Source: a virus. From it: 42,210 bases of DNA. Below, in pieces: positions 1 through 42,210 of this stretch. Position numbers and translations under genes: made by a program. The stretch covers positions 1 to 42,210 of the IMG/VR virus record IMGVR_UViG_3300031730_000011. One strand, 5' to 3'. The notes under the pieces were generated by a model, which had not been told where the DNA came from, did no database searches, and saw nothing but the letters and a program-made list of their open reading frames with translations. How positions within the stretch are numbered: the stretch's first letter is position 1; the number at the start of each line of letters is the position of its first letter.

Positions 1-127
1 GATCATCAACCAGCGCAAAGAGCGAAAGCGCGCCGATAAAGCGCATGGAAGCTGCGGAGTGGGCGTACATGAGACGATGCAGCGCTCCGCCGTCAGTGAG
101 TTGAAGATCACGATGAGCGATCTTTGG
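1..127. repeat. Terminal direct repeat, left copy (circular assembly overlap)
   Basis: Identical over all 127 bases to 42084-42210. A reading frame (the PurZ-like gene) runs unbroken through the joined ends, so this is most simply an assembly overlap of a circular molecule rather than a biological terminal repeat. The length 127 equals a k-mer size commonly used by short-read assemblers. Confidence 0.95.
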
Positions 128-733
128 AACCGCTCCACTGCGCTTCCCGGCAAGATCGCTGAGATATGTGATCGCTACGCCAAGTTCCGCACCGGCCAGT
201 CCATTGACGAGCCCGGTATGGTCGAAATGTTCCTCAAGATGTGCGCGGCCTTCGCGGATGCTGTCCGCCCGGCTGGCATCGGTCAGTGTACCGATCCAAT
301 ATTCGAGGGCGCGCAAGGGCTGCTACTTGACCAGGATCGCACGGAGTTTCACCCGCACGTCACGCATTCCAGTACCGGGATGAAGAACGTCCGAGCGCTT
401 TGCGCGCAAGCCGGGATCGCGGAGGTTGAGACCTACTACGTCTCGCGTACCTACTTGACGCGCCACGGTGCCGGGCCGCTTCCCGGCGAAGATCCGGCCA
501 TGTCATTCGAGGATATGACGAACATCCCACATCCCTGGCAAGGGGTGCTCCGCTTCGCGCCGCTGGATGCTGGACTGCGCGACCGGTGCGCAAAGGACTG
601 CGGCGGCGACTACAAGCTGGTGCTGACCCATTGCGATCAGTTGGAGCCGAATCAACTTGCCGAACTGTATAGCTACGGGCCGACACGCGCAAACGTCAGG
701 GGATGGAAAGACCATGCAGCGAAAGCAAATTAG
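1..733 (+). CDS. purZ: PurZ/PurA-like adenylosuccinate synthetase, 3' part (gene crosses the contig ends)
   Basis: Continuation of the gene that starts at 41755; joined, it is 353 residues, far shorter than bacterial PurA (about 430) and near the size of phage PurZ. This part carries HGSCGVG (residues 125-131, the place of the PurA nucleotide loop), FEGAQG (211-216), PHVTHSSTG (228-236), TRHGAGPLPGE (about 262-272) and a C-terminal SYGPTR. The PurA guanine-recognition motif TKLD is THCD here (319-322), and the Arg-rich aspartate/IMP loop of PurA is replaced by a sequence around PHPWQGVLRF. The family joins L-aspartate to a purine nucleotide using a nucleoside triphosphate; PurA acts on IMP, PurZ on dGMP. 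The changed loops favour the PurZ group. The substrate is inferred, not shown. Confidence 0.85.
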   Translation, partial: IINQRKERKRADKAHGSCGVGVHETMQRSAVSELKITMSDLWNRSTALPGKIAEICDRYAKFRTGQSIDEPGMVEMFLKMCAAFADAVRPAGIGQCTDPIFEGAQGLLLDQDRTEFHPHVTHSSTGMKNVRALCAQAGIAEVETYYVSRTYLTRHGAGPLPGEDPAMSFEDMTNIPHPWQGVLRFAPLDAGLRDRCAKDCGGDYKLVLTHCDQLEPNQLAELYSYGPTRANVRGWKDHAAKAN

Positions 734-759
734 CTCATCGAACAGCGGAGGAGGTGACC

Positions 760-999
760 ATGGCTGACACGATGGCTACCGAGTGGGCTCATTTCGAGCG
801 CGTAGATATCGCGCCGATCGCACCGGAGGTCCAGCGCATGGAGATGCGAAAAGCGTTCTACGCTGGGATAGGGTCCGGCGTGAAACTCAGTCTGCAACGC
901 ACACCGCAGTCGGTTCTGGCCGAGATGAAAGAATACATGGCCGCCGAGGATTCGCGTCGCCAAGGGGATGGGGTACTTCACGGACAGCGGAGGAACTGA
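760..999 (+). CDS. Hypothetical protein, 79 aa
   Basis: Starts at ATG 760 behind a strong Shine-Dalgarno (GGAGGAGG). A longer in-frame start at 703 exists but overlaps purZ and lacks such a site. No recognised domain; a mixed helix-prone sequence with many Glu, Met and Arg. It lies just after purZ and shares a near-identical leader (ACAGCGGAGGA) and first codons (M-A-D) with the next gene. Likely cotranscribed with purZ and int. Confidence 0.7.
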   Translation: MADTMATEWAHFERVDIAPIAPEVQRMEMRKAFYAGIGSGVKLSLQRTPQSVLAEMKEYMAAEDSRRQGDGVLHGQRRN

Positions 1000-1001
1000 G
1001 C

Positions 1002-1151
1002 ATGGCTGACCCACTGGCGTATCACCAATGCCCGGTCTGCAAGAAGCCGATGAAGCGCGTGGAGACCGAGAACCATGGTCCAGGCTGGGTGTTCGATTGC
1101 AAATGCTTAGACGCTGTTCCGCCACAGTCTGATGCCGCGGTGAAGCCATGA
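1002..1151 (+). CDS. Small zinc-ribbon-like protein, 49 aa
   Basis: ATG at 1002 follows GCGGAGGAAC. The product has CPVCKKPM near residue 10 and CKC near residue 34, giving two cysteine pairs that could hold zinc. Its stop overlaps the next start (ATGA). Function unknown. Confidence 0.65.
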   Translation: MADPLAYHQCPVCKKPMKRVETENHGPGWVFDCKCLDAVPPQSDAAVKP

Positions 1152-1435
1152 ATAACTATGAATGGCTGGCGCAGCTGAAGTGCAGCAGCCTGAGCGTGCA
1201 CCGGAACGATCACGCGGCGAATTATCTAACCGCCGCGCAGGAAATCGAGCAAGAGCCGGAACACTTCGGCGATACGCCGGCGGCGCTGATCGAGGAAATG
1301 AAGGCCACCAATACGATATGGTGGCTTCAGATCTACCCCAACACGCCAATCAGATTTTCCGCCTGGTACGGGCCTACGCTCGATTCGGTAATCGAACAGG
1401 CACGCGCATACTATGCCGCCGATGAGCATGTCTAA
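1148..1435 (+). CDS. Hypothetical protein, 95 aa
   Basis: ATG overlaps the previous stop (ATGA), typical of translational coupling. Soluble acidic protein with Trp/Tyr clusters (TIWWLQIYP and SAWYGPT) and a regular helix near the C-terminus. No family recognised. Position in the operon suggests an accessory function. Confidence 0.7.
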   Translation: MNNYEWLAQLKCSSLSVHRNDHAANYLTAAQEIEQEPEHFGDTPAALIEEMKATNTIWWLQIYPNTPIRFSAWYGPTLDSVIEQARAYYAADEHV

Positions 1436-1592
1436 GCAAAGCCGCACTTCCTCCGTGCTGCTCGAGTGCGAGAACCCTAAATGCGGCGCAAGGTACCAGT
1501 CGATCAAACCTGGCCTGCGCCGCTGCGATGCCTGCGGCGGGGTGCTGCGGCCGCAGGAGAAAAAGCAGATGCCGCCGGAGAAGCTGGGGTGA
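1428..1592 (+). CDS. Small zinc-ribbon protein, 54 aa
   Basis: Overlaps the preceding gene by 8 bp. Start taken as ATG 1428 (ATG 1422 is in frame and also possible). Cysteines occur as CENPKC and CDAC, a C-x4-C ... C-x2-C pattern typical of a small zinc ribbon. The stop overlaps the GTG start of the HNH gene. Function unknown; DNA or RNA binding is possible. Confidence 0.65.
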   Translation: MSKQSRTSSVLLECENPKCGARYQSIKPGLRRCDACGGVLRPQEKKQMPPEKLG

Positions 1593-1924
1593 GGCATCGT
1601 TGGCGCTGGCCCTATTTTGATCCCGCACTTCGCGCAACGGCCAAAAAAATCTCCGATTACTATGGCGGCGGTCCGGATCCCGACGATGTGCGGCCGCGCG
1701 TTCGCCGCATCAAGCAGCAGACGCCGTGCTGGGTCGATAGGAAGCATCTGCGAACGATGTACCAAATGGCGGCGCGCGTCCGCCGCTGCACGGGCCTGCC
1801 GTATCACCTGGATCACGAGATTCCGCTACATGGGAAACGTGTTAGCGGGCTGCACGTCGGGGCGAACCTGCGAATGCTGCCGGCCTCGCTAAATCAAAAA
1901 AAACATGCCAGGTTCGAGCCGTGA
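1589..1924 (+). CDS. HNH endonuclease-like protein, 111 aa
   Basis: GTG start overlaps the previous stop (GTGA). The C-terminal third reads YHLDHEIPLHGK, then VSGLHVGANLRML, then LNQKKH, the pattern of small HNH nucleases (Asp-His, His-x-x-x-Asn, Asn/Lys). This is one of two HNH proteins in the genome; the other is beside the terminase, so this one is the less likely packaging partner. A homing or accessory nuclease role is possible. The N-terminal half (residues 1-60) is unrecognised. Confidence 0.75.
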   Translation: MRHRWRWPYFDPALRATAKKISDYYGGGPDPDDVRPRVRRIKQQTPCWVDRKHLRTMYQMAARVRRCTGLPYHLDHEIPLHGKRVSGLHVGANLRMLPASLNQKKHARFEP

Positions 1925-2193
1925 TCGGCGACGCCGACTATTTGAAGGCCATGAGCGGGTACAGCCAAAAGGCTTCTGTGGCCCGCTGGTGCCGCAAAAA
2001 TGGCATCCGGTTCTTCCGGAATGCCGACGGCTGGCCAGTGACGACCCCCGCGGCGCTGGACCGGGCCCTCGCCCCTGGTCTAGAGTCGGGGCCCGACTGG
2101 AGTCCCTATGCCAAGGAAGCGCCTGCCCCCAAAGGTTCACGAGAAGGCCGGCCGGTACTACTACGTCGACAAAAACAAATGGCAGGCGCTTAG
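1921..2193 (+). CDS. DUF4224-domain protein (excisionase-like position)
   Basis: GTG start overlaps the previous stop. Residues 6-50 (LKAMSGYSQKASVARWCRKN, then GIRFF, then a DGWPV turn) match the DUF4224 pattern found directly upstream of many phage integrases. The fold resembles small winged-helix DNA-binding proteins, so a directionality or regulatory role in integration is plausible. The reading frame overlaps the integrase by 86 bp, an unusually deep overlap, so the two products are probably coupled. Confidence 0.8.
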   Translation: MIGDADYLKAMSGYSQKASVARWCRKNGIRFFRNADGWPVTTPAALDRALAPGLESGPDWSPYAKEAPAPKGSREGRPVLLRRQKQMAGA

Positions 2194-3025
2194 CCGGGTC
2201 GAGGACGGCATCCGCGAGCTGCACCGCCGGCTCGCCATCCTCACCGATCAGCCGCCGAATACACTGGCCGGGATCTTCACGGCGTACGCCGAATCCGCCC
2301 TGCTCGAGCTGAAGCCGACGACCCAAAAGACCTACGTCTATTTCCTGTTTGGCATCCTCAATCACACGTTCGGGCACCTCCTGCCGAGCGAGGTTGAGCC
2401 CATGCATGTGGCTCAATACCTGGAGAAGCGCAAGCGCGAGGACGCGGCTGTGTCCGGGAATCGGGAACGGGCGGCCCTATCGTCGGTTTTCGAGTTCGCC
2501 ATGCGCCGCGGCTGGGCCCGGTCGAACCCGTGCCGCGGGGTGCGGAGGAACCGCGAAACGCCCAGCAAGACCCTGATCGAATCCAAGGATCTGCGTAGTG
2601 GCATGGACCGGGCGCCGGCACACTTTGCCCGGGTGATGCAGTTCGCCTATCTGACCGGCGTCCGGATGAGCGAGGCGATCGCCATGACCTATGCCGCAGT
2701 GACCCCGGCCGGCATCGAGTTCATCGAGAGCAAGACCGGCAAGCCGCGACTGATCGAGTGGTCGCCGCTGCTGCGCCAGGTGGTGCGGGATATCTGCGAC
2801 GGGCGGGTTCTAGGACCAACTGACGCTTTGCTGGTCAATCGCTTCGGCAAGCCCCTGACGCAGTGGGGAATTATCTCCAATATGCGGCGGCTGAACGTGG
2901 AATGGAGCTTCCGGGATATTCGCCCGAAGGCTCAGACCGATGGCGGGGACCGGAACGTGCTGGGGCATACCGGGCAGATGCGCGGGGTGTATACGCGGGC
3001 GAAGCGGACCAAGCCGACGCGGTGA
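2108..3025 (+). CDS. int: Tyrosine-recombinase integrase, 305 aa
   Basis: Catalyses site-specific recombination between attP and the host tRNA gene. Visible parts: an N-terminal arm-binding region (1-50), a core-binding domain (about 50-150) and a catalytic domain with Arg186 (TGVRMSE), Lys209/212 (SKTGK), the box FRDIR (Arg269 in the usual His place, Arg272), LGH with His287, and the nucleophile Tyr295. The His-to-Arg change in the second box also occurs in other phage integrases. Start ATG 2108 gives the usual PRKR beginning. The attP core lies about 60 bp past the stop. Confidence 0.95.
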   Translation: MPRKRLPPKVHEKAGRYYYVDKNKWQALSRVEDGIRELHRRLAILTDQPPNTLAGIFTAYAESALLELKPTTQKTYVYFLFGILNHTFGHLLPSEVEPMHVAQYLEKRKREDAAVSGNRERAALSSVFEFAMRRGWARSNPCRGVRRNRETPSKTLIESKDLRSGMDRAPAHFARVMQFAYLTGVRMSEAIAMTYAAVTPAGIEFIESKTGKPRLIEWSPLLRQVVRDICDGRVLGPTDALLVNRFGKPLTQWGIISNMRRLNVEWSFRDIRPKAQTDGGDRNVLGHTGQMRGVYTRAKRTKPTR

Positions 3026-3086
3026 GCTTAGAAAATAGCGGGGTTCTTAGAAGGATTGGCGGAAAACGACGCGTAAGTGATTGAAT

Positions 3087-3131
3087 TGGTGGGCCGTGTA
3101 GGGATCGAACCTACGACCAATTGATTAAGAG
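3087..3131 (-). other. attP: attP core: 3' part of a tRNA-Lys(CTT) gene
   Basis: On the minus strand this reads from the anticodon loop CTCTTAA through the variable region, a complete T arm (GTAGG-TTCGATC-CCTAC) to CCCACCA. The 5' half of a tRNA is absent: the bases before the loop cannot form the anticodon stem. A tRNA 3' fragment beside an integrase is the classic attP of a phage that integrates into a tRNA and restores its 3' end. Predicted attB: the host tRNA-Lys with anticodon CUU. Confidence 0.92.
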
Positions 3132-3159
3132 CCAGTCGCTCGAATCGCTAAACGCCTGT

Positions 3160-3225
3160 ATTTACAGTGCTCCACGTGGAGCAATTTCTAAGGACCTTAG
3201 AGGTTCACCCTCAATTTACAGCGCT
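3160..3225. repeat. Direct repeats ATTTACAG(T/C)GCT flanking attP: candidate integrase arm sites
   Basis: Two 12-bp copies differing at one base, at 3160-3171 and 3214-3225, 54 bp apart and 30-100 bp from the attP core. Position and spacing suit arm-type binding sites for the integrase N-terminal domain. No further copy was seen on the other side of the core. Confidence 0.5.
3168..3183. repeat. 16-bp perfect palindrome beside attP
   Basis: TGCTCCACGTGGAGCA reads the same on both strands. It has no loop and no T run, so it is not a terminator. It overlaps the first arm-like repeat and could be a site for a dimeric protein such as the DUF4224 product or a host factor. Confidence 0.6.
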
Positions 3226-3247
3226 TACGCGCCGTCGCTTAGAGGGA

Positions 3248-3463
3248 TCACCGCTGCCAGAACTTGAACGCCCTCAAGATCATGCTATCGCTCGCTTCCG
3301 ACTCGGTGACCTCGATCGGCTCGGGCCGCGGATGCACCACATCGCGCACGCTCAGACGCACGGCGCCGCTTCCATTCACGGTCGCGCCCTTCGAGGGCGG
3401 CAGGCGCTTGTGCGATGGCCTGGGCGCGGTCTTACGGTCGAGGTAGGAGTACCAGTCGCTCAT
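3248..3463 (-). CDS. Hypothetical protein at the end of the late operon, 71 aa
   Basis: Start taken at ATG 3463, which overlaps the Rz stop (ATGA); ATG 3475 is also in frame. Basic N-terminal half (KTAPRPSHKRLPPSKG), acidic stretch (EVTESEASDS) and a short aromatic C-terminus. No signal peptide or membrane segment. Last gene of the leftward late operon. Confidence 0.6.
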   Translation of the reverse strand: MSDWYSYLDRKTAPRPSHKRLPPSKGATVNGSGAVRLSVRDVVHPRPEPIEVTESEASDSMILRAFKFWQR

Positions 3464-3945
3464 TTCGCCGGCCATTCCGCATCTTCCTGCCGATAATCCG
3501 CCATGACCTTCTCGAGCTGCCGCTTCAGGGCTTCGATGCCTGGCCGGATATCGCGTTCTCGATCCACTCGCTCACGTCGCCCTTCTGGGGGATCGGCAAC
3601 GCCGCCACTGGCTTCTCCTTCGGCGCCGGACACGGTACCGATACGTAGCGGACCTGGGTCGGAGCACACGAACACAGGAGTGCGAAGAGCGGGAGCGGAA
3701 TCAATCGATACGATGACTTTGGCATGTGTGGCTTCCGTTGCGTGATCTCGCGCCGCCGTGGCGGCCGCTGAGGCGCGCTCCGCTAGAACGGCCGTTGCTA
3801 TGGTTTGAGATTGCTCCGCTCTATCGGCTTCTAATGCGGCCGTGGGACCCAACCCGCCGAGGTAATATCCTGTGCCGGCGGCGATCGAGAGCAGCGCCAG
3901 CGCCACGCCCACCTCAATATAGATCGCATACGGATTCAGCGTCAC
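3460..3945 (-). CDS. Rz: Rz-like i-spanin, 161 aa
   Basis: GTG start 3945 overlaps the stop of the preceding gene (GTGA). An N-terminal membrane segment (about residues 8-30, VGVALALLSIAAGTGYYLGG) is followed by an Ala/Glu-rich helical periplasmic region, as in inner-membrane spanins that help disrupt the outer membrane at lysis. The nested out-of-frame Rz1 lipoprotein strongly supports the call. It follows the endolysin and holin candidates in the operon. Confidence 0.82.
   Translation of the reverse strand: MTLNPYAIYIEVGVALALLSIAAGTGYYLGGLGPTAALEADRAEQSQTIATAVLAERASAAATAARDHATEATHAKVIVSIDSAPALRTPVFVCSDPGPLRIGTVSGAEGEASGGVADPPEGRRERVDRERDIRPGIEALKRQLEKVMADYRQEDAEWPAK
3525..3725 (-). CDS. 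Rz1: Rz1-like o-spanin lipoprotein, 66 aa, nested inside Rz
   Basis: Lies wholly within Rz in another frame. It has a short signal sequence ending in LLCSC, with Cys20 (preceded by Ser) the likely lipidated residue, followed by a Pro-rich stretch (VPCPAPKEKPVAALPIP). This matches outer-membrane spanin lipoproteins that pair with Rz across the periplasm. Confidence 0.85.
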   Translation of the reverse strand: MPKSSYRLIPLPLFALLCSCAPTQVRYVSVPCPAPKEKPVAALPIPQKGDVSEWIENAISGQASKP

Positions 3946-4367
3946 GGCGCAGGCGGCTTGCGGTCGAACCACGCACGGACCTGGGCGCCGACTGTCCGCA
4001 CTTCGCCGGCCAGGGCATCGACCACGCCGATGAGCCATTGCAGGCGCGTCTTGTGGACCGTCAGCTGTCCGCGGAACTCCTTGTTGTCGCGCGCCTGTTC
4101 CTCGACGAAGTTCGTAATGCGGATCTTGGTCATCTCGGCGTCATGGCGGATGGCGTCCACCGCGTGCGAGACGTGGCGCCGCGTCGCATCGTTCTGATCC
4201 GTGACGACCTGTTTCAGGGTTTCCCCGTTATCGGTCGCCCCCTCGGCAAGGCGATCGCTGATCTGATTCAGCCGACGGCGATGCCGCAGCACGAGAATGA
4301 GCAGCAACAGCACCAGCGCAAAGGTGACGCTGGACAGCTCGAGGATAGTCAGTTCACGATCCATCAC
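3942..4367 (-). CDS. Membrane-anchored coiled-coil protein, holin-region, about 141 aa
   Basis: Start GTG 4367 or ATG 4364, both at the stop of the upstream gene. One strong hydrophobic segment near the N-terminus (about residues 12-28, SVTFALVLLLLILVL) and then a long charged helical region (40-125). It lies between a second membrane protein and Rz in the lysis cassette. It could be a holin, antiholin or lysis regulator; sequence alone does not decide. Confidence 0.7.
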   Translation of the reverse strand: MMDRELTILELSSVTFALVLLLLILVLRHRRRLNQISDRLAEGATDNGETLKQVVTDQNDATRRHVSHAVDAIRHDAEMTKIRITNFVEEQARDNKEFRGQLTVHKTRLQWLIGVVDALAGEVRTVGAQVRAWFDRKPPAP

Positions 4368-4738
4368 GTATGTAAACCCTTCCAGGCCAGCATAGCCACG
4401 ACTTTAATGCCCCAGAGCACGCCTAGACCGAGGGCACCCAGGGCGCCATTGATCGCGAATCTCATCCAATCGAACGCCGTCTTCTGGACCTTCGCCTCGA
4501 GTATCCGATGGACGCCCGACTCGGTTTGCCAGTTCACCCTCTCCTGCTCGAGCGCTACGACGCGCATTTGCAGCCGCGCGTGCGCTTCCTCCAACTCGCT
4601 GATCGGCTGGGTGATTTGCTCGATGGCAAGATCGGCGTGGCCGTCTTCGATCAGTGCAGTGCGTATTTTTTGCGTGATCGAGAAATCGGTGACCGGCGAG
4701 ATGGCCCTATACCGGCCTTTCACGGTTCGCCCAGTCAT
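4364..4738 (-). CDS. Tail-anchored membrane protein of the lysis cassette, about 124 aa
   Basis: Start uncertain: ATG 4738 or GTG 4723, both overlapping the gene at 4707-4889. The central region is a coiled coil (LEEAHARLQMRVVALEQERV) and the last 35 residues form a hydrophobic segment (FAINGALGALGLGVLWGIKV). Stop overlaps the next gene. Candidate holin or holin partner. Confidence 0.6.
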   Translation of the reverse strand: MTGRTVKGRYRAISPVTDFSITQKIRTALIEDGHADLAIEQITQPISELEEAHARLQMRVVALEQERVNWQTESGVHRILEAKVQKTAFDWMRFAINGALGALGLGVLWGIKVVAMLAWKGLHT

Positions 4739-4889
4739 TGTAGTGGCCGACGAGTGCGACCGCGATGCCAAGGGCCACCGTGCGCCAGCCCTGGCCCTGC
4801 ACGCCCTGGATGGCGCCCAAAACAACGCCCGCGTAACCCGTGACTTTCGTCCGGTTGTCATGAAGCCACGTGAGCGCCGCCTTGAGCAT
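4707..4889 (-). CDS. Small membrane protein, candidate holin, 60 aa
   Basis: Two hydrophobic stretches (about 17-30 and 37-50: VTGYAGVVLGAIQGV and TVALGIAVALVGHY) with charged ends suggest two membrane passes, typical of small class II or III holins. It is the first gene after the endolysin. No clear ribosome site precedes ATG 4889, so expression may be low. Confidence 0.6.
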   Translation of the reverse strand: MLKAALTWLHDNRTKVTGYAGVVLGAIQGVQGQGWRTVALGIAVALVGHYNDWANRERPV

Positions 4890-4997
4890 AGGCGACGTTA
4901 TACGGGCGGTCAGATCCTTTCAGTGCGAGCGACGTCATAGATCCTCGTCCGGTTCTCCGTATGAGTCGAGAACTGAGCGCTGTGCACGCTCGGGCGT

Positions 4998-5411
4998 TTA
5001 GGCGATTCCGGTCAGCAATATCTTCGCCAACGGATTGTAGCGACTCGGCAATTCTCGCGCTGCATCAGAGTCGAGACACTCGTCATGCGCCGCCTGCCAG
5101 TTCTTCGCACCGATCGCGGCGAGCATCTTGGGGAAATGGAGCAGCCCTTCGACGCCGCCGTTGAATGCGATCTCGATCACTACTGACATGCGGGGATCGT
5201 CGAGGCCCTTGGCCCACCAGAAACCGGCGAGCGCATCAGCGCGCTCAGCCATCTGTTCGCGATAAAGTGCCCGGGCTGCCCGCAGGCTGATTCCGGCGTC
5301 GATGTTGAAGCCGATCCCGATCGTCTCCTTTCCTCGCGTATCAAGGTACTTATGCGACCGGAATCCTTCGGAGGGTTCCGCTCGCGCCTCCGCAATGTCA
5401 ATGGCATTCAT
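4998..5411 (-). CDS. T4-type lysozyme endolysin (GH24), 137 aa
   Basis: Hydrolyses the glycan strand of peptidoglycan. The catalytic signature is complete: Glu15 (SEGFRSHKYLD), Asp24 and Thr30 with the same spacing (E-x8-D-x5-T) as T4 lysozyme Glu11/Asp20/Thr26. No signal peptide or anchor, so it needs a holin. ATG 5411 overlaps the upstream stop. Shorter than T4 lysozyme (164), near the size of many phage GH24 enzymes. Confidence 0.93.
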   Translation of the reverse strand: MNAIDIAEARAEPSEGFRSHKYLDTRGKETIGIGFNIDAGISLRAARALYREQMAERADALAGFWWAKGLDDPRMSVVIEIAFNGGVEGLLHFPKMLAAIGAKNWQAAHDECLDSDAARELPSRYNPLAKILLTGIA

Positions 5412-5569
5412 CGGTCACCCTTGAGAGGCAGTGGTGTCTCGTGCATTTCCGCGAGCAGCGCGGCGGCGGCTTCGAGGTCGTCACGATCCGGGATGTCTGC
5501 CACTGTCTGCGCGAGCCGGCGAAGGGTCAGCGCCAGCTCGCGCGGCGATTTTACGAATGGCGGCCTCAT
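5408..5569 (-). CDS. Hypothetical protein, 53 aa
   Basis: ATG 5569 overlaps the stop of the receptor-binding gene (ATGA) and its stop overlaps the endolysin start, so it is tightly packed in the operon. Sequence is helical and charged (ALTLRRLAQTVADIPDRDD, then an Ala-rich helix). Function unknown. Confidence 0.7.
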   Translation of the reverse strand: MRPPFVKSPRELALTLRRLAQTVADIPDRDDLEAAAALLAEMHETPLPLKGDR

Positions 5570-6750
5570 GCGGTTTGCTCGAACTTGTCGAAGATCGCGC
5601 GCGCAGTACTGGAATTATCTACATACAATCCCCAATCGGTCGGCGCGGCTCCAAGGAACGTCGCTGCTGCCTGGGTGGCCAATACGTTGAAGGTCCCAGG
5701 AATACCGGTAAGGCTCTGATTGAAACTCAAGGTCGTGCCGTCGAAGGTGATCTGCAGATAAACCGGGACGGAGTCGCTCGTGCCCGCAGCTTGCCAGGTT
5801 CCACCAAGAAAGACATTTGAATTGAAAGTCGTCGCGTTCGTGAGCGCCTGCACCAGAAATTGCGTGAGACTGTAGACAGTGAAAATGATCAGTTTCCCGC
5901 TAACGCTTTCGCGCAGCGCAAGACCTCCATAATGGCTAGATCCGCCATTGAACATCGACAGCCGGCATTGTATCGACCAGGTGCTCCCGCTCACCGGCTG
6001 AAGCAAAAAGCAGCCCCGGGGAGTGGAATTGTCCGGAGTGAGGACCAATGATCCTCTTTGCTGGATTGCTGTTGATGCACCCTGATTGAGCCATGACCAG
6101 GCGGCCGCACCCGAAAAGCGCGTGCCTGCCGTATCGATAGCCGTTCCATTCGCTTCCTCAAAATCATCGTTGGCTGCGAATGGCGCAACCCCCGCATCAT
6201 GGGTCAAAGGCGTCACATTGTAGGGATTCGACCCGCCTCCGCCCGACATCGTAGCCGTCGCATGTCCTGCGCTCGGAGAAGTTACCGTCGCACCGACGAA
6301 TAGAAGATCAGTGACATTGGCGACGCTCGTCGAGCCATCGGTGACCGTAAGCGATCCGGGTGCTGAAATGTCTACGTCGGCCACGCTGCCGCTCGATGCG
6401 GTAACGGTTGCGCCGCTGGTAAAGCGAATCTTCGTGATATTGGTGACGTCAGTGATTCCGTCAGTCACATCGATCGGTGATCCGCCACCACCTGAACCAC
6501 CGCCGCCGCTCGATGCATCTATCTGGATCACGGCAACGTCATCCGTCTCATGAGTAACGGTTGCGCCCATGAATTTCAATTCGCGCGCTTGGCGCACGAT
6601 CGGTGGACTGGTCGATACATCGCTCACCGCAATGCCGATACCCAGGCCCACCGCCTCGTCGATCTTGTTCCATGCGTCATTGATCTTTACTTCCGGCTGC
6701 GCCTGCGACGGATCGAGATATTGCAGATCGAGGTTCGGTGTACCGCTCAT
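5566..6750 (-). CDS. Tail fibre / receptor-binding protein candidate, 394 aa
   Basis: Follows the large tail-tip gene with an ATGA overlap. N-terminal 60 residues resemble a tail-attachment region (NDAWNKIDEAVG), then Gly/Ser linkers (SSGGGGSGGGGSP and SGGGGSNP) separate two short related beta repeats (VTDGITDVTNITKIRFTSGA and VTDGSTSVANVTDLLFVGA). The last 190 residues form a beta-rich module with many Trp/Phe that looks like a jelly-roll or lectin-type binding head. Likely the host-recognition protein. Confidence 0.72.
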   Translation of the reverse strand: MSGTPNLDLQYLDPSQAQPEVKINDAWNKIDEAVGLGIGIAVSDVSTSPPIVRQARELKFMGATVTHETDDVAVIQIDASSGGGGSGGGGSPIDVTDGITDVTNITKIRFTSGATVTASSGSVADVDISAPGSLTVTDGSTSVANVTDLLFVGATVTSPSAGHATATMSGGGGSNPYNVTPLTHDAGVAPFAANDDFEEANGTAIDTAGTRFSGAAAWSWLNQGASTAIQQRGSLVLTPDNSTPRGCFLLQPVSGSTWSIQCRLSMFNGGSSHYGGLALRESVSGKLIIFTVYSLTQFLVQALTNATTFNSNVFLGGTWQAAGTSDSVPVYLQITFDGTTLSFNQSLTGIPGTFNVLATQAAATFLGAAPTDWGLYVDNSSTARAIFDKFEQTA

Positions 6751-9700
6751 GGGGATGCGCCTATGGTGATCGTTTTAAAAGCAGGAATGCCGCGCCCGAC
6801 GATGGCTGACATTTGATAGATCGCGCACGTAAGCGCGGTCGTCGGCGACGATCCAAAGTCCGCAACCTGTTGCGCCAGCGTATAAATAACGCTCGTCGTC
6901 GTCGTCGAAAGCGTGCGCAGCACTGCCGATGGACTGCCGTCGCTGTAGACGTCAATCTGGAATGCGAGCGTCGCTTCAGAAAGCGGCATATCCACACCGC
7001 TCATCAGCGTGCGGCCGAGCCGATCGCGGCGCGTCCAATGAATAACAATGTCGCCATTGCTCGCGAGATCCGCGAAGAGGTCGACCGGCGAGAACGGCTT
7101 GAGCGCTTGCGCGTGACCGATGAACGGATAGATCGTGCCGCTGGAAAAGCTGGCGCCGATCGAAGGAGCATCATATTGACGAGACGCCCCTATTTCTGAA
7201 GTAGACAGCACGACACGCGATAGATCGCCAGTCGAGAGCAGCACGAAGGAATCATCTGCCGCGCTCAAGCCGATATTGTGCTCTGTGCCGCGTCGTCCGC
7301 GCAGAAGTCGAGAGAGCTGCCATTGCGTTGCACTGAGCTGCGTCGCATTCGCATATTGAAAGATCTCCCAGCGACCATCCGCGCCGATCGCCGCGGCATT
7401 AGCTCCAGCCAGAACAGCATCATCCGTGCGACTCTCGAGCGAGAAGGCTGATGAATCGAGATCGACAACGATCATGGTCGTCGTGTCCCACGTGAAGAAC
7501 TCCGATGTAGGCGGCGTTGCTTGCAGCGTTCCGGTCGTCGCTTCGACCACCATGGAAAATAACGATGTCCAGGTCGCTCCTGCGTCGATCGATTTGTAAA
7601 TGACGCAGCCGCGCCAGTCATTTCCTGGGCCGGTGTGCTCCGCGGCGATGTAGAACCCAGCATCATTATCCGCATCCTGAAGGGCAGGAAGGTCGAGCAG
7701 CTCGATCGCCGTCGCAGCGAGCAGCTTCAATACCTGCGGCTGCACTTGCGACACTTCGGCGATGGCAAAGCTGATATACGCGCCTTCGTTGTCGCTCACC
7801 AGCGAGAGCTTGCGCAACACGCCGCTCGCGTTTTGCTCGCTGATGATACGCGCGCGCTGAATGAACCCATCGACTGGCAGCCCCACGGCATCGCCGACCT
7901 CGATCTCGCTTAAGGATTGATCGATCGATGCGGTATAGGTGCTTTTCGCCGCCCATGCATCACTCCACAAAATCTCGGCCGCTTGCAGCGCCTGCGTATC
8001 TCCCATGCAAAACGGCAGCGAGACATCCTGATCGTTGATCGCTTTCGTGGTAAGACGAAACGGCGATGGCTGCTGACCGTCCTGATAGTCGCGATTCACG
8101 CTCTTATAATGCAAACGGATCGAACGCGGCAACGTCGTCTCATCGACGCGCGCCACGGTAATCGATGGCGGAACGGTCGCTCCCGACGAGCCGCCATCGA
8201 AAGCGCCGATCTGATCGGCCGTGAGCGTCGCGACGATCGGCTTGCCGCGCGCGCGAAAGCACAGGATGGCGTTACTCTCGACAACGTCAAAAAAACCGAT
8301 CGAACGCAAGGGCTGAATCGCGTTCGTGCCGTCGCTGATCGAGCTAATCGAATAGCCATTCACGGTCGTCGATGTCAGATCGGAGACATCGATCGCAGAG
8401 AGGCCAGCGCGCGCGCAGAGCGCGGTAATGATGTCGGCAATGCTCACGCCGCTTCCGCCGCCCGTGCAGATCTGCTGGTCGATCATATAAGCGAAACCCT
8501 GCGTCGCAGGATATTCAACGCCATAGGTCCATCCAGAGGGCAGATCTCCGTCAATTACCGCGGCGTCATATGCCGCCGTCCAAAATGCTGATGTGTCACC
8601 GGGAGAGCCTGGAGGCAGACACGGATTCAGAGGATATTGCTCGACAATATCGATGCCGACTCCGGTGTTTATATTAATGACGGCGAGAACTTTGTACGGA
8701 CCGCCAGTGCTGACGAGCGTCCACGGCCCGCTCTTAAGATATTTGCCGTCGCCGCGGATACAGTATCCAGCGATCGGCGCGGCGGGAAGACTCGCGCAGG
8801 GATCTGCCGGTGACCCTGGAATGCGTATGACGTTGATCTCATCGTCTAGCTTGCATTGCAAATCAACGCCATAACCTGGGCAAAAGCCGATGTTGCCCGT
8901 TCCAGCCGGGACAAAATAGAAAACGCCATGATTAGTAAAAGTCAGCGTCGTCGGTGACGAATAGTATGCGCCCGACCAGTACCCATTCGGATTTGCATTA
9001 ATGAGATCGCACGCATTCGCGGGGTATGGTAAAGCCGCAGTCGTTTTCGACAAAGGGAGAAGCGTGTTATAGAACATCGAAACCTGAACTTCATTTCCGA
9101 CGAAGGAGGGAATCGGAAACCATGGCGAATAGGGGCCTGCGGCACCACCCGCTGGGCTCCAGCCGTATAGATCTCCTGTCAATCCACCATCAGCAATCGC
9201 CTCCGTGAGCGTAGCGCGCACCGGGCCTGGGCTTCCGCCCATGCTTGGGGCAAATTGATAAGTAAACACACCTAGCGGGTTGCGCGGATCTAGACTGCCT
9301 GGACCAGCCCACTTGTAGAGCACCTCATTCGAGTATTCCGTCGAATCGGTGCACTCGCCGATGCCGCTCTCGAAGACCTCAAACGTGAAATTGGGATGCC
9401 GCCAGCCCTGCGCAGTCTGCAAATTTCGGTTGGGATAGACGATGTACGCTAGCCCGCGAAACGCCGGAACGTTGCCGAAACCCTCGATCGCTTCGATTGT
9501 TGGGTCAGCCGTCTGCATCTCATCACCGAGGTATAGCGTGAACGTCTCGGCATAGACCGCGCTCGCCGCGAGTCGATTAGCGTATTGCGTATCCGTCTCG
9601 GCCGGCTGTCCGGTCGAAGTATTGGCTGTTTGCTGCGGACGAATGTCGTAGACGATCGTTCCGTTTTCCCAAATGCGCGACAGCCCGGCGATCGCCTGGC

Positions 9701-9827
9701 CACCATCGATCACGGCCTCACATAAGCCGATCGCGATCGATTGCGTATAGCTGTAGGTTGTCTGAGACGGTCCACCCTTGCCGCCGGTCTTGTTGGTGTG
9801 CTGCACAAACGGCGCGAGCCATATCAC
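6747..9827 (-). CDS. Large tail-tip / host-specificity protein (GTA gp15-like), 1026 aa from GTG 9827
   Basis: Position after an NlpC/P60 peptidase and the DUF2163 and DUF2460 genes matches the tail-tip order of gene transfer agents and related siphophages. The protein is large, beta-rich and has conserved tail-tip features such as RLHYKSVNRDYQDG and LLRGRRGTEHNIG. The start at GTG 9827 is the first conventional start in this frame, but about 73-88 more codons upstream look like genuine N-terminus (see the feature at 9828). So either the true start is unusual or the 5' end is reached another way. Confidence 0.85.
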   Translation of the reverse strand: MIWLAPFVQHTNKTGGKGGPSQTTYSYTQSIAIGLCEAVIDGGQAIAGLSRIWENGTIVYDIRPQQTANTSTGQPAETDTQYANRLAASAVYAETFTLYLGDEMQTADPTIEAIEGFGNVPAFRGLAYIVYPNRNLQTAQGWRHPNFTFEVFESGIGECTDSTEYSNEVLYKWAGPGSLDPRNPLGVFTYQFAPSMGGSPGPVRATLTEAIADGGLTGDLYGWSPAGGAAGPYSPWFPIPSFVGNEVQVSMFYNTLLPLSKTTAALPYPANACDLINANPNGYWSGAYYSSPTTLTFTNHGVFYFVPAGTGNIGFCPGYGVDLQCKLDDEINVIRIPGSPADPCASLPAAPIAGYCIRGDGKYLKSGPWTLVSTGGPYKVLAVININTGVGIDIVEQYPLNPCLPPGSPGDTSAFWTAAYDAAVIDGDLPSGWTYGVEYPATQGFAYMIDQQICTGGGSGVSIADIITALCARAGLSAIDVSDLTSTTVNGYSISSISDGTNAIQPLRSIGFFDVVESNAILCFRARGKPIVATLTADQIGAFDGGSSGATVPPSITVARVDETTLPRSIRLHYKSVNRDYQDGQQPSPFRLTTKAINDQDVSLPFCMGDTQALQAAEILWSDAWAAKSTYTASIDQSLSEIEVGDAVGLPVDGFIQRARIISEQNASGVLRKLSLVSDNEGAYISFAIAEVSQVQPQVLKLLAATAIELLDLPALQDADNDAGFYIAAEHTGPGNDWRGCVIYKSIDAGATWTSLFSMVVEATTGTLQATPPTSEFFTWDTTTMIVVDLDSSAFSLESRTDDAVLAGANAAAIGADGRWEIFQYANATQLSATQWQLSRLLRGRRGTEHNIGLSAADDSFVLLSTGDLSRVVLSTSEIGASRQYDAPSIGASFSSGTIYPFIGHAQALKPFSPVDLFADLASNGDIVIHWTRRDRLGRTLMSGVDMPLSEATLAFQIDVYSDGSPSAVLRTLSTTTTSVIYTLAQQVADFGSSPTTALTCAIYQMSAIVGRGIPAFKTITIGASP

Positions 9828-10091
9828 CGTTCCGGCTATCGTCGCGGTCCCAAAGACGATCGGGACTGGATCGCCGACGTTCGCGGTCGTGGTTCGATTG
9901 TCTGTTAACTTCGGCCCGCTCGGCAGTTGCGTCGGGAAAAGCTCAGATCCCGCGAGCGCGCCAAGGGCAAAGCCGAGCTGCGGATTGCCGAAGTACGCGC
10001 CGACGACCGTGCCGACGACGATTAAGGCCGCTTGTCCTAAATTGCTAACGGTACACCACCAATGGCATCGCCCAGGCGCTATGCGCGAGCC
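9828..10091 (-). other. Coding-like upstream extension of the tail-tip gene with no ATG/GTG/TTG start
   Basis: The tail-tip frame is open from 10091. It encodes a Gly-rich hydrophobic stretch (LIVVGTVVGAYFGNPQLGF) and then NVGDPVPIVFGTATIAGTV, which resembles the N-terminus of tail-tip proteins of this class. I checked every codon from 10091 to 9828: there is no ATG, GTG or TTG, and one CTG. The frame is +1 relative to the upstream peptidase gene, which it overlaps. Confidence 0.7.
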
Positions 10092-10461
10092 TCAGCCACG
10101 GCTGGCCATATCCCGTCTCGACGATCTTCTTCTCGCGCTCAAACGCATGGATGATCGATTCGCCGGTATAGATCGCGGCATGCGAAGGAAACTCCGTCTG
10201 CGGGAACTGGAAGATCACCAGCGCACCAGGCTCGAGGTCGATCTTCTGGCAGAGACTCGTCAGCCCGCGGATCAGTAGCGCCTGCGGATTGCGAGAATAG
10301 TTATTCGGCAAATGATCGAGCAAGATGCGTGAGCCGAGATGGGCGAGCGATGCCGCGACGAAGCCCAGACAATCCGCGCCGAAACGCGATCTACCTTGAT
10401 GCAGGAACGGAACTCCAACCCATTCACGCGCTTCGGTCACGAGCTGCTCGACCGCAATCAC
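10045..10461 (-). CDS. NlpC/P60-family tail peptidase, 138 aa
   Basis: GTG 10461 overlaps the upstream stop. Catalytic Cys31 (FGADCLGF) and His94 (PSHAAIY) are in the expected order, with a basic stretch before the Cys. Such enzymes are tail-tip components that cut peptide bonds in peptidoglycan during DNA entry. Neighbours on both sides are tail-tip proteins, as in GTA gp14. The longer in-frame start at 10644 is rejected because it overlaps the DUF2163 gene by nearly 190 bp. Confidence 0.88.
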   Translation of the reverse strand: MIAVEQLVTEAREWVGVPFLHQGRSRFGADCLGFVAASLAHLGSRILLDHLPNNYSRNPQALLIRGLTSLCQKIDLEPGALVIFQFPQTEFPSHAAIYTGESIIHAFEREKKIVETGYGQPWLRLAHSAWAMPLVVYR

Positions 10462-11396
10462 GAGCCGAGCTCCGTCGTCGTCGTCGGACCTGCAGTGAGC
10501 GCGTTCACCCCGGGGATATAGACGCCGAAGCCGCGAAAGTTCGGCAGGTTGCCATACGCTTTGCACGTCAGATATTGCCGATCGCAGCCGATCGAGAGCG
10601 CGAAGGTATCGCCATCGTGTATGTCTTCCGGGAACTGCTCCCAAAATACGATCACATCGCCGTTCTGCAGCGGATCGACCTTCACTTCACGAAAGAAGTT
10701 CTCGTTCTTTCCGCTCGTGAATGTAAGTTTCCCGCCCACGAAGCTGAAGCCGGGGCCGGGCGACGGAACGGTGACGGTGAACTGCAATCGATTCGTGACC
10801 GCCGTGACATGGCCAGTTTGCGTATGCGCCGCCACATCGAACTTGCAACGCGTATCACCGAATTCGACGGCGTTGCAGCTCGTCGAGAATGTGCGGATGA
10901 TCGTCTGCGCGAGCTGCTGGGTGATGCCACGCACTTCAGTCGTATATTTGCCGTCGCTGTCCCGATTGATCGCACCAAGGGAACCGGTTTTCGCGATCCA
11001 ATAGCCGTGCGACGGGTTGCGCCAGGAACAGACTAGGATCGTCACAGGCGCGAGATCGAGCAGACCGCTCTCGATATCATCGACCGTCACGTCGAGCACC
11101 GTATACGCGACCGGCGAGTCGCGCGTCTTCTCAGGGAATGCGCCGGTGACCTGCAGATTGTCGACCGATAGGTCGGTGTTCGAATTGACGTCGCCCATCG
11201 TCACATTCGCCTCGGCGAAATATGTACCGGCGTATGGATCTGCAGGAGACGAGCCGCTCGGTGGAATCGTGATATCGAGATCGTGTTCCGTGCCGCGAAT
11301 CATCCGGCCATCCGCCATCTCGATCGTCCAGATAAAGGCCAGCGAAGTCATGTCGGATTGCAGTTCGGCCAGGAGCAGCGGCGGAATCGTCTTCAC
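10458..11396 (-). CDS. DUF2163-like tail protein (GTA gp13 position), 312 aa
   Basis: GTG 11396 overlaps the upstream stop. Features of the family: an N-terminal TIEMADGRMIRGTEHD region, mid CSWRNPSHGYWIAKTGSLG, then EVRGITQQL, a Cys-containing NAVEFGDTRCKFD segment and a C-terminal CDRQYLTCKAYGNLPNFRGF. These match the phage/GTA protein family placed between DUF2460 and the NlpC peptidase. Role: tail-tip or baseplate hub assembly. Confidence 0.87.
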   Translation of the reverse strand: MKTIPPLLLAELQSDMTSLAFIWTIEMADGRMIRGTEHDLDITIPPSGSSPADPYAGTYFAEANVTMGDVNSNTDLSVDNLQVTGAFPEKTRDSPVAYTVLDVTVDDIESGLLDLAPVTILVCSWRNPSHGYWIAKTGSLGAINRDSDGKYTTEVRGITQQLAQTIIRTFSTSCNAVEFGDTRCKFDVAAHTQTGHVTAVTNRLQFTVTVPSPGPGFSFVGGKLTFTSGKNENFFREVKVDPLQNGDVIVFWEQFPEDIHDGDTFALSIGCDRQYLTCKAYGNLPNFRGFGVYIPGVNALTAGPTTTTELGS

Positions 11397-11584
11397 GGTA
11401 GTGGCTTTGTGAGAAAGACAGATTCGATTTTTTCGGCCTTCGTCATGCGCTTGAGGCAACGAACTACGGCGGTGATTGCCTCGCGATCCTTGGCTGTTAT
11501 ACCGCCGTCGAATCGGCCGTAGGCACGCACTTCTTGCCCGTCATCGAGCACCACTGTAAATGCATGGCATCGATGCTTAGTCAC
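11393..11584 (-). CDS. Hypothetical protein between tail-tip genes, 63 aa
   Basis: GTG 11584 overlaps the upstream stop and its stop overlaps the next start. Short basic protein (TVVLDDGQEVRAYGRFDGG, then VVRCLKRMTKAEK). No known family. It is an extra gene compared with the usual DUF2460-DUF2163 order. Confidence 0.65.
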   Translation of the reverse strand: MTKHRCHAFTVVLDDGQEVRAYGRFDGGITAKDREAITAVVRCLKRMTKAEKIESVFLTKPLP

Positions 11585-12231
11585 GCGAGCGGAACCCGGA
11601 TCTCTTTCAGCTGCACCGTGACGTTCATGATCGGCTGCTTACCCCACGAGCTGATCGTCGGATTCAACTGCGCATCGAAACGCATCCAGACGTAGAACTC
11701 ACCGCCCCAGCTCGTAGGCGTTCCCGAGAAGCCGCCGCCGATCGACACCAACCCGGTCGCCTCATCAAGCGTCCAGGCGCTTTGAACGGCGCCGACCTCG
11801 TTCGCAATCTTGATGCTCGAACCCTTCGGTCGCTGGATCTCGCGCACCTGGATCACCGAGCCCGCGGTGTACTGCTTGACGAGCCGGTATTTGGCCGGCG
11901 AATTCGTATCGCTGGCGAGCGGCATATCGGTCGCCGCAGGCGTAGCGGTGAGCTTGCAGCTCTTGTAATCCGTCCAATCCTTGAAGCGGAAGCCGCTCGA
12001 CATGCCGCCCATCGCGTGCCAGAACGCCATCACCTCTTCGATCTCATCGCTCGATTGATCGCCGGTCGGTGAGGCGCTTACGGTGAGCAGCGGCCTGGCC
12101 CATTTGCGATCGCGCCGTTCATAGCCACCCTCGCGGCTGGTGATCTTGACGAGGTACGCGGGCTCGGCGACGAAGCCAAATGTCGGGCAGTTCGGAAAGA
12201 TCTCCGACGTATCGGCGGTGATGGTGCTCAA
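11581..12231 (-). CDS. DUF2460-like tail protein (GTA gp12 position), 216 aa
   Basis: TTG 12231 overlaps the stop of the tape-measure gene (TTGA). Typical motifs: an EGGYERRDRKWARPLLTV region, EEVMAFWHAMGGMSSGFRFK, and DWTDYKSCK. The family is a distal tail component adjoining the tape measure in GTAs and related phages. The C-terminal half is beta-rich (GGEFYVWMRFD). Confidence 0.88.
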   Translation of the reverse strand: MSTITADTSEIFPNCPTFGFVAEPAYLVKITSREGGYERRDRKWARPLLTVSASPTGDQSSDEIEEVMAFWHAMGGMSSGFRFKDWTDYKSCKLTATPAATDMPLASDTNSPAKYRLVKQYTAGSVIQVREIQRPKGSSIKIANEVGAVQSAWTLDEATGLVSIGGGFSGTPTSWGGEFYVWMRFDAQLNPTISSWGKQPIMNVTVQLKEIRVPLA

Positions 12232-14813
12232 TTGTTGCGCCTTGATGCCTGCGATAGCGAGCGGGCTGCGGCGGCCGCCACCTGCATCTGGGATTGTCGT
12301 GAGATCGTGCCGTTGTCCGACTGGACGGCGAAATGATTGGTGACGCTGATCTGCTTGCTCGCCGGACCCTGGGGAACGATCTGCATGTCCTTTGATCCAG
12401 AATAGGCGAGCTCCGGGCCATTCTCGCCGACGAGCCGCATTTGCCCGGAGGGGATGGTGCCCCCATCGGCCAGGCCGGATGCAGTGATCGAATTGAGCAG
12501 CGAATCGAAGCCGGCGCCGGTCGTGCCAGTTGCGGCTAGCGCGGTTGATGCGATTGGTGCTCCACCGCCGGCGCCAAAGAGTGACGATAATGCGCTCAAT
12601 CCTCCGCCGCCTCCCCCGCCGCCCAGCAGCGAAGCGAGCCCACCCGAAAGGCCGCCGGCCGCTCCGCCAGTTCCAAAGAGCGATTCGGCTATGTTCTTGT
12701 TCGCAATGGTCAACAGATCACGTTCGATCGATTTGATCATGTCCGAGAACGCTTCCTTCAGGCTCTTGGTGCCCATCTCCGCCTCGGTGAGGGGTGACAC
12801 CAGGCTGTTTTCGAGGTCGCTGCGGATCTCCTTCGTCAATTGATCCTGTTGCGTCGCGAGCTGGATCAATGAGGTCCGAAACGCCTGCGTTTGCTCGACC
12901 AGCTTCGGCAGGCCGGATACATCGGCGATATGCTGCTCAGCATTGGCGATCTCAGTGAGCTGATCGATGGCAGTGGCGCGCGCCGCCTGAAGCTGTGCTT
13001 GCGCCTGGAGTTCCGTGATCTGGCCGGCTGATTGCTCGAGCGCGATCTGCGCCTCGATGGTCGCGAGATTCTGCTGTACGGAATTGGCGTGCGCTACCTC
13101 CTCGTTATATGCCGCCTGGGCAACCGTCTTGTCCTTGAGGTTCTGCAGCGCTGAGAGACCGGCCGTATCGTTTGTAGCGGTCAGATTCTGCGAAAGCGTA
13201 CGATTCTGCAGATCGAATGCAGCGGCGGAGGCTTTGGCCAGATTGCCCAGCAGTTCATCGAGTTGAGTATTGATGCTCGCGATTGCCGTCGCGTCCTTCT
13301 TCGTCGTGAGTTCACGCTGTAGATCTAGCACATGCTGGCGCGCCGCCTCGCCTTCCTTGCCCATACGGTCGAACGCTTTGCCGAGATCGCCGGTCGTGAG
13401 CTTGTACTGCTCGCTGGCGATATCGCCCTGCTCGTAGAGCAGTACTTGCTCCTTGAGCTTATCGCCCGTGTCGGTGATCGTTTTCGTGTCCTGCTTGCGC
13501 TGCAGAGCTTCGGCATATTGGATTGCGGCTTTCGCGGCTTCTCGACCGGCATCGCCGGCCTTTTTGAGGTCATCGGCAAGAGGCCCCACGCTCAGCTTGT
13601 AACGAACCGCCGCGGCGCCGCCCAGCCCGAACGATGCAGCCTGTTCCTTCAAACCCGCGGCGAAGTCCTGCAGCTTTTTATCCGCGGCGGCTGCCGCTTC
13701 AGCCGCGGCCAGGTTGGGCGCAGCGGCTTTCGCCTTCTCGGCCTCTCCGGCCGCGATCGCTTCGGCTTGCTCATGACCGCCCGTCTTGTACATCGCAATG
13801 ATGCGTTCTTGTGCCGCTTTGGTATTAGCTTCGTTGTCGAGCGTCGACTGATGCCAGATGTCGGCAGCTTCAGAGAAGTTGCCCTTCGCAATGGCAACCG
13901 CAGCGGCGGCAACAGCGCCGATGGAATTGCCGAGATTCGTGAATTCGAGCGTCGTCTCGATGACGATATCGGCCATCGCCTTGACGCCATAGACGATCCC
14001 GGTGGCGATGACGCCGAGGGCTTCTCCGGCCCCGCCCGCTTTGCCGAAGGACGCTACCAGCGCGTTCAATACCGGCAGCAATTGCGTGGCCAGGCGCACG
14101 GAGAGGCCATCGACCAACGAGGCCCTCAAAACTGCGACCTTCTGGGAAAATTCCTCGGCGCCGCGCGCGAGCTCGCCCGAAACTACCAACCCGGCGTCGA
14201 TCGCCTTTTGCTTGAAATCATCGAGCCCGGCGCTGCCCTGATTGAGCACCGGGATTAGATTCTGTCCTTGCTTGCCGAGGAGCGCGACGGCCAGGGCCAC
14301 CTTGTTCGGCCCATCGGCGAAGCTCTGAAATTTATCCGCGAGCTCGGGCAGGATTTGATCAGCCGTTTTGAGATTGCCGGAAGCATCGTTCACCGAGATC
14401 CCGAGCGCCTTGAAGGCGACTGCGGCTTTGCTTTGCGCGTTGCCGGCCGCCTCTTCGATGGAGACGTTAAGTTTTTTATAGGCTATGCCCATCTCGTCGG
14501 CCGAAAGCCCGCTCGCGGCGGCCGCCAGGCGCAGCGCAGATAGAGATTCGGTCGATATGCCGGTCGTCTGCGAAAGCCGTTCGAGGGCTGCCGCGCTCTC
14601 GATGCTCGATGCCGTGAACTCGATCAGCTTCTCAACGGCGAATCCGGCCGCGAATTTCGCACCCAATTCGACGAACTGATCTTTGAGTTGCGTGAATGCG
14701 TTCTCTTGGTCATGCGCGAACTTGTTGAGCTTGGCGGACGCCTGGTCCAGTGCTTTTATGTACTGGCTGTTATCAGCCTGCATCCGGACCACAAGGGCGG
14801 CGAGATCAGTCAC
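12228..14813 (-). CDS. Tape measure protein, 861 aa
   Basis: Sets tail length and is packed inside the tail. Long Ala/Lys/Gln-rich helices, a prophage tape-measure-like region (about 80-330, QTTGISTESLSALRLAAAAS), predicted membrane-active stretches, and a Gly-rich C-terminal segment (LASLLGGGGGGGGLSALSS). GTG 14813 directly follows the stop of the chaperone T part. At about 1.5 angstrom per residue the length suggests a tail near 130 nm (inference). Confidence 0.93.
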   Translation of the reverse strand: MTDLAALVVRMQADNSQYIKALDQASAKLNKFAHDQENAFTQLKDQFVELGAKFAAGFAVEKLIEFTASSIESAAALERLSQTTGISTESLSALRLAAAASGLSADEMGIAYKKLNVSIEEAAGNAQSKAAVAFKALGISVNDASGNLKTADQILPELADKFQSFADGPNKVALAVALLGKQGQNLIPVLNQGSAGLDDFKQKAIDAGLVVSGELARGAEEFSQKVAVLRASLVDGLSVRLATQLLPVLNALVASFGKAGGAGEALGVIATGIVYGVKAMADIVIETTLEFTNLGNSIGAVAAAAVAIAKGNFSEAADIWHQSTLDNEANTKAAQERIIAMYKTGGHEQAEAIAAGEAEKAKAAAPNLAAAEAAAAADKKLQDFAAGLKEQAASFGLGGAAAVRYKLSVGPLADDLKKAGDAGREAAKAAIQYAEALQRKQDTKTITDTGDKLKEQVLLYEQGDIASEQYKLTTGDLGKAFDRMGKEGEAARQHVLDLQRELTTKKDATAIASINTQLDELLGNLAKASAAAFDLQNRTLSQNLTATNDTAGLSALQNLKDKTVAQAAYNEEVAHANSVQQNLATIEAQIALEQSAGQITELQAQAQLQAARATAIDQLTEIANAEQHIADVSGLPKLVEQTQAFRTSLIQLATQQDQLTKEIRSDLENSLVSPLTEAEMGTKSLKEAFSDMIKSIERDLLTIANKNIAESLFGTGGAAGGLSGGLASLLGGGGGGGGLSALSSLFGAGGGAPIASTALAATGTTGAGFDSLLNSITASGLADGGTIPSGQMRLVGENGPELAYSGSKDMQIVPQGPASKQISVTNHFAVQSDNGTISRQSQMQVAAAAARSLSQASRRNN

Positions 14814-15158
14814 TTATTTCCCCTTGTTTCGGCGCCGTTCGGCGCGCTCAGTCTTAATCGCTTGCGTCTCAAGCAGCGCGATCATCTTCGCATTCTGCCG
14901 AGCCTTCTGATCCTCGACGTGCTCGAGCATGAAGTCCGCGATCGACGGCGAGCGACTACCCTCGGGCAGTTGCGGCCTGCGCATTTCGATGGCGATGAGG
15001 GCGGCGTGCATGTTATCCCGGTACGGTCCCCATGGTTCCTCGATCCAATAGCGATACCAGCGCTCGAGCTCGCGCGCCGGCAGGCGATCGAGATCCTGCA
15101 ACGTCAGCCCGAGCAGCGCAGCGAGCCGGTGCTCGAACAGCTGCTCGGGCGTCAGTCG
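14814..15158 (-). CDS. Tail assembly chaperone, T part (DUF4035-like), made by -1 frameshift
   Basis: Reads in the -1 frame after the gene at 15152-15427. The first in-frame start, TTG near 15101, would drop well-formed sequence (LTPEQLFEHRLAALLG). The domain ERWYRYWIEEPWGPYRDNMH matches tail-assembly chaperone T domains. With the frameshift the GT-like fusion is about 204 residues. It sits directly before the tape measure, as in lambda G/GT. Confidence 0.85.
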   Translation of the reverse strand, partial: RLTPEQLFEHRLAALLGLTLQDLDRLPARELERWYRYWIEEPWGPYRDNMHAALIAIEMRRPQLPEGSRSPSIADFMLEHVEDQKARQNAKMIALLETQAIKTERAERRRNKGK

Positions 15159-15427
15159 TTTTTTGCTTCACCCGCACCGTCCTCGAGGCGCGAGAGCCGA
15201 AACGCCTCTTCGCTGATCGCTTTCGAGATCGCGTGTGATGATCCAAGCGCATCCTCCTCCGATTTGAACGCAGGCTTGACAGTGCATTTCCACGCCAAAA
15301 AGGTTTCGACTTTCTCAGGCGATTCCTTGATGTAATTGCGCACCGTTCGCATCGTCTTTCCGTCGATCTCACTGACTGTGTAATCTACGCCACGGATCGT
15401 GATTACATTGGTCAGCAACTCGCTCAT
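15152..15427 (-). CDS. Tail assembly chaperone, G-like, 91 aa
   Basis: ATG 15427 overlaps the major-tail stop; the upstream in-frame extension is ignored. Small beta-plus-helix protein (TIRGVDYTVSEIDGKTMRT) ending in DGAGEAKND. The slippery heptamer lies 4 bp before its stop. By position and pattern it is the lambda gpG counterpart that works with the frameshift product to guide tail assembly on the tape measure. Confidence 0.85.
   Translation of the reverse strand: MSELLTNVITIRGVDYTVSEIDGKTMRTVRNYIKESPEKVETFLAWKCTVKPAFKSEEDALGSSHAISKAISEEAFRLSRLEDGAGEAKND
15158..15164 (-). other. -1 ribosomal frameshift site A AAA AAC
   Basis: In the 0 frame the codons are GCA AAA AAC GAC TGA, so the heptamer A-AAA-AAC fits the X-XXY-YYZ rule exactly. 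A slip gives CGA CTG ACG CCC and opens the 115-codon T frame. Six consecutive A bases support both tRNAs re-pairing. Confidence 0.85.
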
Positions 15428-15846
15428 GCGCGCACGATCGGTCCGGTGATCTTGCCCACGAACTTGATGACGTTCTGTTTGGAGACGCTGGGATCGAGTT
15501 CCCACGAGAGCATCGCCATCGAGAAATCGAACGTCTTGTTGGGCGAACTGCCATCGATTTGCAGCTGAAACTTGCGCGTCGTTTTGGTATCGACATCGTC
15601 CATGAGATCGTCCTGAATGTCATCGTTCATCGAGTAGTTACCCGAGAACGTGACTTCAGACCCGTCCGAAAGGCCAGAGATATATTCCATGTTCCCGTCG
15701 CTGCAGAAAGTCGTCACATCGACGAGCGCATTCTTGACGCCGACTCCCGAAATCGAATCGACCTCGCAATAGCGCTGATAGGTTTCCGGCGATGCGCCGT
15801 CCCCCACCGCCAAGAAGATCTTCCCTACAAACGCTTGTGTCGTCAT
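15424..15846 (-). CDS. Major tail (tube) protein, 140 aa
   Basis: Position (after head-completion genes, before chaperone G/GT) and beta-rich sequence fit the tail tube. Motifs include NALVDVTTFCSDGNMEYISG and a C-terminal MAMLSWELDPSVSKQNVIKF typical of small major tail proteins. Start at ATG 15846. This length is close to tube proteins of HK97-like siphophages. Confidence 0.85.
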   Translation of the reverse strand: MTTQAFVGKIFLAVGDGASPETYQRYCEVDSISGVGVKNALVDVTTFCSDGNMEYISGLSDGSEVTFSGNYSMNDDIQDDLMDDVDTKTTRKFQLQIDGSSPNKTFDFSMAMLSWELDPSVSKQNVIKFVGKITGPIVRA

Positions 15847-15849
15847 TTC

Positions 15850-16242
15850 TCAATCCTCCACGTACCAGAAGTTATAAAGCTGTGTGATTCGAATGACGCC
15901 GGGATCCGGGTCATTGAGCGGGAATTCGTTCGTCAGCATCACCTTATCCACGTATGCCGCTCCCATCGTGCCGGTGAAATCGAGAAGTGTCGCGCGCAGC
16001 GCCGCGGCGAGGGCCCATCCGCTGTCGCCCGAGATCGCATATGCGTCGATTTGGATGTCCGACGAGACGAGCTTGTCAGTCGCGCAAAATTTCGGCTGCC
16101 GCGTGGTCTGCACCCGCTGAATGAGGATGGCCGGCAGATCCTGCGATTGCTGGCGCAAAATCCCGTAGATGCGCGAGTGCACGAGCGCCGTGAGCGCTGG
16201 GATAGTCAGCAGATACGCCTTCAGTTCGGATTCGAAGATCAT
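15850..16242 (-). CDS. DUF3168-like tail completion protein, 130 aa
   Basis: Begins FESELKAYLLTIPALTALV and IYGILRQQSQDLPAILIQRV, a pattern shared by small tail-terminator/completion proteins. ATG 16242 overlaps the stop of the gp10-like gene. It lies just upstream of the tail tube, the usual place. Confidence 0.8.
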   Translation of the reverse strand: MIFESELKAYLLTIPALTALVHSRIYGILRQQSQDLPAILIQRVQTTRQPKFCATDKLVSSDIQIDAYAISGDSGWALAAALRATLLDFTGTMGAAYVDKVMLTNEFPLNDPDPGVIRITQLYNFWYVED

Positions 16243-16679
16243 CGCGTTTTAGCCGCCCGGTCGACGGCGCGCTGCAGCGAGTCCTTGAGCGCCTGCTCCG
16301 CATCGTTCCGCGAATCGTAGAAGGCGCGTCGAAACCATGGGTTGGCGGCCTGCTTGCGCGTGCCAAATTCGACAAATTTGACGGCGTAATAGGCGCCCTT
16401 GCCGGTGCTCATTACAGCGCTCGCGATATTTTTATCCCCATTTATAGTCACGCCGATCTTCAAGGTCGACTGCGCATACCCAGGCGCAACCAATAGCCCG
16501 CTGCGCAGCCGATGCGGCTCTGTGCCGACCGGAATATTCGCCTTTGCGCGCGCCAGCGCCGGCTTCATTGCGGCGCGCACAGCCATCTTCAAAGCTTTCC
16601 CATCATCGAGCTTGCCCAACGCGATGAGCTGCTTGGTGAGCGCGGCGACGCCTTCGAGAGTTGAACGAGTGGCTGCCAT
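16239..16679 (-). CDS. HK97 gp10-like head-tail joining protein, 146 aa
   Basis: Start ATG 16679 (GGGAG ahead), preferred over an upstream start at 16775 inside the collagen-like gene. C-terminal KFVEFGTRKQAANPWFRRAF is the hallmark of the HK97 gp10-like family. Likely a tail-side joining component. The collagen-like gene separates it from the head-closure gene, which is unusual. Confidence 0.85.
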   Translation of the reverse strand: MAATRSTLEGVAALTKQLIALGKLDDGKALKMAVRAAMKPALARAKANIPVGTEPHRLRSGLLVAPGYAQSTLKIGVTINGDKNIASAVMSTGKGAYYAVKFVEFGTRKQAANPWFRRAFYDSRNDAEQALKDSLQRAVDRAAKTR

Positions 16680-16680
16680 C

Positions 16681-18036
16681 TCAACTCCCCACGAGATAAA
16701 TCGCCGGAATAGACCCGGTCCCATCTGTCGTGGGGTTCCCCGTTGCCGGCAACGCACTGCCAGAGCCCGCCGCATATCGATGGCTGATGAGCGTCGTATT
16801 GTTCACCGTCCAGCCAAGCGATTGCTGAATGCCTCCTACCGCCAACGCGCGAATAGTCGCGGCGGCGGAACAGATTACCGAGGCCCAATATAGGGTCCCG
16901 GCGGTCAGAACCAGGCTCGCAGCGGCGCTTTTGTCGCCAGTGGTCGACGTATCGAGGCCAGTGACGGAGACCAATAGCGCGTTCGGCGCGTCGTCGCCGC
17001 TGACCACTTGATTGCTGTAGATGCCAATCGCCGCAGTTCCAGCGAGCAGGGTCGTCACAGAGATTTTCAGGGCTGTGAGCGTCACGTCCCTTGGAACGCT
17101 GAAAGGAATGAAGAATTGGCGAGAGGCCGTCATCGCGAGCGTAGTTAGCGCTGTCCCATTCTCGGCCCCTACGATCTTCGGCGTCGCGTTGCGCCTGGCC
17201 CAAGCTAATCCGCTCGGTCCCGTGGCGCCCTGCACGCCCTGGGCGCCTGTCGCGCCCTGAATGCCTTGGATACCCTGCGGTCCTTGCGCACCAGCGGCGC
17301 CAGTGGCGCCTTGCGCTCCAGCAGCGCCGGTCAATCCCTGAATGCCCTGTGCGCCGGTATCCCCCTTGTCGCCCTTTGCCCCCGTTGCGCCAGCGGCACC
17401 GGTCGCGCCCGTCGCACCCGTCGGCCCAGTTGCCCCGGTGTTACCCGTAGGGCCTGCCACGCCTTGCGGCCCGGTCAGACCCGCCACACCTGGCGCGCCA
17501 TCGGCGCCGGCCGGTCCCGTTGCGCCTTGAACGCCCTGCGTCCCCTGAGCACCGGTCAATCCCGTATCGCCCTTCAACCCTTGCGCGCCAGCCGCGCCCG
17601 TGGCACCGGTCGAGCCTATCGCTCCCGTTGGCCCCGTCGGACCGGCAGGTCCTATCGCGCCGGTTGCGCCCGTGGGTCCCGCTGCACCGGCATCGCCTTT
17701 GTCTCCCTTCGCTCCAGTGGCTCCAGCGGGACCGGTCAGCCCGATCGGCCCCTGAGCGCCGCTCGCGCCTATGGATCCCGCGACACCATCGGAACCATCG
17801 GCACCCGTATCTCCGCGATCGCCTTTCGAGCCCTGCGCGCCCGTATCTCCCTTCGGTCCCTGCGGCCCTTGTGGGCCTTGCGGTCCGGTCGATTCCAAAT
17901 CCACGCAATGCTGAGAGAGCGTCGCCAGGCGCACATAGCGGGCCATGCCTGGGCGCACGATCAGCACCATATCGTCATCATCGACCTGTGGCGCAATCTC
18001 CTCGGCCGGTATCCACCGCTTCTTGCCATTGCTCAT
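16681..18036 (-). CDS. Collagen-like fibre protein, 451 aa
   Basis: Residues about 50-275 are nearly unbroken Gly-X-Y triplets with frequent [15 protein letters not shown] and KGDTG. An N-terminal 48-residue module precedes them, and a C-terminal beta-rich domain (about 280-451) with SFFIPF-like and NTTLISHRY stretches follows. Such proteins make trimeric fibres on phage heads or tails. It is inserted between the head-closure and gp10-like genes and could be a head or collar decoration that binds surfaces. The sequence is lower complexity than its neighbours. Confidence 0.85.
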
Positions 18037-18446
18037 GGAATCGTCCCTGTTCGATATCCGGCCGCGTCGCGCCTGACGCAGGAGAGCTGCAGTTCGACCC
18101 GCAATGTGATATCCCGAACGGCGCCCTGAACGTCGTAGAAGTCGATAACTGGCGGCGACACCGAAGCATCGACGATATGCTTCAACCTAAAGATCGACGG
18201 AGCGCTTCCCTCAATGCCAGGACGCCAACGGATACGAATGCGCGTGAACAGATTCGACTGCACGGCGTTCGCGATGAAGGATTCTAGCGGCTTCCAATCG
18301 TCGATCGCGAAAAACACGTCCTTGGCGAACAGTGAATAGGTCGTGAGCGGCGTGCCGCTCGAATCCGTGCCGACGTCGAGCTTCTCCAAATCACCGACGT
18401 GGCGCAGTTCGCCAGATTGGGTTGGACGGATCTCGCGGCGCTTCAT
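18033..18446 (-). CDS. Head closure (head-tail joining) protein, 137 aa
   Basis: Belongs by content and position to the small head-closure family (SPP1 gp16-like). Motifs include [20 protein letters not shown] and DIQGAVRD-like beta strands. ATG 18446 overlaps the upstream stop. It would cap the connector after packaging. Confidence 0.75.
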
Positions 18447-18628
18447 GGCGACGGGCTCCGTTGCAATTTGAGCAGCATGTCAGCCCGGCGCAGCGCGCGC
18501 GCTGCAAGGTCCGAATTGTCGTCGACGAGGTCGCGCGCGGCGGAGATTTCGGCATGCATGAACATGGCGGCGAACACGATCCGCAATTGTTCGCGCTCCG
18601 TCGCATCCTCGCGCGCCGCTTCCTTCAT
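18443..18628 (-). CDS. Hypothetical helical protein, 61 aa
   Basis: ATG 18628 and both ends overlap neighbours (ATGA). Charged helical sequence (QLRIVFAAMFMHAEISAARD, then ALRRADMLLK). Unknown function; lies within the head-completion cluster. Confidence 0.65.
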   Translation of the reverse strand: MKEAAREDATEREQLRIVFAAMFMHAEISAARDLVDDNSDLAARALRRADMLLKLQRSPSP

Positions 18629-18840
18629 GGGCCTGCCTCGCCCGCGCCGTCGCCACCCGGGAGGATTCCCGGCAAATGTTGTGGCGAATCAGCGCGGGCA
18701 GTTGGCGGCTTCGTGGTGTATTTGATTTCGACGCGGCCTCTCGTCCGCTTCGCTTCAATGCGCCGCTCGACCTCCTCTAGCCGTTTGCGGATGGCCGCCG
18801 GCAGATGAGCGCGAACCCTGGTGCAGGCGCCGCAGCTCAT
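18625..18840 (-). CDS. Small Cys-containing protein, 71 aa
   Basis: Start ATG 18840 overlaps the connector stop. Begins MSCGACTRVRAHLPAAIRKR, a CxxC near the N-terminus, then a helix and a Pro/Gly-rich tail. Unknown; small proteins with this beginning occur in head genes of related phages. Confidence 0.62.
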   Translation of the reverse strand: MSCGACTRVRAHLPAAIRKRLEEVERRIEAKRTRGRVEIKYTTKPPTARADSPQHLPGILPGGDGAGEAGP

Positions 18841-19319
18841 ACGCCCAACGCAATCCGGTAGGGCCACAGCAGCGCTTCGGCACGCGTCTCGAGCAGTTCG
18901 AAATTATCCGTGTTGCGATCGAAGAGCGATTCCATGTAAAGCAGGATCGCTGCATAGACATCGCGGCGCAGAGGCCTCGCTTGATCCTGGTGGATGGGAT
19001 TATTGGCCCAATAGGTTTGCCAATGCTGCGTAGTCCAAATCGACTGCGGCCAATCAAGCCATTCGGGCCGCGGCAGCGGACAGTTCCAGGGTGGCGGATT
19101 GGGCGAATCGACCGGATCGGGCGCCGGCGTCTGATCGGAATCACGCGGGCTATCCAATTCCATGAGCTCGGCGAGCGATCGCTGCGTGAAATTTTCGGCC
19201 CAGTCCTCCGCCGCGCCGATCAGTTTCTTGATGCGCGTATCGTGGATCGTTAACCCGTCGTCAATCGAAAGCTGCGCTTTCGCGTCCGCCAGAGTCACGT
19301 AGGTTCCGAGATTGCTCAT
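18837..19319 (-). CDS. Head-tail connector (gp6-like), 160 aa
   Basis: Begins YVTLADAKAQLSIDD and AAEDWAENFTQRSL, the typical start of phage head-tail connector proteins (adaptor ring under the portal). It has a Pro-rich insert (about 60-100: PAPDPVDSPNPPPWNCPLP), then the C-terminal AILLYMESLFDRNTDN helix. It would join the portal to the head-closure ring. Confidence 0.85.
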   Translation of the reverse strand: MSNLGTYVTLADAKAQLSIDDGLTIHDTRIKKLIGAAEDWAENFTQRSLAELMELDSPRDSDQTPAPDPVDSPNPPPWNCPLPRPEWLDWPQSIWTTQHWQTYWANNPIHQDQARPLRRDVYAAILLYMESLFDRNTDNFELLETRAEALLWPYRIALGV

Positions 19320-20047
19320 CGGTAGTGTTCCTCAATCCAGCGATGTTTACGCCTCACCTGGGCCTGCCATGGGTCCGAGTGTCCGTGCATGACGACGAGC
19401 CTGCAGGTCGGCGGAAGCACTCCGCCGCGCGGTGCGATCTCATTGCGATAGGAATAGATGCCATCGACGTGCGTGAACTTCGGCTCATTCGGCCCAAGAC
19501 ATGCACCGATCCACGCCTGATCTGAACCGATATAATGTTTCGCCAAGCCTAAGAGCGGGGACTTCTTCGGATCGAACTTCTCCCAAAGCTGACGACGTGT
19601 GCCGGCCTTGTGCAAGATCAGCGAGCCGTTGTATGGAGTCCCGCGCGCGGTGTCGCCGTACATTTTGAAATCAACATCTACATTGAAGAGTTCAGTAATA
19701 TCTCCCGTGATCACGACGTCGAGATCAATAGAGACAAACCGCGGACCGATGAACTCCGCCGCTTCCTTCGAGAACATCTTCAGGCGCCGATAGCAACTCG
19801 GGTTCCCCCGGCCGTGCGGCGATGGAACATTCTTGAAGTCGTCCCACAGTTTGATGATGCGCACGCGTTCGTCAATGCCGGCCGCGTCATCCGTAATGCA
19901 GACGAGCTCGTGCGGCTTTTTATAATGCCGCTCCAGCATTGAGCGCAGGACATTGACAGTGGCCGCGGAGAACTGCGAGCGATAGCCCGTCGGGGCTACC
20001 CATTTCCAGCAGACAAAAACCAACGGAGGCGCGTGACCGTTCAGCAC
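19316..20047 (-). CDS. Glycosyltransferase, GT8-like, about 243 aa
   Basis: Start taken at GTG 20047 (GGTGAG ahead); TTG 20092 is a weaker alternative. Features: VFVCWKW early, ITDD, a DxD-like IDLDVVITGD (metal/sugar-nucleotide site), and SDQAW. These match GT-A enzymes that transfer sugars from nucleotide sugars. First of six modification genes inserted between the capsid and connector genes. Acceptor unknown. Confidence 0.75.
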   Translation of the reverse strand: MLNGHAPPLVFVCWKWVAPTGYRSQFSAATVNVLRSMLERHYKKPHELVCITDDAAGIDERVRIIKLWDDFKNVPSPHGRGNPSCYRRLKMFSKEAAEFIGPRFVSIDLDVVITGDITELFNVDVDFKMYGDTARGTPYNGSLILHKAGTRRQLWEKFDPKKSPLLGLAKHYIGSDQAWIGACLGPNEPKFTHVDGIYSYRNEIAPRGGVLPPTCRLVVMHGHSDPWQAQVRRKHRWIEEHYR

Positions 20048-20760
20048 TGGCTCACCAAATGATAAGGAAAGGTCAGGCGCAGCGGCCTCCAATTGGGAAT
20101 AAGGGCGCGCTCCGCTTTGATTTTGGGAATCCCAATGGCATCTTGCGGCTGCTTGCGCAAATAGGTCGTCGTCGAGGCATCAGGAATCGTTTCGCGCGGG
20201 ACGCGGGTCAGTAGCGCGCCCAGGATCTCGATGCGGGCATGCGCCGCGAGCCGATCCCGGAACTCTGCATCCGTACCGTAATATCCGGCGAAGCGCTCAT
20301 CGTATCCACCGATTGTCTCGTACATGGCGCGCGTCATGAGCCACGAGTTCGGGTGCGGCTTATAGGGCGTCTCATGCCAGGGATCGAGCGATTCCAGCGT
20401 GGTGCGATTGAATCGATAGACCGAATATTTATCGAGCTGGCGTGCAAGGACTGTCTCGAAGGTCGCCTGCGGCACGAGGTGATCGATGTCCGTGAGCAGC
20501 ACCCAACCGTGGGTCGCATTGGCCACGGCGATATTACGCGCCGCATCTTGATTCCAACGGATATCGACCTCGATCCGAAAAATCCGCACCGGCATCCCAA
20601 TCTTGCGCGCCTTCGCGGGACCGTCCGGCGATCCATCGTCGACCACAATCAATTCCAAATGAGATTTGATCTGCGGCGGCAGTTGATCGAGCCGCGAAAG
20701 CTGCAGCGCGAGCATTCCCGCGTTCCGATAATACGGCAGGCAGAGCGTCACGCGGCGCAT
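20041..20760 (-). CDS. Glycosyltransferase family 2-like, 239 aa
   Basis: Start ATG 20760; upstream in-frame sequence is a shadow of the next gene. Shows VTLCLPYYRNAGML, LIVVDDGSPDG (nucleotide-binding loop), RNIAVANATHGWVLLTDIDH (DxD equivalent) and GGYDERFAGYYGTDAEF. A GT-A fold sugar transferase. Its 3' end overlaps the next gene by 7 bp. Confidence 0.85.
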   Translation of the reverse strand: MRRVTLCLPYYRNAGMLALQLSRLDQLPPQIKSHLELIVVDDGSPDGPAKARKIGMPVRIFRIEVDIRWNQDAARNIAVANATHGWVLLTDIDHLVPQATFETVLARQLDKYSVYRFNRTTLESLDPWHETPYKPHPNSWLMTRAMYETIGGYDERFAGYYGTDAEFRDRLAAHARIEILGALLTRVPRETIPDASTTTYLRKQPQDAIGIPKIKAERALIPNWRPLRLTFPYHLVSQC

Positions 20761-21374
20761 TCGGCCCCCACCAGGCTCGCAGGGTCGATCCTGGGCCAGC
20801 GTTTGATCGGCGAACTGCTCGAACAGATCGCAACGGAGATCCCGACGCGCTCGAGCTGAATGGCAGCCGTATCGAACTGCCTCGACCACTCAGCAAGTTT
20901 CCCGGCGCCCGATCCACCTCCACCTTTCCACGGATAGTTGGGAAACCAATGTCGTTCACCTCTTGGTCCGAGTGCCATATCGAATCCGACGAGAAAAAGC
21001 TTTTGTGGCCTCATCTGGTAGGCCAAGTTCAGCGCACAGAATCCTGAGTTTGTCCCGTGAAGCGTTCCTCTCTCGTCGCTCAGCACGGTCGCTTTGTGGT
21101 CGTTCTCGAATAGATGTACGTGCTTCAATTCCCTCGGATCGACATTCTTCATGGTCGATCGACGCAGGAAGATCGCGCGCGTCGTGCTCCGCTCGATCAG
21201 TGCCCATCGATTCTCCGCCCATAGTCGATCCATGGAGACGCAAATATCCCAGCGCGGCGCGTAGTAGGCCGCATCGTTCACGGCAATCACCGTACCAGGG
21301 AGCTTGCGCAGATCGACTTTCGAGGCCGACCACCCGCCGGCGAGCACGGTCACTTGTTGGTATGGGCTACTCAC
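20748..21374 (-). CDS. DUF115-like protein, 208 aa
   Basis: Begins VTVLAGGWSASKVDL, then VIAVNDAAYYAPRWDICVSM, then NSGFCALNLAYQM and KLFLVGFDM. The arrangement (GGWSxS loop, D-x-x-W, GFD) is shared with the protein at 23185-23697 and with the DUF115/MAF-type group found near flagellar and polysaccharide glycosylation genes. Role unknown; likely a sugar or nucleotide-binding enzyme. GTG 21374 overlaps the upstream stop. Confidence 0.72.
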   Translation of the reverse strand: MSSPYQQVTVLAGGWSASKVDLRKLPGTVIAVNDAAYYAPRWDICVSMDRLWAENRWALIERSTTRAIFLRRSTMKNVDPRELKHVHLFENDHKATVLSDERGTLHGTNSGFCALNLAYQMRPQKLFLVGFDMALGPRGERHWFPNYPWKGGGGSGAGKLAEWSRQFDTAAIQLERVGISVAICSSSSPIKRWPRIDPASLVGAECAA

Positions 21375-22009
21375 CGCGCCTCCAGAAGCAGCGTCGAGAA
21401 TTTGGCGCCCTGATAAACCGTGTCGAGGAACTGGAACGCCATCCGCAGCTCATCCTCCCATTCCGGCTTGTTGCGCCTCACATCGACGATTAACTTTGTA
21501 TGGTGCGCGACAGAGCAGCGTCGCACCAACGGCAAATAGGTCGATGGTTCGAAGTGAAAGCACCAGGACCGGAAGCTCACGATGAGATCGACTTTGCGGT
21601 CAATGGCATATTCCGGCGCGCTCGCATCGATAAAATCGAAGTACTGCACGCCGTTCGAGGCTAAAAAGCGTTTCGCGACATCCATATCATTGAAGGTCTC
21701 CGAGTGCAGATCGACCACGGGCCGATCGGCAACGCCGTCGAGCAGCGTCACCAGGCACTCACCGCCGTAATGCTGATTGAGCAGCGCGTCGATGCCGCCC
21801 AGTCCCGAGCCCACATCGAGGATCGTGCGACAGTCCTTCGGCAGATACGGCTCGATCGCATCGAATTCGCTATAAAGAGAATTCGTATAGTGTTGCAGCC
21901 AGACTGCAGGGTCACTCGCGGCGAAATCAGAGATCGCGCCGCGCTGCAATTGCAAGAACGGATAGGCCTCGAGCGGCACGGTTAATCCTTGATCGCGATT
22001 GAGGCTCAT
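21371..22009 (-). CDS. SAM-dependent methyltransferase, 212 aa
   Basis: Start ATG 22009 overlaps the upstream stop (ATGA); longer readings into 22010-23092 are shadow. Motif I is ILDVGSGLGGIDAL (about residue 65), followed by LLDGVAD and FDFIDAS. A class I methyltransferase of unknown substrate; the setting suggests methylation of a sugar or surface protein. Confidence 0.82.
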   Translation of the reverse strand: MSLNRDQGLTVPLEAYPFLQLQRGAISDFAASDPAVWLQHYTNSLYSEFDAIEPYLPKDCRTILDVGSGLGGIDALLNQHYGGECLVTLLDGVADRPVVDLHSETFNDMDVAKRFLASNGVQYFDFIDASAPEYAIDRKVDLIVSFRSWCFHFEPSTYLPLVRRCSVAHHTKLIVDVRRNKPEWEDELRMAFQFLDTVYQGAKFSTLLLEAR

Positions 22010-23181
22010 GGTTTTGTCGCCACGATCTTGATGTCCTTGGATTGTGGCGGACTCACCACGCCTACGCTCCAGCCATTTGTCATTAGCTTGCCCACCCACC
22101 AATCGGCTGGGTGAACGGAAAGGTGGGCATTGCGTCCATCGGGCAAGATCGCATTGGCCGGTCTTGTCGAAATGACGAAATAGCCGACTTTGCCGGTGAT
22201 GCGATAGAGGTGATCGAGAACGGCGTCGAGCTTTTCTGGCTCCACATGCTCGAGCACGTCCGTGCAAACGACCAAATCGCACGGTTTCGGCATCTTGGCG
22301 CGCTCGGGGATCCCCGGATCGTAGCCCGAGACGCGAATCGGCTTGAGCGATTCGGCAAGGCGGTTTTCTCCGCACCCATAGTCCAGGATCGTCGCCGGCG
22401 AGAATTCCTGGATCAAATCGCGAACCGCGGAGGTATGTTTGGCGCCGTCCGCGCCCCAGGTGCGCTTGCGATGAAGTTCCGTGAGCTGGCCGCGATAGAA
22501 GTCGCTCGTGAGATCCCGCTGCGCGTACCGATAGGCGCCGGCGTGCCGCATGAACATCCCGATATGGCCGAGGTCGAGCGCATGGATGCCCTTGCGGGAC
22601 AATCGATAGGCGAGAACCGTCGCAGCCGTTCCCAGGCAGATGAGCACGGTCCCCTGCGCCTTCCCGACGGCGTTCTCGATTGCACTGAGCTCCGAATAGG
22701 CATGCTGGCGCGAGCCGATGACCTCGCGAACAGAGCGCGCTTCGGCGCCGATCATCTCCGTCGTGATCGATTTCTTGTCGCCGACCACGAGCGTGATGTC
22801 GCGATCCCTCCAGAGCGCGCGCACTTTCTCCCAATATTCCGGCGTATCGATCCACGGCGCGTTGTCGGGACGTGTGATGAAGCTCGAATAAAACTCGCCG
22901 GCTCCCAGCAAGGAGGTGTATTTCTGATCGCAGTACCGCGCCCAGCTCTCGGCGCGCGGACAGCCTGTAAACGGATTCGGGATCCCAACCATGAGTTGAG
23001 GTGTTGTATTGCGAAGGATCAACTGCAATTCTGTGGCCATTTTCCGATCCGGATGCTGAGAAGTGCAGCCGCCGCCGACCGCACATCTCCACTCACCATC
23101 CCCGAAGCGGGCGATCGAGCGCGTCTGCATCGCCTCGATGGTGCGCATCTCATCGATGATCTTGGGATACTTAAGCGCCAC
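22006..23181 (-). CDS. Two-domain protein: GT-D-type glycosyltransferase + methyltransferase, 391 aa
   Basis: N-terminal half has RFGDGEW, the hallmark of the DUF1792/GT-D sugar transferases, plus LVVGDKKS, LICLGTAATVLAYRL and ALDLGHIGMF. The C-terminal half (from about 260) has ILDYGCGENRLAESL and VCTDVLEHV, a class I SAM-dependent methyltransferase. A direct fusion suggests the same glycan is extended and capped by methylation (inference). The ATG start has no clear competitor. Confidence 0.8.
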   Translation of the reverse strand: MALKYPKIIDEMRTIEAMQTRSIARFGDGEWRCAVGGGCTSQHPDRKMATELQLILRNTTPQLMVGIPNPFTGCPRAESWARYCDQKYTSLLGAGEFYSSFITRPDNAPWIDTPEYWEKVRALWRDRDITLVVGDKKSITTEMIGAEARSVREVIGSRQHAYSELSAIENAVGKAQGTVLICLGTAATVLAYRLSRKGIHALDLGHIGMFMRHAGAYRYAQRDLTSDFYRGQLTELHRKRTWGADGAKHTSAVRDLIQEFSPATILDYGCGENRLAESLKPIRVSGYDPGIPERAKMPKPCDLVVCTDVLEHVEPEKLDAVLDHLYRITGKVGYFVISTRPANAILPDGRNAHLSVHPADWWVGKLMTNGWSVGVVSPPQSKDIKIVATKP

Positions 23182-23184
23182 GAT

Positions 23185-23697
23185 CTATCCCACGGCCGCG
23201 CGCGCCGCATCGATCTCGATGGGCAGTTCCGCTTCGATCGAAGACTGACGGAAGCATTTCAACGCGGTCTTCCGCGAGCAGTTCACAATGTCGATGCCAC
23301 GTTTCTCGGCATCGATCGCCAGGCCCTGCATCGCCTTCACCCATTGCGGATAGCGCCCACCATTGCCGAGCGTTTTTGGCGGGTGATCGCCGTGCCAGTG
23401 CGTCTTGCCATTCGTGCGCTGAAAGTCGAAGCCCAACAGCACAATCTTCGAGGCGCCCCACAAAGCGGCGAGCCCGATCGCTTGATACCCGCTGTTGTAG
23501 CCAGTATGGATTTTGTCCGGCGTCTTCGAGAGCCCGGGCGAATCGTAGCCGTAAATCCATCGGAGCTTGAACTGGTCGCGCGCCGCGCTCGCGCAGGTCC
23601 ACATTTCCGAGCCGCGAAATGTCGTCGCAACCTCCGCAAAGTAGTGCTGCCACCATGACGCATCGCAGCCGTAGAGCACATCCGCCCAGGGCGCCAA
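23185..23697 (-). CDS. DUF115-like protein; conserved N-terminus lies upstream in the same frame
   Basis: First conventional start is TTG 23697 (171 codons with stop). The same frame continues upstream with no ATG/GTG/TTG to about 23940 and encodes RWAGATVAIIASGPSLTRQD, a motif expected at the N-terminus of this family, then KIIVINTSFRLAPWADVLYG. So the TTG form would lack the nucleotide-binding-like loop. The frame is -1 to the gene at 23721-24086, and a slippery site lies at 23874-23880. A -1 frameshift would give a 300-residue fusion. Confidence 0.75.
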   Translation of the reverse strand: MAPWADVLYGCDASWWQHYFAEVATTFRGSEMWTCASAARDQFKLRWIYGYDSPGLSKTPDKIHTGYNSGYQAIGLAALWGASKIVLLGFDFQRTNGKTHWHGDHPPKTLGNGGRYPQWVKAMQGLAIDAEKRGIDIVNCSRKTALKCFRQSSIEAELPIEIDAARAAVG

Positions 23698-23720
23698 GCG
23701 AAAACTCGTGTTGATGACGA

Positions 23721-24086
23721 TTATTTTGCATCGGGTTCGGCAGAAATCGACGTCTTGACGCGTGAGCGACGGCCCGCTCGCGATGATGGCGACGGTGGCG
23801 CCTGCCCATCGTCCTTCGGTGCCGCCGAGTTTGGGTCTGGAGACAGCGGCGGCTGCGAGTCTGTCTCGGAGACTTTTCCCTTCGTGATCGGGGCTCGAGG
23901 AAACGCTTGATTGCGCTCCGGCTGCAACGTCGGTATCTGCGGCGCATCGTCATCGCGAATGACTTCGATCATGCCGCCCACGCGCTGCAGCTGCTTGACA
24001 TAGCCCTCCTCGCTCCAGAACTGATTGCCGATGCGCATGAAGCCGTAGCGGCTCTGAAAGGATTTCAAGGCTTTCACCTGAATCAT
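23721..24086 (-). CDS. Small structural-region protein, 121 aa; 0-frame product of a frameshift pair
   Basis: ATG 24086 follows a full AGGAGGTGAGG ribosome site. Residues 1-45 form a compact domain (KALKSFQSRYGFMRIGNQFW, then EEGYVKQLQRVGG); the rest is Pro/Ser-rich and basic. It lies between the major capsid gene terminator and the modification island. It shares 5' sequence with the predicted fusion to the DUF115-like frame. Precise role unknown; related phages often have small proteins of this kind beside the capsid gene. Confidence 0.75.
   Translation of the reverse strand: MIQVKALKSFQSRYGFMRIGNQFWSEEGYVKQLQRVGGMIEVIRDDDAPQIPTLQPERNQAFPRAPITKGKVSETDSQPPLSPDPNSAAPKDDGQAPPSPSSRAGRRSRVKTSISAEPDAK
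23840..23880 (-). other. Candidate -1 frameshift signal: G GGA AAA plus downstream hairpin
   Basis: 0-frame codons are AAG GGA AAA GTC, so G-GGA-AAA fits the heptamer rule. Six bases later a 7-bp stem (GAGACAG / CTGTCTC, 23867-23861 with 23846-23840) and 14-base loop could stall ribosomes. Slipping enters the DUF115-like frame, which has no start codon of its own before 23697. Confidence 0.7.
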
Positions 24087-24103
24087 CGGACCTCACCTCC
24101 TAG

Positions 24104-24150
24104 CCTAAAAAGAAACCCACAAGCGCGGCCCGTATTTCCGCGCCTGTGGG
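24104..24150 (-). terminator. Rho-independent terminator after the major capsid gene
   Basis: On the minus strand a 13-bp stem (arms 24150-24138 and 24128-24116, one G-U pair) with a 9-base loop is followed by TTTCTTTTT. It lies between the capsid gene and the next gene of the same operon, so it probably reduces read-through and gives more capsid mRNA. Confidence 0.85.
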
Positions 24151-24183
24151 CCATGGCTACATTCCTGAACAACCAGCGCCGGC

Positions 24184-25548
24184 TTAGGTGCTGGTCCCCG
24201 ACGGGAACGCACCATAGACGAATGACGCCGGACGAGTCACCGCGAGAGCAACGCGCTCCTCACAGAGAATCGTGACCATATTGCGCACGAAATTGTCTTG
24301 ATCCTCGGTGCTCACCAAGATCTGCGCCTGTTCCCGATCGAAGAGCGTCGCGGCAAGCTTGAACGAGCCGACCATGAAGTCGCCCGCATGAAAGCTGTCC
24401 GACGCCACGACCGGCAGACCCCAGATCATCATCGGCGTGAGTCCGCCGATTGGGCTGGCGAACAAATACCGGTGCTGCGAGTCCTTGGTCAGCATCGTGC
24501 TCCACCAATCTTGCGGGCTCATCACCACGCCGGTCGCCGGATAGAACGCCTGGCGCACCTGCAACATCGCGTGCGCGATCACATCGATGTGCGTGTCGTT
24601 CGCCTTGGCCCCGACTCCGGTATAGGCCGTCGCCTGCGGCACCAGTCCATGAAGGTGATCGCCGGTCCCATCGCCGTAGAGGATCTCGTGTTCCTCGACC
24701 AGCTTCAGGCCGAAATTCAGGCGCGTATCGATCAACGACATGAGCAGCTTGAAGTCCGAGAGGACTTGCTTCGAGGCCTTCATCCAGTGCGCGATCGTGG
24801 TCACCGGCACATTGTTGCGGGTGTAGGTGATGTCGGATTGCGGTTTCAAAGCGCCTTCCGAAACGACCGCCGCGTTGTTGGTGAACACGTTCTCCTGGAA
24901 CCAATAGATCAGATCGCTTTCGGTCGTGCCGATCGACAGCAGATCGCGCACGGTGAGATTCTGGAAGTTCGGAATGACCGGCGTCTGCAAGTACTCTGGC
25001 GTGATGCCGGGGCCACCGGAGACCGGACCGCCCGTGATCGTCTTCAGCTTGAACGGCTTGCTCTGCGCCTTGACGTTCATACGCCCGGTCGGCGCGAACT
25101 CGATGAGCTCCGGCGATTCGGCGAACTGCTGCCCGATCGACTTGACCAGATTGCCGCCGCCATTTGGCGAACTGCGTGCGGCCAGCTTTTGCGACAGATC
25201 GAGAATGATGGCGTTCTGCTTTTCCTTGTACTCCAGGAACTCCGTCATCGTCTTCTGGCCGCTCGTATTGAGCTTGGCGATCTCCTCCTTGGTGCTGTCC
25301 TGGATCGAGCCGAATACCTTGATGTCCTCGGTATGCTTGACGAGGATATCGTCGACCTTTTTGAAGTGCTTGCCGAGCGCCTCGTCGATCGCGGCTTTGA
25401 CCTTGTCGGGTGCAGCTTCGGCTTCCGCGACGGGGCCTTCATGCAGGTAGCTCTGCTCCTGCGAGCGATCCCATTGGAGGGTCGCCATGTCGAGAACGCC
25501 GCGCGTGATGATGCGTCGCGCGACGGACTGAGTAGATTTGCGTGTCAT
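24184..25548 (-). CDS. Major capsid protein, HK97 fold, 454 aa
   Basis: Start ATG 25548 with AAGGAAA ahead; the listed upstream extension is shadow. The N-terminal 130 residues are charged and helical (VDDILVKHTEDIKVFGSIQD), like the HK97 delta domain removed by the protease. The mature part contains LIYWFQENVFTNNAAVVSEG, HWMKASKQVL, EEHEILYGDGTGDHLHGL and MSPQDWWSTM, typical of the family. The terminator directly downstream fits high expression. Confidence 0.95.
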   Translation of the reverse strand: MTRKSTQSVARRIITRGVLDMATLQWDRSQEQSYLHEGPVAEAEAAPDKVKAAIDEALGKHFKKVDDILVKHTEDIKVFGSIQDSTKEEIAKLNTSGQKTMTEFLEYKEKQNAIILDLSQKLAARSSPNGGGNLVKSIGQQFAESPELIEFAPTGRMNVKAQSKPFKLKTITGGPVSGGPGITPEYLQTPVIPNFQNLTVRDLLSIGTTESDLIYWFQENVFTNNAAVVSEGALKPQSDITYTRNNVPVTTIAHWMKASKQVLSDFKLLMSLIDTRLNFGLKLVEEHEILYGDGTGDHLHGLVPQATAYTGVGAKANDTHIDVIAHAMLQVRQAFYPATGVVMSPQDWWSTMLTKDSQHRYLFASPIGGLTPMMIWGLPVVASDSFHAGDFMVGSFKLAATLFDREQAQILVSTEDQDNFVRNMVTILCEERVALAVTRPASFVYGAFPSGTST

Positions 25549-25561
25549 GGAGAAATTTCCT

Positions 25562-26248
25562 TTATGCGATTTTGAAGGATTCAATCTGCGCCAAGACGTC
25601 ATCGAGCGCGATGGCCTCGCTACCCTCTCCACCCCCAGCATCACGCTGGTTGAGGAACTTCGCATACCCAATGCTGGCGATTGCATTGGCCTGCTTACGC
25701 GAGAAGCCGGCAGCATCGCGCAGCAGCTCCTCGAAATCTGAAATGGATGGGAGTTTTCCGCCCATGATTTGCGATTTGATCTGCGTCACCGACGCTTCGA
25801 CGTTCGCCGGGAAGGTCACGATCGAGCATTCCCACAAATCGATCTCCGTGAGCTTCCAGACGTTGGTCTTGCCGTCGTATTCCATGCCGTCTTCCGGCAC
25901 GTCATAGCCGATCGACATGCCGCGAATGGCGCCGGACTTCAGGAGCGCCTGCGCCTCGCGGGCTTTTTTCACGTCCTGGATCAGCAGTTGCCCCTCGACG
26001 TAGAGCCCCTGGCCGTCCTCGGCCATCTTCGTGAACGGCCCGATCGGCTGATCGCTGCGATGCTGCCATAGCACCGGCGGAAGGGCGCCTCGTTCTTTCC
26101 ACGAGGCAAGCGATTTGGCGAACGCTCCGGGCATGACGACGTCCCGATAGGCGTCCGCGTTGCCGAAGATCGAGCCGTAGCCCGCGAAGGCGCCGGAATC
26201 CTCGACCGCCTTGATCTTGAATCCGAACTGACGCTGTTTGAGCTTCAT
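25562..26248 (-). CDS. HK97-family prohead protease, 228 aa
   Basis: ATG 26248 overlaps the portal stop. Core motifs: GSIFGNADAYRDVVMPGAF, LWQHRSDQPIG (catalytic His) and SGAIRGMSIGYDV (catalytic Ser), then EIDLWECSIVTFPAN. It would cut scaffold/delta parts of the capsid protein. The C-terminal 60 residues are an Ala-rich extension typical of scaffolding tails. Order protease-capsid downstream of portal is standard. Confidence 0.94.
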   Translation of the reverse strand: MKLKQRQFGFKIKAVEDSGAFAGYGSIFGNADAYRDVVMPGAFAKSLASWKERGALPPVLWQHRSDQPIGPFTKMAEDGQGLYVEGQLLIQDVKKAREAQALLKSGAIRGMSIGYDVPEDGMEYDGKTNVWKLTEIDLWECSIVTFPANVEASVTQIKSQIMGGKLPSISDFEELLRDAAGFSRKQANAIASIGYAKFLNQRDAGGGEGSEAIALDDVLAQIESFKIA

Positions 26249-27597
26249 GCTGCCTCTCCGAGAGCGGGTTGTGTCGCGGGCTTGGCGCCTTCGACGGGTT
26301 TGTTCGCGGGGACGGCCGACGCCGGCGCGGTTTGTCCGAGCTTGTCGATCGGAATCAGATTCGATTGCACGGTGAGCGTATCGCCGCCGGCGACGGGCGC
26401 CAGGTCCTCGCGGGCACGGATTTCGTTGCGCGTCATGATGCCGTTCTGCCCGAAAGTCGCCCAAAGCGCCGAGCGCGCGGCGGAATCGGCGCCGAGTAAG
26501 TCCTCAGTGTCGATCGACAGGTAATATCGCGCGCGATCCTGCGGCGGGATCAACGAACGGGCGACAGTTTGCTCAATCCGGCGCACATAGGGGCGCAGAG
26601 TGAGGGCTTTCCAGCCCGTGAGCAGCTGCTCGATGCCGGTTCCCCATGAGGTCACGCCCGCCGCGGCGTGGCCCACCAGCACCGGCGGCACGCCGAACCA
26701 GCGGCAAATGTCCTCGACCGCGAACTGACGCGAGGCCAAAAGCTGCACGTCCTGCGGATTCATCGTGATCGCTTTGAAGTCGAGGCCGCCCTCGAGCACC
26801 ATCATGCCGCCCGAACGCTCCTCGCCGGTCACGAATTGCTGCAGGCTCTCCTTGAGCTGATCGCGCTGCTCTTTTTTGAGGTAACTTTTGCTCTGAACGA
26901 AGCCGCCGGAACGTAATCCATTGCGAAAACTGTCCGCCGTCGCACTTTCGGCCGCTTTGGCGATGCCGAGGGAATTCCTGGCGTATTCGATGCGCGAGAG
27001 CCCGACCAGGCCGTCCATCGACCGTCCCTTCAAATGAAAAATCTGATCGGCGTCGTAATCCTCGATCTGCTTCCCACCGGGCAAGTAGTACTTGTACCGA
27101 ATGAGCTGCGTCAGCGCGTCCTTGTACGGCGTGACGAATTCCGGGCGCAGCGGATCCAGATTGATGACCTGGCCGAGTCCATCCAGGGTCTTCAGCGCAT
27201 AGCCATTGCCCCAGAGCAGTTCGCTCGCGAGCATCATCGACCAGAATTCCGCGGCGCTCATCTGGGAATTGGGCGTCGCGCTCAAAATGGCGAACAGCGG
27301 ATAATCGGTCGCGGCCTTGATGCTGGTGCCGCTGCGCTGATTCAGGATAAACGGCAGCGTCGCGATGGTCTCCGCGATCAACCAGACGCAGCTCCAGGCC
27401 GCCGAGATCTGAAGCGCCGTCTTGGTCGAGACGATTTTGCCGGTCTCGGAGGTGGCAAAATTGACCGGCGGCGCCGACTGGCCGGCCTGGGCGACCGGGT
27501 AGAAGTTTCCGGAAGTCCCGGTCGAGAAGTCGAACAGGCCGTAGAAAAAGGCGGCGGTTTTTTTGCTGAGTTCGACGATGTTCGGGGTTCGCCTCAT
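26245..27597 (-). CDS. Portal protein, HK97 family, 450 aa
   Basis: Motifs include SCVWLIAETIATLPF, ELLWGNGYALKTLDG, HLKGRSMDGLVGLSRIEYA and VEDICRWFGVPPVLVGHA, all typical of HK97-type portals (DNA channel at one capsid vertex). The C-terminal part ends in a Pro/Ala-rich tail. ATG 27597 overlaps the terL stop. Confidence 0.95.
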   Translation of the reverse strand: MRRTPNIVELSKKTAAFFYGLFDFSTGTSGNFYPVAQAGQSAPPVNFATSETGKIVSTKTALQISAAWSCVWLIAETIATLPFILNQRSGTSIKAATDYPLFAILSATPNSQMSAAEFWSMMLASELLWGNGYALKTLDGLGQVINLDPLRPEFVTPYKDALTQLIRYKYYLPGGKQIEDYDADQIFHLKGRSMDGLVGLSRIEYARNSLGIAKAAESATADSFRNGLRSGGFVQSKSYLKKEQRDQLKESLQQFVTGEERSGGMMVLEGGLDFKAITMNPQDVQLLASRQFAVEDICRWFGVPPVLVGHAAAGVTSWGTGIEQLLTGWKALTLRPYVRRIEQTVARSLIPPQDRARYYLSIDTEDLLGADSAARSALWATFGQNGIMTRNEIRAREDLAPVAGGDTLTVQSNLIPIDKLGQTAPASAVPANKPVEGAKPATQPALGEAA

Positions 27598-29396
27598 GCC
27601 CGCACCGGCGCCTGGAAGAACCCTTCAGAATCGCCAGCGTCCTCAACGTCGAGCGCAGCGCAGCCAAAACACATGAAAAGCGCCACCGCGCCATCGATCT
27701 TGTCTGGCGATCGCTGCTTGTTGGGCTTCACGTTCATGTTCGAATCGTAGGTCGGAACCACGTTCGCCATGTGCCAGGTGAGCACCGGATCGCCGCCGTG
27801 ACGCAAATTGCCGTTGAGGTAGGCGGTCTCGCAAAGCTTCATCGCTGGGCTGAAGCTCTTCGGGCCCTGAATAAACTGGATGAGGCCTTGGCTGTCCTCG
27901 GGCGTCGCGGCGGGGACACCCTCTTCGATCAGATCGTTGACAAACGCGCTCGCATTCCACGGATCGTAGGCGATCATCTTGGGATTGAACCGATGAATAT
28001 CGGCCAAAACATCGCGTTTGATATCGCCATAGTCAATGGTCGCTCCCTCGCATTGCGAGACGAATCCGGCCTGCACCCACCCGGCATAGTTGACGGATTT
28101 GCGCTCGGTGCGATGCGCTACGGCTTCGCATGGCACCCAAAAACGGCCCCAAGTGTAGTAGCAAGCGTCTATCCGCCACAAGAGACGCCACGCAACCATG
28201 TCGGTCGTCGAGGCCAAATCGAACGCGGCCCAGCACTCAGCGCCCCGCATATGATCCAACTCAAACCCGCCGGAACACTTGCGCCATTTGGAAAGATTCG
28301 TCCAACTCGTCGCGCTCGAGGCCCGGCGATTCAACCGTTTTATACGGAACTCCGAAAGCGCACCGGGCATGCTCTTCGCTTCGATCGCTAGCTTTCGGAT
28401 CTCGCGCAGCAGCAGCGGATTGACCTCCATCAAGGGATTCGCCTTGATCCACTTCGATTCGTCAAAGTCATCGTCACCCTTGCGGCCGCCCGGCTCGTCG
28501 TCGTCGAGCGAGTAGTACAGCGCCAAAAAGTGATCCGCCTTGACGATGTTTTCGAGGATCTGCTGCGCAAAATTGCGAAGCTCGGCCCATGGCCCGGGCG
28601 ATTCGTAGCCCTCGGTCGTGGTGTAGAGCCAGAGCGGCGAGCGCCTGGCGCCGGCGGCCGAGCGCAATACGTCCACGAGGTCCCGTGTCTTATGCGCGTG
28701 GATCTCATCCAAGGAAATATGCGACGGGTTCAGGCCGTCCTGGGTCGAGGCCTTGGAGTTGATCGGCTTGAAGACGCCGCCGATTTCCTCGCGGAAGATC
28801 GAGGATGAGAACACCTCGAGGTCAAATTGCGCCGCGAGCTCCGGTTCTTTCTCGATCATGCGCTTCGCGACGTTGAACACGATGCGCGCCTGGCTTCCGG
28901 TGGTCGCTGCGGACACCAGTTGCGCGCCCTCCTCGTCCTCGAAGGCAAAGCAATACAGCATGATGCCGGCGGCGAGCGTCGATTTCGCGTTTTTACGCGC
29001 GATCGCGAACAGCGCCGCGGTAAAGCGCCGAAATCCGTCGAGTGAGCGAAAGCCGAAGAGCTGCACCACGAAAAACACGTGCGCCGGGTGCAGGACGATC
29101 ATCTCCGTGTCCCAGCTCCCCTCGACGTGCGGCAACGTCTCCATGAACTGGCAGGCGCGGTTCGCATGGCCAGGCGAGAAGTAAAACGGCGGACGTTTGA
29201 GCTGCGCGCGCTTCAGATCCGCGATAAATCGGCGCGCAGCGAGCCGAATCCACTTGCAAAAGCGCTGATTTTTGGTGTCTTCGATGGCCTCCTCGGCGTA
29301 GGCGACCGCAATCGAGACGAAATCAGGCGTCGACTTTGAACTCGCGGAGCTTCCCGAGCGCGGATTTTGCCTTCTTTTTCGGGCTAACTTTGACAC
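27594..29396 (-). CDS. terL: Terminase large subunit, 600 aa
   Basis: Packaging ATPase-nuclease. Start taken as GTG 29396, giving MSKLARKRR; it overlaps terS by 74 bp. The sequence before TPDFVS is of low certainty. Walker A-like RKNAKST at about 134-140, Walker B-like HISLDEIHA near 240, and a C-terminal nuclease with AAFDLASTTD and AYDPWNASAF. Its pairing with a P27-type terS fits HK97-like phages. Confidence 0.95.
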   Translation of the reverse strand: MSKLARKRRQNPRSGSSASSKSTPDFVSIAVAYAEEAIEDTKNQRFCKWIRLAARRFIADLKRAQLKRPPFYFSPGHANRACQFMETLPHVEGSWDTEMIVLHPAHVFFVVQLFGFRSLDGFRRFTAALFAIARKNAKSTLAAGIMLYCFAFEDEEGAQLVSAATTGSQARIVFNVAKRMIEKEPELAAQFDLEVFSSSIFREEIGGVFKPINSKASTQDGLNPSHISLDEIHAHKTRDLVDVLRSAAGARRSPLWLYTTTEGYESPGPWAELRNFAQQILENIVKADHFLALYYSLDDDEPGGRKGDDDFDESKWIKANPLMEVNPLLLREIRKLAIEAKSMPGALSEFRIKRLNRRASSATSWTNLSKWRKCSGGFELDHMRGAECWAAFDLASTTDMVAWRLLWRIDACYYTWGRFWVPCEAVAHRTERKSVNYAGWVQAGFVSQCEGATIDYGDIKRDVLADIHRFNPKMIAYDPWNASAFVNDLIEEGVPAATPEDSQGLIQFIQGPKSFSPAMKLCETAYLNGNLRHGGDPVLTWHMANVVPTYDSNMNVKPNKQRSPDKIDGAVALFMCFGCAALDVEDAGDSEGFFQAPVRA

Positions 29397-29790
29397 GCGA
29401 TCTCGAGGAAGGCGTGAATCCGAGCTCCGCGGCAGCCCGTACCATCGCAATATTTGCGCGATTTCTGATCGAAACGTAGGGATTTTGCATCGCCTGATTG
29501 CCCGCAGTCATCACGACGCTGCCCAAGGTCTGCACTTTCTGGTCGGCCGCCAGGAATTCGGAGAGATTCACGACGTAGCTTGCGAACACACCTAGATCCA
29601 GTCGACGTAGCAGTCCTTCCGGTGCATTGGCGAGCGTGGTGCGCCACAAAATGCGCTGCGCCGGCGAAAAGGTCTCGGGCGGTTCGATCAGATCGCCTTC
29701 CGGCTGCGGCTCGTCCAAGTTGAGCGGTCGATGCCCAGGATTGCCCTGCAAGAGTTTCAAGTGCGTAGGTTTCGGTCGTGGTCCTGGCAT
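29323..29790 (-). CDS. terS: Terminase small subunit, P27 family, 155 aa
   Basis: ATG 29790 gives MPGPRPKPTHLKLLQGNPGH, a hallmark of P27-type small terminases. Helical middle with RLDLGVFASYVVNLSEF and a basic tail (SPKKKAKSALGK). It recognises phage DNA for cutting. The longer start at 29919 is rejected as unlike the family. The 149 bp upstream (29791-29939) show no gene and may hold packaging-site sequences, but no motif was seen. Confidence 0.93.
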   Translation of the reverse strand: MPGPRPKPTHLKLLQGNPGHRPLNLDEPQPEGDLIEPPETFSPAQRILWRTTLANAPEGLLRRLDLGVFASYVVNLSEFLAADQKVQTLGSVVMTAGNQAMQNPYVSIRNRANIAMVRAAAELGFTPSSRSRVKVSPKKKAKSALGKLREFKVDA

Positions 29791-29939
29791 GTCGCCAGCA
29801 ATAACAGCACATTCGGCGCGGTTTCCACAAGAGAAGCGCGTCACTCCCCCTTGTTTTATCTCGCGGCCTGGCTCGATCGCATCGTGCGGGCGCAAATAAG
29901 GCGCGGAAGACGCGATCACGCATAGCTTGATCGAACCAC

Positions 29940-30137
29940 TTAGATGCCCCCTATGGGGTGCCCTTCCGGCAGCTCTGCATCAATCAACTCATCGCAGATC
30001 AATTCGATCGACGACACATCTGCACCGCCTCGAAAGTAGCGGCCGTGCTTGAGCGCCTGGTCGATCGTCGATGCTGCGACATGATTGACGTGGCGTTCGC
30101 CATCTATCTGAACGCTTGTGATCTTGTAGAGCCTCAC
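29940..30137 (-). CDS. Hypothetical protein, 65 aa
   Basis: ATG 30137 overlaps the upstream stop. Sequence has beta (YKITSVQIDGERHV) and acidic (ELICDELIDAELPEG) parts. Shares a general pattern with the neighbouring 66-aa gene (ICDELI / IVDEVI), so they may be diverged copies. Unknown. Confidence 0.6.
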   Translation of the reverse strand: MRLYKITSVQIDGERHVNHVAASTIDQALKHGRYFRGGADVSSIELICDELIDAELPEGHPIGGI

Positions 30138-30334
30138 GGCTGCAGCACCGACGAATCAACGCGCTCCGTAATCACCTCATCGACGATGAACTCGACCGTC
30201 AAGATGGTGAAGCCTTGTGCCTCGCATCGCACTGTAGCATTGCGCACGTGCGGGCCAAGCTCGACGCCATCGACGAGCACACCTCGAGCAATGCCACTGC
30301 GATCTAGCTTTAGGGTAACGCTTGCCAATCTCAT
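30134..30334 (-). CDS. Hypothetical protein, 66 aa
   Basis: ATG start with ATGA overlaps at both ends. Begins ASVTLKLDRSGIARGVLVDG; ends with TVEFIVDEVITERVDSS. All-beta appearance. Unknown role in the packaging-early junction. Confidence 0.6.
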   Translation of the reverse strand: MRLASVTLKLDRSGIARGVLVDGVELGPHVRNATVRCEAQGFTILTVEFIVDEVITERVDSSVLQP

Positions 30335-30654
30335 CGCTTCAACCTCCTCGCTCGCTGTGTGTAGTGCGTCTTACGGTTGTGACACTGCGCGCACATCGAC
30401 TGCAGGTTCTCATCGACCAGACGCAGGTGCGGGTGCGTCACGATATCTTGGATGTGATCGACGACAGTTGCTGGCACGTACCGCTTCATTGCCGAGCACG
30501 GCCGACACAATGGCTCGGCTGCAAGATGCGACAGACGCAGCCGCTTCCAGTCGTTGTCATAGCCGCGTTCGTTGGTCGTGCCACGCGCGCGTGGAGCAGC
30601 CTGAGCATTCGATCGAGAACGTACAGGCTTCAACGTGCACGGCCGTATGCTCAT
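30331..30654 (-). CDS. HNH endonuclease beside terminase, 107 aa
   Basis: Start ATG 30654 overlaps the upstream stop. Motifs: GYDNDWKRLRLSHLAAEPLC, CRPC zinc pair, VVDHIQDIV (His) and NLQSMCAQCHNRKTHY (Asn, second Cys pair, His). Small HNH proteins adjacent to terminase are required for specific DNA cutting in several cos phages, so a packaging role is likely. Confidence 0.88.
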   Translation of the reverse strand: MSIRPCTLKPVRSRSNAQAAPRARGTTNERGYDNDWKRLRLSHLAAEPLCRPCSAMKRYVPATVVDHIQDIVTHPHLRLVDENLQSMCAQCHNRKTHYTQRARRLKR

Positions 30655-30887
30655 TGCGAGACTAACGGACATTCGGCTTGCGGCAGCAACGGCTGAAGCG
30701 CCAGCCCAAACGTATACGACTGCAGCCAAAGCTTCTTCGTCTCGACGATCAACGCGATCTCGGCATCGGTTAGTCGCCAGCAACTCGTCACAACGCCATC
30801 TTCCGATCGATGAGCAGGCAGCGGCTGATACTCCGGTTGATCCTTCGCGTAGGTGATGTTTGATTGCGCAAATGCAATTGGTGTCAT
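30651..30887 (-). CDS. Hypothetical protein, 78 aa
   Basis: ATG 30887 chosen; upstream in-frame sequence overlaps another small gene. Contains RLTDAEIALIVETKKLWLQSYTFGLALQPLL-like helices and a Pro-rich middle. Recalls small phage proteins of unknown function found near HNH/terminase genes. Confidence 0.65.
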   Translation of the reverse strand: MTPIAFAQSNITYAKDQPEYQPLPAHRSEDGVVTSCWRLTDAEIALIVETKKLWLQSYTFGLALQPLLPQAECPLVSQ

Positions 30888-30888
30888 G

Positions 30889-30993
30889 TTAGATCCTCGA
30901 GTAGCCAAACATCGCAGCGAGCACGATCGCGACGATGAGCGCGGCAACCAGCGCCAGGCCGAGCGGATTCGCATCCTCATCGTGATCCGTCAT
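30889..30993 (-). CDS. Tiny membrane protein, 34 aa
   Basis: ATG 30993 overlaps the upstream stop (ATGA). An acidic N-terminus (TDHDEDANPLG) is followed by one strong membrane segment (LALVAALIVAIVLAAMFGY). No conserved family recognised. Too short for usual gene finding, but the overlap and composition support it. Confidence 0.6.
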   Translation of the reverse strand: MTDHDEDANPLGLALVAALIVAIVLAAMFGYSRI

Positions 30994-31373
30994 AGCTCAA
31001 CCTCGCGCAGTACCCACTTGCCGGCAGCACTCTTGCGCCATCCATGTATGACGATTCGCATCGCCTTGATGACGGCCGGATAGTTTGCGTGCTCGATGAT
31101 CTTATGCATGCGCGTGCTCACGTCCCCGCCCGTGCATGCCTGCACGCCGATAATGTCTTCGTCCTTAATCGCGAGCACATCGATGAAGCCGTATAAGTCC
31201 TGGCGGATCTTGGCGTGCATGTTCCATTTCTCGACGATGGCGCACAGATACCCAGCATCTCGCATGTGCTTCAACGAACGCTGCGTCGGTGATGTGCCCT
31301 TGGACTTGCGCTTCGCTGCCGGCGCTGGTGCCGTTAGCGCAATGATCTCCTCGCTGGTGAGTACGGCAGACAC
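30990..31373 (-). CDS. PD-(D/E)XK-like nuclease/holiday-resolvase-type protein, 127 aa
   Basis: GTG start 31373. Motifs resemble phage PD-(D/E)XK proteins: TQRSLKHMRDAGY, WNMHAKIRQDLYGFIDVLAI (conserved Asp) and IIGVQACTGGDVSTR (conserved Gln/acidic position), with a C-terminal HGWRK. Role probably DNA repair or recombination. The exact catalytic set is not fully decided by inspection. Confidence 0.6.
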   Translation of the reverse strand: MSAVLTSEEIIALTAPAPAAKRKSKGTSPTQRSLKHMRDAGYLCAIVEKWNMHAKIRQDLYGFIDVLAIKDEDIIGVQACTGGDVSTRMHKIIEHANYPAVIKAMRIVIHGWRKSAAGKWVLREVEL

Positions 31374-31374
31374 G

Positions 31375-31950
31375 TCAATTCATCGCTGGCGCCGAAGCCT
31401 GATCATCATCGTCATGCGGCGCAGCTAGAGACGGCGCATCGCCGTCCTCCTCGCCCCCACCTTCGAGATCAAGCTTCTCCTGCACATCGTCGAGCTCGAC
31501 TTCGCCGAATTGCAACTTCGCGTCGATCGCATGTCCCATCCACAAAAACGTTTCGTTTGTTTTGTTGGTGATCGACGCTTGGATGGTGCAGGTCAGTTGC
31601 GTCGAGCCGCGATCGACCGGCTCGAAGGTGCAGCCCTTGATCGTGACGTTGCCGAGATCGATCTCCTTTGCGTTCACGCCGACGACGAGCACGCAGAGCG
31701 AATCCTTGAATTTGCATTTCATGCGATACGGCGCCCAATCTTCGAGCAAAGGATCTGAGAGCTCGCCGCCTTCGGTTTTAAACCATGCTTCCGCGATATG
31801 CGATTCGCCCGTGAGCGATGCGGTCTGCTTCGCGGTGAGCAGCATTGAGATCTTCACATCCATGAACGGCACGTGCTCTTCACCGTTTTTTTGTGTTCGC
31901 GCGTTGATATGCGCGGCGAGTGTGCAAGGTTTTTTTGGCAGCTTCGTCAT
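31375..31950 (-). CDS. Hypothetical protein with acidic tail, 191 aa
   Basis: Begins TKLPKKPCTLAAHINARTQK, a beta-rich middle (TSLTGESHIAEAWFKT and GNVTIKGCTFEP) and a C-terminal acidic stretch (GGGEEDGDAPSL, then HDDDDQ). The acidic tail recalls ssDNA-binding or partner-binding proteins, but no family is certain. It lies between the replication initiator side and the nuclease-like gene, so a DNA metabolism role is possible. Confidence 0.65.
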   Translation of the reverse strand: MTKLPKKPCTLAAHINARTQKNGEEHVPFMDVKISMLLTAKQTASLTGESHIAEAWFKTEGGELSDPLLEDWAPYRMKCKFKDSLCVLVVGVNAKEIDLGNVTIKGCTFEPVDRGSTQLTCTIQASITNKTNETFLWMGHAIDAKLQFGEVELDDVQEKLDLEGGGEEDGDAPSLAAPHDDDDQASAPAMN

Positions 31951-32216
31951 GATCGTTTCCCCTTCGTGGTTTTTGGGTGGAGCGGTTCGCCATAAAATCT
32001 TTCGAACGATTGCGCGTAGGTCTCAGGCTTGCCATTCGGCGCGCGGCCGATGATGGTGCAATCGACGTGCGAGTCGATGATCGCTTGGCGGATTCGATCC
32101 TTCGTGATCGTGGGATCCGACAGCCCGGTGAAGATCCGTTTGCCGTGCTCGCCTAAGCGGCGCGCGAAGTACATCTCGACGTCGAAGGATTTGAAGTCGA
32201 GCGAGGCCTGGCTCAT
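31947..32216 (-). CDS. Hypothetical protein, 89 aa
   Basis: ATG 32216 overlaps the initiator stop. Contains TKDRIRQAIIDSHVDCTIIG and YAQSFERFYGEPLHPKTTKG, helix-rich and basic. Unknown; near replication genes. Confidence 0.62.
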   Translation of the reverse strand: MSQASLDFKSFDVEMYFARRLGEHGKRIFTGLSDPTITKDRIRQAIIDSHVDCTIIGRAPNGKPETYAQSFERFYGEPLHPKTTKGKRS

Positions 32217-32938
32217 TGACCGTTATTCCGGCTGCGATACGCCTCGCAGAATTGCTTACGCACCATCGAATCATCCATCCCGCGTTCGCGATGCTGAATC
32301 CGCGACCATCCGCCGACGGCATCGATTGCGGCCTGCAGCTTCGAATCTCGTTTCGGCTCGGTGCCGTCCGTTGCGACCAGCAGGTTCCAAACCTCGAGCG
32401 CCGCGTCCTTCTCGATTCTCTCCGGCGAACGCCTTTGGCGAACCGCCCCTCCCTTGGGAGGGGTAGGGGTGGGATCTTGATCATGGTCAAGATGGGGAGT
32501 GGGAAGTGGGACGCGCGCGCGATACCCCCCGTTGGGTTCGGTTTGGGTTTCGTTTGGGTTATTGCTGGAGGAACCCAAAAATAACCCATCGGTTAGCGGT
32601 GGGTTCTGTTTGGGTTTAGGAGGTCGACCCCCTCTTCCGCCATTAAGTTTCTGTTTTTCAAGCCAATTGTGATAAACGGCTAGAACTTTTTCGGCTCGCT
32701 TATTGATAAAACCTTCATCTGTGCGTTGCCAAAACTGATCACAAACCGAATCGACAGCTTTACGCTCCGCGGCTCGATTTACGCGCAGAATTCGATACAA
32801 AAGCTTTCGGTTTTCGGGCAGTGGTTTTTCAGTTGCATAAAAAACTTGAAGCATCAGCGAATAGGCGCCGTGCTCGGCGAGGGACAAATGCGCGGTCTTG
32901 CGCTGGTAGTCGCCGATGTGCAACTCGAAGTAATTCAT
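32213..32938 (-). CDS. Replication initiator, DUF1376-like, 241 aa
   Basis: Start ATG 32938 gives NYFELHIGDYQRKTAHLSLA and EHGAYSLMLQVFYATEKPLP, the DUF1376 winged-helix-type domain of phage replication-initiation proteins. A Pro/Gly-rich linker (about 110-175) separates it from a C-terminal helical domain (ERIEKDAALEVWNLLV). Such proteins bring the host helicase to the origin. The linker DNA carries phased repeats (see 32531), suggesting an internal origin as in lambdoid O genes. Confidence 0.82.
   Translation of the reverse strand: MNYFELHIGDYQRKTAHLSLAEHGAYSLMLQVFYATEKPLPENRKLLYRILRVNRAAERKAVDSVCDQFWQRTDEGFINKRAEKVLAVYHNWLEKQKLNGGRGGRPPKPKQNPPLTDGLFLGSSSNNPNETQTEPNGGYRARVPLPTPHLDHDQDPTPTPPKGGAVRQRRSPERIEKDAALEVWNLLVATDGTEPKRDSKLQAAIDAVGGWSRIQHRERGMDDSMVRKQFCEAYRSRNNGQ
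32446..32463. repeat. 18-bp inverted repeat (CCCCTCCC-TT-GGGAGGGG) in the initiator gene
   Basis: Arms of 8 bp with a 2-base centre. Followed by G-rich sequence (GTAGGGGTGGG). It falls in the low-complexity linker just before the conserved C-terminal part, and could be a small palindromic insertion tolerated in frame. Confidence 0.6.
32531..32617. repeat. Iteron-like phased repeats (TTTGGGTT), candidate replication origin
   Basis: Core GGG at 32534, 32545, 32556 (same orientation, 11-bp steps), CCC at 32574, 32585 (inverted, 11 bp) and GGG at 32601, 32612 (11 bp). Best copies are TTTGGGTTT at 32542 and 32609. An A/T-rich stretch follows (about 32640-32720). Helical phasing inside an initiator gene matches phage origins such as lambda. 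Confidence 0.65.
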
Positions 32939-32963
32939 TGGCCGATGCACGACGCCGAAGGAC

Positions 32964-33203
32964 TCATTTCCGACGTCCGCTGACGGCTTGCCGGTGGATT
33001 CCGGCATCTTCCGGCTTGATGCCGTGGGCAGCGGCAAGCGTCGTGATCACACTGGCCTCATGAAGTTTCTTCAAGGCATGTGCATGCAACAGTTCCCGAA
33101 CGATGTCCTGACGAGTGCGACCGTAGACGCGCTCCTCAGCCTCAAGCCAAATGTCGGTTTCGCGAGAGATTTCGCCGCGGAAATCCTTCAGATCGGATGC
33201 CAT
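32964..33203 (-). CDS. Small DNA-binding-like protein (RHH-type pattern), 79 aa
   Basis: Sequence DFRGEISRETDIWLEAEERV, then GRTRQDIVRELLHAHALKK has a strand-helix-helix pattern of ribbon-helix-helix regulators, and phage genomes often have this kind of gene next to Cro and replication genes. The C-terminus is HEASVITTLAAAHG. Function inferred only from pattern. Confidence 0.62.
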   Translation of the reverse strand: MASDLKDFRGEISRETDIWLEAEERVYGRTRQDIVRELLHAHALKKLHEASVITTLAAAHGIKPEDAGIHRQAVSGRRK

Positions 33204-33224
33204 TGCGGAGCGACGCCGGCGCGA

Positions 33225-33443
33225 CTAGACAGCAGCGACGGGTTTCGATTTAGGACGCGTGGAAATGGTTGACTTGTGCAGCTCGTATAGCTTGAGCGCA
33301 GCGTCACCCCTGGGCGATTCGGTGCGGCCGGTTGCGATATCGCCGATCGACGAGGTGGATAGCCCCACTTTGTCCGCGATGTCGCTCAACGTCATGCCTT
33401 CCTTTTGGAGGTCCCGAACCCGCGATGCCCATATATTGTCCAT
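33225..33443 (-). CDS. Cro-like HTH regulator, 72 aa
   Basis: Start ATG 33443. HTH: MTLSDIADKVGLSTSSIGDI (about 18-37). It is the first gene of the leftward operon, opposite the 127-aa repressor, with operator-like repeats between them. No clear ribosome site precedes ATG; the promoter is placed so that the mRNA would start at or near the ATG (leaderless). Confidence 0.78.
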   Translation of the reverse strand: MDNIWASRVRDLQKEGMTLSDIADKVGLSTSSIGDIATGRTESPRGDAALKLYELHKSTISTRPKSKPVAAV

Positions 33444-33450
33444 GGGCGCT

Positions 33451-33480
33451 ACATTACGACATTCCGTAATGACTGCGCAA
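33451..33480 (-). promoter_or_regulatory. Leftward early promoter with operator
   Basis: -35 TTGCGC (33480-33475), 18-bp spacer, -10 TAATGT (33456-33451), start expected near 33444. An inverted repeat CATTACG-n6-CGTAATG (33452-33471) covers the spacer and -10. A related palindrome TTCCGT-T-ACGGAA lies at 33486-33498. Binding there should block this promoter. Confidence 0.62.
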
Positions 33481-33516
33481 CGGCATTCCGTTACGGAAAT
33501 CCGTTCTAATATCCAT

Positions 33517-33900
33517 GTGACGATCGGCGACCGAGTAAAAGAATGGCGCGAAAAGCGCAAAATGACCGTCGAGCACCTTGCCCAGCGGGTCGGATTGCGA
33601 CCGTCGACGATTTATGATTTAGAGCGCGGGGATTCGAAGAGTACCAAAAAGCTGCATGTCATCGCTGCGGTGCTTCGAGTCAATGTTCATTATCTGGAGG
33701 CCGGCAAAGGATCGCCGGAAGATATGACTGCACCTGACCTGTCTATTCAGTCCGGCTGGCCATTCAAGTTCGATCGCGGCCGCTTCGATAATTTATCCGC
33801 GAAAGATCGCTCGGCGATCGAGGCCGCGGTCCTGGCGTTCGTGGAGCAGCTCGAGAAATCGAGATCGCGGTCGCCGCCAATCAAAAAAAAGGCGGGATGA
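33517..33900 (+). CDS. CI-like repressor, XRE HTH, 127 aa
   Basis: GTG 33517 start; HTH around 10-33 (MTVEHLAQRVGLRPSTIYDL) followed by LERGDSKSTKK. C-terminal half (KFDRGRFDNLSAKDRSAIEA) lacks a LexA-like protease, so release would not need self-cleavage. A -10-like TAATAT (33507-33512) sits five bases before the GTG with no ribosome site, suggesting a leaderless message. It probably binds the repeats at both promoters. Confidence 0.8.
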   Translation: MTIGDRVKEWREKRKMTVEHLAQRVGLRPSTIYDLERGDSKSTKKLHVIAAVLRVNVHYLEAGKGSPEDMTAPDLSIQSGWPFKFDRGRFDNLSAKDRSAIEAAVLAFVEQLEKSRSRSPPIKKKAG

Positions 33901-33945
33901 ACGTCATCTGGCTCGAGGATGATGGCTTCTGGAAGCGCAAGTAGG

Positions 33946-34446
33946 TTAGAGCGTTCCACCTTTCGGGCCGCGCGCCGCATCGGCACTCGCTGTCGTGACC
34001 ATCACCAGTGAGCCGCGCGTCAATGATCCAGTTTCGAAATGGGGGTCGTAGCTATTGAGCGTGATCTCCGCGCCATCGCGCGTCCAGATCCAGACCTCGA
34101 GAAGATGGCCGGCGAAAAATGATCTTCCGCTGTCGGCCGGCTTTCCCCATTTCTTCATCGCCATTTCTAGGATCGACGGCGCCTGAATCGTCGGGAAATC
34201 AATCTCTAACGATGAAATTCGGCCTGCCCCATCTACGGTCACTTCGGAGTTTGCATCGACGTACTCAAATTTGGTTTTACCTCGGTGAACGCCAGCGGAC
34301 ACGTTTTCATCCAGAGAAGTAATACCAAGTTTCTCAAGCGATCGCGCGTTCGCCGAGCTTCCGAGCGCCACGCCGGCTAGATCCGCCGCGGCCGCCGAAG
34401 TTACAGCGGCGATCGAGATAGCCAATATCGATGCAATGAGTTTCAC
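33946..34446 (-). CDS. Secreted protein in the immunity region, 166 aa
   Basis: Start GTG 34446 with AAGGAACG ahead. Signal peptide KLIASILAISIAAVTSAAAA, likely cut near AAA-AD. The mature part (about 142 aa) is beta-rich (GKTKFEYVDANSEVTVDG, VWIWTRDGAEITLNSYDPH). Between repressor and right promoter and reading against them, it is a candidate lysogenic-conversion or superinfection-exclusion gene. No family recognised. Confidence 0.72.
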   Translation of the reverse strand: MKLIASILAISIAAVTSAAAADLAGVALGSSANARSLEKLGITSLDENVSAGVHRGKTKFEYVDANSEVTVDGAGRISSLEIDFPTIQAPSILEMAMKKWGKPADSGRSFFAGHLLEVWIWTRDGAEITLNSYDPHFETGSLTRGSLVMVTTASADAARGPKGGTL

Positions 34447-34566
34447 GTCACGTTCCTTATGGGTGGTTTCACTGCGGCCGAATATATCCGGCGTTCCGTA
34501 GCGTAGCCATGATTGAGGTCTCATTCACGGATTATTGGCCCGGAAATGTGACCCATATCCCACACT

Positions 34567-34607
34567 ACGGAATTCCGTTGACAGCGCATTACGGCGTCCC
34601 GTAATAT
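34567..34607 (+). promoter_or_regulatory. Rightward early promoter with two operators
   Basis: -35 TTGACA (34578-34583), 18-bp spacer, -10 TAATAT (34602-34607). Operator palindromes ACGGAATTCCGT (34567-34578) and ATTACGG-n4-CCGTAAT (34588-34605) overlap -35 and spacer/-10. The same half-site (ATTACG/CCGTAAT) occurs at the left promoter, so one repressor could hold both. Confidence 0.78.
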
Positions 34608-34634
34608 TGGCTCATTCGCAAACGGAGCCTGCAA

Positions 34635-34790
34635 ATGAACCTCGAACTTTCCACCGCCGACCGCCTCGCCAAAGCCAAACAGAAGCGGCTCGACAATCGC
34701 CTGCTTTTTCTCGCCCTGCACGGCGATTACATCCTCTGCCCGATGCTGATCGGCGCGTTTGGAGTGTTCGTCAAAGTGGTGATCTCGTGA
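34635..34790 (+). CDS. Hypothetical protein, 51 aa
   Basis: First gene of the right operon; ATG 34635 follows ACGGAG. A basic N-terminal helix (RLAKAKQKRLDNRL) is followed by a hydrophobic stretch (YILCPMLIGAFGVFVKVV), possibly one membrane segment. Function unknown. Stop overlaps the next GTG. Confidence 0.62.
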   Translation: MNLELSTADRLAKAKQKRLDNRLLFLALHGDYILCPMLIGAFGVFVKVVIS

Positions 34791-34921
34791 AGTACGCCGT
34801 CACTATTAAATGGCCGCACGGCTCGGTCACCCGCGTCACGGTATCGAAGGAGACTCTGGCCGGCTTTCGGTTGGGCGCCTGCAAGGGCTGCTCGGTGTCG
34901 ATCGTCAAGGTGATGTCGTGA
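34787..34921 (+). CDS. Hypothetical protein, 44 aa
   Basis: GTG 34787 overlaps the previous stop. Product KYAVTIKWPHGSVTRVTVSK is beta-like with two cysteines (CKGC). Ends with an overlap (TGATG) to the next tiny gene. Unknown. Confidence 0.6.
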   Translation: MKYAVTIKWPHGSVTRVTVSKETLAGFRLGACKGCSVSIVKVMS

Positions 34922-35010
34922 TGAGCGTGCGGTTCGGCGTCACCGAATTCCTGCTGCTCAACGTCGATCTCATCGTATGGGGTTTTATCGCGGCGAGGGC
35001 TTTTCACTGA
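34921..35010 (+). CDS. Tiny membrane protein, 29 aa
   Basis: ATG 34921 and stop overlaps on both sides support translation. One membrane segment (FLLLNVDLIVWGFIAARAF). Too short to classify. Confidence 0.55.
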   Translation: MSVRFGVTEFLLLNVDLIVWGFIAARAFH

Positions 35011-35192
35011 TGAGCGCGGGCAAGATCGCCTTGGGCTGCTTCATCCTCGCCTTGCTCATCTTCGGGGTCGACCGGGCCGTCGGATATTTTCAGGGGTGGC
35101 GCGAGCGGCGCAATGCCTTCATCCGCAATGAGCGCCTGAATCGTTACAACATGGCGGCTTTCCGTGGCACGCGGAAGAACCAGCATTTATGA
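35010..35192 (+). CDS. Membrane protein, 60 aa
   Basis: ATG 35010 overlaps the previous stop. Membrane segment (IALGCFILALLIFGVDRAVG) then a basic tail rich in Arg/Asn (RERRNAFIRNERLNRYN). Unknown; may bind the membrane-cytoplasm border. Confidence 0.62.
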   Translation: MSAGKIALGCFILALLIFGVDRAVGYFQGWRERRNAFIRNERLNRYNMAAFRGTRKNQHL

Positions 35193-35386
35193 ACCAGCGC
35201 GTCCACATTGTGCTGGGCGATGGCGTGACGGCCCACGATGTAGAGCGTGCTCTCTTGCATACCGGACTCACCATTTGCAGCACGGTCACGCCGAACGTCT
35301 TCACCATTGATCATGCGAAGCGCGAACTGCCGCTCGATGCGCAAGATCATTTGCTATCCGCCTTTCATCGTCGTCAAGCCGATTAA
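35189..35386 (+). CDS. Hypothetical protein, 65 aa
   Basis: ATG 35189 overlaps the previous stop. Soluble sequence with VHIVLGDGVTAHDVERALLH and FTIDHAKRELPLDAQDH. No family recognised. It is the last gene before the recombination module. Confidence 0.62.
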   Translation: MNQRVHIVLGDGVTAHDVERALLHTGLTICSTVTPNVFTIDHAKRELPLDAQDHLLSAFHRRQAD

Positions 35387-35400
35387 CCCCAGGAGATCTA

Positions 35401-36282
35401 ATGGCAAACGCATCCGCAAAGAAATCAACAGACGTGGCGACGCGCGATCCTGCCGGCGCAGTAGCAACGCGTCCCTCGCCCAATACCGGCCTGGTCGCCC
35501 AGTTCGCCGGCCGCTACAACATCGACGCTGACAAGATGCTCGAGACGCTCAAGCAAACGGCATTCAAGCAGCGTCCGCCCAAAGGTGGCGGCGAAGTCAA
35601 GGTCGTCTCGACTGAACAGATGATGGCGCTTCTCGTGATCGCTCAGGAATATGGGCTCAATCCCTTCACGCGCGAGATCTACGCCTTCCCGAGCGAGAAC
35701 GGCATTGTGCCGATCATCGGCTTCGATGGCTGGGTGCGGCTCATCAACAAGCGGCCTGAGCTCGACTACATGGAGATCCGGGAGGCGCCGGACGGCACCG
35801 ATAAAGACGAGTACTTCGTCGAAGTGGAAATCCGCCGCAAAGATCGAAGCCGGCCGACAGTGGTGCGCGAGTACCTGAAGGAATGCTACCGCGATACGGG
35901 GCCCTGGAACGAGATGCCTCGGCGCATGACCCGCCATAAGGCCATCATTCAATGCGGCCGCGTCGCCTTCGGTTATGCCGGCGTGTACGACCCGGACGAT
36001 GCGGAGCGGGTGTACGCAAACGCGATCGACGTGACGCCGCGCGAATCCAACGGCAAGCCGGTTACGCGCGAGCCGCAGCGCAAAACCGCGAGCGCCCCGC
36101 CGGTCGAGGACATCGAAGTCATCACCCTGGATCAGGCGACGGCGCTTGCCGACAAGCTCAAAGCGGAAGGCATCGCGCTCAATCTGCTGCTCGCCAGGTT
36201 CGAGATCGGTTCCCTCGAGGAACTGCCGGCGATCAATTACGAATCGGCGATGGCGGCAATCGATGAGGCGAGCGCGACCTAA
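35401..36282 (+). CDS. bet: RecT/Bet-like ssDNA annealing recombinase, 293 aa
   Basis: ATG 35401 follows AGGAG. Motifs: MMALLVIAQEYGLNPFTREI, FPSENGIVPIIGFDGWVRLI, then a middle part with MPRRMTRHKAIIQCGRVAFG. These fit the RecT/lambda Bet family that anneals complementary DNA strands. The C-terminal 80 residues differ from the core. It is directly followed by an exonuclease gene, forming the usual recombination pair. Confidence 0.93.
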   Translation: MANASAKKSTDVATRDPAGAVATRPSPNTGLVAQFAGRYNIDADKMLETLKQTAFKQRPPKGGGEVKVVSTEQMMALLVIAQEYGLNPFTREIYAFPSENGIVPIIGFDGWVRLINKRPELDYMEIREAPDGTDKDEYFVEVEIRRKDRSRPTVVREYLKECYRDTGPWNEMPRRMTRHKAIIQCGRVAFGYAGVYDPDDAERVYANAIDVTPRESNGKPVTREPQRKTASAPPVEDIEVITLDQATALADKLKAEGIALNLLLARFEIGSLEELPAINYESAMAAIDEASAT

Positions 36283-36927
36283 ATGTCTCAGGCGGTAGCG
36301 CTGGCGTTCGATGCTGATTCCCATACCTACCGTTATGGAGATCGGCCCGTGCCGTCAGTTTCGCGCATCCTGCGTATCGCAAACATTCGTTTTCACGAAT
36401 CGGGCGCGATGGTGAAGGATGGATTCGAGTTCGTGGATCCGGATCTACTCAAGCGCGCACGTGTCTTCGGCCAGCACGTCCATCTCGCAACTGACCTTTT
36501 CGACAAGGGCGAACTGGACGAGGAGCAACTGGACGCGTCGCTGATCCCATATTTGAACGCCTACAAATCGTTCCTATCCGAGACCGGCTTCGTGGTCACG
36601 CACTCCGAACAGCTGGTCTACCACGCGCGCTACCGCTATGCCGGGCGCCTGGACAAGCGCGGGACGTGGAAGGGAACGACGTGGCTGTTGGATATCAAGA
36701 GCGGCCTGGTACCGCGCACCGTCGGATTGCAGACGTCGGCCTACCAGATGGCCTGCGACGACAAGCCGCGGCGCCGGCTGTGTCTGCAGTTGATGCGCAA
36801 TAAATACAAATTGCACAAATGCGATGCCACGACGGATTGGTCGCATTTTCTTTCGGCATTGAACTTGCACTACTTCAACGATAGGAACACTCATGTCAGC
36901 AGTGAAACCGAAACCCGCATCGCCTGA
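36283..36927 (+). CDS. PD-(D/E)XK exonuclease (YqaJ/Cas4-like), 214 aa
   Basis: ATG 36283 abuts the recT-like stop. Catalytic-type residues: Glu109 (SEQ), Asp124 (YAGRLDKRG), Asp137 and Lys139 (LLDIKSG), then Gln150 and Tyr154 (LQTSAYQMA), as in RecB/Cas4-like nucleases. It would resect DNA ends for the annealing protein. No Cys cluster for an Fe-S centre, unlike typical Cas4. Confidence 0.85.
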   Translation: MSQAVALAFDADSHTYRYGDRPVPSVSRILRIANIRFHESGAMVKDGFEFVDPDLLKRARVFGQHVHLATDLFDKGELDEEQLDASLIPYLNAYKSFLSETGFVVTHSEQLVYHARYRYAGRLDKRGTWKGTTWLLDIKSGLVPRTVGLQTSAYQMACDDKPRRRLCLQLMRNKYKLHKCDATTDWSHFLSALNLHYFNDRNTHVSSETETRIA

Positions 36928-37723
36928 AGCGGAAGCGCCCAAGAACCTGGTGCAATTATCAATTCCGACGCCAGCCGGGGACGCAGCCTCGGAAGCAATG
37001 ACGGCTGTTGCCTACGCCGAGAGCTTCGCGGTCGGGAGTGTCAGCGATTCCGCCAAAGCGCAAGAAGCGCGCGCACGGATCAACACCAAGATCAAGGCGT
37101 TGAACGATGCGCGACTTGCGCTCACGCGGCCGATTGACCAGGCGAAGAAGGTCATCATGGATTTCTTCGCCGGTCCCGTTACTCAATTTGAGCGGGCGAA
37201 GGTCGCCCTTGATCGCAAGATCATCGCCTACGACAACGAGCAGGAAGAGATCCGCCGCGTCGAGCAGCGCCGCCTCGACAAGATTGCCGAGGATGAGCGC
37301 AGGCGCCTGCAGGCCATCGCAGATGAAACGGCGCGCAAAGCTCGTGAGGAAGCCGACAAGAAACACCGCGAGGCAGAAGCGGCCGCCGCAGCGGGACGTC
37401 AGGCTGAGGCCGACAGGTTGCGCGCCCAGGCCACACGGATCAATGAGAAGGCCGCAGATAAGGCCGAGCAGTTCGAGGAGCGCGCGGCCGCGGTCGTGGC
37501 TCCGGTTGTCCAAGCCGACACCGCGCGCGTCGCCGGCTCCGCAGTTCGCGAGGTATGGGAATTTGAGGTCACGGACCTATCCAAGATCAATGCCGCGTTC
37601 CTGATGGCTGACGGGGTGAAGATCGGACGCGTCGTGCAATCGCTGAAATTGGATGCAGTCGGCGTGGTGGGCGACGGCATCACGGTCAAAAGCCGCAAGA
37701 TCCTTGCGAGCCGTCGGACGTGA
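36893..37723 (+). CDS. Coiled-coil protein after the recombination pair, 276 aa
   Basis: ATG 36893 overlaps the nuclease by 35 bp. Contains a long charged coiled coil (about 90-200, EEADKKHREAEAAAAAGRQA) and a beta-rich C-terminal domain (VREVWEFEVTDLSKINAAFL). Proteins of this shape follow RecT-type genes in many phages; their role in recombination is not settled. Confidence 0.75.
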   Translation: MSAVKPKPASPEAEAPKNLVQLSIPTPAGDAASEAMTAVAYAESFAVGSVSDSAKAQEARARINTKIKALNDARLALTRPIDQAKKVIMDFFAGPVTQFERAKVALDRKIIAYDNEQEEIRRVEQRRLDKIAEDERRRLQAIADETARKAREEADKKHREAEAAAAAGRQAEADRLRAQATRINEKAADKAEQFEERAAAVVAPVVQADTARVAGSAVREVWEFEVTDLSKINAAFLMADGVKIGRVVQSLKLDAVGVVGDGITVKSRKILASRRT

Positions 37724-37878
37724 CAGCGGTCGCCGGCAAAGTGATCCTTTATGCCGTATTGATGGGCAGCGGCGTGGTCGCCTATATCGTGGCGAGAAAA
37801 ATCGGATTCACTATTGATCAATCGCTCGTGATCGCGCTGATCTCGGTGGTCTGCATGATCGGGAGTTGGCACCCATGA
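37720..37878 (+). CDS. Small membrane protein, 52 aa
   Basis: GTG 37720 overlaps the previous stop. Two hydrophobic segments (VILYAVLMGSGVVAYIV and LVIALISVVCMIGSW) suggest two membrane passes. Unknown. Confidence 0.62.
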   Translation: MTAVAGKVILYAVLMGSGVVAYIVARKIGFTIDQSLVIALISVVCMIGSWHP

Positions 37879-38075
37879 TCGAGCCAGGCAAAGAAACCTA
37901 CCTCGGAGACGGGCTCTTCGTCTCGCATGACGGCTATCAGATTTGTTTGCGCGCCGATTCGCAACGCGTGTACCTGGAATCGGCGGTCTGGTTTTGCCTG
38001 CTGGCGTGGGTCAAGCGTCACGCCTCTGCGGCCTTTCCCGCGGGAATCGAGGACTCAACGGAGGAACGCGACTAA
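37875..38075 (+). CDS. Hypothetical protein, 66 aa
   Basis: ATG 37875 overlaps the previous stop; the slightly earlier ATG is less likely. Pattern TYLGDGLFVSHDGYQICLRA, then VYLESAVWFCLLAW resembles a group of small phage proteins with a DGxxV-DGYQI motif. Function unknown. Confidence 0.68.
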   Translation: MIEPGKETYLGDGLFVSHDGYQICLRADSQRVYLESAVWFCLLAWVKRHASAAFPAGIEDSTEERD

Positions 38076-38248
38076 TGACATTCGACGACGATTTGCGGGT
38101 GCTCTTTCTCGTCGGGCTTCCGCAGCCGCCGCCCGGATTCAAGCCGCCAACAGCGGAACAACTTATGGCTGCTGATGAGCGCATGCGCGAGATGCTACGT
38201 CGTGGCGTCACTTGCTTCGTTATCGGGTTTGGACCCACCCTACACTGA
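38075..38248 (+). CDS. Hypothetical protein, 57 aa
   Basis: ATG 38075 overlaps the previous stop (TAATG). Begins MTFDDDLRVLFLVGLPQPPP; a short helical segment follows. Unknown. Confidence 0.6.
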   Translation: MTFDDDLRVLFLVGLPQPPPGFKPPTAEQLMAADERMREMLRRGVTCFVIGFGPTLH

Positions 38249-38261
38249 TACGAGAAAGATA

Positions 38262-38840
38262 ATGATTTACGCAATTAGCGATGGACGCGCAATTAAATTC
38301 GGATTCGCAAGAGATGTCGATCTCCGAATGCGCGGGCTGTCCACTGGACATTATCGGCCACTACAAATAGTCGCAACTTGCGATGCCACATTGCTCATGG
38401 AGAAACACCTGCATGGATTGCTGAAGGAAAAGCTTCCGCAGAAAGTGTTGCTGTATGGGGAATGGTACGCTGATCACGCCATCGTCGAGCGAACAGTATC
38501 TGCGATAAAGACAGCAACGCTGATCGACCACTTCGCGTGGCTCAATTCGCTCACGGAGTCGGATATTGTCCCACCAGCGTTGTCATTTGATGAGCGACTG
38601 ACGATAGCAGAAAAAAGTGCTGATGCATTTCGGAATGCGCTACGCGAAATGGCCGACGCCTTGGAGATACTAGGCAAGATCGTCTCCGACGAATATAAGT
38701 TCAATGCGGAAATTAACGAGATTATAAAGCGGAGAAAAAGACAAGTATCACTCCTACTTCCGAAAGTCACCGAAAAAATAATACAAGCTGGCGCGCGCAA
38801 AGAACGCCTCGATTTAGAGCTTTCCAAATGCTTGGAATAA
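38262..38840 (+). CDS. GIY-YIG/T5orf172-like protein, 192 aa; AT-rich gene
   Basis: ATG 38262 gives IYAISDGRAIKFGFARDVDL and RMRGLSTGHYRPLQI, a T5orf172/MUG113-type GIY-YIG pattern (short Y-x-I ... K-F-G start, then the turn and Arg). C-terminal half is charged and helical. Base composition is clearly richer in A/T than the flanking genes (for example around 38600-38800), which suggests recent gain. Catalytic completeness not proved. Confidence 0.7.
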   Translation: MIYAISDGRAIKFGFARDVDLRMRGLSTGHYRPLQIVATCDATLLMEKHLHGLLKEKLPQKVLLYGEWYADHAIVERTVSAIKTATLIDHFAWLNSLTESDIVPPALSFDERLTIAEKSADAFRNALREMADALEILGKIVSDEYKFNAEINEIIKRRKRQVSLLLPKVTEKIIQAGARKERLDLELSKCLE

Positions 38841-38885
38841 TAGCCAGGAGCACCGCGATGACCTTTGATCCGAGGAGTCTTTGAC

Positions 38886-39065
38886 ATGTTAGTACTCGTT
38901 CGCCGCCTCGATGAGGTGCTGGTGATCGGTGACGACATTCGCGTGGTCGTGCTTGGCATAAAGGGCCAGCAGGTCAGAATCGGCATCGAGGCGCCGCGCG
39001 AGATGGCGGTGGATCGCGAAGAGTTGCGCATCAAGAAGGACGCCGAGAAGGCGGCGAGGCAATGA
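38886..39065 (+). CDS. csrA: CsrA/RsmA-family RNA-binding regulator, 59 aa
   Basis: ATG 38886 behind GAGGAG. Begins [20 protein letters not shown] and continues [20 protein letters not shown], then VDREEL. The residues that bind RNA, Leu4, Arg6/Arg7 and Arg44, are kept. A dimer would bind GGA sites near start codons and control translation of host or phage messages. Short charged C-terminal extension. Phage-encoded copies are uncommon. Confidence 0.93.
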
Positions 39066-39084
39066 TCCGCTGCGGGAAAAGACT

Positions 39085-39267
39085 GTGAATAAGCCTGTTT
39101 TTGTATTCGACGAACGCAGTCTGGAAAAGCTCAGCGACCTGAAGGCTCAGGGGTTTCTTGAACCGTATAACCGCTGGCGACATCCACCAGGTTGTCCAGA
39201 CGGCGACTGGTGTCGCGGCAATCGCGTCTGTTACTGGGACTGTCAGGGGAAAGATTGTGACGCATAG
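39085..39267 (+). CDS. Cys-rich hypothetical protein, 60 aa
   Basis: GTG 39085. N-terminal helix (ERSLEKLSDLKAQG) and a C-terminal cluster of five cysteines (HPPGCPDGDWC, VCYWDCQGKDC), likely metal-binding. Overlaps the next gene by 11 bp. Unknown function. Confidence 0.58.
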   Translation: MNKPVFVFDERSLEKLSDLKAQGFLEPYNRWRHPPGCPDGDWCRGNRVCYWDCQGKDCDA

Positions 39268-39487
39268 ATGCTTCAAAATATTCGACGCTTACCAGAAGCA
39301 AAAGAACACGCGGCTGTCCTTCGCCATACAGGTTCCGAGCGGCAGAGAACTGCTGATTATCGCCACCGAGAAAGTAAACTCACGAGTACCCGGTAAGGCG
39401 GTGCGCGCCATGGCAACGTTCTGCCCATTCTGCGGGATGAGCGTCAACGACAAAGACTTCGCCTCTGCAAAGGAGGTATCCAAGTGA
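39257..39487 (+). CDS. Small Cys-containing protein, 76 aa
   Basis: GTG 39257 follows AGGGGAAAG and is preferred over a TTG at 39158. A beta-rich first half (LSFAIQVPSGRELLIIATEK) and CPFCGMS near the C-terminus, a two-Cys metal site. Unknown. Confidence 0.6.
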   Translation: MTHRCFKIFDAYQKQKNTRLSFAIQVPSGRELLIIATEKVNSRVPGKAVRAMATFCPFCGMSVNDKDFASAKEVSK

Positions 39488-39726
39488 TACCAGGAACGAG
39501 CGGACCCTCTGGATTTCCCTGTTCGATATGTGGCGGATGGATGTCCTATGGGCAAACTCACATGTGCGGAGGCACGCCGCAATTTCAGCAGCCCGGTTCG
39601 CTGACGATTCCGCCGTGCCGTGCGCCGTGGAATCCATTGAACGCAGATGCCGTGCGGCTAATCATTCGCGAAGAGTTGGAGCGATACTTCGCTCAGCAAA
39701 GACAAGGAAACGATCATGGGAATTGA
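39484..39726 (+). CDS. Cys-rich protein, 80 aa
   Basis: GTG 39484 overlaps the previous stop. N-terminal CSICGGWMSYGQTHMCGG suggests one zinc knuckle; then a Pro-rich stretch and a C-terminal helix (LIIREELERYFAQQRQ). Unknown. Confidence 0.6.
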   Translation: MIPGTSGPSGFPCSICGGWMSYGQTHMCGGTPQFQQPGSLTIPPCRAPWNPLNADAVRLIIREELERYFAQQRQGNDHGN

Positions 39727-40306
39727 TCCGCGAGGATTAGCGCAAGCGATGGGCGACGCCGAGGCAAGACTGAACGCCGTTCGCGGACATGCGGAGGCAA
39801 TGAGTGCAAAGGCAGCCGGACTAGATGCAGTTGTCACGCATCAACGCGCCCGCATCCGCGCGCTCGAGGCGGCGCTGCGGGACATGGTTGAAGCCGCGGA
39901 AATCGGCAAGGTGTTTACCTGTGGTTCTCGCATAAACCCAGTGCTCCTTAGAGCCAGGGCCGCTCTGACACCATCGGAAACGGCCTGTGAGCCTAGAAAG
40001 CCGATGCTCTCGGACATGGCGGACGGCGTAATTCGCGAGTTGCACAGGCAGGGCATGGTCAGCATGCGCTCGGAGTTCGACGGTGCTGTGTTGCGTATCG
40101 AGCCTGCGACATTCACCGAGACGTTCGGATGCACGCCCGTAGCCGGCGATCCGGTTTGCCCAGATTGTGGCAATAGGATTGATCTCGATTGCTGCGGCTG
40201 CGGCGAATCGAAAGAAGGCCACAACGCGTGGAACGCTGGGCATGAGTTCGTGCCGATGGGGTGCGATTGCCATAGAGCCACTTCTGACCGGGGAGCAGCC
40301 AAGTGA
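39716..40306 (+). CDS. Hypothetical protein with C-terminal Cys/His cluster, 196 aa
   Basis: ATG 39716, overlapping the preceding gene by 11 bp. A coiled-coil-like first half (DAEARLNAVRGHAEAMSAKA) and a C-terminal CPDCGNRIDLDCCGCGES then CDCH, consistent with one or two zinc-binding sites. No known family. Confidence 0.62.
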   Translation: MGIDPRGLAQAMGDAEARLNAVRGHAEAMSAKAAGLDAVVTHQRARIRALEAALRDMVEAAEIGKVFTCGSRINPVLLRARAALTPSETACEPRKPMLSDMADGVIRELHRQGMVSMRSEFDGAVLRIEPATFTETFGCTPVAGDPVCPDCGNRIDLDCCGCGESKEGHNAWNAGHEFVPMGCDCHRATSDRGAAK

Positions 40307-40557
40307 AGCCCTGCGCGTGCAAGCACCTGGACCACAACGAAGCGACCTACGGCGAGGCGGCTGAACTCAAGTCGGTCATATCCGATGGCGTCACTGTGAA
40401 GTATTGGAAGCGCCGGCCCCACATGCTTTATGAAGGCGCTCCGGTGAATGTCCAGTTCTGCGGCCAGGGTCGCGGCCGCATCAATGGGATCTTCGACTGC
40501 TATCTCGGAGAGTTGCACTGTTACGAACCGAGTGAGTTAGAGAAGCCATGTCAATAG
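40303..40557 (+). CDS. Hypothetical protein, 84 aa
   Basis: GTG 40303 overlaps the previous stop. Starts CACKHLDHNEATYGEAAELK, then a beta-rich part (VQFCGQGRGRINGIFDCYLG). Unknown. Confidence 0.6.
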   Translation: MKPCACKHLDHNEATYGEAAELKSVISDGVTVKYWKRRPHMLYEGAPVNVQFCGQGRGRINGIFDCYLGELHCYEPSELEKPCQ

Positions 40558-40683
40558 CGAACCATCAATCTTCATGCGCGCAAAGCCTAGAAAACACGGC
40601 ATTTGCTCGCGTATGCTCACAGTCCAAATCGCTGCCCGCGAATCGTGGTAGAGAATGGGTGTCCCCAATAAATGGAGACAACG

Positions 40684-40845
40684 ATGAAAGGAAAATGGAC
40701 GCCAGTCACCGACGCAGCCGAGATCGCGGAGTTGGAGAAGCTGGACGGCGCACTCGACCGACCGCTGCCGCACAAGCCGAATGGGGATTTGTGGGTGGAT
40801 TCCGAAGAACTTAAACAATGGCGCGCGTTGCGCCAAGGAGAGTGA
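40684..40845 (+). CDS. Hypothetical protein, 53 aa
   Basis: ATG 40684 follows GGAGACAACG. Acidic, helical (DAAEIAELEKLDGALDRPLP) with a Trp-containing tail. It is directly before the vWA-PurZ pair, so may belong with them. The 126 bp before it show no gene. Confidence 0.65.
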   Translation: MKGKWTPVTDAAEIAELEKLDGALDRPLPHKPNGDLWVDSEELKQWRALRQGE

Positions 40846-40846
40846 T

Positions 40847-41755
40847 ATGGGTGGTGGAACATTCGATCCGGGCAAGTATCGTGCGTACACGAGCACGACG
40901 GTCGGCAAGACGACCGAACAGGTCTTTGCCTCACGCAGCATTAAGGCCGCGCTAGATCCGAAAGGGGTGAAGGTTCGCGAGTCCCGGGATAGCGCGGACA
41001 ATCCGCGATCGACGCCGATCATCGTGGCGCTGGATGTCACGGGGAGCATGGGAATGCTGGCTGACACGATCGCGCGCAAGGGCTTGGGAACCCTGTTCAC
41101 AGGGATCATCGATCGCAAGCCGGTGGCTGATCCGCATGTCATGTTCATGGCGGTGGGTGACGTTTCCTGCGATCACTCGCCCCTGCAGGTTTCGCAGTTC
41201 GAGGCGGATAACCGTATCGTCGAGCAGCTCACCGACATCTACATTGAACATGGCGGCGGCGGAAATGGCTGGGAGAGCTATGAACTGCCGTGGTACTTCG
41301 CAGCGTTCCACACCGTGCACGACAGCCTCATCAAGCGGGGCAAGCGGGGCTATCTCTTCACGGTCGGCGATGAGCCCATCGGGCCGGGATTGAAGAAGGC
41401 GGAACTGGTGAAGTTCCTGGACGACGGCGCGGAGCGCGATTTCTCGACGGCCGAATGCCTGGAGAATGCGCAGCGCATGTACGACTGCTACCACATCGTC
41501 ATCAAGGAGGGCAATCACGCGCGCAGTAACCTCAAGAGCGTCACTGATACGTGGCAGCCGCTCCTGGGCCAGCACGTCATATTGCTGGATGATCACACGA
41601 AGCTCTCCGAGACCATCGTGTCGATCATCGAGGTTGCCGAGGGTCGCGATGCACATGCGTCCGCGAGCGGCTGGGGTGCATCGGCTGGCGTTGTCTTGGA
41701 GGCGGTCAAGCACCTGCCCAAGGGGTCAGCACCGAAGATGCTGGGAGCGCCGTAA
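40847..41755 (+). CDS. von Willebrand A-like domain protein, 302 aa
   Basis: ATG 40847 follows AAGGAGAG. The MIDAS-type motif DVTGSMG (Asp63, Thr65, Ser67) sits in a beta strand (IIVALDVTGSMGML), with GDVSCD as a further conserved acidic site. The family binds metal and partner proteins, often with an ATPase, none of which is next to it. Its stop overlaps the PurZ-like start (TAATG), so the two are translated together. Role unknown; a partner or regulator of the synthetase is a guess. Confidence 0.8.
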   Translation: MGGGTFDPGKYRAYTSTTVGKTTEQVFASRSIKAALDPKGVKVRESRDSADNPRSTPIIVALDVTGSMGMLADTIARKGLGTLFTGIIDRKPVADPHVMFMAVGDVSCDHSPLQVSQFEADNRIVEQLTDIYIEHGGGGNGWESYELPWYFAAFHTVHDSLIKRGKRGYLFTVGDEPIGPGLKKAELVKFLDDGAERDFSTAECLENAQRMYDCYHIVIKEGNHARSNLKSVTDTWQPLLGQHVILLDDHTKLSETIVSIIEVAEGRDAHASASGWGASAGVVLEAVKHLPKGSAPKMLGAP

Positions 41756-42210
41756 TGCAGGCGCGCGCGGTCATTGGGGCGAACTTCGGCGACGAGGGTA
41801 AGGGTCTTCTCACGGACTACCTGTGCCGTACCGGCGGCGGGGTCGTCGTTCGCTTCAATGGCGGCGCGCAGGCCGGACACACGGTGGTAACCCCTGAGGG
41901 CCTATCCCATGTGTTCGGCCATTTTGGCTCCGGGACCCTGTATGGCGTGCCGACCTTCCTGTCGCAATTCTTCGTCTGCAATCCGGTGCTGTTCTTCCGG
42001 GAGCGCGAGCATCTGCATTCGATGGGCGTGACAGCCGAGGTATTCGCACATCCGGACTGCCTGGTGACGACCTTCGCCGATATGATCATCAACCAGCGCA
42101 AAGAGCGAAAGCGCGCCGATAAAGCGCATGGAAGCTGCGGAGTGGGCGTACATGAGACGATGCAGCGCTCCGCCGTCAGTGAGTTGAAGATCACGATGAG
42201 CGATCTTTGG
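41755..42210 (+). CDS. purZ: PurZ/PurA-like adenylosuccinate synthetase, 5' part
   Basis: ATG 41755 overlaps the vWA stop. The N-terminal P-loop is NFGDEGKGLLTD, with Asp13 kept where PurA has its catalytic Asp, then GGAQAGHTVV with His42 (PurA His41). In the best-known aminoadenine phages PurZ is reported to have lost that Asp, while the PurZ0 group is reported to keep PurA-like active-site residues (from memory). This protein is therefore a possible PurZ0-like enzyme. The gene continues at position 128 (circular) to 733. Confidence 0.85.
   Translation, partial: MQARAVIGANFGDEGKGLLTDYLCRTGGGVVVRFNGGAQAGHTVVTPEGLSHVFGHFGSGTLYGVPTFLSQFFVCNPVLFFREREHLHSMGVTAEVFAHPDCLVTTFADMIINQRKERKRADKAHGSCGVGVHETMQRSAVSELKITMSDLW
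42084..42210. repeat. Terminal direct repeat, right copy
   Basis: Exact copy of bases 1-127. Both copies hold the same PurZ codons. Joining them gives one continuous gene with no indel. Confidence 0.95.

Follow-up and report, generated by a model that had tools for sequence, protein, structure and literature searches.

Gene organization of the island

The window analyzed here, a 42,210-nucleotide stretch of viral DNA (IMG/VR record IMGVR_UViG_3300031730_000011), carries a sugar-transfer and methylation island on the minus strand, the late direction, with the gene for an HK97-type major capsid protein on one side (24184..25716, start codon uncertain; Pfam Phage_capsid, 3.5e-45; phrog_10 major head protein, 6e-62) and that for a gp6-like head-tail connector, which closes the island, on the other (18837..19319; Phage_connect_1, 7e-6; phrog_40, 8e-8). 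Read from the capsid side, the island, with all members on the minus strand, comprises a 121-aa post-capsid protein (23721..24086), a Maf/GT42-like (DUF115) glycosyltransferase that extends it in the −1 frame (23185..23874; phrog_4603, 4e-49), a fusion of GT-D glycosyltransferase and methyltransferase domains (22006..23181; PF08759, 3e-29; Methyltransf_23, 4e-11) that matches the NCBIfam SP_1767 family TIGR03728 at 9e-26, under the curated cut-off, a methyltransferase-like protein whose position is kept in relatives (21371..22009; Methyltransf_25, 0.004, below cut-off), a second DUF115/MptE-like glycosyltransferase-like protein with its own GTG start (20748..21374; phrog_4603, 2e-23), a GT2 family glycosyltransferase (20041..20760; Glycos_transf_2, 1e-9) and a GT8-like glycosyltransferase with an uncertain TTG start (19316..20092; phrog_1962, 4e-11; Pfam GT8, only 0.027). 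The GT8-like protein shares 56% identity with a Tetraselmis viridis virus S20 protein and is distantly related to P1 PmgQ (22%, E 4e-7).

An earlier note on this DNA had described six genes between capsid and connector, all in the late direction and all with overlapping starts. The block, its site and its direction are borne out, but these are not six free-standing genes, and the overlaps are not continuous, as 3 nt separate 23185 and 23181. Among the families it named, GT8-like, GT2, two DUF115-like proteins and the GT-D-methyltransferase fusion are matched by profiles, whereas the methyltransferase match is weak. The start assigned to the first glycosyltransferase, 23697, is wrong: the conserved domain extends from about 23799, 34 codons further upstream, and the limit of the island should be placed at 24086, taking in the small post-capsid ORF.

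A glycosyltransferase frame without a start codon

The frame of the lead DUF115-like glycosyltransferase (hereafter DUFa), which ends at 23185, contains no ATG, GTG or TTG ahead of the nucleotide-binding motif ASGPSL; the motif is at codon 56 and the first standard start is at codon 84. This frame overlaps ORF 23721-24086 in the −1 register. A slippery heptamer, G GGA AAA (23874..23880, minus strand), lies in phase with the 121-aa ORF and is the proposed −1 frameshift site, where ribosomes would slip to make a fused product of 71 + 229 = 300 aa. The 86 nt after this site showed no unusual RNA structure (z = −0.65, nothing above shuffles); according to the portion covered of a review of frameshifting, a downstream stimulatory structure is not needed in every phage case (PMC5009743). 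As an internal control, three window ORFs were examined for a tail-chaperone frameshift, and no in-phase heptamer was found in them. Of 138 differences in the 36 nt that precede the motif, 61 affected the third codon position of the −1 frame (16 hand-picked pairs, some misaligned by downstream indels), a pattern that hints at −1-frame coding.

Conservation of the layout in relatives

The same layout, a gpFI-like ORF with a glycosyltransferase in the −1 frame, was found in about 70 of 109 distinct homologue clusters, the classical P. aeruginosa phage D3 included, where orf7 represents the glycosyltransferase extension (6 of 208 sequences, L001, L011, L027, L028, L029 and L042, were dropped for want of a motif-covering match). 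DUFa has no in-frame ATG, GTG or TTG before the motif in 57 of the 109 clusters, and in a further 10 the in-frame start is found only >40 codons before it. Of the 57 startless clusters, 56 have an HK97-type capsid gene at most 900 nt upstream, as do 9 of the 10 far-start clusters, compared to 8 of the 42 near-start clusters. Among 69 frameshift-type clusters tested, 66 have a gpFI-like domain upstream (3 gave no match), and wherever this domain was found the register always places DUFa at −1; L204, too, has the gpFI-like N-terminal domain in the same register. Natural fusions, with the gpFI-like domain and DUFa in frame within one ORF, occur in L089, L111 and L119.

In-phase heptamers of the form X XXY YYZ are present in 58 of 70 clusters, which are not phylogenetically independent, whereas the two control phases give 13 and 6, and 20.6 were expected; when Y is A or T, the counts are 52 of 70 in phase and 9 and 5 in the other phases, with 5.3 expected. 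This analysis omitted L204 and included four clusters added by eye (L154, L071, L189 and L067, with a capsid gene upstream and an offset-2 ORF), all of which bear A/T heptamers; leaving these four out gives an A/T count of 48 of 66. Taken at the sequence level, the fusion of the gpFI-like domain to the glycosyltransferase is well supported. Against this reading, 12 of the 70 clusters have no canonical heptamer, L190 has the glycosyltransferase directly after the capsid gene with the N-terminal domain missing, and DUFa homologues work without fusion in other phages. In its favour, homologues sited elsewhere have their own starts (P1 pmgO, PAJU2, JK004, Mulvp2, CcrColossus and Marchewka). Among 71 usable loci of capsid relatives, 20 have a gpFI-like gene without the glycosyltransferase, which is therefore an add-on.

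The search for relatives with and without the island that had been proposed earlier recovered 28 relatives of the GT-D-methyltransferase protein in IMG/VR, most of them keeping the whole block in the same order after the capsid gene, an arrangement beyond chance; the genome collection contributed only 5 relatives.

Relationship of the post-capsid protein to lambda gpFI

In the 0-frame product (AF2 model, pLDDT 82.7), residues 1-45 resemble the C-terminal domain of lambda gpFI and are followed by a P/S-rich tail. By structure match, this N-terminal domain superimposes on the gpFI C-terminal domain (2lsm) with an rmsd of 1.0 over 42 residues (Z 5.5). Profile comparison with the FI family gave hhalign probabilities of 82-91 and a profile-profile score of 30.4, compared to 17.4 for the best of 150 column shuffles, and in a whole-PDB profile search the gpFI domain ranked second. 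The gene place is also shared, lambda FI lying directly after the capsid gene (E-FI). However, the match spans only about 27-45 residues, and by structure alone ribosomal L9 and GINS domains reach an equal Z. The 121-aa ORF begins with the C-terminal-like domain, the N-terminal half of gpFI being absent, and is therefore, judging by sequence, a homologue of that domain rather than of full gpFI. In lambda, gpFI sits bound on the prohead gpE lattice (PMC4856287, as far as its text was covered), and by analogy the gpFI-like domain would bind the capsid lattice. The S/T/P-rich tail was considered as an evolved acceptor; this idea is not supported, because the recurring 'PSSASPAAPAS' is an other-frame shadow of the IASGPSL coding sequence.

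Fold of the lead glycosyltransferase

In its AF2 model (pLDDT 95.5), the lead enzyme has the fold of the Maf/GT42-like sialyltransferase superfamily. The best PDB match is the flagellin glycosyltransferase Maf (5mu5; Z 16.1, rmsd 2.9 over 173 residues), the sialyltransferases CstI and CstII match at Z 11.4-12.6 (CstII 12.6), and Foldseek matched 1ro7 (E 3e-4); counting against this assignment, the next-best folds include an MptE-type pyrophosphokinase and thiamine pyrophosphokinases (Z 11.1 and 10.8). Maf is a protein glycosyltransferase that acts on flagellin; compared with it, the window enzyme consists of the core domain only (204 aa against 632) and is fused to the gpFI-like domain. The GPS, N, SG and D columns align with CstII at E 0.03-0.07, the catalytic His lying outside the aligned range. 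Over 86 diverse sequences, the sialyltransferase nucleotide-site residues and an HWH motif show little or no variation (G9, S11, N30, D46, G104, D125 and H134). We infer that the enzyme is catalytically active and that its acceptor would be a protein of the head.

Proposed mechanism and alternative explanations

What can be read in the DNA comprises the island itself, a lead enzyme that lacks a start, a −1 register that is conserved, slippery sites, natural in-frame fusions and the relationships to gpFI and Maf. From this we consider it rather probable that the island encodes a protein-glycosylation cassette, expressed late, and that its first enzyme is produced by −1 programmed ribosomal frameshifting. 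The majority of ribosomes would make the 121-aa gpFI-like protein, and a minority, slipping on G GGA AAA, would make a 300-aa protein consisting of a gpFI-like docking domain and a Maf/GT42-type glycosyltransferase. The fusion would dock on the prohead lattice and move a host-made activated sugar onto a head protein, which could be the capsid subunit, some neighbouring component or the gpFI-like protein itself; the glycan would be lengthened by the free glycosyltransferases (GT-D, second DUF115, GT2 and GT8) and capped by the two methyltransferase domains. In general terms, we lean slightly towards the view that in many HK97-type phages, including D3, a conserved −1 frameshift converts a fraction of a gpFI-like chaperone into a protein glycosyltransferase docked on the prohead; slippage would then determine how many enzymes each prohead receives, and the capsid would be glycosylated during assembly.

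The virion glycosylation suggested earlier is thus supported and appears to point to the head, because the leading glycosyltransferase appears to be joined through a conserved −1 frameshift to a gpFI-homologous domain. The collagen-like fibre (16681-18036), which the same note had offered as a target, fares differently. Among 42 loci with GT-D and GT2 homologues, runs of at least eight GXY triplets occur in just 4 (the window, L016 and L058, which are one contig, and L118), so that the fibre is not a conserved partner and is unlikely to be the target.

It seems unlikely that the enzymes instead act on glycans of the host surface, to mask receptors or convert the serotype, with the late operon serving only as their vehicle. 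Surface-glycan loci often contain GT2, GT8 and methyltransferase families, several PHROG matches are labelled 'moron, auxiliary metabolic gene and host takeover', an integrase (2108-3025 in the window) shows the phage to be temperate, and in L011 five island genes are placed away from the head genes; however, the island proteins contain no strong membrane segment (maximum KD19 1.53), no flippase or lipid-linked glycosyltransferase was seen, and about 70 clusters have the lead enzyme joined to a gpFI-like head domain. A second alternative is an extension that is purely structural, built into the prohead or virion for binding or decoration; homologues are labelled 'structural protein' in the PAJU2 and Eowyn records (the basis of the label is untraced), while Ig-like extensions of head proteins via frameshifting are known (PMC5009743, in the portion covered). 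Such a non-enzymatic role is nevertheless quite improbable given the near-invariance of the nucleotide-site residues and the HWH motif, and a GT-D homologue accompanies DUFa in 30 of the 76 clusters listed.

That there is no frameshift, the glycosyltransferase initiating alone at an unrecognized non-AUG codon inside the upstream ORF, would accommodate the 12 clusters that lack a canonical heptamer, and an in-frame ATC is found in some clusters. Yet 8 of 13 clusters with just 12-23 open codons before the motif lack even an in-frame CTG, ATT, ATC or ATA, the excess of heptamers is phase-specific and natural in-frame fusions occur, making independent initiation very unlikely. Finally, phage glycosyltransferases acting on the bases of DNA have been described (cited in the covered text of PMC12619734), and a PurA/PurZ-like gene is present at the record ends, but glycosylation or methylation of hypermodified phage DNA by the cassette is extremely improbable: no Pfam domain for base hydroxylation or any other hypermodification step, thymidylate-synthase-like domains included, was found in the 20 further window proteins scanned, PF00709 is missing from 6 of 6 island-bearing relatives, and the head-domain fusion would be left unexplained.

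Comparison with known systems

Phage-encoded glycosylation of capsids and tail tubes has been described in mycobacteriophages (Freeman 2023, as cited in the covered passages of PMC12691614, PMC10877033 and PMC12619734). As in those virion glycosylation systems, the glycosyltransferases of the window are phage-encoded and lie in the late structural region, there, the modified proteins are those of capsid and tail tube; here, virion glycosylation is predicted from genes. The cited passages do not mention a frameshift joint between a glycosyltransferase and a head chaperone. The enzymes also differ, the window having a Maf/GT42-like lead glycosyltransferase along with GT-D, a GT8-like protein and two methyltransferase domains; its carriers are HK97-type phages with relatives among the phages of proteobacteria. 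The description of the island as an undescribed system thus holds for the frameshift-tethered enzyme mechanism, not for virion glycosylation as such. No paper linking frameshifting with a phage head glycosyltransferase was found in the literature searched, from which most subscription journals were outside the scope, and the term 'glycosyl' is absent from the covered text of the frameshifting review (PMC5009743).

According to that text, head and tail proteins extended through frameshifting include lambda gpG-GT and proteins with Ig-like domains in T3, A2 and A118/PSA. Here as there, a minority product of a structural gene would gain a C-terminal domain, but in the window the extension is a predicted glycosyl-transfer enzyme and the upstream gene is a gpFI homologue. 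Lambda gpFI shares the domain and the gene place with the window protein, which differs in that the domain is N-terminal and carries the glycosyltransferase extension. The late operon pmgO-pmgP-ppp-pmgQ of P1 also encodes two DUF115-like proteins and a GT8-like homologue; its genes, however, have their own start codons and are sited apart from the capsid gene, a protein phosphatase is present and no gpFI domain was seen. In a CRISPRi screen, pmgO, pmgP and pmgQ were non-essential (PMC10695390, in the part covered), which counts against the preferred explanation, a head-directed glycosylation cassette.

If that explanation is correct, phages would have a mechanism for aiming sugars at their own shells, and an enzyme would join the short list of head-protein domains attached by frameshifting. 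The head-assembly pathway would include a built-in glycosylation machine, overlooked because annotation divides the fusion into two ORFs. 'Sialyltransferase' orphans of HK97-type phages, mis-started or missed by gene callers, would be accounted for as well; in phage phi1, for example, no annotated feature lies under the match. Virion glycans affect the recognition of phages by antibodies (PMC12691614, in the covered text, citing Freeman 2023), and it therefore matters which phages carry them.

Gene block between capsid and connector

The window is apparently a complete 42 kb temperate phage record, with a 127-nt direct terminal repeat at the record ends, an integrase gene (2108-3025) and the head-to-tail genes on the minus strand. 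All six members of the sugar-transfer and methylation island that the earlier note placed between the capsid (24184-25716, minus strand) and gp6-like connector (18837-19319, minus strand) genes were found there, namely a DUF115-like frame (DUFa), a fusion of GT-D and methyltransferase (GT-D-MT, 22006-23181), a methyltransferase-like protein, a second DUF115-like protein (20748-21374), a GT2 and a GT8-like protein; none of the island's proteins has strong membrane segments. Between the head-closure and tail genes (16681-18036), a collagen-like protein of 451 aa is encoded that contains a long stretch of GXY triplets and is rare among relatives.

Missing start codon and -1 register

In the window, no ATG, GTG or TTG precedes the invariant ASGPSL motif of the DUFa frame, and the first such codon lies 28 codons past it; the frame is in the -1 register with respect to the 121-aa ORF behind the capsid gene (23721-24086, minus strand). 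The same register was observed in 23 of 23 related loci having both ORFs (three near-identical), and also in phage D3 (orf6.5/orf7), phage Psp6 and Tetraselmis viridis virus S20. Annotation of D3 orf7 begins at an internal start, and phage phi1 (locus L043) carries the frameshift pair at 3789-4533, where no gene is annotated. For S20 (L031, NC_020840), a green alga is recorded as host; its genome has an ordinary HK97-type head/tail operon with cassette and -1 overlap, and a bacterium in the algal culture was probably the actual host.

In a wider sample of DUFa homologues (the best 80, 80 and 5 loci from three scans), 202 of 208 sequences had a motif-covering match, yielding 109 clusters among the matches listed. 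In 57 of these, the motif has no start codon before it at all; in 10 the sole start is distant, and in 42 there is a near one. A homologous capsid gene is located at most 900 nt upstream in 56 of the 57, 9 of the 10 and 8 of the 42, respectively. A profile search for the N-terminal domain of the 121-aa ORF, here called gpFI-like, detected it in 66 of the 69 frameshift-type clusters besides the window (3 had no match) and in L204, each time in the register that places DUFa at -1; it was not found by this profile in 35 of the 39 remaining clusters. As the profile was made mostly from the same clusters, presence of the domain, though not its register, is partly by construction. In three loci (L089, L111 and L119), the domain and the glycosyltransferase (GT) form one ORF, a natural in-frame fusion; L116 resembles such a fusion by eye and falls below the profile threshold.

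Slippery sites were sought in 70 clusters, comprising 66 of the 67 that lack a near start and 4 chosen by eye; the interval ran from where the -1 frame opens, no more than 70 codons back, to the motif. In-phase X XXY YYZ heptamers were present in 58 clusters, whereas the other two phases gave 13 and 6 and codon shuffling an expectation of 20.6; for heptamers with Y = A or T, the numbers were 52, 9 and 5, with 5.3 expected. The most common were GGGAAAA (16), CCCTTTG (9), GGGAAAC (7), AAAAAAA (6) and CCCAAAG (6, one of them the D3 cluster); 12 of the 70 clusters lack a canonical heptamer. The window site, G GGA AAA (23880-23874), predicts a fusion of 71 + 229 residues, and no unusual RNA fold was found downstream.

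Domains of the predicted fusion

The structure closest to the DUFa enzyme model (86 sequences; pLDDT 95.5, pTM 0.91) is that of the Magnetospirillum Maf protein (5mu5), with a Z of 16.1 and an rmsd of 2.9 over 173 residues. GT42 sialyltransferases come next (Z 11.4-12.6), ahead of MptE-type and thiamine pyrophosphokinases, at Z 11.1 or lower. Maf enzymes are cytoplasmic glycosyltransferases of flagellin, and those of the GT-D family lengthen the protein-linked glycans of streptococcal adhesins. The GT-D half of GT-D-MT also matches NCBIfam TIGR03728 (SP_1767 family), under the curated cut-off.

The N-terminal domain matches phrog_2616, which has no function given, in 28 of 48 members, and Pfam DUF7210 in 4. 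Its model (51 aa, pLDDT 82.7) superimposes on the C-terminal domain of gpFI, the lambda prohead chaperone (2lsm). The rmsd, 1.0 over 42 residues, is the smallest in the best 50 rows, at a Z of 5.5 that ribosomal L9 and GINS domains equal; Foldseek ranks B. subtilis YqbF first (E 0.12). In a whole-PDB profile search, 2lsm ranked second (E 1.1), and hhalign against seven aligned gpFI proteins gave a probability of 82 for the whole and 91 for the C-terminal part, with a score of 30.4 vs 17.4 for the best of 150 column shuffles and 10.1 for the reversed profile. Combined, the structure match, the PDB rank and the hhalign score over controls make homology to the gpFI C-terminal domain likely. The window protein lacks the N-terminal half present in lambda gpFI.

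Conservation and variation among relatives

With GT-D-MT as query, 28 IMG/VR loci were recovered, most with the order terminase, portal, protease, capsid, small ORF, DUFa, GT-D-MT, methyltransferase, second DUF115, GT2, GT8, connector; block proteins are ~30-87% identical where order is kept. The exceptions are L011, with five cassette genes apart from the head genes, and L028 and L029, in which a related GT cassette adjoins a terminase-like gene. In L028, an unrelated phage, the cassette (78-5225: GT8-like, GT2, GT-D, GT2, FkbM-like, methyltransferase-like and GT8-like, some labels by eye) is directly upstream of that gene.

Relatives with and without the island, a comparison that the earlier note proposed, were collected by a capsid-anchored scan that gave 80 loci. 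Of the 71 with sufficient length, 12 carry both the gpFI-like gene and DUFa, 20 carry the gpFI-like gene alone and 39 showed neither at the profile threshold. Among 76 listed clusters, the connector directly follows DUFa in at least 10 (L204, L205, L182, L181, L199, L195, L200, L198, L197 and L154) and a GT-D homologue is present in at least 30, both counts being lower bounds because loci often end early. Given this variable content downstream of DUFa, the predicted gpFI-like/DUFa fusion is the core and the window's other five genes are elaborations.

In seven loci (L074, L076, L103, L110, L072, L071 and L112), the DUF115 frame continues into a D3 orf12-like domain, so more sugar-transfer gene fusions occur at this site. 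A GT2-resembling region (by eye) shares an ORF with a DUF115-like domain in L102 (about 6335-7540) and L113 (about 1-1170). Phage P1 (L032, 5941-8499) encodes pmgO, pmgP and pmgQ, annotated 'putative morphogenetic', whose products are homologues of the window's set: two are DUF115-like and one is GT8-like.

Proposed mechanism

The simplest reading is that the cassette lead is a prohead-docked protein glycosyltransferase, its ratio set by frameshifting. Frameshifting would set the amount of docked GT fusion, on the principle by which lambda gpG/gpGT product ratios are set in tails, and the soluble GTs and methyltransferases would act after it. No nucleotide-sugar genes were found by Pfam scan among 20 further window proteins, so sugar donors would be the host's. 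In a CRISPRi screen (PMC10695390), the unfused P1 homologues were scored as non-essential; thus, nothing here implies an essential assembly role of the cassette. The earlier note took the island as possibly an undescribed virion glycosylation system; glycosylation of virions in itself is already known, and what was not found in searches of open-licence literature is a frameshift-tethered enzyme.

A PurA/PurZ-like adenylosuccinate synthetase gene spans both record ends (41755-42210 and 1-733) and is absent in 6/6 relatives tested. PurA models outscore PurZ for its product, under all curated NCBIfam cut-offs; it is possibly a base-modification gene.

Follow-up and report, generated by a model that had tools for sequence, protein, structure and literature searches.

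Results

Two overlapping frames adjoin the capsid gene

The DNA analyzed here, which we refer to as the window, is an entire virus record of 42,210 bases. On its minus strand, the genes run in the order terminase, portal, protease, and capsid genes, followed by a small open reading frame (ORF) of 121 residues. The major capsid gene (PF05065) spans positions 24184 to 25716 (minus strand) as the longest ORF, the true start probably lying inside this extent. The adjoining small ORF (24086 to 23721, minus strand) begins with an ATG and has a good Shine-Dalgarno site, AGGAGG (24096 to 24101, minus strand). A second frame, in the −1 register relative to the small ORF, is open on the same strand from 23949 to 23188 and ends in a TAG stop at 23187 to 23185. 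This frame encodes an ASGPSLT motif within the overlap (23761 to 23781, minus strand), which is presumably the nucleotide-sugar loop of an enzyme. The enzyme frame contains no ATG, GTG, TTG, or CTG ahead of this motif, and its earliest common start codon, a TTG at 23695 to 23697 (minus strand), lies past the motif and has no clear Shine-Dalgarno sequence.

The small ORF contains the slippery heptamer G_GGA_AAA at 23880 to 23874 (minus strand), in the phase of the zero frame and placed such that a shift would follow residue 71. The post-shift part (23185 to 23874, minus strand; 229 codons plus the TAG) comprises a linker and the enzyme domain, and the predicted product is thus 71 + 229 = 300 amino acids. 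Six bases past the heptamer (spacer GTCTCC) lies a candidate stimulatory hairpin (23840 to 23867, minus strand) with a 7-bp stem, formed by the arms GAGACAG (23867 to 23861) and CTGTCTC (23846 to 23840), and a 14-nt loop. The initial annotation had proposed this arrangement, and our analysis confirms the two-frame layout that it described: the missing start codon, the GGGAAAA in the right phase, both hairpin arms at the claimed spacing, and the length of the fusion were all recovered. The hairpin is the best fold over the initial 34 to 50 nt past the slip site, and its stem is also kept in the related locus L002; however, its detail is uncertain because a different stem wins over stretches of 60 nt or more, and a 61-nt fold of the region gave a z score of only −0.75. 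A second in-phase heptamer, C_CCA_AAC (23835 to 23829, minus strand), is also present in L002 and L040 and may serve as an alternative or additional slip site; slippage there would give a fusion of the same total length.

Farther along the minus strand is a sugar island (19316 to 23181). It comprises a gene that encodes a GT-D fold glycosyltransferase domain together with a methyltransferase domain (22006 to 23181, minus strand), a second methyltransferase-type gene, two glycosyltransferases, and a second gene of PHROG 4603 (sialyltransferase-like; 20748 to 21374, minus strand), the family to which the overlapping enzyme also matches. This second gene has its own GTG start, and the window phage therefore carries one PHROG 4603 copy of the tethered type and one that stands alone. 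In phages D3, Psp6, and PAJU2, the gene cluster likewise has a methyltransferase farther down. Between head-tail connector genes, the window also encodes a 451-residue protein (16681 to 18036, minus strand) that matches collagen-like tail fiber families.

The shift would join a small folded domain to a GT42-like enzyme

The model of the small protein has a confidently predicted domain (residues 1 to 45) and a disordered tail. Searches of Pfam, PHROGs, and the PDB gave no significant answer as to the function of this N-terminal domain. Its top fold match was YqbF of Bacillus subtilis (PDB code 2hjq; RMSD of 2.1 over 47 columns), a match that was not significant (Foldseek probability, 0.97; E value, 0.32). 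The YqbF gene is likewise located directly past a prophage capsid gene. YqbF is not known to have an enzyme extension.

The enzyme domain matched PHROG 4603, which is labeled alpha-2,3-sialyltransferase, with an E value of 8e-49 over positions 1 to 173 of the 178-position profile. Its model (pLDDT, 94.9) has as its best fold match in the PDB the GT42 sialyltransferase CstII (PDB code 1ro7; E value, 4.1e-05; probability, 1.00), followed by human ST6GALNAC2. The enzyme differs from CstII in sequence (~14% identity; TM scores of 0.53 and 0.47), a Pfam search of the enzyme returned no GT42 match, and a profile search against the PDB reached an E value of only 0.28. Because its sequence places the enzyme outside GT42, we refer to its predicted structure as a GT42-like fold. 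The label "DUF115-like" given in the initial annotation was not upheld: PF01973 (MptE-like/DUF115) matched 39 residues and scored 24.6 bits, below the cutoff of 34.6, and the predicted fold is closest to that of CstII.

Overlap and missing start recur among relatives

A search for relatives with the small protein alone found none; thus, relatives were reached through the enzyme and gathered from viral contigs, bacterial genomes, and phage records. The initial annotation had named a normal start codon in relatives as evidence against a shift. Among 87 loci at which the enzyme frame is overlapped by an upstream ORF, 80 had no ATG, GTG, or TTG within 30 codons of the motif and 7 had one, whereas such a start was found in 39 of 42 nonoverlapping homologues. 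Entry into the enzyme from the overlapping ORF requires a −1 shift, and the offset of the startless frames rejects a +1 shift. Phage Psp6 falls within the startless set, as do prophages of Solimonas, Bordetella, Achromobacter, Lysobacter, Pseudomonas mendocina, Methylophaga, Alcanivorax, Filomicrobium, Ensifer, and Omnitrophota. In a protein tree, all 23 members of the window's clade (support, 99/94) are of the overlap type; stand-alone forms are found elsewhere in the tree, and about eight changes of type are needed to account for their distribution. The three nonoverlapping homologues without a common start within 30 codons of the motif are L101, L103, and L107, of which L101 may be clipped by the end of the locus.

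In two relatives, the two parts may be joined without a shift. In L087 (2310 to 3100), a small domain (N-terminal domain match E value, 0.0013) and the enzyme are encoded in one continuous frame just past the end of a capsid-like gene. L065 (2348 to 3076) is perhaps also a single-frame fusion, its N-terminal domain match being weak (E value, 0.7). The L087 protein is of the kind predicted from the frameshift and lends good support to the view that such a fusion would be functional.

Slip sites are concentrated in one phase

Slip sites were compared across 68 nonredundant startless loci sharing less than 85% amino acid identity. Startlessness was also used in picking these loci, and the phase test is independent of it. 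Where both frames are open, X_XXY_YYZ heptamers occurred 54 times in the slip phase versus 7 and 2 times in the other two phases (binomial P of ~1e-17, with relatedness ignored), while heptamers in the enzyme body showed no phase bias (70, 72, and 62). In-phase heptamers and both open frames, for which the initial annotation had proposed a search, are conserved in related phages. The dominant in-phase heptamers were GGGAAAA (15), CCCTTTN (12), and GGGAAAC (4), so that G_GGA_AAA and G_GGA_AAC together made up 19 in-phase sites across the 68 loci; others were C_CCY, A_AAA, and T_TTT sites. Codon choice followed the same pattern, with 19 of 27 Gly-Lys/Asn dicodons in the doubly open stretch written as G_GGA_AAA or G_GGA_AAC versus 2 of ~150 in the enzyme body.

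One universal heptamer was not found, and the exact site varies between clades. Where a good heptamer is missing, most loci instead have C_CCT or C_CCC and some have T_TTT; these sites fit the minimal −1 motif, Z_ZZN (PMC5009743). Three close kin of the window (L004, L008, and L009) had no clear conserved slip site. In L012, L066, and L102, the slip sites contain runs of at least seven A's, on which transcriptional slippage could also act.

Predicted RNA structure lies downstream of many slip sites

RNA 3′ of G_GGA_AAN and A-run sites was more structured than controls (z scores of −1.22 versus −0.24; P = 2e-4). At loci where the slip site lies close by (close-slip loci), the codons for G-R-W pair with those for I-A-S-G. 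At least 8 contiguous pairs in one fixed register were found in 22 of 48 close-slip loci, versus 0 of 13 far-slip loci and 1 of 36 nonoverlapping homologues. Among the close-slip loci listed, the slip codon ends exactly 11 nt ahead of the TGG in nearly all, and the intervening residues vary despite this fixed distance. In a gapless alignment of 15 close-slip loci, 82% of pair cells were paired, compared to 20 to 66% when the register was slid, and the same alignment contained three double changes consistent with covariation. Collectively, the pairing, fixed spacing, and covariation indicate that, in the close-slip class, the predicted stimulator is made of codons that also specify the enzyme motif. 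The window's clade differs in having its slip site farther upstream.

Discussion

These data point to a programmed −1 ribosomal frameshift at this gene pair, a reading to which we assign a probability of about 0.92. Most ribosomes would complete the 121-residue small protein. A minority, having added residue 71, would move back by one base at G_GGA_AAA, probably aided by the downstream hairpin, and would read a short linker and then the GT42-like glycosyltransferase domain, yielding the 300-residue fusion. Because the enzyme frame lacks a start codon, no route other than the slip is evident by which an enzyme with its SGPS loop could be made. Comparison of sequences strongly supports such a shift through the recurrent overlap, the missing start, the in-phase slip sites, the hairpins, and the natural in-frame fusion; slippage in the window phage itself, and its rate, are inferred.

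What the fusion might do is a separate matter. The N-terminal domain may dock the enzyme on the head or on an assembly intermediate, where the enzyme could glycosylate phage parts jointly with the neighboring sugar genes. A virion-tethered enzyme, which the initial annotation pictured at a set ratio, is possible, and we propose it tentatively. We give an even chance to a genuine frameshift without tethering, in which the shift would serve only to keep the enzyme at a low dose, its targets being host or free phage components. Consistent with such dosing, the homologues P1 PmgO and PAJU2 gp10 exist as stand-alone proteins, lytic growth of P1 does not require pmgO (PMC10695390), and the window phage has its second, stand-alone copy. 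However, the partner is a conserved folded domain that is encoded beside the capsid gene and kept in in-frame fusions, which is less readily explained by dose alone, and two stand-alone homologues carry the record label "structural protein," for which the labeling criteria are not given. The in-frame fusions and stand-alone homologues show that some phages do without a two-product ratio.

The remaining alternatives dispense with ribosomal frameshifting. The enzyme could be translated alone from an internal start, either the TTG at 23697 or a nonstandard codon in the overlap; in several records, the annotated orf7 begins past the motif, the PMG1 record annotates the enzyme from an upstream GTG, and D3-group phages keep a GTG or TTG at the upstream place as a possible start. 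Yet initiation at the TTG, besides lacking a clear Shine-Dalgarno sequence, would lose the conserved ASGPSL motif. Of the 68 loci, 58 have no near-cognate codons, and in L027, L125, and L079 only ~14 codons separate the upstream stop from the motif, with no usable start among them. Internal initiation would also leave the phase-specific slip sites unexplained, and we consider it unlikely. Slippage by RNA polymerase rather than the ribosome could supply the extra base step at the long A runs in the three loci noted above, but the slip site in the window has runs of only three G's and four A's, and short G/A or C/T sites, with hairpins a fixed distance away, are the rule in most relatives, making this explanation very improbable. 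Finally, although one missing or extra base would produce such an overlap in a single genome, an indel introduced by sequencing or assembly, or decay of the gene, is scarcely credible because the same layout is found at 87 loci in independent assemblies, cultured phages included, with both frames still open and the enzyme conserved.

If a programmed frameshift is the correct reading, several implications follow. Tail chaperones are the textbook case of phage frameshifting; this would be a second phage gene pair kept by frameshifting, apparently undescribed, and found both among soil phages and among prophages of Pseudomonas, Bordetella, Lysobacter, Rhizobiales, and Omnitrophota. A broader proposal, which is speculative but possible, is a widespread class of phage frameshifts that joins a head-region docking domain to a glycosyltransferase-like enzyme, giving virions or procapsids in which a set minority of the subunits bears the enzyme and glycosylates the particle; a large subclass would shift at one proline codon (C_CCY), the hairpin being formed from enzyme motif codons. 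Through this pair, a connection between glycosylation and the head region of the phage becomes open to testing, and the C_CCY class would allow −1 shifts to be studied at natural single-codon sites. Frameshifting would also explain why GenBank records mostly truncate the enzyme or leave it out, as for D3 orf7 and its kin, which conceals the N-terminal motif. The gene is truncated in the annotations of D3 (L032, 2376 to 3094) and 5399 (L166) and is unannotated in phi1 (L163). We found no earlier report of this frameshift in the open-access literature, subscription papers lying outside the search. The mechanism itself belongs to a known type; what appears to be undescribed in the literature searched is the gene pair, how widely it occurs, and the subclass with C_CCY sites and motif hairpins.

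One close comparison is with orf6.5/orf7 of Pseudomonas phage D3 and its kin, which have the same gene pair and frame relation. Their site, C_CCA_AAG, lies 11 nt before the TGG and is reported to be highly shift-prone in Escherichia coli (PMC5009743). The D3 pair differs in that it is not annotated as a frameshift and a GTG or TTG could start the enzyme frame; this possible upstream start, shared by D3-group phages, makes D3 a less than clean test case, if a convenient one. Two other known systems resemble the window pair without homology to it. In IS3-family orfA/orfB (PMC5009743), a −1 shift likewise joins a binding domain to a startless catalytic domain, although the product is a transposase rather than a phage sugar enzyme. 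Lambda G/GT (PMC5009743) belongs to the tail rather than the head region and adds a tail-protein binder where the window pair would add an enzyme; it is similar in being a phage late gene, in using heptamers of the G_GGA_AAR/AAC type, and in that a −1 shift late in a small ORF yields a minority product with an added domain.
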